This document shows, piece after piece, positions 1-64,000 of a stretch of 64,000 bases of DNA. Position 1 is the first letter of the stretch; every line of letters starts with the position of its first letter. Where the stretch lies: contig NW_026110795.1 in NCBI RefSeq assembly GCF_024679095.1, forward strand, positions 475,591 through 539,590, in the 5' to 3' direction. Under the pieces are notes generated by a model, which saw nothing but the letters and a program-made list of their open reading frames with translations, searched no databases and was not told the DNA's origin. The DNA is from Eriocheir sinensis (taxonomy: Eukaryota > Arthropoda > Malacostraca > Decapoda > Varunidae). Both the position numbers and the translations under genes were made by a program.

Positions 1-124
1 AAATGCTGCTGTTGCTATATCAGGTTTACTTAAGTTAGATTCCTGGCACCTAGGCAGGTTGGTAAGGTTGCAGCTGATTGACTGCATCGCTCTCTCTCAG
101 ACACTCATGTCAGACCACATCTTG

Positions 125-333
125 CATGCTCGAGTGAGACATGTTTCTTTATTATATGCCATAGCTCACCTCATACACGAGATAGCAAGTTTTGGTTGAC
201 ACAATCAGTTTCTTCAGTGACTGTAGAATCAAGATTTATTTTAAAATTTTGATTCTACAGTCACTGCTGAGTCTTGTGGTGTCAAACAAAACTGGCTATC
301 TCGTGTAAAAAAACATGTCTCACTCGAGCATAT
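125..333. repeat. Imperfect long hairpin (inverted repeat)
   Basis: Left arm about 125-233 and right arm about 247-331 are reverse complements with small indels. Matching blocks include CTCGAGTGAGACATGT near 129 against its complement near 314, GAGATAGCAAGTTTT near 180 against AAAACTGGCTATCTC near 289, and AGTGACTGTAGAATCAA against TTGATTCTACAGTCACT around the centre. This is a small fold-back repeat; no coding capacity is seen. Confidence 0.75.
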
Positions 334-429
334 CAGTTGCAACTTAATAATAACTAGACGCATAGCACTCGGAGTGCACACCTCCAAAGATCGCCATGAA
401 AATGAAAATGGTATGGGGATCAACTGTGA

Positions 430-955
430 TCCTATTCATCATATGGAAGCATTTATTTCGAAATTTGATGAAATTATATTTTTTGGGAAACTTTGACCTT
501 GGGTGAACTTTTCGAGGTCAAGGTCAAAGGTCAAGGTCAAGGCCATGCAAGGTGCATCATATAGAATAATTTGTTTCGAAATTTGATGAAATTCTATTTT
601 TTTGGAACTTTGACCTTGGGCAAACTTTTCGAGGTCAAGGTCAAAGGTCAAGGTCAAGGCCCTGCAAGTTGCATCTTTCCATGAGGTAAAATATGAACCT
701 AGTCTGAAGTCTCTACGATGACGAGAACCGAGGTTATGGCCAATCTGTCGTTTTGTGCAACCTTGACCTTGACCTTTGACCTTTGACATCAAATATTTAA
801 TGGGTTCTATTCTGGACGGACACGAAGCTTCCCTGAAAAATTGGTTGAGATATCCGCAAAATTGTGCACAGGAGACTGTTAACGAACAAACAAACAAACA
901 AATAAACATACTGACCGGATCGAAAATATAACCTCCTCCAACTTCATTGGCGGAG
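430..955 (-). repeat. Interspersed repeat with AAGGTCAAGGTCAA tandem core
   Basis: Read on the minus strand it begins near 955 with a GGCGGAGG-type end, passes a run of TTTGTTTG (about 890-905) and ends in two tandem copies (about 463-545 and 575-660) of a unit rich in GGTCAAGGTCAAAGG. The minus strand is open for 156 codons (439-909) but the product is low complexity, so I treat it as a mobile-repeat remnant and not a gene. I recall similar GGCGGAGG-ended repeats from many invertebrate genomes; the class is unknown to me. Confidence 0.5.
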
Positions 956-956
956 G

Positions 957-960
957 TAAC

Positions 961-1019
<59 letters not shown>

Positions 1020-1071
1020 TAATAATAAATGATAATAATATTAGTGATCAATAATAATAGTGATGATGGTG

Positions 1072-1133
<62 letters not shown>

Positions 1134-1136
1134 TTA
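957..1136. repeat. (AAT)n microsatellite
   Basis: Two long AAT/AATA runs (about 958-1030 and 1070-1132) are separated by a short imperfect spacer. They give a spurious poly-Asn reading frame. Confidence 0.95.
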
Positions 1137-1539
1137 GTTACAATAATGACTCAGGATTTTTTTTTTTTTTCTAGATCATTTGGAATTACACCTATGTTTG
1201 TTTTCTTCTTGATTCCTTTGCGTGTCAGTCCTTTGAATTTGTGCTGTCATGCATTCTCTGTTTAGTTTACACGAGTCACGACATTTTCACTGAACCAGAC
1301 TGACCTGTTTTAATTGGTTCCATAATCTCGTCTAGTCATTCATGGCCCTGTTCATTTGTGTTCCATCGGGTATAAAATTGCTCTTTTTTTATTACAAGGG
1401 CGACAAAAAGAGTACAAAAAAAGCCCACCAGTCGCCGCTCTCAACATCTCTTGCGGGTTGAGTTGCCAGGTGCCAATCCATTTTTTATCCCAAATTTTCT
1501 GACACTAGCAGGGCATCACGGGGGACTATTAAATCCTTA

Positions 1540-1900
1540 GGGCTGTATTACAAGTCAAATCCGAGAAGTTTTGGGTGCCGACAGAGTTGTTCTTACCAAA
1601 CTCATTTGGGTCCCGAAACTTCTTATTTGACTTGTCACCAAAACCGAACGTACTCTGTAGGGACCCAAAACTTCCCAGATTCGACTTGTAATACAGCCCT
1701 GAAAGCGAATTCTGTAGGGATCCCAAACTTCTCGGGTTCAACTTGTAATACAACCCCAAAGCGAACACTGTAGGGACCCAAAACTTCTCGGATTCGACTT
1801 GTAATACAGCCCCTCGGATTCGACCTGTAATACAGCCCCGAAACTGAACTCTGTAGGGACCCTAAACTTCTCGGATTCAGCTTGTAATATGGTCCTTAAT
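1540..1900. repeat. Tandem array, about 65 bp unit
   Basis: Four to five diverged copies of a unit containing TAGGGACCCAAAACTTCTCG followed by GATTCGACTTGTAATACAGC. Copy borders are visible near 1655, 1715, 1768 and 1852, and one partial copy lies near 1805. No coding function is apparent. Confidence 0.75.
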
Positions 1901-1959
1901 GTTGAGTATAAGGTTTTAAGAAAGATTTCGAAAATACAAAAGACAAACCAAGGACTCAC

Positions 1960-2105
1960 TTTGAACAGGCCTTCCTGACTAGTGGTGGGCTGCATCACAG
2001 GCACAAAGCCTCTGCGGGTTGCATCCATCAAGTCCTGCAGGGAGTTGATGGACTGCTCAAGAATAGGCTTGGTGAGGTATGAGGTGAGGCTGCCAGAGTA
2101 CATGG
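1960..2105 (-). pseudogene. Orphan duplicate of the IR TM2/S2 exon
   Basis: On the minus strand this 146 bp segment repeats the IR exon at 7971-8116. It is preceded by a TTTTTCCATCAG acceptor and followed by a GTGAGT donor, and it is open in the same phase (YSGSLTSYLTKPIL core). There are five base differences from the plus-strand exon and each changes an amino acid: K to Q, I to M, A to V, V to M and N to S. No other IR exon is recognisable on the minus strand nearby, so this is probably a stranded exon copy. An alternative is one exon of a second, inverted IR gene that extends left of the window. Confidence 0.7.
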
Positions 2106-2486
2106 CTGATGGAAAAAGAATAATACGATCTAAAGTGAGTTACTGGGTGTGTATATCAAAACAAATGTATACAAAAAGACAAGTATATGTATAAATATAT
2201 TGGGAGCATACACAATAACTGCATCACACCCAGCATCGTCACGTGGCCAGCACCCAATCCCCCATGAACACCACCTCAGCCTCCAGCCCTAGGACCACCC
2301 AGACCACAATTGCCTTGCCCAATGGTAGGAAATATAATAATACCCCATGGTTCAGCTCAGATGTGAAGGTTTAATCATTATGTAAGACCCCTCGTTTAAT
2401 AGGTATTCACACAGTACGATCGGCATATTAAGGAACACTGCTGTATAGGGATGAAGAATATGTTAGGAAAGTGTGTGTCAATGGCA

Positions 2487-2715
2487 CGATCAAGGTTAGA
2501 GTATGCAGCTGTTCTCTGGGTGCTGTACAGGATAAAGCGCACAGCTTGAAGGAATACAAAAAGTCATAACTATATTAGCACCAGCTTAGCACAACAAGAG
2601 ACTGGATAATTTGAAAGTAGTAAAGTTGAATGTTCAAGGCGGTAAGGGGAGTAAAAAAGGTGACCGTGCAGATCTTCTGATAATATGATAGGAGAACAAA
2701 AAGTGAAAAATACAA
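2487..2715 (+). mobile_element. Decayed LINE fragment (RT C-terminal region)
   Basis: Plus-strand codons read RLEYAAVLW followed by weak similarity to the LERVQ/TLE region that follows the RT domain in family D LINEs, with frequent stops. It lies inside inverted arm A, and its mirror copy is at about 7395-7590. Confidence 0.55.
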
Positions 2716-2751
2716 GTTAAAGATTTCGAAAGTTAGTCATGATACCCACAA

Positions 2752-2945
2752 TAAAGGACAAAAAAAAAAAAAAAAAGAAAAGAGAGCATTAAACTTCGTC
2801 TGTAAGTTCTTCATTTTATTTCCTGCATTTCCGACCAGACCATTATGGCGCGGACTATAAAGGACAACAAAAAGCATTAAACTTCATCCGTAAGTTCTTA
2901 ATTTTATGTCCTGCATTTCTGACCAGACGATTATGGTTCGTACTA
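2752..2945. repeat. Two-copy tandem duplication, about 95 bp
   Basis: AAAGGACAA... GCATTAAACTTC... ATTTC.GACCAGAC occurs at about 2752-2850 and again at 2858-2945 with a few substitutions. An A-run lies at 2760-2776. Confidence 0.8.
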
Positions 2946-3212
2946 TAACTTTCTGATTTAAAGAATTTGTCTTTTCTTGATTTCCAGAACTTGGACAATT
3001 GGAATTTTTGGATCTTTCATTTTATTTTATTTCATTTAATTTATTTACTTCTTTTTACATTAAAGTAAATATCTCAAGGGCAAACATATATAAAAAAAAA
3101 GTCATTTTAATTTAGGGAATTTTGTGATATTGGTACTTGACAACCATGCCCCTCCCCCCACCACCACATACACACACAAAAAAAAGTTTCATTGGCCGTT
3201 TCATTACCAGAG

Positions 3213-3332
3213 CTGCGGACGACTGTGGTGGACTTCACGCAGCCGTATGTGCAGGAGGGAACAGCACTCATCTCTCGTGCACCTAAAGAGCAGGAGAAGT
3301 TATTGGCGGTCTTCTCACCCTTTTCTCTGGCG
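3213..3332 (+). CDS. IR exon 1 of those visible: end of lobe S1
   Basis: Encodes LRTTVVDFTQPYVQEGTAL through SPFSLA, the segment that in IRs leads from lobe S1 into TM1. It is bounded by TCATTACCAG (acceptor at 3210, or AG at 3212) and by GTAAGC at 3333. It ends in phase 0, joining Ala to the Leu-Trp at 4143. Confidence 0.85.
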
Positions 3333-6300
3333 GTAAGCAGATGTTAACCCGGTAGCAGGGACGGGCCAAAGTTGTGGCTTTACCGTGTAGCAGCGACGGG
3401 CCAAATTTGTGCCATGATATAAACCCCCAAAAATAGATGATGCATAATCTGATCACAAATGCTTTGATATGTATTATGAAATAGTTTGTGTGAGGGATGA
3501 TTTTTTTCTCATTTTTTTCGCTTAGAGGGACCTTTAAGAAACATGATCCCCGCTGCCACCGGGCTAACTCATTTACTCTAGGGAGTCAAATGATCACCTG
3601 CACCATCATCATCATCATCATTATTGCCTGTGAGTTCTAAGAAGTTGAATCGTCACCCTCACCACCACCACCACCACCACCATCATCCCCCCTTCACTCT
3701 TGAAACATATCAAATTTACATCTGCACCAGCACTACCATCATCATTGTCATCATTATCATCATCACCATCATCGTTATCCCTCCTCATTGTAAATAGTCA
3801 AATCAAAACCTGCACCAACACTACCATCATCATTGTCATCACTATCATCATCACCATCATCGTCATCCTTCCTCATTCTAAATAGTCAAATCAAAACCTG
3901 CACCAGCACTACCATCATCATCATCATCATCACCACAATTTCATCATTTTCACCATCACTCAAGAGTAACTGAACTCTGAACAAGTATTACTTCAATCCA
4001 TTACAGATATCCTTAAAGAGCTTATTACTAGTATTAATAATATTGATCATTTACCTCAAAGCTAATAGATAAAAACTAAACAGTCCAAGGCTGCAAAGTG
4101 TCAGTGCGAGTCAGTGTGAGGTCATGTCTTTTCCCTCAATAGCTGTGGGCGGTGCTGTTCATGGTCACTCTACTGATGGGCACCCTGAGCTTCCTGTTGA
4201 GTCTTGGCCATGACTGCTGCACCACTGACGTGCCTCCTCCCTGTACCACCCCTCCGAAGGCAGACCAGGATCAGCTTCCTGCCTTCTGCTCTGCTCAAGT
4301 AGTATCACTTTCAATATGCAAAACAAAGAATGCATCATGTGACAGAAATATGGTTAGTAGTGTGGCAACTTGCTCATGTAAAAAGACAAGTGATCGGACA
4401 CAGATGCCGGAAAGAACACTATCCAAATATTGTTTCAACATCTTCCGTACTCTTGTGCTCCAAGGAAACTTGATGCCTGACTGCTCTTCACCCATCAGGG
4501 CATTTCTTTTTACGTGGTATGCCTTCTGCATCATATTATACGGTAAACAAAAGCTTTATAATATTTTTTTTGTGTGTATGTTTGTGTTTACCAAGCTGTA
4601 TTTAACTATAGTCGGTTCCATAAGAGCTGGTGGGACTAATCTTTCAAGGATGGACTCGCAGACTTAGCGTCACTGCTTGGGTGATGGTATTGCGTGCTCA
4701 TTGGGCAATCTTTAACTTGTTCTAACGTGCATAAAACTGACTTTGCATTCCAGCCAAAACCCTCTTTCAACTGTAAGGTGACAGATCGCACCGATAAAAA
4801 CTAATGCAATAATATCTTTATTGATAAATATGTGCCTTTTGAACTATTATCAATAAGTCTGAAATAACATTCATAACAAAACTGAGTTGAAACAACATGT
4901 AATCGGACAATATCCAGCTACGGAAGCGACTGTTAAGGCTAGACTTCTTTTTATTAGGTACTTTTTGTGCTAGTGCCTGACTACAGTCTCCACAATGTCA
5001 TTCGCTAACTCATTTAGTGTAAGATTTCTTGGTATATATTTAGTCCTGGCTTAGTCATAATGTGTAGTGATGGTACGTAGCCATAACGTTAACACTGGCC
5101 TAAGGCAAGAACCTTCTCTTTTCTTTCATCATGCTATCATTAATCCTGCAATATATTCCCATTATTTGTGGGTAACAAAGTAATAACAGCCATAAGGAAG
5201 AGTGATTATAATAATAACCACATTTCTTTACCAATAGTGTTGATTTAAAGCGGTAACAGAGTGAGAGATGGTAGGGTATGTCATGGCAAACAAAATTTGA
5301 CGCAGGTTGGATCAGGTAAACAACAACCAATAAGTGGCGCAGAGACCGTCACCCAAGCAATGATGTTAAGCTCGTGATTTCATCCCTGAAGGATTAGCCC
5401 TGCCAGCTCTTGTTGAACCAACTACAGTAGTATATACAAGGCAAGTATAGAGAAGGTATCGTCATACAGGTGGGAGGAAATCACTCGCTGGCAACTCCTA
5501 TAGCCTTCACCCTTGGCCACGCCCCATCCTCGTTGTCTGCCCAAACCGACGGATTCACACACCTCACTCCCACCCTGTTTCCTGACCCCATCATTACTTT
5601 TTACGAAAACCTGAGACCACCATCATCTTCCTGAGAAAATTATGCATCATACTAGCATAAAATTGTAACAATAATGTAAAATTACATATACGAAAATCAG
5701 AGTTAAGGGAACTATGGAGTATACATTTTCTTGCACTTATTTCTCTTCAACTCTTTAGTGCTCAGCTGGATTTCGTCGCATCACTTTTATAAGAACAGAT
5801 CCTAAATCTGCATGCTTTTCTGCTTCTGATGGTGTGTGGTACGTCCCGAGGTAAAGATATACATAGGGTCAAAATCGCCTCCGATCATAAGCCGAGCCGT
5901 GACGGTGTTCATTTGCATCGGTATTTGTTTACTCAAGTCAGACTCGCCGCTCACCTCACGTGAGCGGCGAGTCTGACAACAAATACCGATCACCGAGTCT
6001 GACTTGAGTAAACAAATGCCGATCACGTGAGCGGCGAGTCTGACTTGAGTAAACAAATGCCGATGCAACTGAACACCGTCACGGCTCGGCTTATGATCGG
6101 AGGCGATTTTGACCCTATGTATATCTTTACCGGGACGTACCACACACCATCAGAAGCAGAAAAGCAGAGTAGATTTGGATTCAGAAAGTGATGCGAAAAA
6201 CCAGATGAGCTCGAGTTGAAGGGAAATAAGCTTATCGAGATGCCGTGAACATTTCTCTATATATTTTTCATTCACCGACAATTGCTTCATATGGTATATA

Positions 6301-9300
6301 ACAAAAAAATCCACATCTTATTTTATTTTATTGTAGCAGTTTATAACATAAAAAACATCCGAGAGGTCCTAATAAAAAAGCTCATTTCAAAATTTGGTTC
6401 CTCACGTTCTATGAGAGTGACGATACCTCTCTATACTTGCCTTGAGTATAAAGTGCCTGAGTCACACTCGTGGGGTCCTGTCTCTAAATCTATACTTATC
6501 CAGCTTTTCCATAAACTGAAGCACACTCTTTGCCTCTACCACTTCTTGAAACTCATTCCAGGTATGTATATTAACTGTCAGCCCCATTCCTCAAATCAAA
6601 ATGCCATAAGCACCTAAATGACTCACTTTGCTAACGCAGTAGTAAATTCATAATTAGACAGTAAGTATTTATATGAAAAACACTTCTAGGTCATAAATAT
6701 AAAAGGATAAAATGAAAAACAATAACAAAAAAACTTCAGCACATGACCAATGTCTGTCACCGTTTCTCACTTTTCCGATGGCTTCACAATGTCTAATCTC
6801 ACTTCCATTGTGATGGCTTTCCCTTCCTTTGAAGCGCTGCCATCAGAAGAGTCTGCCTTATGTTTGGGAGACATAATGAAGGCCAAAAGTCATTGAAAAA
6901 AGAACACAAACCAAAGAAAGCGAATCACAACAAAACAAAATGGCGTATAGCAGAAAATGAGCTTGCCTTTTTCCTCAGTCAAGCGCCATGTTGCAACGAA
7001 TTGCTACTCTGTGGTTGCAAGCTAGTTCACACATGAACTTAGTAATTATGTCAAATGTCATTAGTCGAAACAGAGATTTTTTAGTGATTTATGGAGGTTG
7101 CATCGTAACTTTGAAACGTCGTAGGTCGAGGACCTCGTAACCCACGGACCTCCTGTACAGTAATGCCTCGGTTTACGAGTGCCTTACTTTATGAGTGTTT
7201 TGATTAACAAACAAAAGCAAATCACTAAAAATGCCTTGTTTTACAAGCGGTGACTTGGTGTACGTGCATCCTATTTGTACAAGTCGAAGACGCGAGCGTG
7301 GGTTCCCTTTGTTCACCACGAGACAAGAGCACTCGGGGCAGAACACAGTGGGAATGGGGTCTTTAACTTGTATTTTTCACCTTTTGTTCTCCTATCATAA
7401 GATAGGAGTCGGTCACCTTTTTTACTCCCCTTACCGCCTTGAACATTCAACTTTATTACTTCCAAATTATCCAGTCCTTTGTTGTGCTAAGCTGGTGCTA
7501 ATATAGTTATGGCTCTTTGTATTCCTTCAAGCTGTGCGCTTTTTCCTGTACAGCACCCAGAGAACAGCTGCATACTCTAACCTTGATCGTGCCTTTGACA
7601 CACACTTTTCTAACCGATTCCTCATCCCTATACAGCAGTGTTGCTTAATATGCCGATCGTACTGTGTGAATACCTATTAAACGAGGGGTCTTACATAATG
7701 ATTAAACCTTCACATCTGAGTTGAACCATGGAGTATTATTATATTTCCTACCATTGGGCAAGGCAATTGTGGTCTGGGTGGTCCAAGGGGTGGAGGCTGA
7801 GGTGGTGTTCATGGGGGATTGGGTGCTAGCCACGTGGCGATGCTGGGTGTGATGCAGTTATTGTGTATGCTCCTAATATATTTATACATATACTTGTCTT
7901 TTTGTATACATTTGTTTTGATATACACACCCAGTAACTCACTTTAGATCGTATTATTCTTTTTCCATCAGCCATGTACTCTGGCAGCCTCACCTCATACC
8001 TCACCAAGCCTATTCTTGAGAAGTCCATCAACTCCCTGCAGGACTTGATAGATGCAACCCGCAGAGGCTTTGTGCCTGCGGTGCAGCCCACCACTAATCA
8101 GGAAGGCCTGTTCAAAGTGAGTCCTTGGTTTGTCTTTGTATTTTCGTTTTTTGAGACTACAGACGCCCTGATGATACACCTGTACTTGTCAGGTCCTTTT
8201 ATACCTGGTCAACTCATTATGGGATTTCAACAAGACTCTTCTAAAAAGAATCAGGTAGTGAATATTATATTGGATTTTTTTCTTGTGGCAGTACTGGTAA
8301 TGTTTGAATTCCAGATCATAAAATACATTTGACCCTCAATTTAATGGAATAGCCAGTGAAAATTAAAAATATGTTTACATGATCAAAGAATAAGGACATT
8401 ACATTTTTTCTCACCAGCAATGTATAATTATCAACAGGAGTTTTAGGAAGGTAAGCCCATAGAAAAAAAGAGAGAATCCAGAGGTAATGGAAGCACACAA
8501 AAAGTAAACAGGTTCACAAAAATGTCAAGCAACTTGGTCCTTTGAGGTGCCATTGGAAAGGCAAACTCCCACGACTCATCGAGTCAAGGCGAGGCTGCCT
8601 GAGCACTGTGCTGTCAGGTGGGTTGCTGGGGTAGGTGGCACACTTAGTCCACCTCTGACGGGAGTGCTGTGTATGTGACGACCACCTTGATCATCCACCT
8701 GTTCCTCCTCAGCCAGTCCTTCTAACCCCACAGCAGGTGGCGTGGGTGGAATACATTTGTGATACACAAGGGTGGTGAGCCTCGCATTCCATCATTACTC
8801 CACCACTTTAGAAACCACGGAAGTCTCGGGAAACAGTGAATTGTTTATGTAGTTATTGCACAGTATGACATTCTACATCAACACCACTGCACACTACATT
8901 TCATGTAGTATATACACCGTACTACATGAACACTCAGGAAAACAGTGAAATGTTCATGTAATTATCACATAATATAACATATTGCCTCAACGCCACCACA
9001 CGCAATGTTTCATGCAGTACATCGTACTGCATCAACACTGCTGGGGTTAAGAGTGAGATATTGTCAACACTGTCATAGTAAATCCATACTTGATGACTGG
9101 ATCAGAGTGAGACAGTTCCTACAATCTCATGGTCAAGCAGCACTTGGCAACCGAAACTTGTGTGACAATGCCTGCAAGTTGCTGGTTTTTGTCATACATA
9201 ATAATTAAACAACAGTAAGAGTACTACTTTTTTCTTTCTTTCAGAATGCTAATTCAGGAATTTTCCATGAACTGTGGGAGTTAATGGATCCAAAACGGAG

Positions 9301-12300
9301 CTTCCCAAAGTCTGGCCAGCAAGCCATGGAAAAGGTAGGCCAGGTATTGCAGGGACTCCTAGGGGCAAACTGGCTTGTTTTATATAGTCTTCATCCAGTG
9401 AAGTTATATAATGTTGGTTTTGTCTGATTAAAAAAAAAGTTAGCTAAAGTGTGACGAGCTTTTGCATGTACTTTGCGTCATATATACAGTGGAGCCTCGG
9501 GTCGCGAATGCCTCTCATCTCGAACAAATCGGTTCACAAACAAATTTTCTGAACAAATAACGTCAAGGGTGACAAACAGTGTCTCGAGCTACGAACATGC
9601 AAGCCGGCAACATTGTTTAGTATTGAGTTTCTCTTTTTTGTGGGAGTTAGGTGATGCAGACCCCTACAGATAGCAAATTTTCGCAAATGTTTGGTGCGCC
9701 CCACCCCCCCAAAAAAAAAAGCCTTTAGACTCACAAAATAACACTGAGCAAGTTTACACAAACTGTACCTAATAAAGCATTTCCGGTACCTGACCACTAA
9801 TGGGGAGCATACGCCTGGGGAGCATCGCTTCACTCACTTGCTGCCTCCACTCCCAACAGTCTTCCTGAGTAAGCTCCCAAGCAGCTGCCCTGTCCATCTC
9901 AAGTCCTTCCCGTCAGGATCGGTCAACTTGTCCCAGCCTTGAGTTACGTGGGCATTCCCCTGGTCTCCTTCACTCAGGGTTGTCTCGTGCAGAAACAACC
10001 CTTTGAGCAGGATCAATCCATTACTTGAGAGCAGCATAAAATATCATAAGTAGCATTATTCATCAGATATATGTAGTACATACTATAAACTGTATGGTAA
10101 TTTACATAAACTTCGTACAGATACAGTCACTGACATCTCACTGTTGGGTCCTCACCTCGAAGGACCTGCAATTTTCTTTTTCAACTTTAGGTGCTTGAGT
10201 ATATCATACTATGCAGATTTTTTAGTAATAAATTCTTCTTTCTATAAAAATCAGGCGATAAATATATGAAATGGGTATATAACATATATGATCATAACTG
10301 CAAGCAGCCGTTCAGCTGTTAAATAAACAGGTCCTGTTGGCAATAGGGCTGGACAGCACCAGTACCAGTAGTGGTACAAACAGTCCTAGCTGTACAACAC
10401 AGTAATGGGGCCAGATCACTCTGTACCAGTAACAGTGAGTATCACTGGTACAGTATTAAGTTTTCTCGATGCTGACAGGTCATCATGTACGCATGTGTAG
10501 GCATGTAGGTGCCTGTCAGTACCCACCGGTACCTGCACTGAGCAGTCTGATACCATTACCGTGTTGTATATCTGGTACTGTTAGTACCAGTACTAGTACC
10601 AGTAATGGCAGTACTGACTACACAACACAGTGAGGGCACCACACTGCTCAGTACTGGCAGCAGTGGGTGCCGCCGGTGCAGTCGTTGGTATTGCAGCTAT
10701 GATACGGTGCTGATACCCATTTCATATTTTTATCACTTGATCTTTATAGAAAGTAGCATTCATTAGTTAATAATTCACATGGTTGAGTATGCTTAGCCAA
10801 CTGAAGTTGAAAAGAGAGTGGCAGAGACTTTGTGACGAGAACCCAACAGTTAAGTGAGATTTCAATGACTACGTATATATTTGTAATAAGTTTACATAAA
10901 TTTCAGAACAGCTTATGGTACGTATAGCTGATGAATGATGCCACTTATGATACATTAAGCTGCTTTATTCATGTATACATCACCTTTTCATCAGGGACGG
11001 CCAAATAATCCGGGGGGACCATGAATGTTTGAAGAAGAGCACTGAAAATTCCCCTTGGGCCGCGTATGTGCATTTTGGGGGAAATCCATAAACATGCGAA
11101 TGTGCAAATAGTGAATCCACGAATATGGGGCGACAGGTGTACATATATACAGTATCAGTCATAGCAGATGCTCCCCCCTCCCCATAAAACCAGCGGTGTT
11201 CTTCAAGTCTGTGTGGTCAGTCCAGAAGACATACTTGAGGCCATCAGTGAAATGTCCCCCCAACTCTGCAGGTGGACCTTACAACATTCCCACAGTCTTA
11301 CTCAGGAACTGTAAAAATGTTCGATAACACCCACTATACATTCTCTTCCGTAAATCACTGGACACGGGGGAAATCCAAGATATCCTTAAAGAATTGATAA
11401 CCACCCCCATCTTTAAATGGGCTCAAGAAGCCAGGCCAAGAACTACAGGCCAGTAGTCTTAACTTCCCACGTAACAAAGACACTGGAAAGAATTGTGAGG
11501 AAGAGACTAGTGAATTACCTAGAGGATGGAAGGAGTGGAGTGTCTGGATGGAGAAAGATGGAAACTCTTCTGCCGTGGCCATCCCCTGGTGGGAGCTCCT
11601 AAGAGAAGGCGTCAAAGATGAATGAAATAGAAATAAACTAAACCTAGCACGGGTTTCACAAAGGGAGGTCATGCCTATTACAACTGCTAGAACATCATGA
11701 ACACCTAATTAGCAAAGTGAAAGATGGGCAGAATGTGGACGTGGTCTATCCGGACTTTGCCATATCATTTGATAAGGTAGATCGCGGATTACTCCTCCAC
11801 AAAATGAAGGAATTGGGGATCCAAGAAAAATAGGAGTCTGGCTACACAGCTTCCTTAGTGGCAGAACCCAGTCGGTCAGTGTCAACAGTGCAACAGCAAG
11901 TACTGCTGGAGTGAGGAGCGGAGCTCCCCAGGGCTCGATACTAGGACCTCTACTTTTCCTAATCATGATGGAGGATATAAACAAAAGTTATCCAGTCAAA
12001 AGTATCATCATTTGCAGATGACACCAGGATAAGCAGAGCAAAAACAACCCCAGATGTCAAAACCTACAAGCTGATCTAAACAAACTAACCAACTGGGCTG
12101 TGAACAAAAACATGTTTTTCAACAGAGATAAATTTGAATTAATAAGATATGGGAAAAGTGCCCAACTCAAGACCTCACAGTACCAGGTGGAAGGTCAGGA
12201 AATTGCAGAGAAAAGCTCCCTACGAGACTTGGGGGTACTAGTCAGTAATGACTTTTCACCCACTGAACACACTGACAACATCACAAGGACGGCCAGCAGG

Positions 12301-15300
12301 ATGACCGGATGGATACTCCGTACCTTCCAGACGAGGGAACCTGAACACCTCCTCCCGCTCTGGAAGTCCCTGGTGTTGTCAAAAATGGAATACCTGTGCC
12401 AGCTGTGGTCCCCTCACAAAATTTATGATATCAAGCGACTGGAACAGACATAAAGGGTCTTCACAAAAAAGCTGAACTGTATGAAAAATCTTAGCTACTG
12501 AGACAGACTTAAGACTCTGCAACTCTACTCCCTCCAAAGACGAAAAGACGAAGGGAGAGATACTATATAATTTACACTTGGAAAATCATGGAGAAGCAAG
12601 TCCCAAACCCATTATCGCAAACTGAAGGAGGGATTAGAGGCCAGACACACCCCTGGTTTGGTTGCACCTGCTCCAGAACATCCATTGAAGCAGTCAGTCA
12701 ACGTCTTAGGTCCATACATGCTGCCAGCTTTACCAACGAGGGACCAAGACTATTCAACTGCCTGCCGAGGGACACAATGGACACTTCTAACTGCAGCACG
12801 GAGACCTTCAAGAGAAAGTTGGACTTGTTCCTGCCGGGGACCCCTGATGAGCCCCCTATCCTACGCGACTACTCCAAGGGGCAGAGAGTAACTCTCTCCC
12901 TGAGCAGCTGAGCCACACCAGGAGTGGAGCACAGTGTAGAGGCGGTAGACTCCCAAGTCGACCATGGTGAACATCACCTAAACTACAACACGACAAGACA
13001 AGACAAGACGAGGGGGGGGGCAGGCAAAGTGGACAGTTAGTCGGCTGGAGACAACCACAATGGCATCCCACACCAACAGCTCCCTCACAGTAGTCACGCA
13101 GTAGCTCTTACAAGTGACCCTTTACTGGAAACAGCAATCAAAGTTTAATGAAACATTAGTAGAAAGTAAGAAATGCAGCAGAGGTGACACTGGCCACTCA
13201 TATAACTATGACAAGTACTTTATTTACAAACACTGCCCCCCTACCACCCCACCCCAGCCAACACAACCTTCCACATATTGTCTCGGCAGGGCATTAGACC
13301 AATTCCGCCATCTTGCCACACCTTAGGTAACTATTGCTTAAAGTTGCACAAAATTACATCACTAACGGATCAACTAAACTGAGGGTGAGGTGAGGTGAGC
13401 ACATGAGGACAGAGGCGAGGAAGGGTAGGAGGCACAGGAATGCTGCTTTATCTGCTTGCGGAGGGACATTTGAAGAGTATAGTATTTTATTTTTTAAAGT
13501 AAATTTTGACGACCAATTCAACTTATGACCTGCCTGTCCGAACCCAACCCCGCCATAACTTGAGGATTACCTGAGTATATGTGATGTTTGAAAGATATTT
13601 TTGGCAATCAATCAAAGAAAGTTTTGTCTTCTGCCAGTGGAAGATTAACCTGCACAACTTCCTTCCCTCAGGTGCTGACAGAGGACATTGTGTATATGAG
13701 TGGCGGCCTCAATCTGGAAATCCGGGCTTCCCAAAAAGGACGACAAAAATTTTACATTTCACGTGAAACTTTCTTGCCTCAGTTGTATGGTATCGCATGC
13801 TTCCGAGGTGCTCCTTCAAGAGAAATTCAGCATCATGTGAGTACCATATTCCCTAACGAGTCCAGCCACTCCTCCTGTTTCAAATTATTGAAACAAGATG
13901 TCAAAGCCAGGCACTCTAACCACTACTCCATGACTGCATTAACTACTTTCAAATGCAAGATGATTTTCCAATTTTTGCTTCGTAAAAAAATTGACAAATA
14001 ATGGTCACAGCGCCTAGGTATGCCTCACCGGCGTTTCACTCTTTCTTTTGCCGTCCATTAGACTGGGCAGAATGGTGGAGGCAGGGCTGGTAGCCAAGTG
14101 GGTGGAGGAGGAGGTGTACAACCTGAAGATCAGTGGGAGGCAGCAGGAACAACAGCCAGGTGGAGAGGTGGACACTCGACCGCTCACCCTGGACCACCTT
14201 CAGGTACCGCCAGACCGACACATCACCACTTGCTGCCCTCTTCATTCCCTGACTATTGATTTAAATAACATAAGACAACCATTTTCTTATTTATTAAAGG
14301 AACTGGTATGAGTGATGGTAGAGAGGGTACGTGGGCGGGTGTGCCTAGGGGGGTTGTATGGATGGGGATGGATGAGAAGTATAGAGGCAGGAGTAAGGAA
14401 GGATGTGCTATTGTGATGTCTGAAAGAGTGTGGAATGGTGTGACTGATTATGGTTGAAAGGGATCAAGAATTGTGTGGGTGAAAGGAAAAGTAGGTTTAG
14501 TAAAGTATGCATGGGTGTGTATTTATGCACCAGTAAATGTGAAAAGTAAAAAAGGACTGAGGGACAGGGAAGCTTTTTTGGGAGGAAAAAAATGCATGTC
14601 TGAAGAGTTTTGAGAAAGAAAGGAAACTTATTATGTTGGGAGATATGAATGCTAAAGTGGGTGATGAATGTGTAATGGATGTGGTGGGAAAATGGGGGAT
14701 ACTTGGAAAGAATGAAAATTAAGAGTGCCTGGTGGATGTCTGTGCTGTAAAGGGAATGTTCCTAGCGAACACTTTCTTTCAGCACAAGAACATCCACCGA
14801 TACACATGGAGGAGGAGGAAGATTATGAGCAGAAAGGATTGACTGATTATGTGGCAGTAGATGGAAGACTTAGAAAGGATATTTGTGATGCGAAGGTAGT
14901 AAGAGGAATGTTCAATGGCTCTGACCATCTTGCAGTGCCGGCAACATTAAGGATGAAGAAAAAGTGGGTATTTGAAAAGAAAGGCAAAGTAAAAAAGGAA
15001 GGTTGGAGAAGTTGGAATAAAAATGTATGCTGAGGGAAGGAAGTGGGTGATGAATTCAATCCTATTTGCGGATGACACATTGCTCATAGCAGAAAATGAA
15101 AGTGACTTACAAAATTTGGTCAGTGTTTTTGATAGTGTATGCAAAAGGAGAAAGTTGAAAGTAAATGTCAACAAAAGTAAAGTGATGGTTTGTGAGCGGA
15201 GTAGAAGTGAGGTTGTGGATTTTGTATGCCACATAGAGTGGGAATTCAATGTGAAAAAAAAGCAAAATAATTTTGAATGGTGAAGAACTGGAGGAGGTTA

Positions 15301-16198
15301 ATGAGCTTAAGTACCTTGGATCAGTTATGTGAAAGCATGGTGGTACGGAGGGAGAGACAAGAGAAAGGGCATTGCAAGGAAGAATGGTGGTAGGGTCTTT
15401 GAGACGTATCATGAATGGCAGAAGTGTGAGCATGGAGATAAAGAGGGATTTGAGAAATACAATAATAGTACCAACCCTCACATATGCAAGTGAAACGTGG
15501 GCTTGGAATGAAAGTCAGAGGTCTAGAGTGCAGGCAGTGGAAATGAGTTATTTCAGGAGTGCTTGTGGTGTGTGGGTAGAATGGATGGAATGAGTAATGA
15601 AAGTGTGTATGAGCGTTTTGGAATGTGTCACGGGGGTGAAGGGAAGAAGTGTGGAGTGGTGGAAGAAGTGAAGTGTCAGACTTTGAAGTGGTTTGGTCAC
15701 ATGGAGCGAATGGAGGAGAGTAAGATGACCAGGAAGGTGTCTGTGAGTGAGATAGAGGGAGGGAATGTTAGAGGACGACCTCCAGTGAAATGGAGAGATA
15801 GGGTGCAGGAGTACGTTAGGGAGAGGGGGGAAAGATCCTTGAGAAACTTTGAGCAGGCAAGGAGGGAGTGTCTGGATAGAGGAAGATGGAAACTCTTCTG
15901 CAGTGGCCGTCCCCTGGCGGGAGCTCCTAGGAGCAGGCATCGATGAAATGATGATGATGATGATGAAGACAACCATTTTCATATTTTACATTATACTTTT
16001 ATAAAGGTTGATCATAATAATGTGATTGACAGCAGCATTACTCTTCAACCATAATGCCAGATTCCTCTCCTGGCGCAGGGTGCGTTCATCATCCTGGTGG
16101 GAGGCTCCTTGATTTCCTCCTCCTTCTTCTTGCTGGAGAGACTGAAGCACCAAGCAACTGCTTCCCAACACCAGCATGGATGTTGCCTCCTAAGGTAA
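3213..16198 (+). CDS. Ionotropic receptor (IR)-type ligand-gated ion channel, C-terminal part, 7 exons
   Basis: Joined exons 3213-3332, 4143-4542, 7971-8116, 9245-9334, 13672-13836, 14062-14203 and 16079-16198 give about 394 codons. In order they show the end of ligand-binding lobe S1 (VVDFTQPY, then FSPFSLA), TM1 (AVLFMVTLLMGTLSFLL), a pore loop with LVLQGN, TM2 running into YSGSLTSYLT (the IR/iGluR signature after M2), lobe S2 (EAGLVAKW, LTLDHLQ), and TM3 (GAFIILVGGSLISSSFFLL) followed by a short tail and a TAA. The order is exactly that of arthropod IRs, which act as odour, taste, temperature or humidity channels in sensory-neuron membranes. The N-terminal exons are not found and may lie left of the window. 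Oddities: a Cys-rich TM1-pore loop and a one-base phase mismatch between exons 5 and 6. The family call is firm; the subtype is unknown. Confidence 0.88.
3348..3563. mobile_element. piggyBac-like MITE in IR intron
   Basis: TTAA (3344-3347) is followed by CCCGGTAGCAG; the right end reads CCGCTGCCACCGGG followed by CTAA (3564-3567, one mismatch to TTAA). The ends are imperfect inverted repeats of about 15 bp, and the left subterminal motif AGCAGGGACGGGCCAAA recurs once at about 3390. No coding capacity. TTAA duplication and CCC start fit piggyBac-type non-autonomous elements. Confidence 0.65.
3600..3965. repeat. CAT/CAC microsatellite with 90 bp tandem copies
   Basis: ATC/ACC trinucleotide runs are embedded in about three copies of a unit containing AAATAGTCAAATCAAAACCT and CACTACCATCATC (3727-3930). 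Confidence 0.85.
4143..4542 (+). CDS. IR exon 2: TM1, Cys-rich loop, pore, TM2 start
   Basis: Acceptor CCTCAATAG, donor GTAAAC; 400 bp leaving one base that combines with CC of the next exon to make Ala. Residues 1-20 are TM1, about 21-100 a long loop with nine cysteines, then FRTLVLQGN (pore helix with the QG pair) and AFLFTWYAFCIILY (TM2). The loop is longer than the roughly 30-40 residues I expect in IRs. A GT at 4299 could allow an internal splice, but the whole stretch is open. Confidence 0.85.
4604..5435. mobile_element. Fold-back MITE in IR intron
   Basis: Left arm about 4607-4760 and right arm about 5275-5432 are diverged reverse complements: AAGAGCTGG.GGGACTAAT at the left against CAAGAGCTGGCAGGGCTAAT on the reverse of the right, and both continue to TCA..TGCTTGGGTGA. 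No coding sequence lies between. It is a non-autonomous DNA element of unknown superfamily. Confidence 0.65.
5735..6235. mobile_element. Long palindromic fold-back element
   Basis: Arms about 5735-5958 and 5985-6235 are near-perfect inverted repeats. They share CTTCTGATGGTGTGTGGTACG, GGTCAAAATCGCCTCCGATC and the GCCGAGCCGTGACGGTGTTC block. The centre contains smaller nested palindromes (GTGAGCGGCGAGTCTGAC occurs three times). Both arms are almost identical over about 140 bp, suggesting recent formation or arm homogenisation. Confidence 0.85.
6360..6590 (-). mobile_element. LINE 3-prime fragment, antisense
   Basis: The minus strand reads WNEFQEVVEAK and FMEKLDKYRFRDRTP, the motif that closes ORF2 of CR1/Jockey-like elements (WN.L...VV.A....F...LDKY). 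No other domains are present. Confidence 0.55.
6700..7157 (-). mobile_element. Tigger/pogo-like transposon remnant (N-terminal HTH)
   Basis: From 6873 the minus strand reads MSPKHKADSSDGSASKE then AITMEVRLDIVKPSEK before a stop, and continues TVTDIGHVLKF. This is the recognisable CENP-B/psq-type N-terminus of Tigger (Tc1/mariner superfamily) transposases. The right end near 7157 (reverse complement TACAGGAGGTCC) looks like the terminal repeat. The catalytic DDE part is absent. Confidence 0.65.
7158..7360 (+). mobile_element. Left end of a second Tigger/mariner-like element
   Basis: CAGTAATGCCTCGGTTTACG at 7154-7173 directly abuts the preceding element and is a typical CAGT...CCTCG terminal repeat of Tigger-class elements. 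A related end, CAGTGGAGCCTCGGGTCGCG, lies at 9488-9507. No transposase is present. Confidence 0.45.
7360..8150 (+). repeat. Inverted duplicate arm B (contains IR exon 3)
   Basis: Mirror copy of 1925-2725. It includes antisense LINE debris at about 7395-7590 and then intron and the functional IR exon 7971-8116. Similarity ends in the intron at TTTGTATTTTCG near 8150. Confidence 0.85.
7971..8116 (+). CDS. IR exon 3: end of TM2 and start of S2
   Basis: Acceptor TTTTTCCATCAG, donor GTGAGT. Encodes MYSGSLTSYLTKPIL, the conserved gate-region motif, and then INSLQDL leading into lobe S2. The 2-base start phase fits the 1-base end of the preceding exon exactly. It lies in inverted arm B and is duplicated at 1960-2105. 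Confidence 0.9.
8151..9244 (+). other. IR intron without recognised feature
   Basis: No coding exon, RNA gene or clear repeat is recognised. Short ATGTAGTAC-type repeats occur between 8850 and 9040. Confidence 0.5.
9245..9334 (+). CDS. IR exon 4: lobe S2
   Basis: Thirty codons in phase 0 between TTTCTTTCAG and GTAGGC, reading FHELWELMDPKRSFPKSG and then AMEK. It joins in frame to 8116 and 13672. Position and length fit the variable middle of lobe S2. Confidence 0.8.
9335..10032 (+). other. IR intron with a Tigger-like terminal repeat
   Basis: CAGTGGAGCCTCGGGTCGCG at 9488 after a TA resembles a Tigger/pogo terminal repeat. A minus-strand open stretch at 9834-10037 has no family I recognise. 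The rest is intron. Confidence 0.4.
10033..10955. mobile_element. MITE with about 245 bp inverted terminal repeats
   Basis: Left arm 10033-10280 and right arm 10710-10955 are diverged inverted repeats (ATCATAAGTAGCATTATTCA against the reverse of TGAATGATGCCACTTATGAT; ATATGAAATGGGTAT at the inner ends). The centre is rich in CAGTACCAGTAC-type words. No coding capacity. Confidence 0.75.
11340..13015 (+). mobile_element. Non-LTR retrotransposon (family A), 5-prime truncated, degenerate
   Basis: Across several frames the plus strand shows RT motifs in order: KNYRPVVLTSHVTK (11432), a decayed DFAKAFD region (about 11740), GAPQGSILGPLLF (11930), FADDTRIS (12010), then KFELIRYGKS, LRDLGVLVSNDFS (12220), GWILRTFQTRE (12310), MEYLCQLWSP (12386) and the C-terminal HAASFTNEGPRLFNCLP (12718). 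Many frameshifts and stops make it dead. About 11530-11610 is a foreign RTE 3-prime piece. The end runs into an ACAAG repeat tail near 12990. RT polymerises DNA on nicked target DNA during insertion; here it is only a fossil in an IR intron. Confidence 0.8.
11530..11640 (+). mobile_element. RTE-like 3-prime fragment inside family A
   Basis: GTGTCTGGATGGAGAAAGAT through CTTCTGCCGTGGCCATCCCC and GGAGCTCCTAAGAGAAGGCG matches the 3-prime coding end at about 15865-15945 (CLDRGRWKLFCSGRPLAGAP), followed by an AAGATGAATGAAATAG tail. It marks an insertion or template switch within family A. Confidence 0.65.
13016..13671 (+). other. Intron sequence, nothing identified
   Basis: No exon or known repeat is seen between the family A tail and IR exon 5. 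A short GGTGAGGTGAGGTGAG run lies at 13383-13398. Confidence 0.4.
13672..13836 (+). CDS. IR exon 5: lobe S2
   Basis: Fifty-five codons in phase 0 between CTTCCCTCAG and GTGAGT. Contains FYISRETFLPQLYGIACFRG, the stretch that in IRs precedes the final S2 helices, and GAPSREI resembling the usual gSPyr..i motif. Confidence 0.85.
14062..14203 (+). CDS. IR exon 6: end of lobe S2
   Basis: Acceptor TTGCCGTCCATTAG, donor GTACCG. Encodes LGRMVEAGLVAKWVEEEVYN and ends LTLDHLQ, the conserved segment before TM3. One base precedes the first full codon, whereas exon 5 ends in phase 0. So either a tiny exon was missed, another splice site is used, or there is a one-base error or lesion. Confidence 0.8.
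14290..15975 (+). mobile_element. RTE-like LINE, degenerate
   Basis: Endonuclease remnants come first (KLIMLGDMNAKVGDE at about 14628, TFFQHKNIHRYTW at about 14772, then GSDHLAV at about 14920), followed by a large deletion of the RT fingers. Next is RT motif C (NSILFADDTLLIAENESD, 15054-15106), then VPTLTYASETWAWN (15470), LRACGV-like residues, TLKWFGHMERME (15685), RGRPPVKWRDRV (15770) and CLDRGRWKLFCSGRP (15868). It ends in an ATGATG repeat (15945-15965), as RTE-type elements often do. It sits in the last IR intron. Several frameshifts and stops make it inactive. Confidence 0.8.
16079..16198 (+). CDS. IR final exon: TM3 and short C-tail
   Basis: Acceptor CTCTCCTGGCGCAG. Reads GAFIILVGGSLISSSFFLLE, then a His/Gln-rich tail of about 20 residues, and stops at TAA 16196-16198. 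It joins LTLDHLQ in frame. A GTAA overlaps the stop codon and could act as a donor, but the stop is reached first. A family D LINE begins within 15-20 bases. Confidence 0.85.
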   Translation, partial: GAFIILVGGSLISSSFFLLERLKHQATASQHQHGCCLLR

Positions 16199-16206
16199 TG
16201 TAGCAT

Positions 16207-16580
16207 GCACACACACACACAAAAAGGAAGGGTGGAGAGTGACATACACGAATGTTAATGGAATAGTTACATCGTGGATGACTATTTGAGAGACAAAGAA
16301 CCTGATATTGTGGGGCTAACGGAAACTTAAGTTGTGTGACCCAATTGAGGTGTTGGGGATTGGAGAAGGTGCATACAACATGTGGAGGAGAGACAGAAAG
16401 ATAAAAAAGGGAGGAGGGGTGATGTTGACGGTCAAAAAAAAGGCATTAGGGTGGAGGAAGTGATGAGGGTGAAGGCTTGGCAGAGGTGTTGAAAGTGAAA
16501 ATTGTGGGTGCTGAAGGGAAAAGGAGGCATTATGTAGTAGGGTATGTGCCCCCAAAAACAAACGCATGGGAGTTGCAGGA
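16207..16580 (+). mobile_element. Family D LINE copy 1, 5-prime part (endonuclease start)
   Basis: After a short AC run the plus strand reads TYTNVNGIVTS, then GIGEGAYNMWRRDRKIKKGG and a frameshifted remainder up to CAPKNKRMG. These are the first blocks of an AP-type endonuclease of CR1/Jockey-like elements. It is cut off by a family C insertion, and the same reading continues at 19215. It begins immediately after the IR stop codon. Confidence 0.7.
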
Positions 16581-16584
16581 ATAC

Positions 16585-16902
16585 TCCTGCTAACCACGAT
16601 CTTTATATTTCAGCCCGGAATCGTGCCAAATATATTCTTCGACTTAACAAAACATCTTTCATAAATAGAAAATGTCAAAACCTTGCTTCTTCTAATTCTT
16701 CCCGTGACTTCTGGCACCTAGCCAAAAATATCTCCTCCAATTTCACTTCTTCATCTTTCCCTCCTCTCTTTAACCCTGACGGCAGCACTGCCGTCTCATC
16801 TATCTCTAAGGCTGAACTCTGCTCTCAGACTTTCTGTAGAAACTCCAATCTGGACGATTCTGGGCATATTCCTCCTACTCATCCCCCCCTCTGACTCCTT
16901 TA
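16585..16902 (+). mobile_element. Family C LINE copy 1, first part
   Basis: Open frame matching residues about 370-475 of the fuller copy at 57549-60509: [18 protein letters not shown], then [17 protein letters not shown] and [12 protein letters not shown]. This is the linker between endonuclease and RT. It is 5-prime truncated at about 16585 and interrupted by the MITE at 16907. Confidence 0.85.
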
Positions 16903-16906
16903 TTAA

Positions 16907-17573
16907 CCCTCTCACGCACCGTAAGTTTCCAGTAAGTGTCTGTTACACTCACCATGCATTTCTCAGGCCCGACCGGCCTTTTTTTTTGCCGCCGCGATAC
17001 TCTACATTCCCGCACGTATTTTACCCTCACAGATATATCGTACCCCAATACATTTGGTATCAATGGCTTCATAAAGACTTGTACTAGAACATGTGCAAAT
17101 AAAAATATAGGAAAATAAACAATACAAACTGCTTTCAAGTCTCTGTATAGAGTACTGTAGACAATAAATCCTAAGTACCAACTCTTCCCCACTAGCTAGC
17201 TCGAAATTTTGAATGCCAACTTTTTTTAGCCGAATATATGTTTCGAAGCGGAATTTAGTGAGTATTCGTATGGTATCCTCAAAATCCTTATACGCCTATT
17301 AGTGTCCGAGTTACACCAAAAAAACTGTACTTTTTTCCTCTCCCGTCAGAGTAGGCTAACAACTAAAAATCGCTCAACACTCCTCATCTACGCTCCTTAG
17401 AAAGGTTGCCATATGTTACCATTAAGACACTTATCCCAACAAATGACGCTCCCAAATTTGATGCACTTTCACCGAAAACTTTATTTTTATTTTTTTATGA
17501 CGCTTTTCGCGTCATTGCGCGCCAGGACCTTTTACCCTTGATGAAGCGAAACTCGTCATCATGCGCGAGAGGG
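16907..17573. mobile_element. TTAA-flanked piggyBac-like MITE inside family C LINE
   Basis: TTAA at 16903-16906 and 17574-17577 flanks inverted ends CCCTCTCACGCA and TGCGCGAGAGGG. The host LINE reading frame resumes right after the second TTAA (KILKNDVLYALSGLN). The fuller C copy lacks this 667 bp segment. No transposase is encoded. Superfamily is inferred from the TTAA target and the CCCT end. Confidence 0.8.
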
Positions 17574-17577
17574 TTAA

Positions 17578-19215
17578 GATTCTTAAGAATGATGTTTTAT
17601 ATGCCCTCTCCGGCCTCAACTCTCAGAAGGCTTATGGACCTGATGGAGTGCCTCCTATTGTACTTAAGAACTGTGCCTCCGTGCTGACTCCCTGCCTGGT
17701 CAAACTCTTTCGCCTCTGCCTATCAACATCTATCTTTCCTTCCTGCTGGAAGTATGCCTTCATACAGCCTGTGCCTAAGAAGGGTAACCGATCCAATCCT
17801 TCAAACTACCGCCCTATAGCTTTATTTTCCTGTCTATCTAAAGCTTTTGAATCAATCCTTGACCGGAAGATTGAAAAGCACCTATTCACTTCTGACCTGC
17901 TATCCGATCGCCAGTATGGGTTCCGCAAGGGGCGTTCTACTGGCGATCTTCTTGCTCTCTTGACTGGCCCTTGGTCATCCTCTCTTAGCCGTTTCGGTGA
18001 AACTTTCTCTGTTGCGCTAGACATATCAAAAGCTTTCGATAGAGTCTGACACAAGTCTTTACTTTCTAAACTGCCCTCTTTCGGATTCTATCCCTCTCTC
18101 TGTTCTTTTATCTCTAGTTTTCTTTCCGGCCGTTTTATCTCTGCTGTGGTAGACGGTCACTGTTCTTCCCCTAAACCTATCAACAGTTTGTTCCACAGGG
18201 CTCTGTCCCATCACCCACTCTCTTCCTGTTATTCATCAATGATCTTCTTTACATAACAAACTGTCCTGTCCACTCATACGCTGATGACTCCACTCTGCAT
18301 TATTCAACTTCTCTTCTTCTCTCAACAGGAATCACAAGACTCCAGGCTAGAGGCTGCAGGACGTTTAACCTCAGACCTTGCTATCATTTCCGATTGGGGT
18401 AAAAGGAACCTTATGTCCTTCAATGCCTCAAAAACCCAGTTTCTCCACCTATCAACTCGGCACAATCTTCCAAACACCTATCCCCTATTCTTCGACAACA
18501 CTCAGCTGTCACCTTCTTCAACACTAAACATCCTCGGTCTATCCTTCGCTCAAAATCTCAACTGGAAACTTCACATCTCCTCTCTTACTAAATCAGCTTC
18601 CTCGAGATAGGGCGTTCTGCACCGTCTCCGCCAGTTCTTCTCCCCCGCACAGATGCATTCCATATATAGGAGCCTTGTCCGCCCTCGTATGGAGTATGCA
18701 TCTCACGTGTGGGGGGGCTCCACTCGCACAGCTCTTCTGGACAGAGGGAGTCTAAGGCTCTTGGTCTCATCAGCTCTCCTCCTCTTATTGATAGTCTTCT
18801 ACCTCTTAAATTCCGCCGCCATGTTGCTTCTCTTTCTATCTTCTATCGATATTTTCATGCTGACTGCTTTTCTGCACTTGCTAACTGCATACCTCCCCCC
18901 TTCCCGTGGCCCCGCTACACAAGACTTTCTACTCATGCTCATCCCTATACTGTCCAAACCCCTTATGCAAGAGTTAACCAGCATCTCCATTCTTTCATCC
19001 CCTTCACTGGTAAAAACTGAAACAGCCTTCCTTCAACTGTATTTCCTCCTGCCTATGACTTGACCTCTTTCAAGAAGAGTGTATCAAGACACCTCTCCAC
19101 CCGAAATTGACCTCTCTTTTGGCTACTCTGTACTTTTTCCTTTTGTGGGAGCGGCGAGTATCGGGCTTTTTTTTTTTTTTCCCTTGGGCCGCATCCTTTG
19201 TTAAAAAACATAACA
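17578..19215 (+). mobile_element. Family C LINE copy 1, RT and 3-prime part
   Basis: RT domain reads [56 protein letters not shown] followed by a TGA in place of Trp (18047), a decayed GVPQ box, [11 protein letters not shown] partly shifted (about 18276), then [34 protein letters not shown] (18680) and the C-terminal end around PVYDLTSFKKS (19060). It ends with the family poly-T/CCCTTGGGCC 3-prime UTR and an A-rich tail near 19205. Stops and frameshifts inactivate it. It was inserted into family D copy 1. Confidence 0.85.
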
Positions 19216-21692
19216 AATAATGCAAGACACGGTGAGTTGTCTGAATGAAATGTTGAAGGAGTGTGAGAGAATGATTATAATGGGTGATTTCAACTGCAAG
19301 GAGGTGCAATGGGAGGATTAGCAGACGCAGGGAGCAGACGATTCGTGGGAACATGTGCTGACTCAGTGGATCAAGGAACATACCAGATTCGGGAATGAAG
19401 GCGTGGCATCAAGACTAGACCTGGTATTTAGTAAGGAGCCGGAAACAATAGAAAATCTTAAAGTAGATTGTCCAATACCGAAGAGTGACCATGCGGTTGT
19501 GGAATTTGAAGTATCAGAAAAGAAAACGATTGACCGAAAGGAGGATCACAAAATTGGGAGAAGCAACTAATGTAAGGCAGAATTTGTTAGCATGATAACC
19601 TTTTTTTAAAAATGGAAATTGGAGTGGGCTGCACAAGGCCACGAGTACACAGGATAAGTGGGAGGAGCTTTTAAAGCTATAAAAGGAAGCCAAAAATAGA
19701 TATGTCCCCATGGTAACCAGAAAGGATGTTGATAAAAAAGGAGTTGTTTAACAAGAGATGCGAGGCAGCTAGAAAGAGAAAAGAGGAAGCTTGGAAGGGA
19801 TGGAGGAGACGAAGAAGAATCAACTCGTGGAACAATTTCAGACAAACAAGGAATGAATATACAAAGGTTAGAAGAAAATAAAAAAGGAAGTATGAAAAAG
19901 ATATAATCGATAAGTGCAAAAACCAACCCAAGCTGTTCTATAGACATGAGAACGGCAAATTGAAGAAAAGAGAAAAAATCTATAACTGAAAATGGATGGA
20001 ACCACATATGAGGATCCAGCAGAGATGGCAGAAGTGGTGAACAACAGTTTCCATAGAGTTTTCACAAAAAGAAGAAGGATTTGTACAACCCCTGGGCCAG
20101 GAAAGAGGAAGGGTTATGCAAGAGCTACAGTTAACGGTGCAGGAGGTGAAGGAAAGTTTGAACAAGCTGGATGTGAGAAAGGCGACGGGGCCGGATGGAG
20201 TATCAGGGTGGATCTTGAGAGAATGTAGTGAGCAACTTGCAGAGAAACTGCACTCCACAATGAGTGCCCCCCTGAGGGAAGGAAAAGTACCACAAGATTG
20301 GAAGAGAGCAAATATAGTACCGATTTTTAAGGGAGGCAAGAGAGAGGACCCATTGAATTACAGACCGGTATCACTCACTAGTGTGGTTGCGAAGATATGT
20401 GAGAGACTGTTTAAATATAGGTGCTCGGATTTTTTAGAAAGTGAGAAAATTATCTCGGATTGCCAGTTTGGATTCAGGAGAGGGAGATCCTGCGTCACCA
20501 ACTTGTTGTGTTATTACTCAAAGGTGACAGTTTCAATACAGGAGAGAGAAGGCTGGGCGGATGGAGTGTACCTGGATTTGAAAAATTCATTTGACAAAGT
20601 ACAGCACAGAAGACTAATTTGGAAAATTAAAAATAGGGGTGGAGTGGGTGATGGACTGATTAAGTGGCTGGAGGACCTCCTAACTAACTGGGAAATGAGG
20701 ACGATAATCAGGGACAGGGTTTCCAACTGGTGCCCTGTGATGAGTGGAGTCCCGCAAGGTTCAGTGTTGGCACCAATAGTTTTTGCTGTTTATATAAATA
20801 ATATGGTTGACGGAGTGTCCAGCTACGTGAGTTTGTTTGCAGATGATGCAAAGCTATTGAGACGTGTGAATAATGTGAATGACTGTGAGGCATTGCAAAG
20901 GGACCCGGATAGAATATGGGAGTGGAGTGGTACATGGCAGATGGAGTTCAACCTTGGGAAATGTAAAAAAATGGAGTTTGGTAGGAGTGGCAGAAGATGT
21001 GAATGTGATTGTAAGATGGGAAGTGAGATAATATGCAGAGTGGAGGAAAAAGATTTGGGAGTGACTGTCTCAGAGAACATGTCACCGGACAAACACATCA
21101 ACAGGATAACGGGACAAACTATGAATTTGCTAAGGAACATAAGGCCAGCATTTGTGTACTTGGATGAGGAGATGATGAGGAAAGTAATAGTCACAATGAT
21201 AAGGCCAAGGTTGGAGTATGCAGCAGTGGTCTGGTCTCCTCACGGAAAGAAGAACATAAAGAAGCTGGAAAGAGTGCAGAGAGTGGCAACTAAGATGGTA
21301 CCGGAACTTCGAGATCGGACTTATGAGGAGAGACTCAATATCATGGGGCTCACAACCCTAGAGAAGAAGAGAAAGAGGAGATCTGATAGCGGTGTACAGG
21401 GTGGCGAGCGGGGTGGAGCATCTGGACAGAGAGGACCTGTGTGTGTGGAACTAGAGAGAAAAGAGAGGACATGGAAAGAAGTTGAGGGCGACCACGTGTA
21501 GGAGATATCTGAAATAGTTTAGCTTCACAAATAGAACCATTGAGCTATGGAATAGACTGGAGGAGGAGGTGGTTTGTGCAAGAAACATTCAGGATTTTAA
21601 GGACAAGTTGGATAAGAGTGGATATGGAGACAGGACAGCGCGAGCATAGCTCTTTTCCCGTATGTCACAACTAGGTATATACAACTAGGTAA

Positions 21693-21695
<3 letters not shown>
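19216..21695 (+). mobile_element. Family D LINE copy 1, main body
   Basis: Continues the element begun at 16207. Endonuclease end: MIIMGDFNCKEVQWED then a TAG (19319), SRLDLVFSKEPE and KSDHAVVEFEV (the SDH active-site motif, 19485). A frame-broken linker follows, then a long RT frame and a 3-prime end with CAACTAGGTAAATAC (21681) that passes directly into an AC microsatellite. CR1/Jockey-like by motif order. Dead because of stops in the endonuclease and linker. Confidence 0.85.
20116..21501 (+). CDS. Reverse transcriptase frame of family D LINE copy 1 (partial ORF2)
   Basis: 461 open codons. Motifs in order: KATGPDGVSGWIL, NYRPVSLTSVVAKICE, CQFGFRRGRSCVTNL, VYLDLKNSFDKV (motif A, catalytic Asp kept, usual KKAFD altered), MSGVPQGSVLAPIVFAVYIN (motif B), SLFADDAKLL (motif C, FADD intact), EEKDLGVTVSENMSPDKHIN, RPRLEYAAVVWSP and ERVQRVATKM. 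The frame then slips at about 21370 and the true C-terminus lies in another frame (LWNRLEEEVV, about 21550). It makes cDNA primed from nicked DNA in active relatives. Upstream parts are broken, so it is probably not functional. Confidence 0.85.
   Translation: MQELQLTVQEVKESLNKLDVRKATGPDGVSGWILRECSEQLAEKLHSTMSAPLREGKVPQDWKRANIVPIFKGGKREDPLNYRPVSLTSVVAKICERLFKYRCSDFLESEKIISDCQFGFRRGRSCVTNLLCYYSKVTVSIQEREGWADGVYLDLKNSFDKVQHRRLIWKIKNRGGVGDGLIKWLEDLLTNWEMRTIIRDRVSNWCPVMSGVPQGSVLAPIVFAVYINNMVDGVSSYVSLFADDAKLLRRVNNVNDCEALQRDPDRIWEWSGTWQMEFNLGKCKKMEFGRSGRRCECDCKMGSEIICRVEEKDLGVTVSENMSPDKHINRITGQTMNLLRNIRPAFVYLDEEMMRKVIVTMIRPRLEYAAVVWSPHGKKNIKKLERVQRVATKMVPELRDRTYEERLNIMGLTTLEKKRKRRSDSGVQGGERGGASGQRGPVCVELERKERTWKEVEGDHV

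Positions 21696-21750
<55 letters not shown>
21695..21750. repeat. (AC)n microsatellite at a LINE 3-prime end
   Basis: About 27 AC units follow AACTAGGTAAATAC of family D copy 1 directly. Confidence 0.95.
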
Positions 21751-21751
<1 letters not shown>

Positions 21752-22988
21752 GGATGAAATCTCGGGACAAGTGCTAAAAGTGTAGAAATTAATTATTGGA
21801 GCAACTCTATGACATTATAACATGCTCTATAAATACAGCAAAAGTGCCCTTAGAATGGAAGAGAGCGAACACTGTACCAATTTAAAAAAGTGGAGATAAA
21901 ACTGAACCACTAAATCATAGACCAGTCTCTTTGACAAGTGTAATGTGCAAGATTTGTGAAAGTATAATAAAAAAAAAAACAATGGGTCGAACATTTAGAA
22001 AAGGAAAACATGATAAATGAAGGACAGTTTGGATTTAGAAAAGGGAAATCATGCATCACCAACGTACTATGTTTCTGCTCAAGAGCAATAGATGTGGTGT
22101 AAGAGAGATAAGGATAGACTTACTGTGTATATCTCAATTTGAAAAAAGCTTTTAACAAGGTTCCGCACAAAAGGTTGATCTGGAAACTACAGCAGTAGGG
22201 AGGAATGGGCAGAAAGGAAGGAAGAAAAATGAAGACGGTGATTAGGGAAAATAAATCAAACTGGAGGAGAGTAGAGAATGGAGTTCCTCCAGGCTCAATT
22301 CTGGCACCAATAATGTTCATATTATATATAAATGATATGTCGAAAGGTATAAACAGTTATATGAGCCTTTTTGCAGACGATCCAAAGTTAATAAGAAAAG
22401 TGAGGACGGAGGAAGACTGTGAAGAGCTGCAAAAAGACCTGGATAGAGTGTATAGATGGAGCCAGTTATGGGAGATAGAATTCAATGCAAACAAATGCCA
22501 TGTTATGGAAATGGGGAAAAGTAAAAAAAGACCCAGGAAAACATACAGGATGGAAGAAGAAAACTTTTTTTTTACAGCTATGGAGACAGTGCAAGGGCGT
22601 AATGGGAAAAAATAAAAAAAGGCCCGCTACTTACTGCTCCAGAACAGAGGTTAAAGGAGTGTTCGAAATCAGAGGTCAATTTCGGGAGGAGAGGTGTCCT
22701 GATACCCTCCTCTTGAAAGAGTTCAAGTCATAGGCAGGAGGAAATACAGATGAAGGAAGATTGTTCCAGAGTTTACCAGCGTGAGGTATGAAAGAGTGAA
22801 GATGCTGGTTAACTCTTGCATAAGGGGTTTGGACAGTATAGGGATGAGGATGAGTAGTTAAAGGTGGTACATGAAGAAAAAGATTTGGGAGTAACGATGC
22901 AAGGCACACTATCCCCCAGAAAAAAGAAAAAAAAAACATATAAACAAGCTGTTTGGAGAAACCTATAGGATGATGCAAAATATAAGGG
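21751..22988 (+). mobile_element. Family D LINE copy 2, degenerate and interrupted
   Basis: Plus-strand RT fragments begin at about PDEISGQVLK (21751), then QFGFRKGKSCITNVL (22025), VYLNLKKAFNKVPHKR (22128; both motif-A Asp positions are Asn), GVPPGSILAPIMFILYIND (22280) and SLFADDPKLI (22367). A 290 bp antisense family C tail is inserted at about 22565-22860. The D frame resumes as HEEKDLGVTMQ (22868) and ends at the terminal repeat of the large element at 22989. The Asp-to-Asn changes alone would kill polymerase activity. Confidence 0.8.
22565..22860 (-). mobile_element. Family C LINE 3-prime end, antisense insertion
   Basis: The minus strand reads TPYARVNQHLHSFIPHAGKL, then NNLPSSVFPPAYDLNSFKRR and SGHLSSRN followed by the C-family T-rich 3-prime UTR. 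It matches 60350-60610. It is a 5-prime truncated insertion inside family D copy 2. Confidence 0.85.
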
Positions 22989-23450
22989 TAGTACATGGGT
23001 CAGAGGGGCCCACCGTGCCCCCCCTCGAATTGACGAAACTACATTTTTCTGGTAGTAATATATGTATACTTTATTTCAAAACATGTTAACATGAAAATAA
23101 CTGGGACTCACTGCTTCATTTTCGATGTTATATGAACTCACATGTAAAAAAAATTGTGGCGGCCAGTTATGGGGTAGGGGATTTTCAAATGTCTGTATCT
23201 ATGGAGCTAATTATTGTAGAACTATAACTTTATGCTCAAAATGTGCGTCTTGGTCCATTCTACACATGGTTTATGCAAATTAGGTCAGTAAGTAGGTCAG
23301 CAGATGTCAAAATGTCGCTAATTATAGCCCATCCTTAAAATTTTTATCATGCCAATCTATTTCATCTTGGAGGTGCTAAATTCTGGATCGTGGCATATTA
23401 TCACCCCAAGAAATAAAGGATAGAGTCACCTGAAGTAAACAAAAAGTCTA
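22989..23450 (+). repeat. Left terminal inverted repeat of large element
   Basis: Matches the reverse complement of 30339-29195 with scattered substitutions. Shared blocks include GAGGGGCCCACCGTGC, AACTGGGACTCACTGCTTCA (right arm reads AGTGAGTCCCAGTTATTTTC reversed), CCCCTACCCCATAA and GGTGACTTTATCC. Confidence 0.85.
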
Positions 23451-25452
23451 ATGTTGCATGTAGTACAGTACTAGGTCATGTTTCTCCATTGAAAGATGAA
23501 AGTAACAAGGACAACCTGGAGTCCGTTGTGAATGACACAGAGTTCCGTTCATACCTAGACGAGTACTCAGTCTTCCGTGAGGGGGTTAATAAGGGTGACC
23601 ATGGGAAAACTGCCAAGTTTTGGGTGTCCTACATGAACCACATCTGGCTCATCCTGCATCTCCTCAAGGCTGTGAAGACCAATGACTATTACTTGTATGG
23701 CGCATGTCTCCATCAGATGACGGACCTCTTCTTTAGCTATGACGGACATAATTATGCCAGGTATCTTACCTATTTTTCGTTTTTTCTGGCAAACATTGAG
23801 CAAACACATCCCGGAGCAACAGAACTACTGAAACAGGGGGCCATAAGTGTGGCAAGATCATTTGTTCCGGGCAAGCGATGTTAAGTCAACAAGACGATTG
23901 AAGAGACTTTTATGAAGCATGCCAAGTCTCATGCAGGTGATGGAGGAAGAGGGGCAGGAGTCTCCAGTATCTTGACTAACTATGGGGCATACAGGAGATG
24001 GGCTAGAACAGCTCATGAACAGTCAAGATACGTGGATGTTACCCTCCAGATGGCAGAAATGACAGACTCTGAGACTGGGAGGACCAACAAGCATCACGAT
24101 GTTCGTCCATCCCAGATCCGTAAGAGCGAGTCAGTGGTAGTGAAAGTCATCAACTCCGTTCAAAGTTTCGTGAATCCATTTGATGTTGGCGATGTGGATC
24201 AACTATTCTGCCTTGCTTCAGGTGCCCTAAGCCTCCTGACATCAGTGACGACCTCTTGGATGCCGAAAAAAAGGGAAGCCTGGCAAAGGAAGAGCTCATC
24301 AAGGATAGGCTGATGAAAAACCAGGATTACTTCAAGCCAATCAAAAGGCAGAGACTGAAGACCTTTCAGGACATGGGCAAGAAGGTAACGGTCAAGACCT
24401 CCAAACTGAGAGAGCTTGAATACCAACAAGGGAATATTGCCTTCCAGCTATTGGTCCTGTCACAGAACCAGCCTGAGAAGCTAGATATGAAGGAAGTCCT
24501 CAGATATCCACTGATGCCGGTGCCATCTTCCATAGGTACTGCTGACGGCTACTTGATGAAAACGGACAAGAGCAAAGGCTTTCATCATTTGACCAGGCGT
24601 GTGGAGGATGTTGCTGCACCACCAGATCAGTGTACAATGAATACTGAGGATGGCAATGCCACTTTCTATTGTATGAAGGACGTGCTGAGGACATTCCACC
24701 AAACTGGCCAGAAAACACTTGACAAGAGTACAGCATGGAAATCGAAAGTCAATGCCAGCACAGACATGTACAAGAAGGACTCTGTCAAATCGATGGAAAG
24801 AAATAGAAGAGGAAGTTGGGAAAAGCGACTTTTTGAGGATGAAAACACAAGGAGACCGGAGAAATGAAAGGACTTCCTCGCCAATGATGAGAATAAGCAA
24901 CAGTTGGTGAGGCTACTTCTGAAGATCTGGAGTAGTCAGGATTGTGCTGAAAGACTGCGAAACAAGGAAATACTAGTTGTATGTGAAGGGAAGGCGTACA
25001 GTTTGGCATCAGATGGCAGGCCAGTTACCATGTCAGAAGCTCCAGTACTCTAATCAGGCCAGGAGGGGACAGATACTAGAGTTGTCTTGTACGTACTGTT
25101 CATATGCCGAAAGTCAGAAGTGCAAAACCGTACGAGTTAAGGCCGATTTACATTACCCGTCTTCCGACCGACAGGCAGACCGCCGGCTAGACGCCGTCAA
25201 GATTTCTTTCATGTATTTAAATGGAAGTGTTTACACTACCCGTCAAGCTGACGGCAGCAGTCGTCCGACACCCAACCGACACGTCCCGGATTTCCTCTCG
25301 AGAATTCCTGGCCGGCGTGACGGCGGCCTGACTCCGGCTCGACGGGTGGGTGACGGGTAGTGAACGAAGACCCGTACGGTACCCGTTCATCTCGCGGCTT
25401 GTACGTGTTGCCTCGTCCGCGCCCATAACATTTTAATTCATTTTCCGGCACC

Positions 25453-25580
25453 ATGGACGAAAGACTGATAGAACTCGTCCGTGGCCATGAAGAGCTCTAT
25501 GATATGAGCAACAAGAAATAGCGATAATCTACATAAGGACAACATATGGAAAGAAATTGGAGAGGAAATAAACAAACCAG
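25453..25580 (+). pseudogene. MADF (Myb/SANT-like) DNA-binding ORF start of the Harbinger element
   Basis: Starts MDERLIELVRGHEELYDMSN, the usual opening of a MADF domain, then meets a TAG at 25519. Shifting frame by one restores DNLHKDNIWKEIGEEI and a GTGAGT donor at 25580. Harbinger elements carry such a second protein that helps bring transposase to DNA. The frameshift makes this copy inactive. Confidence 0.7.
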
Positions 25581-25615
25581 GTGAGTGTGCCAGAAGTTTA
25601 TTAGTAGCTACACCT

Positions 25616-25984
25616 TCACTCCCAGGGCAGTGCTCCAGCAGGACTGTTGAAAAAAGCTTTGAATTTTTCCCTTACATTGAATGCAGCCTGAGGAGCATTT
25701 CCACCTTGCCCATGCATATTTATCAGATTGTTCTGACTGTGTTGTGAATCATTGCCTTTGAAATCTGCAAGGTTGTCATCCCTAATGAAATTATGTAAAA
25801 GGCAAGTAGCATACACAATGACATTAGCATTTTCAGGATCTAAATTAAGTGTTCTTTGGTAAATCAAGAATTTGTGACTCAGAATGCCAAACGCATTTTC
25901 TACGACTCTTCTCGCACGTGAGAGTCTGTAATTATAAGCTCTTTTCTCATTGTCATCAATCTGTGTACCTGGGTATGGTCTCAT
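25616..25984 (-). pseudogene. Harbinger transposase, C-terminal fragment
   Basis: Minus-strand frame with NEKRAYNYRLSRARRVVENA then FGILSHKFLIYQRTL and CLLHNFIRDD, the standard C-terminal part of PIF/Harbinger DDE transposases (the last acidic residue lies in the RVVENAFG helix). The first two catalytic Asp residues would lie in the deleted part between this and 26160. Confidence 0.85.
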
Positions 25985-26159
25985 CAGTAGAACTTATACG
26001 GGATTTAGAGCACTTGCGATTAGCTTGTACTTTGTTAAGAAACTTCAGTTTATATTTCTTTTGAGAGCTTAAAATCAAGAAGCAACAAGATTTAGTTATA
26101 TGAGATCCTCCAATATTTTCTTCAAGTAAAATGGATACAACATCTACAGATTGTTTAAC

Positions 26160-26474
26160 TTACCTTAAACAAACTGCCAGCCTTTCTTTTGCAGGTATTG
26201 CTTCTCGGCATGTAGTGTTCATCTTTGTCAGGTCCATCTCTATTTTCTGCAGTAAGTAACTGAACTTAGCCTTGGACATCCTGAAGTACTGGTAGAACTT
26301 CACTTCATCATCTGACAGCTCTTTAAACAGGGTCCAGAATTCTCCCTCGGACTTCCTTTTCTGCAGAGACTGGTGCACCCACATTCTCTTCCTCTTTCCA
26401 CTGCGTTCTTCATCCTCTTCTTCTAAAAGCAAAGCAATCGCTGCCAAAGTCTTGATGCTGAGAGGGCGAGGGGC
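26160..26474 (-). pseudogene. Harbinger transposase, N-terminal fragment
   Basis: The minus strand from Met 26474 reads MAPRPLSIKTLAAIALLLEE, then ELSDDEVKFYQYFRMSKAKF, YLLQKIEMDL and AIPAKERLAVCLR, the conserved N-terminal helices of PIF/Harbinger transposases. The frame runs into a stop soon after, where the internal deletion begins. Confidence 0.8.
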
Positions 26475-26706
26475 CATGATGCTCACGTGACAGCAGCTGC
26501 GTGAGCACTACGAGACAGAGATGGACGGACCGAGAACGTGTCGTGTAAATATACAACAGTCTGACGGCGTCTAGCCGGCGGTCTGCCTGTCGGTCGGAAG
26601 ACGGGTAATGTAAATCGGCCTTTAGGAGCCCTGACACAGACATCTACTTCAATTAGCTTAATTAGCTTAATATCGCCCAATTAGCTTAACATCGGTTATA
26701 GGGAAG

Positions 26707-27501
26707 ATGCTGGAGTCCATAATAGCCAGGAACATTCGGGAGCATTTAGAGAAACATAGCAATTCACGACTCGCAGCATGGGTTCACAAAGGTAGGTCAT
26801 GCCTCACCAATCTCTTGTCCTTCTACAATAAAGTATTTGAGGCGGTTGACAGAGATGAAAATTATGATGTAATCTATCTTGATTTTAGTAAAGCGTTTGA
26901 CAAAGTTCCTCACCAACGACTGTTGCTTAAATTACAGGCTCACGGAGTAGAGGGTAAAGTTTTGAACTGGGTCAAGGCGTGGCTTAGCAATAGGAAGCAA
27001 AGAGTGCAAATCAATGGTAAAAGATCTGACTGGGGATGTGTTACGAGTGGGGTCCCACAAGGTTCGGTATTAGGTCCACTTTTGTTTATTATTTATATCA
27101 ATGACTTAGACACAGGAATTAGTAGTGATGTTAGTAAATTTGCAGATGATACCAAGATCGGTAGAGTAATTGAGTCGGATCAGGACGCTAGTATTCTCCA
27201 AGGTGAACTCAACAGATTATATGACTGGGCGGATAAATGGCAGATGGAGTTCAATGTAGGGAAGTGCAGTATTCTGAGTGTAGGTAGGAACAACCCCTCA
27301 CATAACTATTGCTTAAATGACACTCTCATAAGTAGGTCTGGGTGCGAGAGGGATTTAGGGGTCTTAGTGAGCTCTGATCTCCGTCCAAGGGCACAATGCA
27401 TTCAAGCTAGAAATCGAGCTAATAGGGTACTGGGATTTATTTCAAGGAGCGTAAGCAACAGAAGCCCCGGTCTTCCTCAAACTATATTTAGCATTAGTTA
27501 G
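26707..27501 (+). CDS. CR1 reverse transcriptase, longest intact frame
   Basis: 264 codons from fingers through palm. DFSKAFD and FADD are both intact. The segment before GRSCLTN reads RLAAWVHK where DSQHGFTK is expected, a local out-of-frame patch between two indels. After about residue 250 (RSVSNRSPG) a one-base shift ends the frame; the thumb region continues in the next frame at 27500-27949. Confidence 0.85.
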   Translation: MLESIIARNIREHLEKHSNSRLAAWVHKGRSCLTNLLSFYNKVFEAVDRDENYDVIYLDFSKAFDKVPHQRLLLKLQAHGVEGKVLNWVKAWLSNRKQRVQINGKRSDWGCVTSGVPQGSVLGPLLFIIYINDLDTGISSDVSKFADDTKIGRVIESDQDASILQGELNRLYDWADKWQMEFNVGKCSILSVGRNNPSHNYCLNDTLISRSGCERDLGVLVSSDLRPRAQCIQARNRANRVLGFISRSVSNRSPGLPQTIFSIS

Positions 27502-27547
27502 ACCTCATCTTGACTATGCGGTTCAGTTCTGGTCACCCTACTATAGA

Positions 27548-27949
27548 ATGGATATCAAAATGTTAGAATCGGTGCAGAGGAGGATGACTAAGATGATTCA
27601 GGGGTTGAGAAACTTGCCATACGAGGAAAGACTCAAACAGTTAAACTTGCATTCTCTAGAAAGGCGAAGGGTGCGTGGAGACATGATCGAGGTTTATAAA
27701 TGGATGAAGGGCTTTAATAAGGGAGACATTCATAAGGTTTTGTTGGTAAGAGAACCGGGTAGGACACGAAGTAACGGGTTTAAACTGGATAAATTCAGAT
27801 TCAACAGGGACATAGGCAAAAATTGGTTTACTAACAGGGTGGTGGATGAGTGGAATAGGCTTAGCAGTCATGTGGTGAGTGCCAATACAATTGTCACATT
27901 CAAAAATAGACTAGATAAATTCATGGACAGCGATATTAGGTGGGGTTAG
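27548..27949 (+). CDS. CR1 ORF2 C-terminal region (frameshifted continuation)
   Basis: Reads DIKMLESVQRRMTKMIQGLR, LHSLERRRVRGDMIEVYKWM, FKLDKFRFNRDIG, WNRLSSHVVSANTIVTFKNR and stops after DSDIRWG. This is the normal C-terminus of CR1 ORF2, including the TFKNRLD motif. A related antisense copy is at 47913-48266. Confidence 0.85.
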   Translation: MDIKMLESVQRRMTKMIQGLRNLPYEERLKQLNLHSLERRRVRGDMIEVYKWMKGFNKGDIHKVLLVREPGRTRSNGFKLDKFRFNRDIGKNWFTNRVVDEWNRLSSHVVSANTIVTFKNRLDKFMDSDIRWG

Positions 27950-29194
27950 ATACACGGGAGCTTAGGGTCAAAGGAGCTGCCTCGTACAGGCCTACCGGCC
28001 TCTTGCAGACTCCTGCGTTCTTATGTTCTTATGTATGTTCATTCTGTTGTATTATGCTCCAGCCTTTGGGATACAAATCTTGTTCGACACTGGGTCTGGA
28101 GATCACCGACGACTGATTGATGTGTCAGAGATGGCGAAGGACTACATGCTGACTTATTGCTCTGATCTGCTAGGTTTGCACGCCTTCACAAGATGTGATA
28201 CTAGGAGTGTGTTCCATGTTATTGGGAAAGTGAAACCAATTAAACTGCTTCAGGAAAAGCCAAGGTTTCAGGAGATTTTCAACAAACTAGGCGAGAAATG
28301 GGAGGTTTCGGATGAACTATTTGCGGGCCTAGAGGAATGTACGTGTGCAGTGTACAAGAAGACTGATCGTATCTCTGACGTTGACGAACTCCGGTATGTC
28401 ATGCTGCTGTCCAAGTGTGGTGGTAATTGAGGCGAACTGAAATTGAAAAGAAAGGTTGATCTTGCGACCCTTCCACCTCCCAAGAAATGCCTGAGAGAAC
28501 ATGTGAAAAGGGTCAACTACCAAGTTGGGATTTGGAAAAGGGCCCATGTACCAAAGCCGGAGATCCCACAGCCAACAGACGATCATGGGTGGAAGAAATC
28601 AACAACGCATACTGGATTGCAGCCACAGTGGTGTGTTGGGGACGTTGTTCCACCCAAGATGGCAAACATCCTAGAGAAGCAACAGGACCAAGACTCGAAT
28701 GATGAGGATGATAACTCGGAATCGGAATCAGACAGCAGCGGTGCTGTGGATGAGGATAGCTCAAGTAGTGACAGTGATTGGTAGAGGGGGAGGCCTGCAA
28801 GATGTTGTGACCTTCTTGCTGGATTAAACTCATCAATACCTCATTGGAATATCCTGTATCGATCTAAGGTTCTGACTGATGAGACTCTCTTTGCTGAACA
28901 TATGAACATCTGCAGGGTGTTTTACAACCATACCGAATTTTAAGCTACTGCCGTTAGCCATGAGCTTCTGACCTCTGGTGACCTACTCAACACCATAATT
29001 TGTATATATCACACACCAATATACAGTATGTGTAGTTGCACACATTGATTGTAAATTTGAAATTCTGCAGTAAACAGTTATGGAGTTAAGAACATTTAAA
29101 GTTATCCTGCCCCTTTATTGCAGTTTTTCACTACTTTTTTTAGAAACGTCATTTCGTCACTTCCCACTGAAGGGTACAATGCTGAAATATGTTT

Positions 29195-30339
29195 AACATT
29201 AGGCCTTTTGTTTACTTCAGGTGACTTTATCCTTTATTTCTTGGGGTGTTAATATGCAGGATCCAGACTTTAACCCTCCTGCTCCGGGCGTCTTTCCAGA
29301 AGGCGAACCCAGTGTCCGGGGGTTTTGGGAATATTTAGGGTCATGTCTACATTCTAATTGCAACGTAAATAAACATAATGGAAATTAACCATAAACTACG
29401 TACTTCTAGGAGTAATCATCATCCTCTGTCGAATGGCGTTTAGTAGACCGCTCTAGGTCCACTGGTTGCTGAGTAATCATGAGTAGAAGTTGGTCACTTT
29501 TTTGCCGTAGAACTAGCCCGCGTTCGGGTGTGTGCCTGTGACACGGGCGAGAGTCTAACCTACACTAATCGCTCCCCGTTCCACTCCGCTCCGCTTTACG
29601 CTAACCCCACCAAGACTTCTGTTTCCTAACATTTATATTTCATTGTGGGAGCGTCGGGCGGGTGGAAGCGAGGAAGCAACGTCCCCACGGTACAGGAAGG
29701 CACACGTTCGGACACATCGGAAAGTGAAAAATCATGTCCTTCCATCACTGCGGCGAGTGACCAACTAACTGGTAATGCCAACACATGCTCTGGGATGCTG
29801 GGCGTGGGCTCATACAAAACTAAGCCCGCGCGCACATTTCAAATGGTAGAAATACGCACATGCCTTCTGGGAGGACACCCGGATTTTTGCCAAATTTTAT
29901 GCGCGTTCTTCCAAGAGGAGACCCGGAGCGGAGGGGTTAATACCTACAAGATGAAATACATGGCCATGATAAAAATTTGAAGCATGGGCTAAGTTCAGCG
30001 ACATTTTGACCTCTGCTGACCTACTTACAGACCTAATTTGCATAGATCATACACCTTTGTGTAGAGTGGACCAAGACGGACATTTGGAGAGTAAATTTAT
30101 AGTTCTACGATAATTAGTTCCAGAGATACAGACATTTGAAAATCCCCTACCCCATAATTGGCCGCTACAATTTTTTAACATGTGAGTTCATATAACATCG
30201 AAAATGAAGCAGTGAGTCCCAGTTATTTTCATGTTAATATGTTTTAAAATAGAGTATACATATATAACTACCATAAAAAAAATGTAGTTTCGTCAATCCG
30301 AGGTGGGGTGCACGGTGGGCCCCTCTGGCCCATGGACTA
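29195..30339 (-). repeat. Right terminal inverted repeat of large element (split by a MITE)
   Basis: Parts 29195-29273 and 29937-30339 together mirror 22989-23450. The 663 bp between them is a later TTAA-flanked insertion, because the left arm has no equivalent. Confidence 0.85.
29274..29936. mobile_element. TTAA-flanked piggyBac-like MITE in the right TIR
   Basis: TTAA at 29270-29273 and 29937-29940. Ends CCCTCCTGCTCCGG and CCGGAGCGGAGGGG are inverted with a small mismatch. The left arm of the host element (near 23370-23390) shows the uninterrupted target. Its GC-rich interior has no transposase. Confidence 0.8.
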
Positions 30340-30475
30340 TAGGTGATGGCTGAGTGGTTAGCGTGCGGGCCCTGCATTCACCGCGTGCTGGACGACGCGG
30401 GTCTGAATCCCCACACTACCACCTGGGATTTTTCAGTCTCCGCCGAGTGGCCTAAGACTACCCACATGCTGTCCT
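30340..30475 (+). mobile_element. tRNA-derived SINE (family S), head portion
   Basis: GGTGATGGCTGAGTGGTTAG resembles a tRNA A-box region and GCGGGTCTGAATCCC a B box. It is followed by the SINE body words CCACCTGGGATTTTTCAG, CCGAGTGGCCTAAGACT and ACATGCTGTCC. It abuts the large element and runs into LINE sequence. It is a fossil Pol III unit, not a tRNA gene. Confidence 0.75.
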
Positions 30476-30479
30476 GTCT

Positions 30480-31560
30480 AGAAGAAACCGACCCAAAATT
30501 TTATATAGACATATAAATAAGATATTATGGAAAAAAAGACACTGTGAATGCAATCAAAGTGAGTGACCAAGTCTATGAAGATGTAAAGGAAATCTGTGAA
30601 ATATTAAATGAAAACTTTCAGAAGGTGTTTACCCAAGAGACAAAATTTGAAGAGAGGGATGAGGAGAGAAGTGTCAAAAGAATGAAAAACATAAGTGGAT
30701 GAAGAAGAGATACTGGGGCTATTGAAATCAGTAAATGGTAAGAAGGCAATGGGTCCAGATGAAGTACGTATCAGGCCAAGTACTGACAGAGTGAAGGGAA
30801 CAGTTAATAGAACCAATTCATGATGTTGTAAGTTGTTCAATCAAGACTGAAGAAGCCCCAGTACAATGGAAGAGGGCACATGTGGTCCCATTATATAAGA
30901 GCAGAAATAAACAAGAGCTGCTGAACTATAGACTGGTTTCTCTTACAGGTGTAATGTGCAAAATGTGTGAGAAGGCAATTAAATAAAAGACAGCTGGAAA
31001 GAGAAGATAATAAATGAAAGTCAATTTGGATTCAGACAAGGTAAATCTTGTGTCACAAATCCAGTATGTTTTTACTCAATAATAATTGATATAGTACAGG
31101 AGAGAGACGGATGGACAGACTGCATATTTTTGGATCTAAAAAAGTCATTTGATAAAGTTCCACATAAGAGGCTGCTGTGGAAATTAGAAAATAGAGAAGG
31201 ATTGGGGAGATATATGACAGAATGGATGAAAAATTACCTGGCAAACAGAGAAATGAGAACCATGTTGAAAGATGAAAAATCGGACTGGAGAAAGGTCACA
31301 AGTGGAGTGCCACAGGGATCAGTGTTAGCGCCTATATGATGTTTTTAATATATAGAAATGATATGCCAGAAAAAGTAAAGTTAGTACATGAGTATGTTTG
31401 CAGATGATGCCAAACTGCTTAGAAAATAAGATATGAGGATCATTGTACTAAACTCAAGGAAGATTTAAATGAGACATGAATGGAGTAAAAAATGGGAAAT
31501 AGATTTTAATGAAAAGAAATTGAAGGGCATGGTGACATGTGGCAATCCACCATACATGAC
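30480..31560 (+). mobile_element. Family D LINE copy 3, heavily decayed
   Basis: Scattered plus-strand matches: DPKFYIDI (30490), WKRAHVVPLYKSRN (30868), LNYRLVSLTGVMCKMCEKAI (30920), LDLKKSFDKVPHKRLLWKL (31130), KSDWRKVTSGVPQGSVLAPI (31277-31337) and a shifted FADDAKLL (31396). Stops are frequent. The 3-prime end is missing. Confidence 0.75.
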
Positions 31561-33530
31561 CCAGGTCTAAAAACTGATCAGTTTAGCTTATCCTCTCTGC
31601 CTCTGTCTCTCTCCCCCAGTGTGTGGGATTGTAAAGAAGGCTGATAATGTGTACAAGTGTGGCTATTCAATTCTTCCCTTTTCCTTGGGAGCATCAGGGC
31701 TGGGTGCCAGGTGTCACAAGTAGATGTATGTTGTTACCAAAAGCACCCGGTCACACTTCTGTTTGCATGAGTGAAACACAAAAATAGTAGCGGCTGCATG
31801 CTTATGAGAGGAGGATGGCAATGTAGTACTTAGCATATTGTCATCATAGTCTCATACTTGGTCCATATTTAGCCGTTTCTCAGCCACTCATACCTTCACG
31901 TTGGCTGAAGCAGACAGATAAAGACAGATAAAGACTTCAATGGACCTCCTTCTTTATTTGTCATTTTTTTCTCTCTTTCTAGTCATGGTGGTTGTGACAT
32001 CAACCAAATTATAGTTAGAGAAGATGTTTTTTGTGACAGTGTAGTTGTGGATCATGATTTGGTTATTGGCCATGACCACTCCTAGGTCAGAGTTGCTACC
32101 CTTTAGTAAGGCCGCAGATATTTGGAGCGCTAGCTTGGATCTGGTGAAGCAAAACAAGCAACCCAAGACTGCAGGCGAGTCTCAAAGACTTCAGAGTCCT
32201 TGGGGAGATCCCTATAGTGTGGTGAAGTGCCTCTACGATTCTACATGTCACTTAAGGGAAAGATGGAATCATGTGAGGCAGCTGGGGAGGTGCCACAGAC
32301 CTGTCCCAATACATGTGTAACACAGGAGGTCACATGTCAACGAGAAGGGGCAGCCGATCCTTGGGAACAAGTGAACCAGTGACAACTCAGAGCTCTCCAC
32401 AGGAGTTTGCTGATAGCTATCATTGGATGTCCGGTAGGCAGTTGAGGACTGGAGAGCCCAGCATCGCACTGAGACAAGACGGATGATTAATAGACTAAAT
32501 TTGAAGAATAATGTTTTCTAGACTGTACACAATACGTATTGCATCAAGACAACTCAATTATGAAGGAAGGGGTTGTGTTATGCCACTGCATTGTATTAGT
32601 TCTAGGAAGTTATGGTACTCGACTCAACTAGTCTTCACTATTCACATGCATACCTTACTGAAGCCCTTGAGAAAGAATTTGGGTGTATAAGAGCTAACAC
32701 AGGTAGGGCAGTCAGTCAGCGAGGGACTCAGAGAGAGAGAGAGTAGAGGACGAGGCAGAGGAAGACCCAACTATAGTCTGTTTCATAAAATATTACAGGC
32801 AGTCACACCACCTCTTTTTTCACTTGATTTTGATTAGCTCTGTGGCAGCCAGTCACCGCACAGAACCTGCCACTTTGCGACCACCTTGACCGCTGGCATT
32901 GCAACTCTGTGCAATGTTTTTTAGTATTCTAATACTGTCTAGAATACTGTTTCCCTAATAGCATTGCCATCCTGGAGTCATTATCTATAACACTCGTTCT
33001 ATAACACAAGATGACTAATTATTTTTTCTCATAGATATCATGTGATGAATGAAGATATTTTTTTACATGATAAAAACAAGTTTATATTTCCATCTTTATT
33101 CATGTTAACAGCATAGTTATGGCTATTTTTCTTGTCCCATCATAAAATTTGACAGTTTAGGCACTATACATGTTCAGTGGAAAAATTGCGGTAAGTTAAT
33201 ATTTCATAGTGATACTGAGGTGTAAAATATTTTTCTTCATGTATTCCAGAGCACTGTGAGGTAGTGTGAGCACAGAGCGAGCTTCCTGGGCCAAGCAACT
33301 TTCTCAGCGCGGTGATTGGCTGCCACTTGGCCAGGCAAAATTGAAGAGCATGAGGGTGTGTGGCCGCCTGTAGTATCCAAGTGAAACAGACTATAATTAG
33401 GATGAGAGAGGTCAGTGATACAAGACTCAGCATGGATCAGGAAAGGCAAGGACATTCCCAGACTTCTGATTGTGATTGTTGCTGTGCTGAAGCAGGAAGA
33501 AAGACCACTGTTTGCCTCCCTGCATTTCTG
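31561..33530. other. No recognised gene or element
   Basis: About 2 kb without a recognisable exon, RNA gene or repeat. Short open stretches near 32045-32469 have no family signature. A GAGAGAGAGAGAG run lies near 32731. Confidence 0.4.
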
Positions 33531-33534
33531 GATC

Positions 33535-34110
33535 TGGATCTGGATCTGGATCTTAATGTGCAGGGCGCCTGTACAGGTGCATAACACGCATATTTGTGTT
33601 GGCTGTTGGGGGGACGGGGAAGCTGGGTGTGCAGGGGAGGGAAGTGAATAAAGTGTAATTGCTAGTGTTGGTGTGTTGTGGTGACAAGTGCGTGTGTACT
33701 TGTTTTCTGAATGAGTCTATTGTACCGCAGTCTAAAATCTATTGAGGGAGGCTGTTCCAGTCATGTATGGTGCGTGGAAAGTATGAGTGCTTGTATGCGT
33801 CAGTGTTATTATGATATGTTTGGTATTTATGGATGTGTGTGTTATGAGTACGTTGACTGTTTGCGTTGTGTAAGTATGTATGTGAGTCAATGTCAATGTG
33901 AGTATTTGTGATCTTGTACATAAGTGTAAGTCTGTGTGCTTGTCTGCGTATGTGAAGAGGTTCCATGTTTATTTGTTGTTTTATCCTTGTTGTGATTCCA
34001 GGCGTTGGCGTGTAATTGTTTGTAATGAGCCTAGCCGCCTTGGTGTTGATTTGTTCTAAGCTATCAATGCTTCTGTGTGTGTAAGGATCCCACACCGTGG
34101 AGCAGTTTTC
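33535..34110 (-). mobile_element. LINE 3-prime end (family J), copy 1
   Basis: The minus strand reads MWDPYTHRSIDSLEQINTKA, TRIKQQINMEPLHIRRQAHR and SYFPRTIHDWNSLPQ, the C-terminus of a Jockey-like ORF2. It ends in a GATCCA repeat (33530-33555) as a 3-prime tail. It is 5-prime truncated. Confidence 0.8.
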
Positions 34111-34589
34111 ATCACCTCCTGCTGGATACTGTTAAGTCTCCAGGGTGTGAAGGCCCACAGAACCCACTTGAAGCACACATGAGAACCCACAGCCCACCTA
34201 CTGTAAGATGCAGTTGGTGTCAGGAACAGAGCTACGTATGTTGCACTTGGTCTCAGTGGTGCAAATATCAGTTAACCTGCACTATTACACACCTTAAATA
34301 TAACGAATTTAGGCTTTAACAAACTTTTGGGGCCAGTCTTGGTGTATACAGGGATTCACCGAGCAAACTCAGTAAGTGTGTGGTTCAGTTTGGTGGTGGT
34401 GCAGCTGAGCAAGTAGACACACGTTGATTGGCGGCGGAGGGAACTAAACAGCCAGGCGGTGTACGTGTGTTTAATAGTGACTCTCAGTCTAACTTTATCC
34501 ACCCAACTGTAAACACCTTTGCTCTCATCCTTCTGTACCTCACCTCGCATCTAATACAAAGAACAAACTTTGTTACATAACGATTTTTA

Positions 34590-34920
34590 ATTTTTTTTAC
34601 GTCTTAGCCTATAGCACTGGTACGCTTTCTTCAGGGGCCTGGTGGTCAGTCTAAGCCCGTCATGGTGCAGGCATTTTTTGTTTGTTTATAGTGGCCCCAT
34701 TTATGCTTGGCTCATGCCGCCCCAGAGCTCATTCTTGATTCACTGGACGGTTTCTTCTAGAGTCCGGGTTGATAGGTGATCTTCAGGACAGCATGTGGGC
34801 AGTCTTAGGCCACTCGACAGTGACTGAAAAATCCCAGGTGGTAGCGGGCGGATTCGAACCGACATCGTCCATGGCACGGTGAATGCGGAGCCTGCATGCT
34901 GACCACTCAGCCACCGCCTA
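34590..34920 (-). mobile_element. SINE family S, near full length, antisense
   Basis: Reversed, it starts GGCGGTGGCTGAGTGGTCAG, has a B box GGTTCGAATCC (at about 34855), body words as in the copy at 61050, and a 3-prime end near 34580 with TACGTAAAAAA-like tail. Confidence 0.8.
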
Positions 34921-35111
34921 CCCTGTAAATGGTTCGAACTAGCGAACTTTCAGTTCATGAAACGTGTAAGGTTCATTGTATTTAAAAAGGTTGGATCCCT
35001 TGGATATAACAGTTTTTTGGATATGATGTCACCTCCACTCTCCCAATTGGTTCATTAAAGCGAGAATTTAATGTATGTAACAGTGGTGTCATGAGTGAGG
35101 ACCACTACTTA

Positions 35112-35340
35112 CTTACCAGGCAGTGGCTGAGTGGTCAGCATGCAGGCACGACAACCAGGAGGACTGAGGTTCACATCCACCAGCTACTACAAGCTGGCAC
35201 TTTTCAGTTATTGCTGAGTGGCCTAAGACTTCTCACATTCTGTCCTGAAGACCACCTATGAATCTGAACTCAAGATTCTCTCTAAAATGAGGATCAAAGA
35301 TGAGCTCCGGGGGACATAATTAGCCAAGCAGGATGGCGCC
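35112..35340 (+). mobile_element. SINE family S, 3-prime truncated
   Basis: GGCAGTGGCTGAGTGGTCAG head, degraded B box (GAGGTTCACATCC), TTGCTGAGTGGCCTAAGACT, CCTGAAGACCACCTATGAAT and AGGATGGCGCCACTA. It stops where an RTE fragment starts. Confidence 0.75.
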
Positions 35341-35344
35341 ACTA

Positions 35345-36155
35345 TGTGTGAAACTGAAGAGAAGGAGCTAGGTGTTCTACACCAAACTCAACTCTGTATT
35401 GGACCGGTGCCCCCTTGGAACATATTCATTGTCTTTGGCAACTTCAGTGCTACTACTGGCACTAACAGGGTTGGTTGTGATCCTGGCTTGGATCCTGAAG
35501 ATCCAAGAGGCTAAGAATTGCAGGTTCTTGGTACCAAAGACCAGCGCTGCACTGCTGGACTTGATATATCAGTGCCAGAAAGGTGTCTAAGGAGATCTAC
35601 CACATCCTTGTAGGCAACTGGAGAATCCTCCAGAACTGTAGGGTTTCATGTAGTGTTGAGTTCTTTGCAACTGATTATTTATTTTAGGCTTGTTGTTGCA
35701 ACCCTCAAGCTTCACTTCAAATCAAGAATCTCGAGATGCAGCAATACTGTGGTCCTCGAGAGGCTGAAATACCTGGCATGTGCTAACCAGTACGTAGCGA
35801 CAGTCTCAAATTGGTTCAATGTGCTCAGCACCCTTGAGGACCCTGCAGAACTATGGGATAAATTTTGATGTGAAATTGATGTGAGTGCATTGGAGAGCGC
35901 CTGAGATCTAGGAGAGGTTTTGCCTCGGGGGAGTTGCTGAAGAATATTGAGGAGAGTCGCACTGCCAGGCTTGCTGGAAATCGGGACCAATTTAAGTCTC
36001 TGTCGCATAGGACTAGAGCTCTCTTGAGGAGCGACAAGGAGAGGAATGTCAGGAGTCTTCCTGAGGAAGTCAAGGGTCATCTCAATGCATATGACCACTG
36101 ACCTGCTTACCAAGCCCTGAAGCAGCTCTGCTCCGAGCCTCCCGCTTAGGTGAGC
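35345..36155 (+). mobile_element. RTE-type LINE, endonuclease/linker remnant
   Basis: Frame-hopping matches to an RTE endonuclease: FYTKLNSVLDRCPLG (35373), a shifted GDFNA-type stretch, QRPALHCWT-like, LVVATLKLHFKSR (35695), YVATVSNWFNVLSTLEDPAELW (about 35795), ARLAGNRDQFKSL (about 35960) and LLRSDKERNVRSLPEEVKGH (about 36025). RT itself is absent. Many indels; inactive. Confidence 0.65.
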
Positions 36156-36575
36156 ATTGTCCGAAAAGTATATGATTTCATATTTCTGATTCAAATCATA
36201 ATACATATATACATCTTTAGCATCTTATAATATTACATTCACTATATGTAACTTTAAATGAACAACATAGAGCATGTGACAGTTGCTTATGTGGGAAAAA
36301 ATGTATTTAAATTTCCTATATCTTTCATTTCTCCGTTTCTTAAATACTATTAGTACATAAGTCAAGTGTCTTTATATCGTAGCTATGAGAAAAATGTGAT
36401 TTCTTAATAATAGCAAAAAACTAGTAAGAAAAATTACTTGAACGTACGCCGCATGCATATTAGTTTTGGTAGTTCCACCAGGGCCACCAGATGGCAGGTA
36501 GTGTTCAGTGAAGGACCCAATATAAGAGGTAGGAAACTGCTAGTAATAGAAAGAGTTGATGAGATGAAGAGCCTT
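36156..36575. other. No recognised feature
   Basis: AT-rich sequence; neither strand holds a recognisable exon or repeat. Confidence 0.4.
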
Positions 36576-37400
36576 TGACTCCACTCTGTCTAGTAAGACT
36601 ATGTGTGGAGCACCCCCACACGAGATGCATACTTCATACGAGGACGGGCAAGGCCCCTGTATATGGACAGCATCTGTGTGGGGGAAAAGAACTGGCGGAG
36701 ACGATACAGAACGCCCAACCTCGAGGAAGCTGATGTAGCAAGAGAAGAGATATGAAATTTCCAGTTAAGATTTTGAGTTGAGGATAGACCAAGGATGCCT
36801 AATGTAGAAGAAGGTGACAGATGAGTGTTGTTAATGAAGAATAGTGAATAGGTGTTTGGAAGATTGTGTCGAGTTGATAGGTGGAGAAATTGAGTTTCTG
36901 AGGCACTAAAGGACACCAACTTCCTTTTGCCCGAATCGGAAATATAAGCAAGATATGAGGTCAAGCATTATGCAGCCTCCAGCCTGGATTCACGCAATTC
37001 CTGTGGGGAGAGTCTTCTGTTAAATGATGTTGAGTAATGCAGTCATCAGCATAGGAGTAGATAGGACAGTTTGTTATAGAAAGAAGATCATTAATAATTA
37101 ACAGAAAGAGTGGAGGATCGGACAGCCCTGCGGGTCACCACTGTTGATAGGGGGAAGAACAGTGACCGTCTACCACAGCAGAGATAGAACGGCCAGAAAG
37201 GAAACTGGAGATGAAACTACAAAGAGAGGGGTAGAAACAGAAGGAGAGAAGTTTAGAAAGCAAAGACTTAAGTGCCAGACCTTGTCGAATGCTTTTGAAA
37301 TGTTTAGGGCAACGGTGAACGTGAAAGTTTCACCAAAACGTCTAAGAGAGGAAGGAGGGGGGAGCATAAAAAGCTGGGCGAGCAGGCAGACATGACCTGA
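36576..37400 (-). mobile_element. Family C LINE copy, antisense, RT fragment
   Basis: The minus strand reads SSLRRFGETFTFTVALNISK and AFDKVWHLSL (37340-37270; motif A Asp changed to Asn in ALNISKAFD), a decayed motif B and C, then [20 protein letters not shown] (36925) and RLGVLYRLRQFFSPTQMLSI (36720-36660). It is truncated at both ends and inactive. Confidence 0.8.
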
Positions 37401-37439
37401 CACTTGACCCATGGTGTCCACTCGCCGCTGCAAACAATG

Positions 37440-37700
37440 GCCAGGGCATACTTGCAGTTGTAGTGCAGTGACTAGCCTGATGGGGGAGCCCTGCTCCCAT
37501 AACTCGCGTACTCTGTTAGGGGGGCTACCTCTTTGGCCGACTGGTTAAGGAGTGGCTTTCCCGCCTCGCTAATCCCGGGTTCGATCCCCGCCGGCAAAAC
37601 CTTTCTTTATTTGGATTAATTTATTATCGTGTGTTTCGTTACACGCGGTTGTCGTGTTGGAGTGTAGTAAATAGTAAATTCTGGTGTTTCACAGTGTCAA
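37440..37700 (+). mobile_element. tRNA-like SINE family T, copy 1
   Basis: Head TTGTAGTGCAGTGACTAGCC, then a tRNA-like part CTTTGGCCGACTGGTTAAGG with B box GGGTTCGATCCCC (37579), and tail words GGATTAATTTATTATCGTGT and GGAGTGTAGTAAAT. It differs from family S. Confidence 0.7.
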
Positions 37701-38130
37701 AGGGTGCAGAGGAGCTGACAGAGAGGAAATAAGGATATGTGAATTGAATTCTGCAATAAGAAGATAAACACCACATTGGCGAGTTTGCAGTTTGCACTTT
37801 ACAGAGAGAGAGAGCAGGAGCAGTCTGAAGAGAGCACAGAAAAGCATGCACGTACGTATATTCATAAACTATACTGTGATGCAACGAAAAATATCTGAGT
37901 CCTACGGAACCGAAGGGAAATAAGTGTATAAGAGTTGTTCATGTGCTACTTTCTTTCGCCCCCATTTTCGTCTATTTGTTTTAATATTATTGTTACAAAT
38001 TCTTGATAACATGATGCAGAATTTTCTCAGGAAGACGATGGCGACTTCCGTTTTCTTAATAATGAATGGTGGTGTCAGGAAACGGGGTGGGAGTGAGGTG
38101 TGTGAAGCCGTCAGTTTTTGGATGAATCGG
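37701..38130. other. No recognised feature
   Basis: No exon or repeat is recognised. Open stretches on both strands near 37902-38237 have no family signature. Confidence 0.35.
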
Positions 38131-38139
38131 GTACAGTAA

Positions 38140-38455
38140 GATGGCCGATACCCCAGCTTCGGCGGCGGCACCTGCAAGATCTCGGCGCGCACTCTAACAC
38201 GTGACTGTGGCGTGACGTCATCAAAACATTGGCTCACTCAACGTGACGTGAAGAAGACGGGGCGAGGAGTCGAGAAGGTGCTGGCCCTCACACACTCTGA
38301 AGACCCCTCGACAACAACACTCACCAAGAAGATCAGACCCAAACAAGCACTGAAGAAGAAGTGAGAAGTTTTAGAGGCCGTGGTCCCAGCCCCCCGAGGC
38401 ACTGAAGAAGCGCGCCCTAGTGGCCCTCTACTGGTAGCCAACAGCCTGGACACAG
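38140..38455 (+). promoter_or_regulatory. Possible promoter plus non-coding first exon with CRE
   Basis: A locally GC-rich segment contains a perfect CRE palindrome TGACGTCA (38213-38220) and a half-site CGTGACG near 38240. Downstream a purine-rich transcript-like stretch without a long reading frame ends at CACAG|GTAAGT (38455). The combination resembles a first non-coding exon with its promoter. No downstream exon is identified, so this stays a suggestion. Confidence 0.35.
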
Positions 38456-38524
38456 GTAAGTGTGGCTCAGGTACAGGTTTGTTCAGGTGTTGTGTCAGGT
38501 ACTCGGTACGTGTGTTGATTTAGT

Positions 38525-38760
38525 TTTGTAGTGCAGCGACTTGCCTGATGGGCGAGCCTCCCATAACTCACTCTGCGAGGGGCGTACCTCTTTGGCCGAC
38601 TGGTTAAGGAGTGGCTCTCCCGTCTCGCTGGTCACGAATTCGATCCCCGGCGCCAGCAAACCTTTTCTTGTATGGATTAATTTCTCATATGTATCGTTAC
38701 ACGCTGTGGTCGTGTGGGAGTGTAGTAAATGAGAAAATTCGGGCATTTCAGTTTGACCTC
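38525..38760 (+). mobile_element. tRNA-like SINE family T, copy 2
   Basis: TTGTAGTGCAGCGACTTGCC head, CTTTGGCCGACTGGTTAAGG, B box AATTCGATCCCCGG (38637) and tail TGGATTAATTTCTCATATGT... GGAGTGTAGTAAATGA. About 80 percent similar to copy 1 by eye. Confidence 0.75.
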
Positions 38761-38774
38761 TTTTAACCTGTATC

Positions 38775-39480
38775 ATTTTGTAGGATCTGTATCTTGATCT
38801 TGATGCGCAGGGCACCTGTAGAGGTGCATAACACACATATTTGTGTTGGCTGTTGGGGGGACGGGGGAGCCAAGTGTGCAGGGGAGGGAAGTGAATCAAG
38901 TGTAATTGTTAGTGTTGGTGTGTTGTGGTGACAAGTGAGTATGTATTTGTTTTCTGAATGAGTCTGTTGTACCGCATTCTTAAATCTATTGAGGGAGGCT
39001 GTTCCAGTCACGTATGGTGCGTGGAAAGTATGAGTGCTTGTATGCGTCAGTGTTAGTGTGATGTGTTTGGTATTTATGGATGTGTGTGTTACGAGTACGT
39101 TGACTGTTTGCGTTGTGTAGGTATGTTTGTAGGTCATTGTCAATGTGAATGTTTGTGATCTTGTACATACGTGTAAGTCTGTGTGCTTGTCTACGTATGT
39201 GAAGAGGTTCCATGTTTATATGTTGTTTGATCCGTGTTGTGATTCCAGGCGTTGGAGAATAATTGTTTGTAATGAACCTAGCCGCCTTGGTGTTGATTTG
39301 TTCTAACCTATCAATGTTTCTGTGTGTGTGAGGATCCCACACCGTGGAGCAGTATTCAAGTGTTGGTCTCACAAGTGTGTCATAAGCTATGTGTTTAATG
39401 TCAGGTGTGCAGTTATGTAAATTCCTCCTCAGGAACCCCAGTGTTCTGTGTAGGACCTCCTCCTCTCGATTCTTTGGCTA
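38775..39480 (-). mobile_element. LINE 3-prime end (family J), copy 2
   Basis: The minus strand reads MRPTLEYCSTVWDPHTHRNI, LEQINTKAARFITNNY, TRIKQHINMEPLHIRRQAHR and SYFPRTIRDWNSLPQ. The upstream edge (39480) retains an RFLRRNLHN-like stretch. The 3-prime end near 38780 resembles copy 1 at 33540. Truncated at 5-prime. Confidence 0.85.
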
Positions 39481-39484
39481 ATAG

Positions 39485-40033
39485 GTAAATATTCGTTTTA
39501 GCACCGTGCTGGTATTTCATTACCTACCTTATGAAACTTCACTAGTTCTTCATATATCTTTTCTACAAACGTTCAACAATCATGGAAACGCTTTCAAAAT
39601 CCAATTCAAAGACTATTTATTGTTGAAAATACGAGATAATATTCACGAAAGCGTACCCTCCTCTGGCGGCGGCCACGGCGATGGTGCCGCCGCCGCAGCC
39701 GCAAAATAGCTCGCAGAGGGCTTAGGGTGGGGGAGCATATTTAAACTACTCCAACCGAACTTTACGACCTGCTAACGGGGGGACTTCGCCCCCCTCGACC
39801 CCCTCCCCCCCACATGTATATGCGACTTATTTCTGCGAGGAGGTATTTCTCACAACGCCGGCTGCACCGCCGCCAGAGGAGGCTGCGCTTTCATGAATAT
39901 CATCCCCTATTTTTAACAATAAAGAGTCCTTGAATTTGATTTTGAAAGCGTTTCCATGATTGTTGAATGTTTGTAGAAAAGATATATGAAGAGCTAGGCA
40001 ATGAAATACTGGCACGGTACTAAAACGAATCTT
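39485..40033. mobile_element. Fold-back element with about 180 bp arms
   Basis: Left arm 39485-39670 and right arm 39860-40033 are inverted repeats (ATTCGTTTTAGCACCGTGCT against the reverse of GGCACGGTACTAAAACGAAT; TGGAAACGCTTTCAAAATCC against its complement at 39937). The loop holds GC-rich palindromes such as GGGGGGACTTCGCCCCCC (39777). Confidence 0.8.
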
Positions 40034-40129
40034 AACCGGCTAATGTTGATCATCGTTTCCGTTGATTACCGTTGATGAGGTTTCAGTCCCGGTCTGCCGC
40101 CGTAACAGCGCTCCACAGGGCCGCCAACA

Positions 40130-40470
40130 TTATAACAGTAATACTAGCACCAAAAGTTGTCCTCAATCCACATCTTTGTAAAGTCGCAGGATTTAGTGAA
40201 TAAGTGAGTCTTTAGCACTTTCTTGAAGATTAACAGACTGCCACTACTCTTAAAATCCCCGGGTAATTCATTATAGAGCTGCGGGGCACTCTTCTCAAAT
40301 GCTCTGAAACCCAGTTCCAGGCGCCGGATGCTCAAAGGTGGTGGTAACTTATCCCCGGAGACGGTTGTAAGTCACGGGTCGCGTCGCAAGTTTGCTCCCC
40401 GCTGGGATCCTCCTCCGCAGCGATGCACAGCGCGGTCGCCGCGGCGTGCTAAGGGTCAGCCCTATGGTTC
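40130..40470 (-). mobile_element. LINE 3-prime coding fragment
   Basis: The minus strand reads LPPPLSIRRLELGFRAFEKS, APQLYNELPGDFKSSGSLL and FKKVLKTHLFTKSCDF, the C-terminal signature of a Jockey/L2-like ORF2. Nothing upstream remains. Confidence 0.65.
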
Positions 40471-40489
40471 ACGAGTGAGGCGGTAGAGG

Positions 40490-40660
40490 GCGGGCAGCTC
40501 ACCAGCTGAAGTGGATGCAACCAATGGAAATCAGTGAAACAAAAAAGACAGCCAATCAGGATCAAGGAAGGTGATTGCAAAAAAACGGCGCCAGAGACGA
40601 AAACTACCGCGAGTCAGTATTTCCTCAAGTCCGTACAGCCAAGCTAAGATGGGGAAGACT
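40490..40660 (+). promoter_or_regulatory. Possible CCAAT-box promoter region
   Basis: Two CCAAT boxes (AACCAATGG at 40529 and GCCAATCAGG at 40551) lie 40-130 bp upstream of the small ORF at 40650-40956. There is no TATA box. It could be a host or LINE internal promoter. Confidence 0.3.
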
Positions 40661-40668
40661 AGTGAGTA

Positions 40669-40956
40669 TTGGCCGGAGAGGAGGTTGCCGTGCAGGAAAT
40701 AACGACGGTCAAGATTTTAGAAGTGGGGCAGTTGTCAGGCGCGGCAAAGAGGTGTGGGTTAGAGGTGAACAACGTATGCTATGTGTGTGGGTACGAGAGG
40801 AAGTTAGAGGCTCAGGAATGCATAATACGTGCATTGAGGAGTGAGATGAGGGAGCTAAGGAAGAGGTTTGACAGTGCTCAGGAGAGGCAAGTCCTGGGGG
40901 CCGGCCTGGCAAGGGCGATGGACAAGGGAGAGGCAGGTGTGAGCACGGGTGCCTGA
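40669..40956 (+). CDS. Small coiled-coil ORF, possibly LINE ORF1 remnant
   Basis: About 95 open codons ending at TGA 40956. The visible protein has VKILEVGQLSGAAKRCGLEV, a CYVCGY pair of cysteines, and a charged helix (IIRALRSEMRELRKRFD) that could form a coiled coil. An ATG at 40650 (MGKTSEYWPE) would join it after a one-base shift. I do not recognise the family. Its build (Cys pair plus coiled coil) recalls LINE ORF1 proteins, which bind the element RNA, but this is inference. Confidence 0.35.
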   Translation: MAGEEVAVQEITTVKILEVGQLSGAAKRCGLEVNNVCYVCGYERKLEAQECIIRALRSEMRELRKRFDSAQERQVLGAGLARAMDKGEAGVSTGA

Positions 40957-42884
40957 TGGGGGGAAGAAAGGTGTGACATTCATGTATGGGTGAAAGGGGG
41001 GGTGACGATATGATTGAGCACATGCTACTTGAGTGATGTATATAAGAGAGAAAAGGGGATTATGGTAACAGTTGTGACCGAATGGAATAGGATGTTCGAG
41101 AGGGATGTAAAAAGGTTAAATACATGCAATATTATTTCAGCTGAGGTAATTTTCAAACCAGACAATTGTTGTCATTCAGTAGATCATGTCATCCTTCATC
41201 ATCAGAAATCATTTTCAAGACTCAATTCTGACCTGTCACATTGCGTAGATCTTAATTGTCATTCTTAGTCAGTTGAGGTCATCTTGAAACCAACAATTCT
41301 TGTTTCATAGTTCAATTCTTGTCATTCTTTCTCTTTTTGTTCCTCAGGTATATTTTGCAAATTGATATCATATTTATTTCCATTTATTTAATTTTAAGAG
41401 CAGGCATTAAGGCCAGGTTACCTTATATTTAGTTCAATTAGGTCAGATCAGGTTAGGTTAGATTTAATTTGATTAGGGTAGTTAGTTTTAATTGTGTTCA
41501 ATGAACGTGTAATATGCTTCAGTTATATAATGTGCACTCGCCATTGCCAATGGAGCTTGGGAATAATAGCACATGACTTAGTCATTCACTTTTTTTTATT
41601 GGATTAACCCGCAGCTTGGGTAGATATTACAGCTTGATGTAGCACGTAACAGCTAATACAGCACAACAAATAAGTAATTACTGAGAAATCATATATACAG
41701 GAAGGTAGTTGGTGTGGAAGAGAAATGGCTACTAACTCTGCCCTGTGCACGGGGAGTGTTAAGTGGTGCCACAAAGAGATGCTCAGGGCTGAGAAATGTA
41801 AATCAAGTAGGGGTGCATTACAGGTGCCCAGTTTGTGAAAGAGGGGACAGGAAACAGAGGAAATAGGTAATTGGAACTGTGTGGCAAAGCAGAAGGAGGA
41901 AAGGACCTGCAGAAGCCACTGCCTCAACAGACATTTTGAAATGGTTTGACTATAGTAAGTCTGCTGGTCAACAGAAAAATATTCTTAATGTCGTGCCTGG
42001 CATGGGCACTCCTTAATAATGTTGGTTAATTATACCTCAAAGTAGAATTAATTGTTGATCACTTAAACCAGAGAGTAAAATTAGTAGTTTATTTTCCAAG
42101 TCTTATAAGGCACCGTTATCGCACACAGGGTTATCATCTGCCAAATAATATGGGTAGCGTGACTTTAAGAATATTACTTAAGGTAAATATATTTGTTTAA
42201 AGATTCTATTGATGAATTAAGGGTCAAGGGACAGGATTCAGCCATACAAGACTAAATTGTCGCTCATAACACTTAGAACTCAGTCTAATTATAAACTAAC
42301 ATGTAAACACAAGAAACAAGTAGCACCAACACACAAACAAAACCTATCAAGTGTTCCCACTAACTTGTGGTAAAAAACCTGCTCATTCAGTCTAACACCA
42401 CTCATCAACTTAATTAAGCCTTGACTATAACTACTGAGTGTTTGCACTCCACCGTGGTTACCCCTGATAATGACACACACACCATTTGTCCTTTTCCCTC
42501 TTTCCTCCTCCCACAAAACCCCAGGGCATGCTGGCTTGGGTCCCGACAGCAGTCAGCCAGCCTACCATCAGACAGACTTACTTCGACACCTCTGTATGGG
42601 GCGATACCTCGTATAAGAGTCCTTAAATATAATATTATAGCCTAGGTATATTGAACACTTCTATGTATGTGAGGCCGGTTATGCTATACGAACCAACAAG
42701 TTGGAGAGGATGACATCGAGCCAAGAGTGCAGAATGCTGAGACACATGGGGCATGTGAGATGGACAAGTAGGGTATCAAACTAGGTGATAAGAATGAGTG
42801 GTGTGGAGGTGGTGCCCCTCTTGATCAAAGACGCTGAAGTTAGGGTTGACTGAAGATCTGCTGGGCAGCATGTTGGCAACCCTC
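40957..42884. other. No recognised feature
   Basis: AT-rich sequence. A GGTTAGGTTAG stretch lies at 41451-41461. No exon or element is recognised on either strand. Confidence 0.4.
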
Positions 42885-42995
42885 CGCCACTTGTCAATGG
42901 TTGAAAACTCTCAGCGTCTTGCGGTGGGAGTCGAGTCCTCTGGATCACCACGTACACACGCTGACCACTCGGCCACCGGTGCACCATATGCAATC
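42885..42995 (-). mobile_element. SINE family S head, antisense
   Basis: Reversed: GGTGGCCGAGTGGTCAGCGT with a B-box-like GACTCGACTCCC. Only the tRNA-like head remains. Confidence 0.5.
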
Positions 42996-43269
42996 TGCAG
43001 GTGTAAGCTGATATTAATTATATATTAATAATATTCGCCATATAAATTATAATCAAGAATGCCGAACATGTGGCCATTATGATTTCTTGTTTTGTTCTTA
43101 TGCCTCCGACTGTGAGTTCTACACATTCACATTTGAAAGTAATCTATTACTAACTGCAAGGTCTACATATATGCCTACCTATACTCAGGAAAAGAAGTTT
43201 ATAATAATTTCCTGCCTGACAACTTGACCAGGAATCACTCTGTTGTTTCTCACAGGCTGAACTGGTACT

Positions 43270-43975
43270 TCTTCTGCAGCGATCCACTCAGTAGTTGTGC
43301 AGGAGCATACAAGAAGTCGCAATCTTCATAGTCTTCTTGGGGTCATACTGCAAACTTCCTCCTGACTTATGTAGGCACCTGCACCTTGACTTGAGGATCC
43401 CAAAGGTCCGTTCGACAACGCATCTTGTCCTGTGATGACTTGTTGTAGCGCTCCTCCCCAGGTGTTGTCGGGCGTGCAACTGGGGTCATCAGGAATGGCT
43501 CCAGAGGATACGCAGTGTCTCATGTGAAGTTGAAAATTCATCAATGCATTATTTATCATTATGAAATGCATGAAAACTATCTTAAAAATTATATTAATAT
43601 ATATTGCTGTGGTTGACATTTTTATCTCATGACTGGCCTTTTCACAAAGTACCCGAGTTACTTTATCAATGGCCCTTGATTGGTCATTTCCAACACCGTT
43701 TCCAATAACACCTTGAAAGCTGCCACTCGCAAAAAACCTTAGTGTAGCCAGAACCTGGGTGTGTGTTGGGAGTGCATGTACCCTCCTGGTTCTCCTTTCC
43801 AGGTGGGGGTGCAACTCATCACAGAGCCTGATGATTTCCTGACGGGGAAATCTATACACCTGCAACAGGTGTTCATCACTGACATGTAGTGGGTCGAGTG
43901 GGTCCCGATATCTCCTTTCCCTGCACATTCTGCGATTGAAAATGTATGCCGCAACAAGCTCCATCTGTGAAACAC
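43270..43975 (-). pseudogene. HARBI1-like (PIF/Harbinger) transposase, deleted
   Basis: The minus strand starts MELVAAYIFNRRMCRERRYR and shows YRFPRQEIIRLCDELHPHLE, RRTRRVHALPTHTQVLATLR and FFASGSFQGVIG (43964-43690), the HARBI1 N-terminal domain. The frame then enters unrelated AT-rich sequence (about 43650-43530). The C-terminal part reappears at 43479-43288 (HHRTRCVVERTFGILKSRCR, CLHKSGGSLQY, IATSCMLLHN). The central DDE region carrying the first two Asp residues is missing, so it cannot be active. No terminal repeats were found. Confidence 0.85.
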
Positions 43976-43985
43976 AGAAATAACT

Positions 43986-44380
43986 ACATTACTAGAGAGG
44001 ACTAGAACATACGGTAATTATTTAAGACACATAATTGTAACCTAATTAAATGGCCCTTAAAAGGTAAAGAAATATCAATGTTGCTGTTATCTAAAATAAA
44101 CATTACTAGAGAGGACTACAACATACAGTAATTATTTAAGACACATAATTGTAAGCTAATTAAATGGCCCTTAAAAGGAAAAGAAATATCAATGTTGCTG
44201 TTATCTAAAATAAACATTACTAGAGAGGACTGGAACATATGGTAATTATTTACGACACATAATTGTAAGCTAATTAAATGGCCCTTAAAAGGTAAAGAAA
44301 TATCAATGTTGCGGTAAGCTAATTAAATGGCCCTTAAAAGGAAAAGAAATATCAATGATGCTGTTATCTAAAAATAAATT
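43986..44380. repeat. Tandem array, 114 bp unit, 3.4 copies
   Basis: Units start at 43986, 44100 and 44214 with ACATTACTAGAGAGGACT, and each contains AATTAAATGGCCCTTAAAAG. The last copy is rearranged by a 60 bp internal duplication. Confidence 0.95.
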
Positions 44381-44450
44381 GTGGACGTAAAGCAAATAAC
44401 AATAATAATAAAGAAAGAAATATGTTTAAAAAATATGAGTACAGCTCCCC

Positions 44451-45050
44451 GAGCCAAAGCCTTCTTGGCTACACCTAAATCTCCACAACTAATGCACAAA
44501 CCATGCATGAGTGACATTTATGTGACCCCTGCCACGTTGAAATAAAGCTATACACATGTATGGAGGCTATTACAGCTTCATGGGATAAGAAATACTAATC
44601 CAAGCCACCTGAGCCAAAGCCTTATTGGCTACACCTAAATCTCCACAATTAATGCACAAACCATGCATGAGCGACCTTTATGTGACCCCTGACACGTTGA
44701 AATAAGGCTATACACATGTATGAAGGCTATTACAGGTGCATGGGATAAGAAATATTAATCCAAGCCACCCGAGCCAAAGCCTTATTGGCTACACCTAAAT
44801 CTCCACAACTAATGCACACATCATGCGTGAAAGACGTTCCTGTGAACCTTGCCACGTTGAAATAAAGCTATACACATGTATGGAGGCTATAAGAGCTTCA
44901 TGAGATTAAAAAATATTGATGTATGCCAACCAAGCCACCGCCTAAATCGGCTACACTTAAATCTCCACAACTAACCCACACATCATGCGTAAAAGGCGTT
45001 CCTGTGACTCTTGCCACCTTAATGTAAAGCTATACCTAAGTAGGAGTGCA
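44451..45050. repeat. Tandem array, about 160 bp unit, 3.8 copies
   Basis: Units start at 44451, 44610, 44771 and about 44941 with GAGCCAAAGCC..... TTGGCTACACCTAAATCTCC. The later copies diverge progressively. Confidence 0.95.
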
Positions 45051-46155
45051 AACACGTACCTTATATTGTGTATAGAGGTGGAGATGTGGATGAGGCGGAA
45101 ACACTCCTTTAATGGCGACGGGTTAGGACGGAAACTGGTCGGATCTAGCCCCGCTTCCGAGCAGTCAGGCTGAGGGGCTACCGTCTAGGACGTTTTTTGA
45201 ACATCGCACGGGGCAGCACTTGCTACCACAATGGCGGATTTAGGACCAAATGTTGAGATACGACCGTTTGAGCATCCGCCGCCAGGTTGACTTCGGGCTC
45301 ATAGAGTTTATACTGTTCTGCGCTGTGTCTCAGTGACATGGCAGTGTCCAAATGAAAATCTTGTAGTAAATTCCTGCTTGGGCCGCTCAGGAATTTACTA
45401 CAGTGTTATTGACCGAAGAAGGGTAAGCCACTTCATGCGAAGTTAATATTTTCATAATGGATACTTTTTTTGGTTTCAGAATGCAGTGCAGTAACGGACT
45501 TGGCAAATAGAATGGCGGGGTCGAGGGGGGGGCAAAGCCCACCTGTTAAGGGAGTTTAGGAGGGCAAAGCCCAGCCATTAGGAAGGTTAAGTTAGGTTAG
45601 GTTAGTATAAACCATAGACTTCACAATCTCTTGACGGGAAACGGGGCGCGGGGCCGATTCGCAGGGGGCCGATTTTCAAAAATTTAAAATTTAAATATTT
45701 TCAAAACCAAAGCAGCTAGCGACCTGAAACTAAAACAGGCACCTCCCTTAGGCATATATGAGTCTCCATGAGCAGCGGTATCAAAAAATTCAAAGTCGTT
45801 CCCTAATAAAATCCCGATTAATTGTTTTTTATATAAGTATAACAAAACTTAAAAAGGCTATAAAATCTTCAGATTTTACGCTAGATGCACAAACATCACC
45901 AAATGCAGAGATAATCACTTATATTTTCAGAATCAATAGCAATATTTAGCATATCTTATAAGTTTTTGCCCGAAATAGCTACTTATTTTTTTTTATTTAG
46001 TGCAATTTTTTACGTAAGTTTTTAACATCTAATAAATCACTTAATTTTCACATTAGAAACTTAATACTTGAGGAAAGCATGCAGAAACATCTTAATTTTA
46101 CTCAACAAAAGCAAAATATTCATTTTTCTATATACAATCACAACTTATTTTGGTT
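45051..46155. other. No gene recognised; one short stem-loop
   Basis: 45362-45403 forms a hairpin (TGTAGTAAATTCCTG, an 11-base loop, CAGGAATTTACTACA). GGTTAGGTTAG occurs at 45594-45604. Otherwise nothing is recognised. Confidence 0.4.
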
Positions 46156-46159
46156 GAAT

Positions 46160-47090
46160 TCCGATGTCACTATTGCCGCAGCACGTCTTGCCGGCTATCT
46201 GGCCCTCGTCCCTGAACAATCACTTTAGCCTTTTGGCCTATGACTTGTGGGCCCCGGTCAGTTTCCTGGACTTGTACACGTCCCTGTTCCTCGCCGTCTC
46301 CTTCCTGCCCTCCTCGATACTGCTCTCTTCCTGCCGGTCGGCTGCTTCAAGGCCTTGTTCTTCCTCGCTTCTGAGGTCACGTCCTTGGAGAAATTAGCAC
46401 CGAAACAGTTGAAGAGGGACCTGCTGATGCGGCAAGATGGTGTTGGCCAGGTTGTGCCCTCCTGGCACCTGTACCCCTGCAAGGTCGGGTCTGAGGCCGC
46501 CAGGAACTCCAGGAGGTGCCTGAACCGTCCCTGTGGCGCATGGCAAGGAGAGGAACCTCAACCTGCGCTCCTTCTTGTCCTCCCTGCACATCAGGGAGTC
46601 CCACAGCGACATCCGAAGGACGCCATGTGGGCCATTGGGAGAGATGGCCGCCTTCAGGACCGCCGGCCTGTCTCCAGCTCTCCCCTGTCGACCAGCTCGA
46701 CCAGGGCGTCGAACATCACAGAGGGCGGGTCGCCCTCTCGAGCTCCACGGTAATCTTCATCTCCTCCTGCTGGGCAAGCTCCTGCTTGCAGCACTCGGCC
46801 ACAGAGGAGTTGGCCTGGACCTTCCTGGCCAGGTAGCCGGCGTAGTTGCCGACCGCGGCGAGAGCAACTCGTCCGTCGGCGGGTCCGGCTGGTCGTCGGC
46901 CAGCTCCCTGGCAAGCTGGGCCAAGATCACCTCGTCCTCCTTCTCTTCTGCCTTGGCCGGTCCAGGTCGGCCTGCACGTCCCCCGGGAAGAACCCGACGA
47001 GCTTCAGCAAATGCAGGCGCTGGGCCAACCTGTTGCTCACCATGAAGTTCTGCACGCTCGTCCAGTAGTTGGCGCCATGGCATGGCGGCG
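46160..47090 (-). pseudogene. GC-rich degenerate coding block, possibly P-element/THAP9-like transposase
   Basis: GC content is far above the flanks. The minus strand shows coding-like pieces in different frames: NYWTSVQNFMVSNRLAQRLH then LLKLVGFFPGDVQADL (47075-46960), AGYLARKVQ with SVAECCKQEL (about 46840-46780), FDALVELVDRGEL (about 46710), and NCFGANFSKDVTSEARKNKA (about 46410-46350). The GY..RK plus C..C arrangement and the VDRG stretch recall the C-terminal region of P-element/THAP9-type transposases. Several frameshifts are needed, so the call is tentative; a foreign or contaminant origin of the GC-rich block is an alternative. Confidence 0.3.
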
Positions 47091-47099
47091 CCTCATATC

Positions 47100-47805
47100 T
47101 TGTGTCTCCTCCGTCACTTCCACTCGATCCACTGCCTTCTGTGTCTTCTTGTATCGTCCTCTGGATCCTTGCAGTTGTGGGGAAAGGTACAGACGATGAA
47201 TAACTGTAGGTCCTTTACTTGGAGGGTAAACAGAGGCAGGACAGCGATAATCCTTTACAGAGGAAGTGCAGCTGACTGCGTGCCTAAGGCGAGTTAGGCG
47301 ACGCGGGAACTGAGCTGAGTTGCCATGTAGGCACTAACTAAACGTACATTTCTTGTTTCCTAATACGTAAAACTGTGGACTTCACTATCCTACAGTTATC
47401 ATTCATTTTACGTAAAGATTTCAACCTAAAGTTACGCAAATTTGCCATTTTTTACACAACGTTTTCAAAGTGCACGCATGGTGCTATTTTATATAAGTTA
47501 CCTTGAATCCTCGACCAAATCACTCTAGAGACACTCCTGCCTGCTTGTATGCACTAAAACTTGAAGATTTCGTCCTGTTTCCACTTAAATTCGGAGTAAG
47601 AACGCAGAGTGTGTTTGAGTTGTCGCAGTGAAAGTCGCCATAACAATCGGCCCCTTACGCGAAGCCAGCGCGCCAAGACTGAAGAGATTTCCCGTCAACT
47701 AGTTGTGAAGTCTATGTATAAACATTCAGCATGCGGTGTGGGCCGGCAGAAATACGCAGCGCGGAATAGAACGGGGATGGGTCCACTACGCTGGTCAGTG
47801 ATAAC
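47100..47805. other. No recognised feature
   Basis: Neither strand has a recognisable exon or repeat. Confidence 0.35.
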
Positions 47806-47809
47806 GGGT

Positions 47810-48530
47810 GGGGTGGGGCAGTGGTGTAGGCCTAATGGCCTACACAGGGCAGCTCCAGATTCCCCCCCACTACCACCTGTCATTCTCGTCCATGTAGCTA
47901 TCAAGTCTACTCTTAAAACAAGCTATCGTCCCTGCACTCACTGTCATTGCTGAGTCTATTCCATTCCCCCACCGCCATATTACTAAACCAATGTCTGCCT
48001 ATTTCCCTCTTAAATCTATCCTTTTCTAATTTAAATCCATTACTGCATGTTCTATCCTGCTGGCTAATTCTCAGTACTTTACTTATATTGCCTCTGTTGT
48101 AATCCTTGACCCATTTGAATACTTCTATCAGATCTCCCCGCACTCTTCGTCTTTCTAGAGAACGTAAGTTGAGATGTTTCAGCCTATCTTGATATGGGAG
48201 GTTCCTAAGCCCCTGAATCATCTTGGTCATCCTCCTCTGAACTGATTCTAGCAAGTTGATGTCCATTCTGTAGTGTGGGCACCTAAACTGGACAGCATAA
48301 TCTACGTAAGTGTGGCCTAACTAACACTAAATATAGTCTGGGGATGACCTCTGCACTTTTTTGGTTACCTTCCTGTTAATAAAGCCTAATACCCTGTTAG
48401 CCCTATCCCTCACACTAATACATTGCTTCATTAGTTTTAGGTCAGAGTTCACTAACACTCCCAAATTCCTTTCACACACTGCTCTACCTATCACTGTGGA
48501 GTCTAAACCAGTGCTGTCCAAAGTTTTTCG
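47810..48530 (-). mobile_element. CR1-type LINE 3-prime part, antisense
   Basis: The minus strand reads VIGRAVCERNLGVLVNSDLK, RDRANRVLGFINRKV (48480-48360), then DINLLESVQRRMTKMIQGLR, LRSLERRRVRGDLIEVFKWV and GRHWFSNMAVGEWNRLS (48260-47930). It is the same family as 26652-28037 and is 5-prime truncated near 48530 with a frameshift near 48320. Confidence 0.85.
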
Positions 48531-48704
48531 CCTATTGTATCCTTTATTACCTTCTCCTACTGTTACCTACCCCCCATGGCTGATTAAACTCATTTATACT
48601 AGTATATTACCTATATTTATATTATATTTAGGTACACATACATTACTTTCCTTCCTAGGTACCCGTCCCTCCCTCTCTCTTTTCCTTCATAGAACATGGG
48701 ACGT

Positions 48705-49578
48705 TTCTGCTGTGTGTGTGTATTTACCTAGTTGTAGTTTTACAGGGCTTTACTAGTTGTAGTTTTACGCTCGTGTGGTCCCGTCTCCGTATCTGTATTT
48801 GTCCAACTTTTCTTTAAAGTTTTGCACATTCTTCACCGATACTACATCCTTAACTAGTCTGTTCCAGACCTCTATATTTCTTTGCGGGAAGCTATATTTC
48901 TTTATGTCTCAAGCATCTTCCCTTCCTCATTTTTTTACAGTGTCCTCACGTGTTGCTGGTGCTTATTCCTTCTATTAGTAATAACTCCTCATTATCTACC
49001 TCTTTCATTTTAATCAATAATTTATTAATTTGTATTAGGTCTCCCCTTTTTCTTCTTTCTTCCAATGTTGGTAGGTCCATTTCCTTTAACCTTTCTTCAT
49101 GGAACCATTTTGTTGCCATCCTTTGTATTCTTTCTAGTTTTTTTTTGTGTGTTTCTTCTTATGGGGAGACCACACCGCTTCCGCATATTCCAATTTTGGT
49201 CTAATCATAGTGGTTATAAACTTTTTCATCGTATCCTTATCCATGTAGTGGAATGCACATCCTATATTTCTTACCATTCTATACGTATCACAGTATATCC
49301 TATTAACATGACTCTCAGGCTGTTGATTATCCTGCATTGTCACTCCCAGATCTCTCGCTTTTTGAACTTTCTTTAATATTTCTCCGTCTCCCTTCACTCC
49401 TTCCCATTTCAATTACATGACATTTCTTCACACTGAACTCCATCTCCATTCCCAAATCTTGTTCAGGTCACCTTGCAGAATTTCAGTCTTTACTGTTTCT
49501 TATATGTCTCAGCAGTTTCGCATTGTCTGCAAACAGGTTCATGTAACTGTTTACCCTCTCTGGCATTTAATTTATATA
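48705..49578 (-). mobile_element. Family D LINE copy 6, 3-prime half, antisense
   Basis: From 49578 the minus strand reads ERVNSYMNLFADNAKLLRHI (motif C with FADN, the second catalytic Asp replaced), KARDLGVTMQDNQQPESHVN, RPKLEYAEAVWSPHKKK and a broken C-terminus, ending near 48720 in the family tail (reverse AACTAGGTAAATACACACAC). The other half lies at 50435-51480. Confidence 0.85.
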
Positions 49579-49580
49579 TA

Positions 49581-50432
49581 CAGTAAACCCCGCTTAAGTC
49601 AGACCCGAATAAGCCGGATATCGGATAAGTCGGACACTTTCAGGATCTTTTATTTTTTATTTTTTTTACGTTCTATCCCTACTGCACCGGTAGGCATTTT
49701 TTGCCCTTTGATTGAGTAATTTTAAGCCACTCGGCTTATATACTGGCTAAAATACCCTTGGGCTGCGTTTGAGAGAGCGACTCGGGGTGCACGGACCGAT
49801 CTGTGTGCTCTCAAACACCGCAGCCAGATTCTAACCCGGACTGCTCGCTGCAGCCCAGTTGGTAGAGGTGGAGCGCCTCCGTGCTGTGATGACGCCTGTT
49901 TTTTTTTTCACAGCGATTAACTGAAAAATGAAGTCTGTGAAACAAAACAAACAAAAAAAAAAATTACACTTTATATGAGTCTCCCCTATACTTCACCCAA
50001 ATTTCATGAAATTCACAGAATGTCATATATTTATAGAAACAAATAAACGCTGATAGCTCTTACATGGTCCAAGTCATTTGAGAAGTTGTCCCAGACGTTG
50101 GAGATGCGAAACGGGCGCTGAGCTGGCAGTGCCGGCGCCAAGATCAGTGTTTACACAGCTAGCAAGCGCGTGGCAGTGTCTCCCTCAGCTTTCGCTTGCT
50201 CTGTATCCCTTATTGTTGCCTTTGTAATTCTACTATGGCTTCTAAGGGCAAGGCTGTGTCTTCCACATCAGTTAGAAAGCTGAAGATGCTGTCTGTGGCA
50301 GACAAGACAAGTTATACAAGACCATGAGAGAGGTGTGAGCCGTGCCGAGCTCATGGTGCGGTACGTGTCTGTGTGTATGTGTACGCCGCCTTATCCCCAT
50401 GGCAATTGGTCCGACTTATGCGGGGTATACTG
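49581..50432 (+). mobile_element. pogo/Tigger-like transposon, internally deleted, inside family D LINE
   Basis: Terminal repeats CAGTAAACCCCGCTTAAGTC at the left and, reversed, CAGTATACCCCGCATAAGTC at the right are flanked by TA (49579-49580, 50433-50434). At 50235 MASKGKAVSSTSVRKLKMLS then VADK opens a CENP-B/psq-type DNA-binding domain that soon frameshifts. There is no DDE domain, so it is non-autonomous. It carries its own SINE insertion. Confidence 0.8.
49650..49890 (-). mobile_element. SINE-like repeat inside the pogo-like element
   Basis: Reversed, it has a tRNA-like head with B-box-like GGGTTAGAATC (about 49830), an AGCCGAGTGGCTTAAAATTA-type body word, a CTACCGGTGCAGTAGG-like 3-prime region and an ACGTAAAAAAA tail (49655-49670), which resembles the tail of family S. 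Confidence 0.55.
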
Positions 50433-50434
50433 TA

Positions 50435-51480
50435 CTAGGAAAAGTATTCATGCCAATACCGATCCTGAGGCACTCCACTATATATAGTTCTCCATTCAGA
50501 TTTCTTGTCCTTTACCACTGTTCTCATCTCTCTTCCCCTTAAATAACTAGCTTCCATAGTAGTCTTGTATGTGGAACTTTGTCAAAAGCCTTCTTCAGGT
50601 CCAAATACACGCAATCAACCCATCCGTCCCTCTCCTGTATTATGTCTGTCACTGTTTTTCTGTGATTATATTATGCTCTTCTAGAAATTTTGTCCATTGT
50701 TTCTTTATCACTTTCTCACATATTTTACATACTACACTGGTCAATGATACTGGTCTGTAGTTCAGGGGTTCTTCCTTATTCTCGCTTTTATATATAGGGA
50801 CCACCTCAACCCTCCGCCACTCCTTTGGTATTTTACCAGTTGTTATTGAGCTTTTTATAATATCATATACCGGTCCAACCAGCTGATTTCTGCATTCTTT
50901 CAATATATAACCTGAGACTCCATCCGGTCCTACTGCTTTCCTCTCTTCCAGCTCCTCCATTTTTTATATATCTCGTCTCTAGTCACCATGACTTCATCCA
51001 TATGAACATTTATCTTGTTATTGTGTGGTTCACTGAATTGTGATTCTTTAGTAAAAACTTGCTAGAACCTTTTATTTAGCAGTTTGGTGATGTCTTTAGG
51101 ATCTTCGATTATCTTATTTCCATCATTCAATCTTTCTATGAATCTATAAAACAATTTAGGTTCTTACTGTGCTTTTCGACAATATCCTTTTCATATCCTT
51201 TCTCCTTTCCTCTCCTTACTTTAATATATTCATTTCTTGCTATCTTAGAATCTTCTTTACTCCTTTGATTCTTATTTCTTTTCAATCTCTTCCACGTTTT
51301 ATCTCTTTTTTTTCCTTTGCCTTTGCACATCTTGCATTAAACCAATCCTGTTTTTTTCCTTTTTCTTTAGGTTTATACTCTGGTACATGTTTCATAAGTC
51401 CTGATTCATACGCCTCCATAAAAAAAATATCATACTTTTCATGCGCCTATGTTGTTCCCTATTTACCAAAAGCTCTTTCA
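50435..51480 (-). mobile_element. Family D LINE copy 6, 5-prime half, antisense
   Basis: From 51480 the minus strand holds the Lys-rich linker (KRDKTWKRLKRNKNQ, 51310), then KAVGPDGVSGYILKECRNQL, WRRVEVVPIYKSENKEEPLN, YRPVSLTSVVCKICEKVIKK (50940-50690), a shifted VYLDLKKAFDKV (about 50600) and a broken GVPQ box near 50470. It continues beyond the pogo insertion at 49578. Inactive. Confidence 0.85.
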
Positions 51481-51484
51481 TAAG

Positions 51485-51810
51485 TTGAAAATGTCAAAAC
51501 CTTGCTTTTTCTAATTCTTCCCAGGACTTCTGGCACCTAGCCAAAAATATCTCCTCCAATTTCACTTCTTCATCTTTCCCTCCTCTCCTTAACCCTGACG
51601 GTAGCACCACCATCTCATCTATCTCTAAGGCTGAACTCTTCTCTCAAACTTTCTGTAAAAACTCAACTCTGGACGATTCTGGGCATATTCCTCCTACTCG
51701 TCCCCCCTCTGACTCCTTTATGCCTGTTATTAAGATTCTTTAGAATGATGTTTTCTATGCCCTTAACTCTCAAAAGGCTTATGGACCTGATGGAGTGCCT
51801 CCTATTGTCC
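51485..51810 (+). mobile_element. Family C LINE fragment
   Basis: Reads [59 protein letters not shown], a TAG, NDVFYAL and [13 protein letters not shown]. It ends at a TTAA where another element begins. Confidence 0.85.
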
Positions 51811-52230
51811 TTAACCCTTTCCTAGCTAAGCGATCGCAACGAGACTATACCCCCAGGCGCACTCGGGCACCCCAGCGGGGGAAGGGGATCTCTTTTAACC
51901 ACTGTATCTCAAAAACTATTCAGTGGAGGCCAAGATCTATAAGATTAGGCTATGTAAACCTCTTCTGCGAACGTACAGGCACATTCAGGGGGCGTTTTTT
52001 GCTATGAGTGCGACTGGCGCTCACAACGAGCTTTTAGCATCACCAGCAAGTGGCACTAGTGCTCGCTCTTTTAACCTCTATATCTCAATAAAACTATTCA
52101 TCACAGCTGAAAAACAAAAACACCACTGGAAAGAGGAGGCCAAGATGTATAAGATTCGGTAATGTAAGCCTCTCCTGCGAACATACAGGCACGTTCAGGG
52201 GGTGTTGCCTGTGAAGACGTACATTTATGC
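51811..52230 (+). mobile_element. TTAA element left end (piggyBac-like MITE fragment)
   Basis: TTAACCCTTTCCTAGC begins exactly inside the family C reading frame at a native CTTAAA site. An internal 130 bp segment (AACCTCTATATCTCAATAAA; CCAAGATGTATAAGATTCGG) repeats at about 51895-51985 and 52070-52160. No right end or LINE continuation is found, so it is truncated. Confidence 0.5.
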
Positions 52231-52355
52231 GTGCGCGACGGTAAACCATGTTGAGGCAACTACTGAGTAGATCTCTTGATGATGGGGTGCTGGAAGGGCA
52301 GTATTGCCAACTGCAAAATTTACAACTATTTGGTCAAAATATCAGTACAGTACCT

Positions 52356-52735
52356 GTGTGCCCGTCTTGGCAGCACAGTGCCTGGGTGCCCGTCTTGGCA
52401 GCACAGTGCCTGTGTGCCCGTCTTGGCAGCACAGTGCCTGGGTGCCCGTCTTGGCAACACAGTGCCTGGGTGCCCGTCTTGGCAGCACAGTGCCTGGGTG
52501 CCCGTCTTGGCAGCACAGTGCCTGTGTGCCCGTCTTGGCAGCACAGTGCCTGGGTGCCCGTCTTGGCAACACAGTGCCTGGGTGCCCGTCTTGGCAACAC
52601 AGTGCCTGTGTGCCCGTCTTGGCAGCACAGTGCCTGGGTGCCCGTCTTGGCAGCACAGTGCCTGTGTGCCCGTCTTGGCAGCACAGTGCCTGGGTGCCCG
52701 TCTTGGCAGCACAGTGCCTGTGTGCCCGTCTTAAC
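52356..52735. repeat. 28 bp minisatellite, about 13 copies
   Basis: Unit CCTGTGTGCCCGTCTTGGCA + GCACAGTG, alternating CCTGTGTG and CCTGGGTG versions. Because 28 is not a multiple of 3 and the unit lacks stops, several frames stay open on both strands. I do not regard any of them as genes. Confidence 0.97.
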
Positions 52736-53735
52736 ACAGTGCCTGTGTGCCCGGCAGCATCACAGTGCCTGGGTGCCCGGCTCGGCAGCACAGTGAGTGG
52801 GTGCCCGGCTTCGCCGCACAGTGAGTGGGTGCACAGTGCCTGTGTGCCCGGCTTGGCAGCAGTGTGCCTGTGTGCTGGGAAGGTTGTCCTGGGAGCATAG
52901 TGCCTGTGTGCCCGGCTTGGCAGCACAGTGCCTGTGTGCTGGGAAGGTTGTCCTGGGAGCACAGTCCCTGTGTGCCCAGCTTGGCAGCACAGTGCCTGTG
53001 TGCTGGGAAGGTTGTCCTGGGAGCATAGTGCCTGTGTGCCCGGCTTGGCAGCACAGTGCCTGTGTGCTGGGAAGGTTGTCCTGGGAGCATAGTGCCTGTG
53101 TGCCCGGCTTGGCAGCACAGTGCCTGTGTGCTGGGAAGGTTGTCCTGGGAGCACAGTCCCTGTGTGCCCAGCTTGGCAGCACAGTGCCTGTGTGCTGGGA
53201 AGGTTGTCCTGGGAGCACAGTGCCTGTGTGCCCGGCTTGGCAGCACAGTGCCTGTGTGCTGGGAAGGTTGTCCTGGGAGCACAGTGCCTGTGTGCCCGGC
53301 TTGGCAGCACAGTGCCTGTGTGCTGGGAAGGTTGTCCTGGGAGCACAGTGCCTGTGTGCCCGGCTTGGCAGCACAGTGCCTGTGTGCTGGGAAGGTTGTC
53401 CTGGGAGCACAGTGCCTGTGTGCCCGGCTTGGCAGCACAGTGCCTGTGTGCTGGGAAGGTTGTCCTGGGAGCACAGTCCCTGTGTGCCCGGCTTGGCAGC
53501 ACAGTGCCTGTGTGCTGGGAAGGTTGTCCTGGGAGCATAGTGCCTGTGTGCCCGGCTTGGCAGCACAGTGCCTGTGTGCTGGGAAGGTTGTCCTGGGAGC
53601 ACAGTGCCTGTGGGCCCGGCTTGGCAGCACAGTGCCTGTTTGCTGGGAAGGTTGTCCTGGGAGCACAGTGCCTGTGTGCCCGGCTTGGCAGCACAGTGCC
53701 TGTGTGCCCGGCCTGGCAGCGTGCGCCTCACTGAG
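52736..53735. repeat. 64 bp higher-order minisatellite, about 13 copies
   Basis: Each unit is one 28 bp-type repeat (CCCGGCTTGGCAGCACAGTG + CCTGTGTG) plus a 36 bp segment CTGGGAAGGTTGTCCTGGGA + GCACAGTGCCTGTGTG. A transition zone lies at 52736-52860. Long open frames (up to 450 codons on the minus strand, 52342-53694) result only from the repeat. Confidence 0.97.
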
Positions 53736-54110
53736 TCTCCCAAACTGGCTCCAGCTCTCGCAGGAAACAATTCTTCCAGCAAAATGTCAATATTACAATA
53801 GTTTCCAGTTGGTAAGTATCCTTCAATGGAAGACTTATCATGAGGACTGCAAATTTAATTAATCTTTTTTGTCATTGATTATTTTAAGACAATAATCTTG
53901 CTTATAGTGTGTACCGTAAATATGATCAACTTATTGTGTGTGAAGTGACAAAATCTGAGAGAGTTTACAAGAGGGAAGCGTGCAGTGCGTAGTAAAGGAG
54001 GACCAGTTACCCTTCACAACAGGCTTGAGTGCTAACACTACTGAACTGGCTAACTGTTTGGGATATTTGGAAGAGGATATTACAGCACATGATGGTCAGG
54101 GAGGAGAGGC
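53736..54110. other. No recognised feature
   Basis: Unique-looking sequence after the minisatellite; no exon or repeat is recognised. Confidence 0.35.
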
Positions 54111-54114
54111 AGAA

Positions 54115-54425
54115 CACAGACTACATGACGGGCAAAGGTGACAGGAATACTTGAAAAAATTGTGTGGACGAAAAGATCATTGTTAACCCATCCGCTGCAG
54201 TTGTCAGGGATTTGACCTTCACTTGTAGCCTGGTAAAACATACTCCCAGGTCTTTCTCTGCCTCTGTGGTGGGCTGCAGTGGCGTGTTTCCCATGTGGTA
54301 TTGGTGTGCTGGATATCCGCTCCCAAGATGCAGGACTTTACATTTTTTTTCATTGAATTTTAGCAGCCACTTTTTGTTCCACTCCTGTAGCTCGGTGAGG
54401 TCTGACTGAAGGAAATCCACAGTCT
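54115..54425 (-). mobile_element. LINE RT fragment, antisense
   Basis: The minus strand reads DFLQSDLTELQEWNKKWLLK, FNEKKCKVLHLG, YHMGNTPL and TEAEKDLGVCFT, the conserved stretch just after the RT FADD motif in CR1/Jockey-like elements. Short remnant only. Confidence 0.75.
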
Positions 54426-54436
54426 AGGGGTTAACC

Positions 54437-54615
54437 AATTTTTTTTTTTTTTTTTTTTTTACGTTGTTGCCTATTGCGCCAGTAGGCATCTTCCTGGTGG
54501 GGCCTGATGGTCGGCCCAAGGCTTCTTCCAGATGGGGCCTGATGGTCGGCCCAGCCCGTTCTGGCGCAGGCGAGTGTTTATAGTGGCGCCATCTTGCATT
54601 TCCCAAAGAGGTTCC
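54437..54615 (-). mobile_element. SINE family S 3-prime end, antisense
   Basis: A T-run (54438-54460) and ACGTTGTTGCCTATTGCGCC are the complement of the SINE tail. GGGGCCTGATGGTCGGCCCA occurs twice, as in the copy at 61300. Confidence 0.8.
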
Positions 54616-54919
54616 CTAATTGCGGAGCGTCAGGGTAGGAAATCTACAGTCAAGGGGCTAAAAATGAGGTCACTTGCTGCCTTGTCATCACTTCTCTTCC
54701 CCTTAGACACACAAACAGATAGTACATACACAGTGTTGATATCCATGACAGCCACCCAGACCCAATGATGTCAGGGAAACACATTCAGGTTGTATATCGT
54801 CATTCATAGCAATAGGTGCGCTCCATTGGCCAGTGGTTACCAAAGCTTCTAAGTCCTCATTTGTGCTCATAAGAACTTGGGAGTGTCCACAAATTTGTAG
54901 GAAATGACCTTAATCCCTT

Positions 54920-55165
54920 GACTGCAGATTTCCTACCAGAATACATCACCAAGCACCTTGGGAAGGGATATCCAGCACACCAATACCACATGGGAAACAC
55001 TCCACTATCCACCACTGAGGCAGAGAAAGACCTGGGAGTATATGTTACCAATACCACATGGGAAACACTCCATTATCCACCACAGAGCCAGAGAAAGACC
55101 TGGGACTATATTTTACCAGGCTACCAGTGAAAGCCAAATTCCTGACAATCGCAGCGGACGGGTTT
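54920..55165 (+). mobile_element. LINE RT fragment with internal tandem duplication
   Basis: Reads GYPAHQYHMGNTPL and TTEAEKDLGVYVT (54965-55050), then repeats the same stretch from TACCACATGGGAAACACTCC (55049). It is homologous to the fragment at 54115-54425 but in opposite orientation. Confidence 0.75.
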
Positions 55166-55259
55166 AGACAGTGATGAAATTTAGACTTACAATATTTTAC
55201 TCCTAATATTTTTACTTTTTCCAAGGGGAAAGTTAAAGGGAGCAATATTTACATGGGTA

Positions 55260-55735
55260 TCACTTTTCAGAAGGTTTCTCGCTCTTTTTTTCTGATGTTG
55301 GGGCAGCGTCTGGCAGGCTTTCTCAGTGGAGTGTTTGTTTGTTTCCCTTGACCTCCCTCCCTTGCTGTAAAAAAAAGGTCTTCAGTTCACATTATACAAC
55401 ATGGAGAGTATCAGGACGCCTCTCCTCCTGAAATTGACCTCTCATTTAGCCACTCTTTACTTTTATCTTTTATAGGAGCAGCATTTATCATGCTTTTTTT
55501 TTTTCTTTTTTTGCTCTACACTTTTTTATGCCCTTGAGCTCCTTCCTTTCCTGCAAAAGAAAGGAAAAAAAGAAGAAGGTTCTTGTGCCATAATTTTACC
55601 GTAGAGGGGACCCGAAACTGACCTCTCATGGCCTGTCGAGTTTTTTTTTTCTGCTGCTAGTCTTGTTTGTTGCCCAAGACTTCCCTCCCTTGCTGTAAAA
55701 GCATTAAAAGGTCTTCATTTCACATTGTACAGTAT
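55260..55735 (+). mobile_element. Three family C LINE 3-prime ends in a row
   Basis: Each has a T-rich run followed by CCTTGA.CT/CC..CCCTTGCTGTAAAA: ends near 55380, 55575 and 55710. GGACGCCTCTCCTCCTGAAA (55413) is the last coding stretch of family C. Very short, 5-prime truncated insertions. Confidence 0.7.
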
Positions 55736-55754
55736 GGTTTTCCTGCCACACCTC

Positions 55755-56928
55755 CAGTGGTGGGCACGGTTCCGCTAATCCACTAACCGCTAATTAGTGA
55801 ACTAGCTTTTACGTCACCTGATTAGCGTTTTTGCTAACTCTTCCGCTAGGTGTAGTTCTTCCTCCGCTAACTTTAAGTCCACTAAAAAATCATTCAGGTT
55901 TGTTCTTGTCCGTTGTGGGCAGACACAGCACCAATTGAGCCACATGGCGCAATAATTCCAGGGCTTCCACTTTTGGGTAAATCACGCCTTAAAGTGGTGT
56001 AATTGGACAATTATTAGGGAAACTTTTTTGGTATTTTTAGGTAATGCATCTTCCATTTCCAACTCGTTGAACTCGGGAGCTAATAGCAAGAATTCAGTAT
56101 TTTCCACCTGACAAGAAATAACTTAAAATAATAAAAATAAGTGTCAGTTATGGAAAAAAGTAAAAAATAGTTAAAATTTGCAGGAAATCTTGGGTAAAAT
56201 ATACAGATTTATGATAAATTGGAAACTTCTTTCTCTTCTCTTCTCGTTGCTGCTTGTTGGGTTCTTTGTTCAGTTCAGCTGCGACGTTGTCACCGTGTGG
56301 TCGCGTTCATTATTGTCGCCTTGTTTAGCGATATCGACGTCATGGAAGGTAAACTGATTGAGGACGTCTTTATTCCGCCTGAGGATGCTGACCCTGTTAG
56401 GGAGCCGGCAACAGCTGTGGGTGAGGCGGAGGACACTCAAGCTGACGAGTCCCAGAAGTTCCAGAACCCGTGGCCCTACCTGGAGAAGCAGTTTGTCCTT
56501 AAATCAAGAGATATGACGAACGCCAGTGTCTTGCACTTCCGGTGCGTACTGTGCCACCCCAAGGAGACCATCATTAACGGACAGACGGTGAGCCTGTACA
56601 ACTTGAAGACTTATGTCAAGAGGACACACCCAGCGCATGCCACCCAGTTTGATCGTCAACTGATTTTGACATTCTATTCCGTTCTGGGAAGCTCTATGTC
56701 TAAGCCACAACATATTGAAATTCCAGGTCACTATGTTGGTCTGTTTTTAAGGGTTTTAGAGCCAAAATACTAAACCAAAGATAAATCCATAAAAAAAGTT
56801 AGCGGTTAGCGTTAGCTTCCACTAATTTCTTTATCAGTTAAGCAGTTTAGCAGAAGCAAAGCTAACTTTTTAGTTGGTGGATTACCAGATAGCGAAGCTA
56901 ACTTTTCGGTTAGCGGTGCCCACCACTG
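55755..56928 (+). mobile_element. hAT transposon, internally deleted
   Basis: Ends CAGTGGTGGGCACGGTTCCG and, reversed, CAGTGGTGGGCACCGCTAAC are typical hAT terminal repeats. Flanking 8 bp are CACACCTC (55747-55754) and CCCACCTC (56929-56936), 7 of 8 identical as expected for a hAT target duplication. Subterminal TTAGCGGTTAGCG-type repeats are visible at both ends. Only the BED-finger N-terminus of the transposase remains. Confidence 0.88.
56342..56773 (+). CDS. BED-type zinc-finger protein (hAT transposase N-terminus)
   Basis: From Met 56342 (MEGKLIEDVFIPPEDADPVR) about 143 codons to TAA 56773. An acidic leader is followed by PWPYLEKQFVLKSRD, CVLC (56555), SLYNLKTYVKRTHPAH, giving the C-X2-C...H-X-X-X-H spacing of a BED finger used for DNA binding by hAT transposases. 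The RNase-H-like catalytic domain and the hAT dimerisation domain are absent. The frame is also open upstream (to 56219) but that part looks non-coding. It could act only as a competitor for element ends, or be dead. Confidence 0.7.
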   Translation: MEGKLIEDVFIPPEDADPVREPATAVGEAEDTQADESQKFQNPWPYLEKQFVLKSRDMTNASVLHFRCVLCHPKETIINGQTVSLYNLKTYVKRTHPAHATQFDRQLILTFYSVLGSSMSKPQHIEIPGHYVGLFLRVLEPKY

Positions 56929-56939
56929 CCCACCTCCTC

Positions 56940-57250
56940 CCTGTGCCACCTCCTGCCTCACCGCCACCCTCATTATGCAGTATAGTTTTCCTGTACCTCC
57001 TCATGCCTACACTGTTTCTTCCTTCATGGCCAATCCACATTATATAGTATAGGTTTCCCTGCCTTTTCCTCCTCCTCCTGCACCATGTTCCTGCCTTGCC
57101 GCCACCCAAATTGTGCAATATAGTTTTCCTGTACCACCTCATGCCTACAATGTTTCTGCCCTCATGGCCAATCCACATTATGTTTTATGGGTTTTGCTCC
57201 ACCACCTCCTCCTGCACCATGTTCCTGCCTCACCACCACCCACCTTTGCA
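56940..57250. repeat. Tandem repeat, about 135 bp, 2.3 copies
   Basis: TGCCTCACCGCCACCC (56953), TGCCTTGCCGCCACCC (about 57092) and TGCCTCACCACCACCC (about 57226) mark the units. Each contains CATGGCCAATCCACATTAT. Confidence 0.85.
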
Positions 57251-57251
57251 G

Positions 57252-57411
57252 TTCCTGATGGTGAACTTGTCTGGCGCCTGGCTCAAGGTGGTGGAGAGCG
57301 AGAAGCCGTGCTGGTTCTCGTGGATGACCCTGGGAGTGTGGCCGTTCAGGGTGGTCATCGGGAGAGTGACCCAGCGCCGCACCATAAGCCGGGGCATCCA
57401 CCACCAGCAGT
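57252..57411 (+). CDS. Possible exon, product unknown (strand uncertain)
   Basis: Bounded by a pyrimidine-rich acceptor ending CACCTTTGCAG and by a GTGAGT donor. 160 bp open on the plus strand (FLMVNLSGAWLKVVESEKPC, WMTLGVWPFRVVIGRVTQRR). Third codon positions are about 90 percent G or C, unlike the surroundings. However, the opposite strand is equally open (VTLPMTTLNGHTPRVIHENQ, HGFSLSTTL) with similar GC3 and its own AAAG|GTGGGT. I do not recognise either protein. Splice signals favour plus, residue composition favours minus. Confidence 0.35.
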
Positions 57412-57429
57412 GTGAGTAGCTACCCTCGC

Positions 57430-57431
57430 AC

Positions 57432-57475
<44 letters not shown>
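57430..57475. repeat. (AC)n microsatellite
   Basis: About 22 AC units at the start of the family C LINE flank. Confidence 0.95.
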
Positions 57476-57478
<3 letters not shown>

Positions 57479-57548
57479 TCCTCCCTCTATCCACACCACA
57501 CTGCATTCACACAACATATACACCTTTTCCCAAAATTAAAATTTCAAA

Positions 57549-59894
57549 ATGGCGCACATACACCAAGCCTCGGAGTCCCCGACTGGGGGGGGGACCACAA
57601 ATTCCCCCAGGGAGGACTCCCTTTCTGGCTGCCGACCCGAGAGGTGTCTTGATAACTCCTCGAACCTCTTTCTTCTCAATTTCTGCAACATTCGCGGTCT
57701 TCGCTCTAATTTTCATTCTGTGGAACATCATCTCTCCTCCTCTAAACCTCACCTTCTCTTCCTTACCGAAACACAGGTTTCTGAGGCTACTGACAGCAAT
57801 CTCTACTCTGTTCCCTCCTATTATCTCTATCCTAAATTTCAATCCAAAGCTGGATGTTGCGCCTACGTGCGCAACGACATCACTTGCTCTCGTGCCCACG
57901 ACCTTGACTCTTCTGAATTTTCCACCATCTGGTTAAGACTTCACTGTCATTCTATTACTAAATACATCTGTGCTGTTTATCTCTCACCTAACTCTACCAA
58001 CTATGTAAAATTCTTTGACTATTTGAATTCTAAAGTGGAGCACATCTTGACCCACTCTCCCTTCGCTGAAATCTCCATCCTAGGAGATTTCAATGTTCAC
58101 CACCAGCTTTGGCTTTCATCCTCTTTCACTGACCATCCTGGTGAACAAGCCTACAACTTTGCTATCCTCAACGACCTAGAGCAGTTGGCCCAGCACCCTA
58201 CACGTATTCCCGACCGTCTTGGAGATCGGCCCAACATTCTAGACCTCTTCCTTACCTCAAACCCTTCTGCTTATTCTGTCAAACTGTTCTCTCCGTTGGG
58301 CTCCTCCGATCACAATCTTATTTCTGCATCCTGTCCTATCGCTCCTGTACACCCTCTGGACCCACCGAAGAGGCGATGCTTCTGGCATTTTGCTTCAGCT
58401 CGGTGGGACGACCTGAGGATGTACTTTTCCGATTTCCCGTGGAATGATTATTGCTTCCAGGATAGAGACCCCTCTGTGTGTGCTCAGCGCATCACAGAGG
58501 TGATTGTCTCTGGAATGGAGGCATACATTCCTCGTTCTTTCTCTACTCCTCACACTAAAAAGCCTTGGTTTAATCATGCTTGTTCTCGTGCAGTCAATGA
58601 TAGAGAGGTAGCTCACAAAAGGTACCAGAGCATTCAAACTAATGCTAATTATGAACTTTACATTTCTGCCCGAAATCGTGCCAAATCTATTCTCCGACTA
58701 ACCAAAAATTCTTTCATTAATAGAAAATGTCAAAACCTTGCTTTCTCTAACTCTTCCCGTGACTTCTGGCATCTAGCCAAAAACACCTCCTCCAACTTCA
58801 CTTCTTCATCTTTCCCTCCACTCCTCAGTCCTGACGGCAACACTGCCGTCTCATCTATCTCTAAGGCTGAACTCTTCTCTCAAACTTTTTCTAAAAACTC
58901 CACTCTGGACGATTCTGGGCATATTCCTCCTACTCATCCCCCCTCTGACTCCTTTATGCCTGTTATAAAGATTCTTCAAAATGATGTTTTCTATGCCCTC
59001 TCTGGCCTCAATCCTCAGAAGGCTTATGGACCTGATGGAGTGCCTCCTATTGTCCTTAAAAACTGTGCCTCCGTGCTGTCACCCTGCCTGGTCAAACTCT
59101 TTCGCCTCTGCCTGTCAACATCTACCTTTCCTTCTTGCTGGAAGTATGCCTTCATACAGCCTGTACCTAAGAAGGGTGACCGCTCCAATCCCTCAAACTA
59201 CCGTCCTATTGCTTTACTTTCTTGTCTATCTAAAGCTTTTGAATCAATCCTTAACCGGAAGATTCAAAAGCACCTTTCCACTTCTGACCTTCTATCTGAT
59301 CGCCAGTATGGGTTCCGCAAGGGGCGTTCTACTGGTGATCTCCTAGCCTTCTTAACTGACTCTTGGTCATCCTCTCTTAGCCGTTTCGGTGAAACTTTTG
59401 CTATTGCGCTGGACATATCAAAATCTTTTGATAGGGTCTGGCACAAATCTTTGCTTTCTAAACTACCCTCCTACGGTTTCTATCCTTCTCTCTGTACCTT
59501 TATCTCCAGTTTCCTTTCTGACCGTTCTATTTCTGCCGTGGTAGACGGTCACTGTTCTTCCCCTAAATCTATTAACAGTGGTGTCCCACAGGCTTCTGTC
59601 CTATCTCCCAATCTTTTTCTGTTGTTCATTGATGACCTTCTTTCCAAAACGAACTGTCCTATCCATTCCTACGCCGATGATTCCACTCTGCATTATTCAA
59701 CTTCTTTTAATAGAAGACCCACCCTTCAGGAACTTAACGACTCAAGGCTGGAGGCTGCAGAACGCTTAGCCTCAGACCTTATTATTATTTCCGATTGGGG
59801 CAACAAGAACCTGGTGTCCTTCAACGCCTCAAAAACACAGTTTCTCCACCTATCCACTCGACACACTTCCAAACAACTATCCCCTATTCTTTGA
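57549..59894 (+). CDS. Non-LTR retrotransposon endonuclease-reverse transcriptase (family C)
   Basis: 781 codons from ATG 57549. AP-endonuclease: [29 protein letters not shown] (catalytic Glu), [23 protein letters not shown] and [11 protein letters not shown] (Asp-His). [66 protein letters not shown] (motif A), [19 protein letters not shown] (motif B; usual QGS reads QAS), SYADDSTLH (motif C), [16 protein letters not shown]. The frame breaks at 59868 where two bases seem lost relative to copy 1 (CACAATCTTCC). The product nicks target DNA and copies element RNA there. Jockey/I-like order; the exact clade is not assigned. Probably just inactivated. Confidence 0.92.
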
Positions 59895-60050
59895 CAACAC
59901 CAGCTATCACCTTCCTCAACACTAAACATCTTCGGTCTATCCTTAACTCAAAATCTTAACTGGAAACTTCATATCTCATCTCTTACTAAATCAGCTTCCT
60001 CGAGGCTGGGCGTTCTGTACCGTCTCCGCCAGTTCTTCTCCCCTGCACAG

Positions 60051-60509
60051 TTGCTGTCCATATACAGGGGCCTTGTCCGCCCTCGTATGGAGTATGCATC
60101 TCATGTGTGGGGGGGCTCCACTCACACAGCTCTTCTGGACAGAGTGGAGGCTAAGGCTCTTCCTCTCATCAGCTCTCCTCCTCATACTGATAGTCTTCTA
60201 CCTCTTAAATTCCGCCGCAATGTTGCCTCTCTTTCTATCTTCTATCGATATTTCCACGCTGACTGCTCTTCTGAACTTGCTAACTGCATGCCTCCCCCCC
60301 TCCCGCGGCCCCGCTGCACTCGACTTTCTACTCATGCTCATCCCTATACTGTCCAAACCCCTTATGCAAGAGTTAACCAGCATCTTCACTCTTTCATCCC
60401 TCACGCTGGTAAACTCTGGAACAATCTTCCTTCATCTGTATTTCCTCCTGCCTACGACTTGAACTCTTTCAAGAGGAGGGTATCAGGACACCTCTCCTCC
60501 CGAAAGTAA
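60051..60509 (+). CDS. Family C ORF2 C-terminal region (after frameshift)
   Basis: Open continuation in the next frame: LSIYRGLVRPRMEYASHVWG, LISSPPHTDSLLPLKFRRNV, FYRYFHADCSSELANCMPPP, TPYARVNQHLHSFIPHAGKL, WNNLPSSVFPPAYDLNSFKR and a TAA after SSRK. The W-N-L-P block is the usual C-terminal motif of this LINE group. Confidence 0.9.
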   Translation: MLSIYRGLVRPRMEYASHVWGGSTHTALLDRVEAKALPLISSPPHTDSLLPLKFRRNVASLSIFYRYFHADCSSELANCMPPPLPRPRCTRLSTHAHPYTVQTPYARVNQHLHSFIPHAGKLWNNLPSSVFPPAYDLNSFKRRVSGHLSSRK

Positions 60510-60639
60510 CCTCTGATTTTGGACACTCCTTTAACCTCTGTTCGGGAGCAGTGAGTAGCGGGCCTTTTTTTCTTTTTTTTTCTTTGTGCCCTTGAGCTGT
60601 CTCCTTAGCTGTAAAAAAAAAAAAAAAAAAAAAAACAGC

Positions 60640-60775
60640 TTGCGGGAAGAGGTGGTGGAGGCGAGCAGTGTCCATCAAATGAAGGAAAGGCTAGATGAAT
60701 GTAGACATGGAGACGGGACTATTAGAGCTTAGCTTGGGCCCGGTAGACTACAATTAGGTAAATACAAATAGGTAA

Positions 60776-60835
<60 letters not shown>
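60640..60835 (+). mobile_element. Family D LINE 3-prime tail plus (AC)n
   Basis: LREEVVEASSVHQMKERLDE then GDGTIRA stop, ATTAGGTAAATACAAATAGG and about 28 AC units (60778-60834). Confidence 0.8.
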
Positions 60836-60929
60836 GGGAAGAAAAAAGAAAGAAAAGAGAAATAAATAGAGCAATGAAAGTTGTTATGGGTAGGTGGAAA
60901 GAAAGAGAGAAAGGAAAGGCCGGATAATA

Positions 60930-60982
60930 ATAGATATGGAGACGGAATAGCATGAATTTATCTCGGGTCATGTGCACTACAA

Positions 60983-61050
<68 letters not shown>
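60930..61050 (+). mobile_element. Family D LINE 3-prime tail plus (AC)n
   Basis: AGATATGGAGACGGAATAGC ... TGTGCACTACAACTACACAC is a diverged family D end, followed by about 32 AC units (60985-61048). Confidence 0.65.
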
Positions 61051-61400
61051 GAAGGCGGTGGCTGAGTGGATAGCGTGACGGTGCCGCGTTCAGGACGACG
61101 CGAGTTCAATCCCCGCCCGGTGCCACCAAGCTGGGATTTTTCAGCCGCCGCCGAGTGGCTTAAACCTGCCCACATGCTGTCCAGAAGACCACCTATCAAC
61201 CCGGACTCTAGATTCTAGGATTAAAGATGAGCCCCGGGGAGGTAGCATGAGCCAGTGCAAGATAGCGCCACTATAAACACTCGCCTGCACCAGAACGGCC
61301 TGGGCCGACCATCAGACCCCACCGGGAAGAAGCCTTGGGCCGACCATCAGGATCCAGGGGGAACAAGCCTACCGGCGCAATAGGCCGTGACGTAAAAAAA
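61050..61400 (+). mobile_element. SINE family S, full-length copy
   Basis: Head GGCGGTGGCTGAGTGGATAG (A-box-like) and GAGTTCAATCCCCG (B box, 61105), body TCAGCCGCCGCCGAGTGGCT, ATGCTGTCCAGAAGACCACC, AAGATAGCGCCACTATAAAC, GGGCCGACCATCAG twice, and a 3-prime end ACCGGCGCAATAGGCCGTGA + CGTAAAAAAAAA. Best reference for this family in the window. Confidence 0.85.
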
Positions 61401-61556
61401 AATGTTCCTGTTGAGAAAAGGAATTTTTAGAAGAGACGTCAAGAACAGCTTCCCACAGAGATGAGTGGGGGTCTGGAATGGGCTGGAGAAGGAAGTGGTA
61501 CAGGCTAAGACGGGACAGCACGAGCATAGCTCCGTTTCTGTAAATCACAACTAGGT

Positions 61557-61594
<38 letters not shown>
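61401..61594 (+). mobile_element. Family D LINE 3-prime tail plus (AC)n
   Basis: Reads RDVKNSF, WNGLEKEVVQAK, stop, then AACTAGGTAAAACACAC and about 17 AC units (61558-61594). It is almost the same as the end of copy 5 at 63325-63410. Confidence 0.85.
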
Positions 61595-61596
<2 letters not shown>

Positions 61597-63415
61597 GAAG
61601 CAAGGAGAAAGAAAGACGAAGCGTGGCGAAGGTGGAGCAGAACGAAGCGGCAGAATGTTAGGGAACTATATAAGTAAGAAAGAAATGAGTATATTAGAAT
61701 ATGCAGAGAGGAAAGATTGAATTTCGAAAGGGATATAACAGACAAATGTAAAGACCAACCGAAGCTATTTTACAGATCTGTAAACGGGAAACTAGAACAG
61801 CGTGAGGAAATAACAAAATTGAAAGTTAATGGCGAGGTGTATGTGGATGAGTTGGAGATGGCGGAAGAAATGAACAAAAGCTTTCAAGAAGTAGCTATTC
61901 ACAAGAGACAGTGAGTTTGACGTACCAACTGGAATAGGTCCAAGAGGGCCCTGCCTGTGTGACATAGAAATCACAGTGCAGGAGATAACTAGTGAAATGG
62001 AGAATCTAGATGTGAGGAAGTCACAGGGTCCCGACAGTGTTTCCAACTGGGTGCTGAAGGCGTGTAGGAATCAATTGGCGGACAAAATACGCAAAGTTAT
62101 AAAGAGATCATTGGCTGAGGGTGTAGTCCCTCTGGACTGGAAAAAAGCTGACATAGTCCCCATCTACAAGAGCGGAAGAAGAGACGACCAGTTTCCCTTA
62201 CGAGCGTAGTGTCAAAAATATGCGAAAGAACTGTGAAAAGGAAATGGACGAAGCACCTACAGGAAAATGAAATCATCACAAAAAAGACAGTTCGGATTTA
62301 GGAAAGGAAGATCATGCCTGACAAACTTGGTGTGTTTCTATTCAAGGGTGACAGATGTTGTGCAGGAGAGAGATAGATGGGCTGACGCTGTCTACCTGGA
62401 CTTGAAAAAGGCCTTTGACAAGGTGCCGCATAGCAGGTTCATGTGGAAGCTGGAGACGGTGGGTAAATTAGGAGGAGGACTTCTAAAGTGGATGGAGGAC
62501 TTTCTGAAGAACAAGATGATGAGAACAACTATTACAGACAGGAAATCAAGTTGGAAAAATGTCATGAATGGAGTTCCGCAAGGCTCTGTGTTGGCCCCAA
62601 TTATGTTTGCAGTATATGTTAATGATATGACAGAAGGAGTGGACAGCTATATGAGTCTGTTTGCTGATGACGCTAAGATAGTGAGAAGAGTGGAGAAAGA
62701 GGAGGACTGCTTGCTGCTCCAGAGAGACCTGGACACAGTGTGGGGGTGGAGCAGGAAGTGGGAAATGGAATGTAATATCAAAGAGTGAAGTATTATTGAA
62801 TTTGGAAAGAGTGGAATGAGAGTAGAGGGACATTATAAGTTGGGTAAGGATAAGTTAGACAAGAAGACAGAAAAAAAGACCTTGGAGTGATGATCACAGA
62901 AAACTTGTCTCCAGAAAGACGTGAATAAAATATCAGCTGAGACACAACCTGCTGAGGAACATCAGAGCAGCGTTCACCTACCTTGGTGAGGACATGGTAA
63001 GGAAATTAATTGTGACCTTGATACACCCTAGACTAGAATATGCACCAGTGGCTTGGTCGCCATCACTTAAGAAACACGTTAGAGAACTGGAGAGGATACA
63101 GAGAGCGGCAACAAAAATGGCACCTAGTCTGAGCGGCCTGCCTTATGAAGAAAGATTGCTGAGGCTGAACCTCCATACACTGGAAATTAGAAGAGAAAGA
63201 GGAGATTTAATAGCAGTGTATAGGGTGATGAATGGTCAAGAGAAATTGGATAAAGATGACCTCTTGATAAGAGAAGAGAGAAACTTAAGAGGAAATGGAA
63301 AACTATTGAGAAAAGGAATTTGTAGAAGAGACATCAAGAAGAACAGCTTCCCGCAGAGATGTGTTGGGGTCTGGAATGGGCTGGAGAGGGAAGTGGTGCA
63401 GGCTAAGTTGTAGTG
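61595..63415 (+). mobile_element. Family D LINE copy 5, RT half
   Basis: Linker (NFERDITDKCKDQPKLFYRS), then MENLDVRKSQGPDSVSNWVL, WKKADIVPIYKSGRRDD, a frameshift with loss of the LNYRPV block, RQFGFRKGRSCLTNLVCFYS, VYLDLKKAFDKVPHSRF (motif A), MNGVPQGSVLAPIMFAVYVN (motif B), SLFADDAKIVRRVE (motif C), stops at 62788, and HPRLEYAPVAWSPSLKKHVR to WNGLEREVVQAKL (62994-63413). RT catalytic residues are intact but flanking stops inactivate it. The 3-prime tail and AC run are cut off at 63415 by unknown sequence. Confidence 0.9.
62267..62788 (+). CDS. Reverse transcriptase palm, family D copy 5 (partial)
   Basis: About 173 open codons with motifs A, B and C all intact (LDLKKAFDKV, GVPQGSVLAP, LFADDAK). 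It lacks the fingers' NYRPVSL block at its start and ends at TGA 62788 after WEMECNIKE, where relatives continue NANKCHV. Confidence 0.88.
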   Translation: MKSSQKRQFGFRKGRSCLTNLVCFYSRVTDVVQERDRWADAVYLDLKKAFDKVPHSRFMWKLETVGKLGGGLLKWMEDFLKNKMMRTTITDRKSSWKNVMNGVPQGSVLAPIMFAVYVNDMTEGVDSYMSLFADDAKIVRRVEKEEDCLLLQRDLDTVWGWSRKWEMECNIKE

Positions 63416-64000
63416 GATCCGTGGTCCGCCTAACTCACTGTTAGGAACCCAGCATACGCCATACCTTCGATCAGCTCCCAAAAGTAGGACGAATGATACA
63501 ATTCAAGTAGGCCAGGATCCAAATTTATAAAAAATGAAAAAATCTAAATATTAGCTCACAAAGCCTAAATCACAGTCATAACCGCTAGCCCACAGCAGGG
63601 GCCCTGGGCCTCAGTCCAGACACTGACACACCGTTACACCCTGACTGGAAGGCACCTAGCTGTGGGACGGGGGTCCAGAGGGCCGGTTCACTGGCTGGCA
63701 CCGACAAAGGCAGAGCACAATAGCAATCCTGCTACACTTCCAGGACACATGTATATTTACTCAATTATGTGAGTGTGTGGTTTTCTGTCTCCTGTCCTTT
63801 TGTCTCTTGTCTCCCTCCCGCCTCAACCACTAGAGGTTAATCCATGATGAAGCAGGGCACAGCAGGACAGGGCATGGGCAGGGCGGAGTAGCCAGGCACA
63901 GAGGGTAGGCTCACCCGGGGGCACCATATAACACCAGAATTGTCACTATTGTTTTTGGCTTAAGTCAGGCACTGTTAATGGCTAGACTGTCTATGGTATC
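63416..64000. other. Unassigned sequence after LINE copy 5
   Basis: No exon or known repeat is recognised. TGGTGCCCCCGGGTGAG (reverse strand near 63925) resembles a retroviral-type primer-binding site, but no LTR pair or pol gene is present. Confidence 0.3.

What the first reader, a model, noticed from the sequence alone, without database searches (positions are those of the whole stretch)
22989..30339. Long-TIR element carrying an uncharacterised, possibly PIN-like nuclease protein
Seen: about 460 bp inverted repeats exactly bracket one coding region. Established, from memory of the family: proteins with the same ordered blocks (YDxxNYARY, STDMY..SIKSMER, DTRVVLY, SPDSD, LLGLHAFTxCDT, NYQVGIWKRAH) are numerous and unannotated in invertebrates. 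Inference: they are the main protein of a TIR transposon whose catalytic core is a PIN/FEN-like fold, unlike DDE or tyrosine transposases. The TIR-protein link would explain their abundance.
Basis: partly seen in the sequence, partly recalled or inferred. Interest (0 to 1): 0.82.

Follow-up and report, generated by a model that had tools for sequence, protein, structure and literature searches.

The report
Truncated Academ-like transposon with flap nuclease
This is a dead, front-truncated copy of an animal jumping gene whose full-length relatives appear to join a standard DNA-cutting transposase to a DNA-repair-type flap nuclease, a combination that probably belongs to the already named Academ transposons.

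The parts
22989..23468 (+). left terminal inverted repeat, about 480 bp; begins TAGTACATGGGTCAGAGGGG
29942..30339 (-). right terminal inverted repeat, outer part; ends ...CCCATGGACTA
29182..29270 (-). right terminal inverted repeat, inner part, separated from the outer part by an insertion
29270..29940 (.). TTAA-flanked insertion with GC-rich inverted ends (piggyBac-like MITE, inferred) inside the right arm; the split of the right arm is seen in all 11 copies
23504..24226 (+). coding homology, first segment; starts at residue 811 of P0105, inside the DDE-like module; contains the TIEET motif
24208..25116 (+). coding homology, second segment in another frame: DGN, STDMY..ERNRRG, QEGTD, DTRVVLY; start of the FEN-like nuclease
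26624..26650 (+). short coding remnant RSPDTDIYF between the two inserted elements
28035..28784 (+). coding homology, last segment: LLGLHAFTRCDT ... NYQVGIWKRAH and acidic tail
25139..26622 (-). nested PIF/Harbinger element, 61-bp perfect TIRs, TTA flanks, DDE_Tnp_4 match; absent at this place in the C4 and C1070 copies
26651..28034 (+). nested LINE fragment with reverse transcriptase (ends approximate)
17170..40321 (.). duplicated unit that carries the element: C1070 aligns from 17170 to 40034 (94-97%, with gaps), C4 from 20819 to 40321 (95-97%, with the Harbinger/LINE gap), C432 from 12480 to at least 31131 (99%)

Best explanation
The feature is a degenerate, N-terminally truncated, non-autonomous copy of an Academ-type (AcademX-like) cut-and-paste DNA transposon. 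The intact protein of the family is one chain of 1.5-1.6 thousand residues: N-terminal Cys/His (probably zinc-binding) region, winged-helix-like region, an RNase-H/DDE-like transposase module with an insertion before the last E, then a FEN/XPG-type 5' nuclease. Most likely mechanism: the DDE module recognises the TIRs, nicks the ends and joins them to the target; the FEN-like module cuts or trims the flap, hairpin or non-transferred strand made at the ends or at the target gap. Shown here: TIRs, motifs, nuclease fold of relatives, conserved acidic sets, truncation, pseudogene state, duplication. Inferred: DDE catalysis, zinc binding, division of labour, the Academ name, loss of the front half by internal deletion. 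This locus itself no longer works.
Confidence: 0.72

Rival explanations
1. Pack-type element: an unrelated long-TIR element captured the rear half of an Academ-like gene; TIRs and protein do not belong together.
For: Coding homology begins about 36 bp downstream of the inner end of the left TIR (23504 with P0105; from 23450 with one of nine queries, P0137), in mid-domain. No copy with the same TIRs and a full-length protein was seen (33 matches, 11 pairs, a lower bound). The middle 3.7 kb of the split C2140 copy was not fetched.
Against: The fragment keeps the orientation and runs to the C-terminus with its acidic tail, ending about 400 bp before the right TIR, as a deletion derivative would. 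Whether other gene fragments lie between these TIRs in the other copies was not tested.
Confidence: 0.2
2. The family is a separate, undescribed superfamily that pairs a DDE-like transposase with a FEN-type nuclease, not Academ.
Against: DDE plus nuclease is what AcademX is described to have (that the nuclease is of XPG type is recalled), and Academ is reported as common in bivalves, where this family has relatives (Solemya, Pinctada).
Confidence: 0.2
3. One reading: TIR transposon whose only catalytic core is the PIN/FEN nuclease.
For: The window copies contain only the rear half with the nuclease.
Against: Full-length relatives carry the conserved DDE-like module in front; the window copies are pseudogenes and give no sign of independent transposition.
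Confidence: 0.05
4. Domesticated host gene flanked by unrelated inverted repeats.
For: Some family members are recorded as hypothetical proteins of animal genomes.
Against: The ten copies examined are all broken; the phylogeny is patchy.
Confidence: 0.03

Closest known systems
Academ superfamily, AcademX lineage (Repbase; Kojima)
   Same: TIR DNA transposon; one long protein; DDE-like transposase plus nuclease; element size and presence in bivalves fit
   Different: Sequence identity to Repbase Academ entries untested; TSD not seen here; the window copy lacks about the first 800 residues, including both Asp of the DDE-like set
FEN1/EXO1/XPG/XRN 5'-nuclease superfamily
   Same: Fold of residues 742-1107 of P0022 and ordered acidic set
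   Different: Fused behind a transposase-like module; sequence identity 7-16% in the 50 listed alignments
hAT transposase (Hermes)
   Same: Best fold match of the N-terminal half, residues 448-904 of P0161 against 147-576; D481 near the start and E900 near the end of that range
Pfam DUF6589 (PF20231)
   Same: Overlaps the DDE-like module; above cutoff in P0177 and P0222
   Different: Below cutoff in the matches (P0005, P0046) and absent in most of the 20 relatives

Membership tests
Academ (AcademX) | DDE-type transposase module | tested here: inconclusive
Academ (AcademX) | XPG-type nuclease in the same protein ('nuclease'; 'XPG' recalled) | tested here: met
   FEN/EXO1/XPG fold and acidic set in relatives; in the window copy the acidic motifs are still readable, with EE changed to EG
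Academ (AcademX) | 3-4 bp target-site duplication | tested here: inconclusive
   The 11 copies share one insertion site, and its right flank does not continue the left LINE
Academ (AcademX) | Terminal inverted repeats | tested here: met
   about 480 bp, 88-90% between arms
Academ (AcademX) | Sequence homology to curated Academ transposases | not testable with these tools
   Repbase not held; PMC7165386 not held
FEN/XPG 5' nuclease superfamily | PIN-like fold with FEN-type extensions | tested here: met
FEN/XPG 5' nuclease superfamily | Metal-binding acidic residues in order | tested here: met
   eight conserved acidic columns; correspondence to FEN1 positions is recalled
hAT | hAT dimerisation domain and 8-bp TSD | not tested
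   No TSD available; no hAT model reported at E <= 1 for the 20 proteins, which is not a test of distant membership
KDZ / Plavaka | Pfam KDZ or Plavaka transposase match | tested here: inconclusive
   No such match reported at E <= 1 among the 20 relatives scanned; HMMER's filters drop most weak matches

The most novel reading that the evidence does not exclude
The animal-wide family is an undescribed transposon superfamily in which a hAT-like DDE transposase and a flap-type 5' nuclease act as one enzyme, the nuclease replacing the host or hairpin step for second-strand processing at the transposon ends.
Probability: 0.2. Interest if true: 0.6.

Novelty: new member of a known kind. Interest (0 to 1): 0.3.

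Why it matters
It offers an explanation for an abundant set of mostly unannotated proteins, found here in sponge, soft coral, mollusc, arthropod, sea cucumber, amphioxus, hagfish and fish records, as a DDE-plus-flap-nuclease transposon protein. It gives confident models and a residue list for testing why a transposase would carry a FEN-type nuclease. The locus also warns that TIR copy number can come from segmental duplication, not transposition.

Tried and rejected
Rejected: counting the 11 TIR pairs as independent insertions (same junctions and flanks; one copy, L016, lacks a few bases at its left end). Rejected: a missing N-terminal half elsewhere in the window or in loci L001-L025 (chance-level hits only). 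Rejected: an intact copy among the ten examined. Led nowhere: Pfam on the window pieces (nothing convincing for this protein), NCBIfam on 4 relatives (none), profile search of PDB sequences (none), scans of viral contigs and prokaryote genome contigs (patterns matched but no relative). Paper searches: searches returned no paper; others (12 of 231 listed) listed none that by title or abstract start describes this protein family; one search's single paper, PMC10380557, holds 'XPG nuclease' and a word beginning 'academ' and was not opened; none of the 12 papers holds DUF6589. Passages only were read of PMC10045372, PMC10294476, PMC9587614, PMC10799480, PMC9783078 and PMC3627910. Not achieved: protein search of the own genome for full-length copies, so pairing of the TIR with a full protein and TSDs remain open. 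A fold or family not listed is not excluded. An earlier reading of mine, that the catalytic E is the E of the 'EAGL' motif (E701 of P0161, 74 of 77), was replaced by E900 because the Hermes alignment runs from about model residue 449 to 904 against Hermes 148 to 576, so that Hermes D180 and E572 (recalled) would fall near D481 and E900; both E columns are conserved, so this choice is inference.

Full report
What is there. Two inverted arms of about 480 bp bound 22989-30339. The right arm is split by a TTAA-flanked insertion of about 670 bp. Between the arms lies a broken coding region: homology runs 23504-24226, 24208-25116, a remnant at 26624-26650 and 28035-28784, in changing frames with four in-frame stops. 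A Harbinger element and a LINE fragment are nested in it.

Copies. The genome holding the window (1.77 Gb, 2158 contigs) was searched with the left TIR: 33 matches, which sort into 11 pairs of arms on 10 contigs, the window's own included; the tool calls such counts lower bounds. I fetched stretches around all 11 (of the split C2140 copy, both ends only). For 10 with both ends in one stretch, flanks of about 760-820 bp on each side of the 9 others match the window at 93-99.9%; pairwise over 700 bp, flanks are 94-100% alike (45 pairs). L016 lacks a few bases at its left end. The eleventh (C2140, outer ends 14.2 kb apart) has the same two junctions. Three copies were followed further: C4 aligns from window 20819 to 40321 and again at 47716-49894, C1070 from 17170 to 40034 with gaps, C432 from 12480 to 31131 (several of these ends are only the ends of what was fetched). 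Arms within a copy are 88.5-92.6% alike, while left arms of different copies are 92.8-99.5% and right arms 95.9-100% alike (10 copies), as expected if one old insertion was later duplicated. So these copies give no evidence on the mobility of the TIRs, for or against.

The protein. The nearest relatives are in Nymphon, molluscs, Palaemon, a fish and unnamed contigs (83 proteins at E <= 1e-3 among 7,991 candidates scored). A second search from a longer relative gave 170 of 7,992, many of 1,530-1,630 residues in one ORF, and a third, with the nuclease part of a Pinctada relative, 278 of 5,620, including sponge, soft coral, sea cucumber, amphioxus and hagfish (the best 120 listed in each of the last two). 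Two hits are labelled as symbiont MAGs of Candidatus Thiodiazotropha; host clam contamination is my inference. Of 174 protein entries held (P0098 itself and a short window piece included), 45 align to P0098 with outermost ends before residue 120 and beyond 1450. In the 10 copies tested, the window's included, homology starts at residue 803 or 811 of P0105, and the first 800 residues have no match at E <= 0.1 in loci L001-L025.

Relation to known kinds. Pfam gives DUF6589 over the DDE-like part: 2 of 8, 3 of 12 and 5 of 6 relatives, the last picked because of DUF6589 or CXC labels; above its cutoff in two. A DDE transposase joined to a nuclease is the description of the AcademX lineage: in passages of PMC10045372 AcademX is said to make 3-4 bp TSDs and the two Academ lineages to encode helicase and nuclease; a passage of PMC3627910 names RecQ helicase in Academ. 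That the nuclease is of XPG type is recalled. Passages of PMC10294476 report Academ as frequent in bivalves with curated elements of 5,565 bp on average, which fits the length of this family's ORF. I therefore file the family, with moderate confidence, under Academ; the TSD test and the sequence comparison to Repbase are open.

Phylogeny. A 24-row tree puts the window with Nymphon (95/89) inside a group with Palaemon and two metagenome rows (100/100), hagfish with Solemya (100/99), and two fishes with a Pinctada copy (100/100). This patchiness fits a mobile family; the window row fills only 34% of the columns.

Verdict. The larger claim, a non-DDE transposon driven by that nuclease, is not supported, because the copy is the rear half of a longer protein that most likely joins transposase and nuclease. 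The find is probably a dead member of a known superfamily.

Noticed in passing
window 25139-26622: PIF/Harbinger element with 61-bp perfect TIRs, TTA on both sides and a DDE_Tnp_4 ORF on the minus strand; absent at this place in the C4 and C1070 copies, so probably a younger insertion.
   Followed up: partly
window 29270-29940: TTAA-flanked insertion with GC-rich inverted ends inside the right TIR; the split of the right arm is seen in all 11 copies.
   Followed up: partly
window 30340-30476: tRNA-like SINE (tRNA likeness by eye) starting at the right end of the element; other copies at 34920-34784 and 61053-61182.
   Followed up: partly
window about 17170-40321: Large segmental duplication; its middle part is found 11 times on 10 contigs, twice on contig C571 about 150 kb apart.
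   Followed up: partly
window 1741-2139 (-) and 7937-8329 (+): Two similar ORFs in opposite orientation that resemble ionotropic glutamate-type receptors (motif recalled, no search made).
   Followed up: no
window 52245-53859: Long repeated, GC-rich stretch open in several frames on both strands.
   Followed up: no
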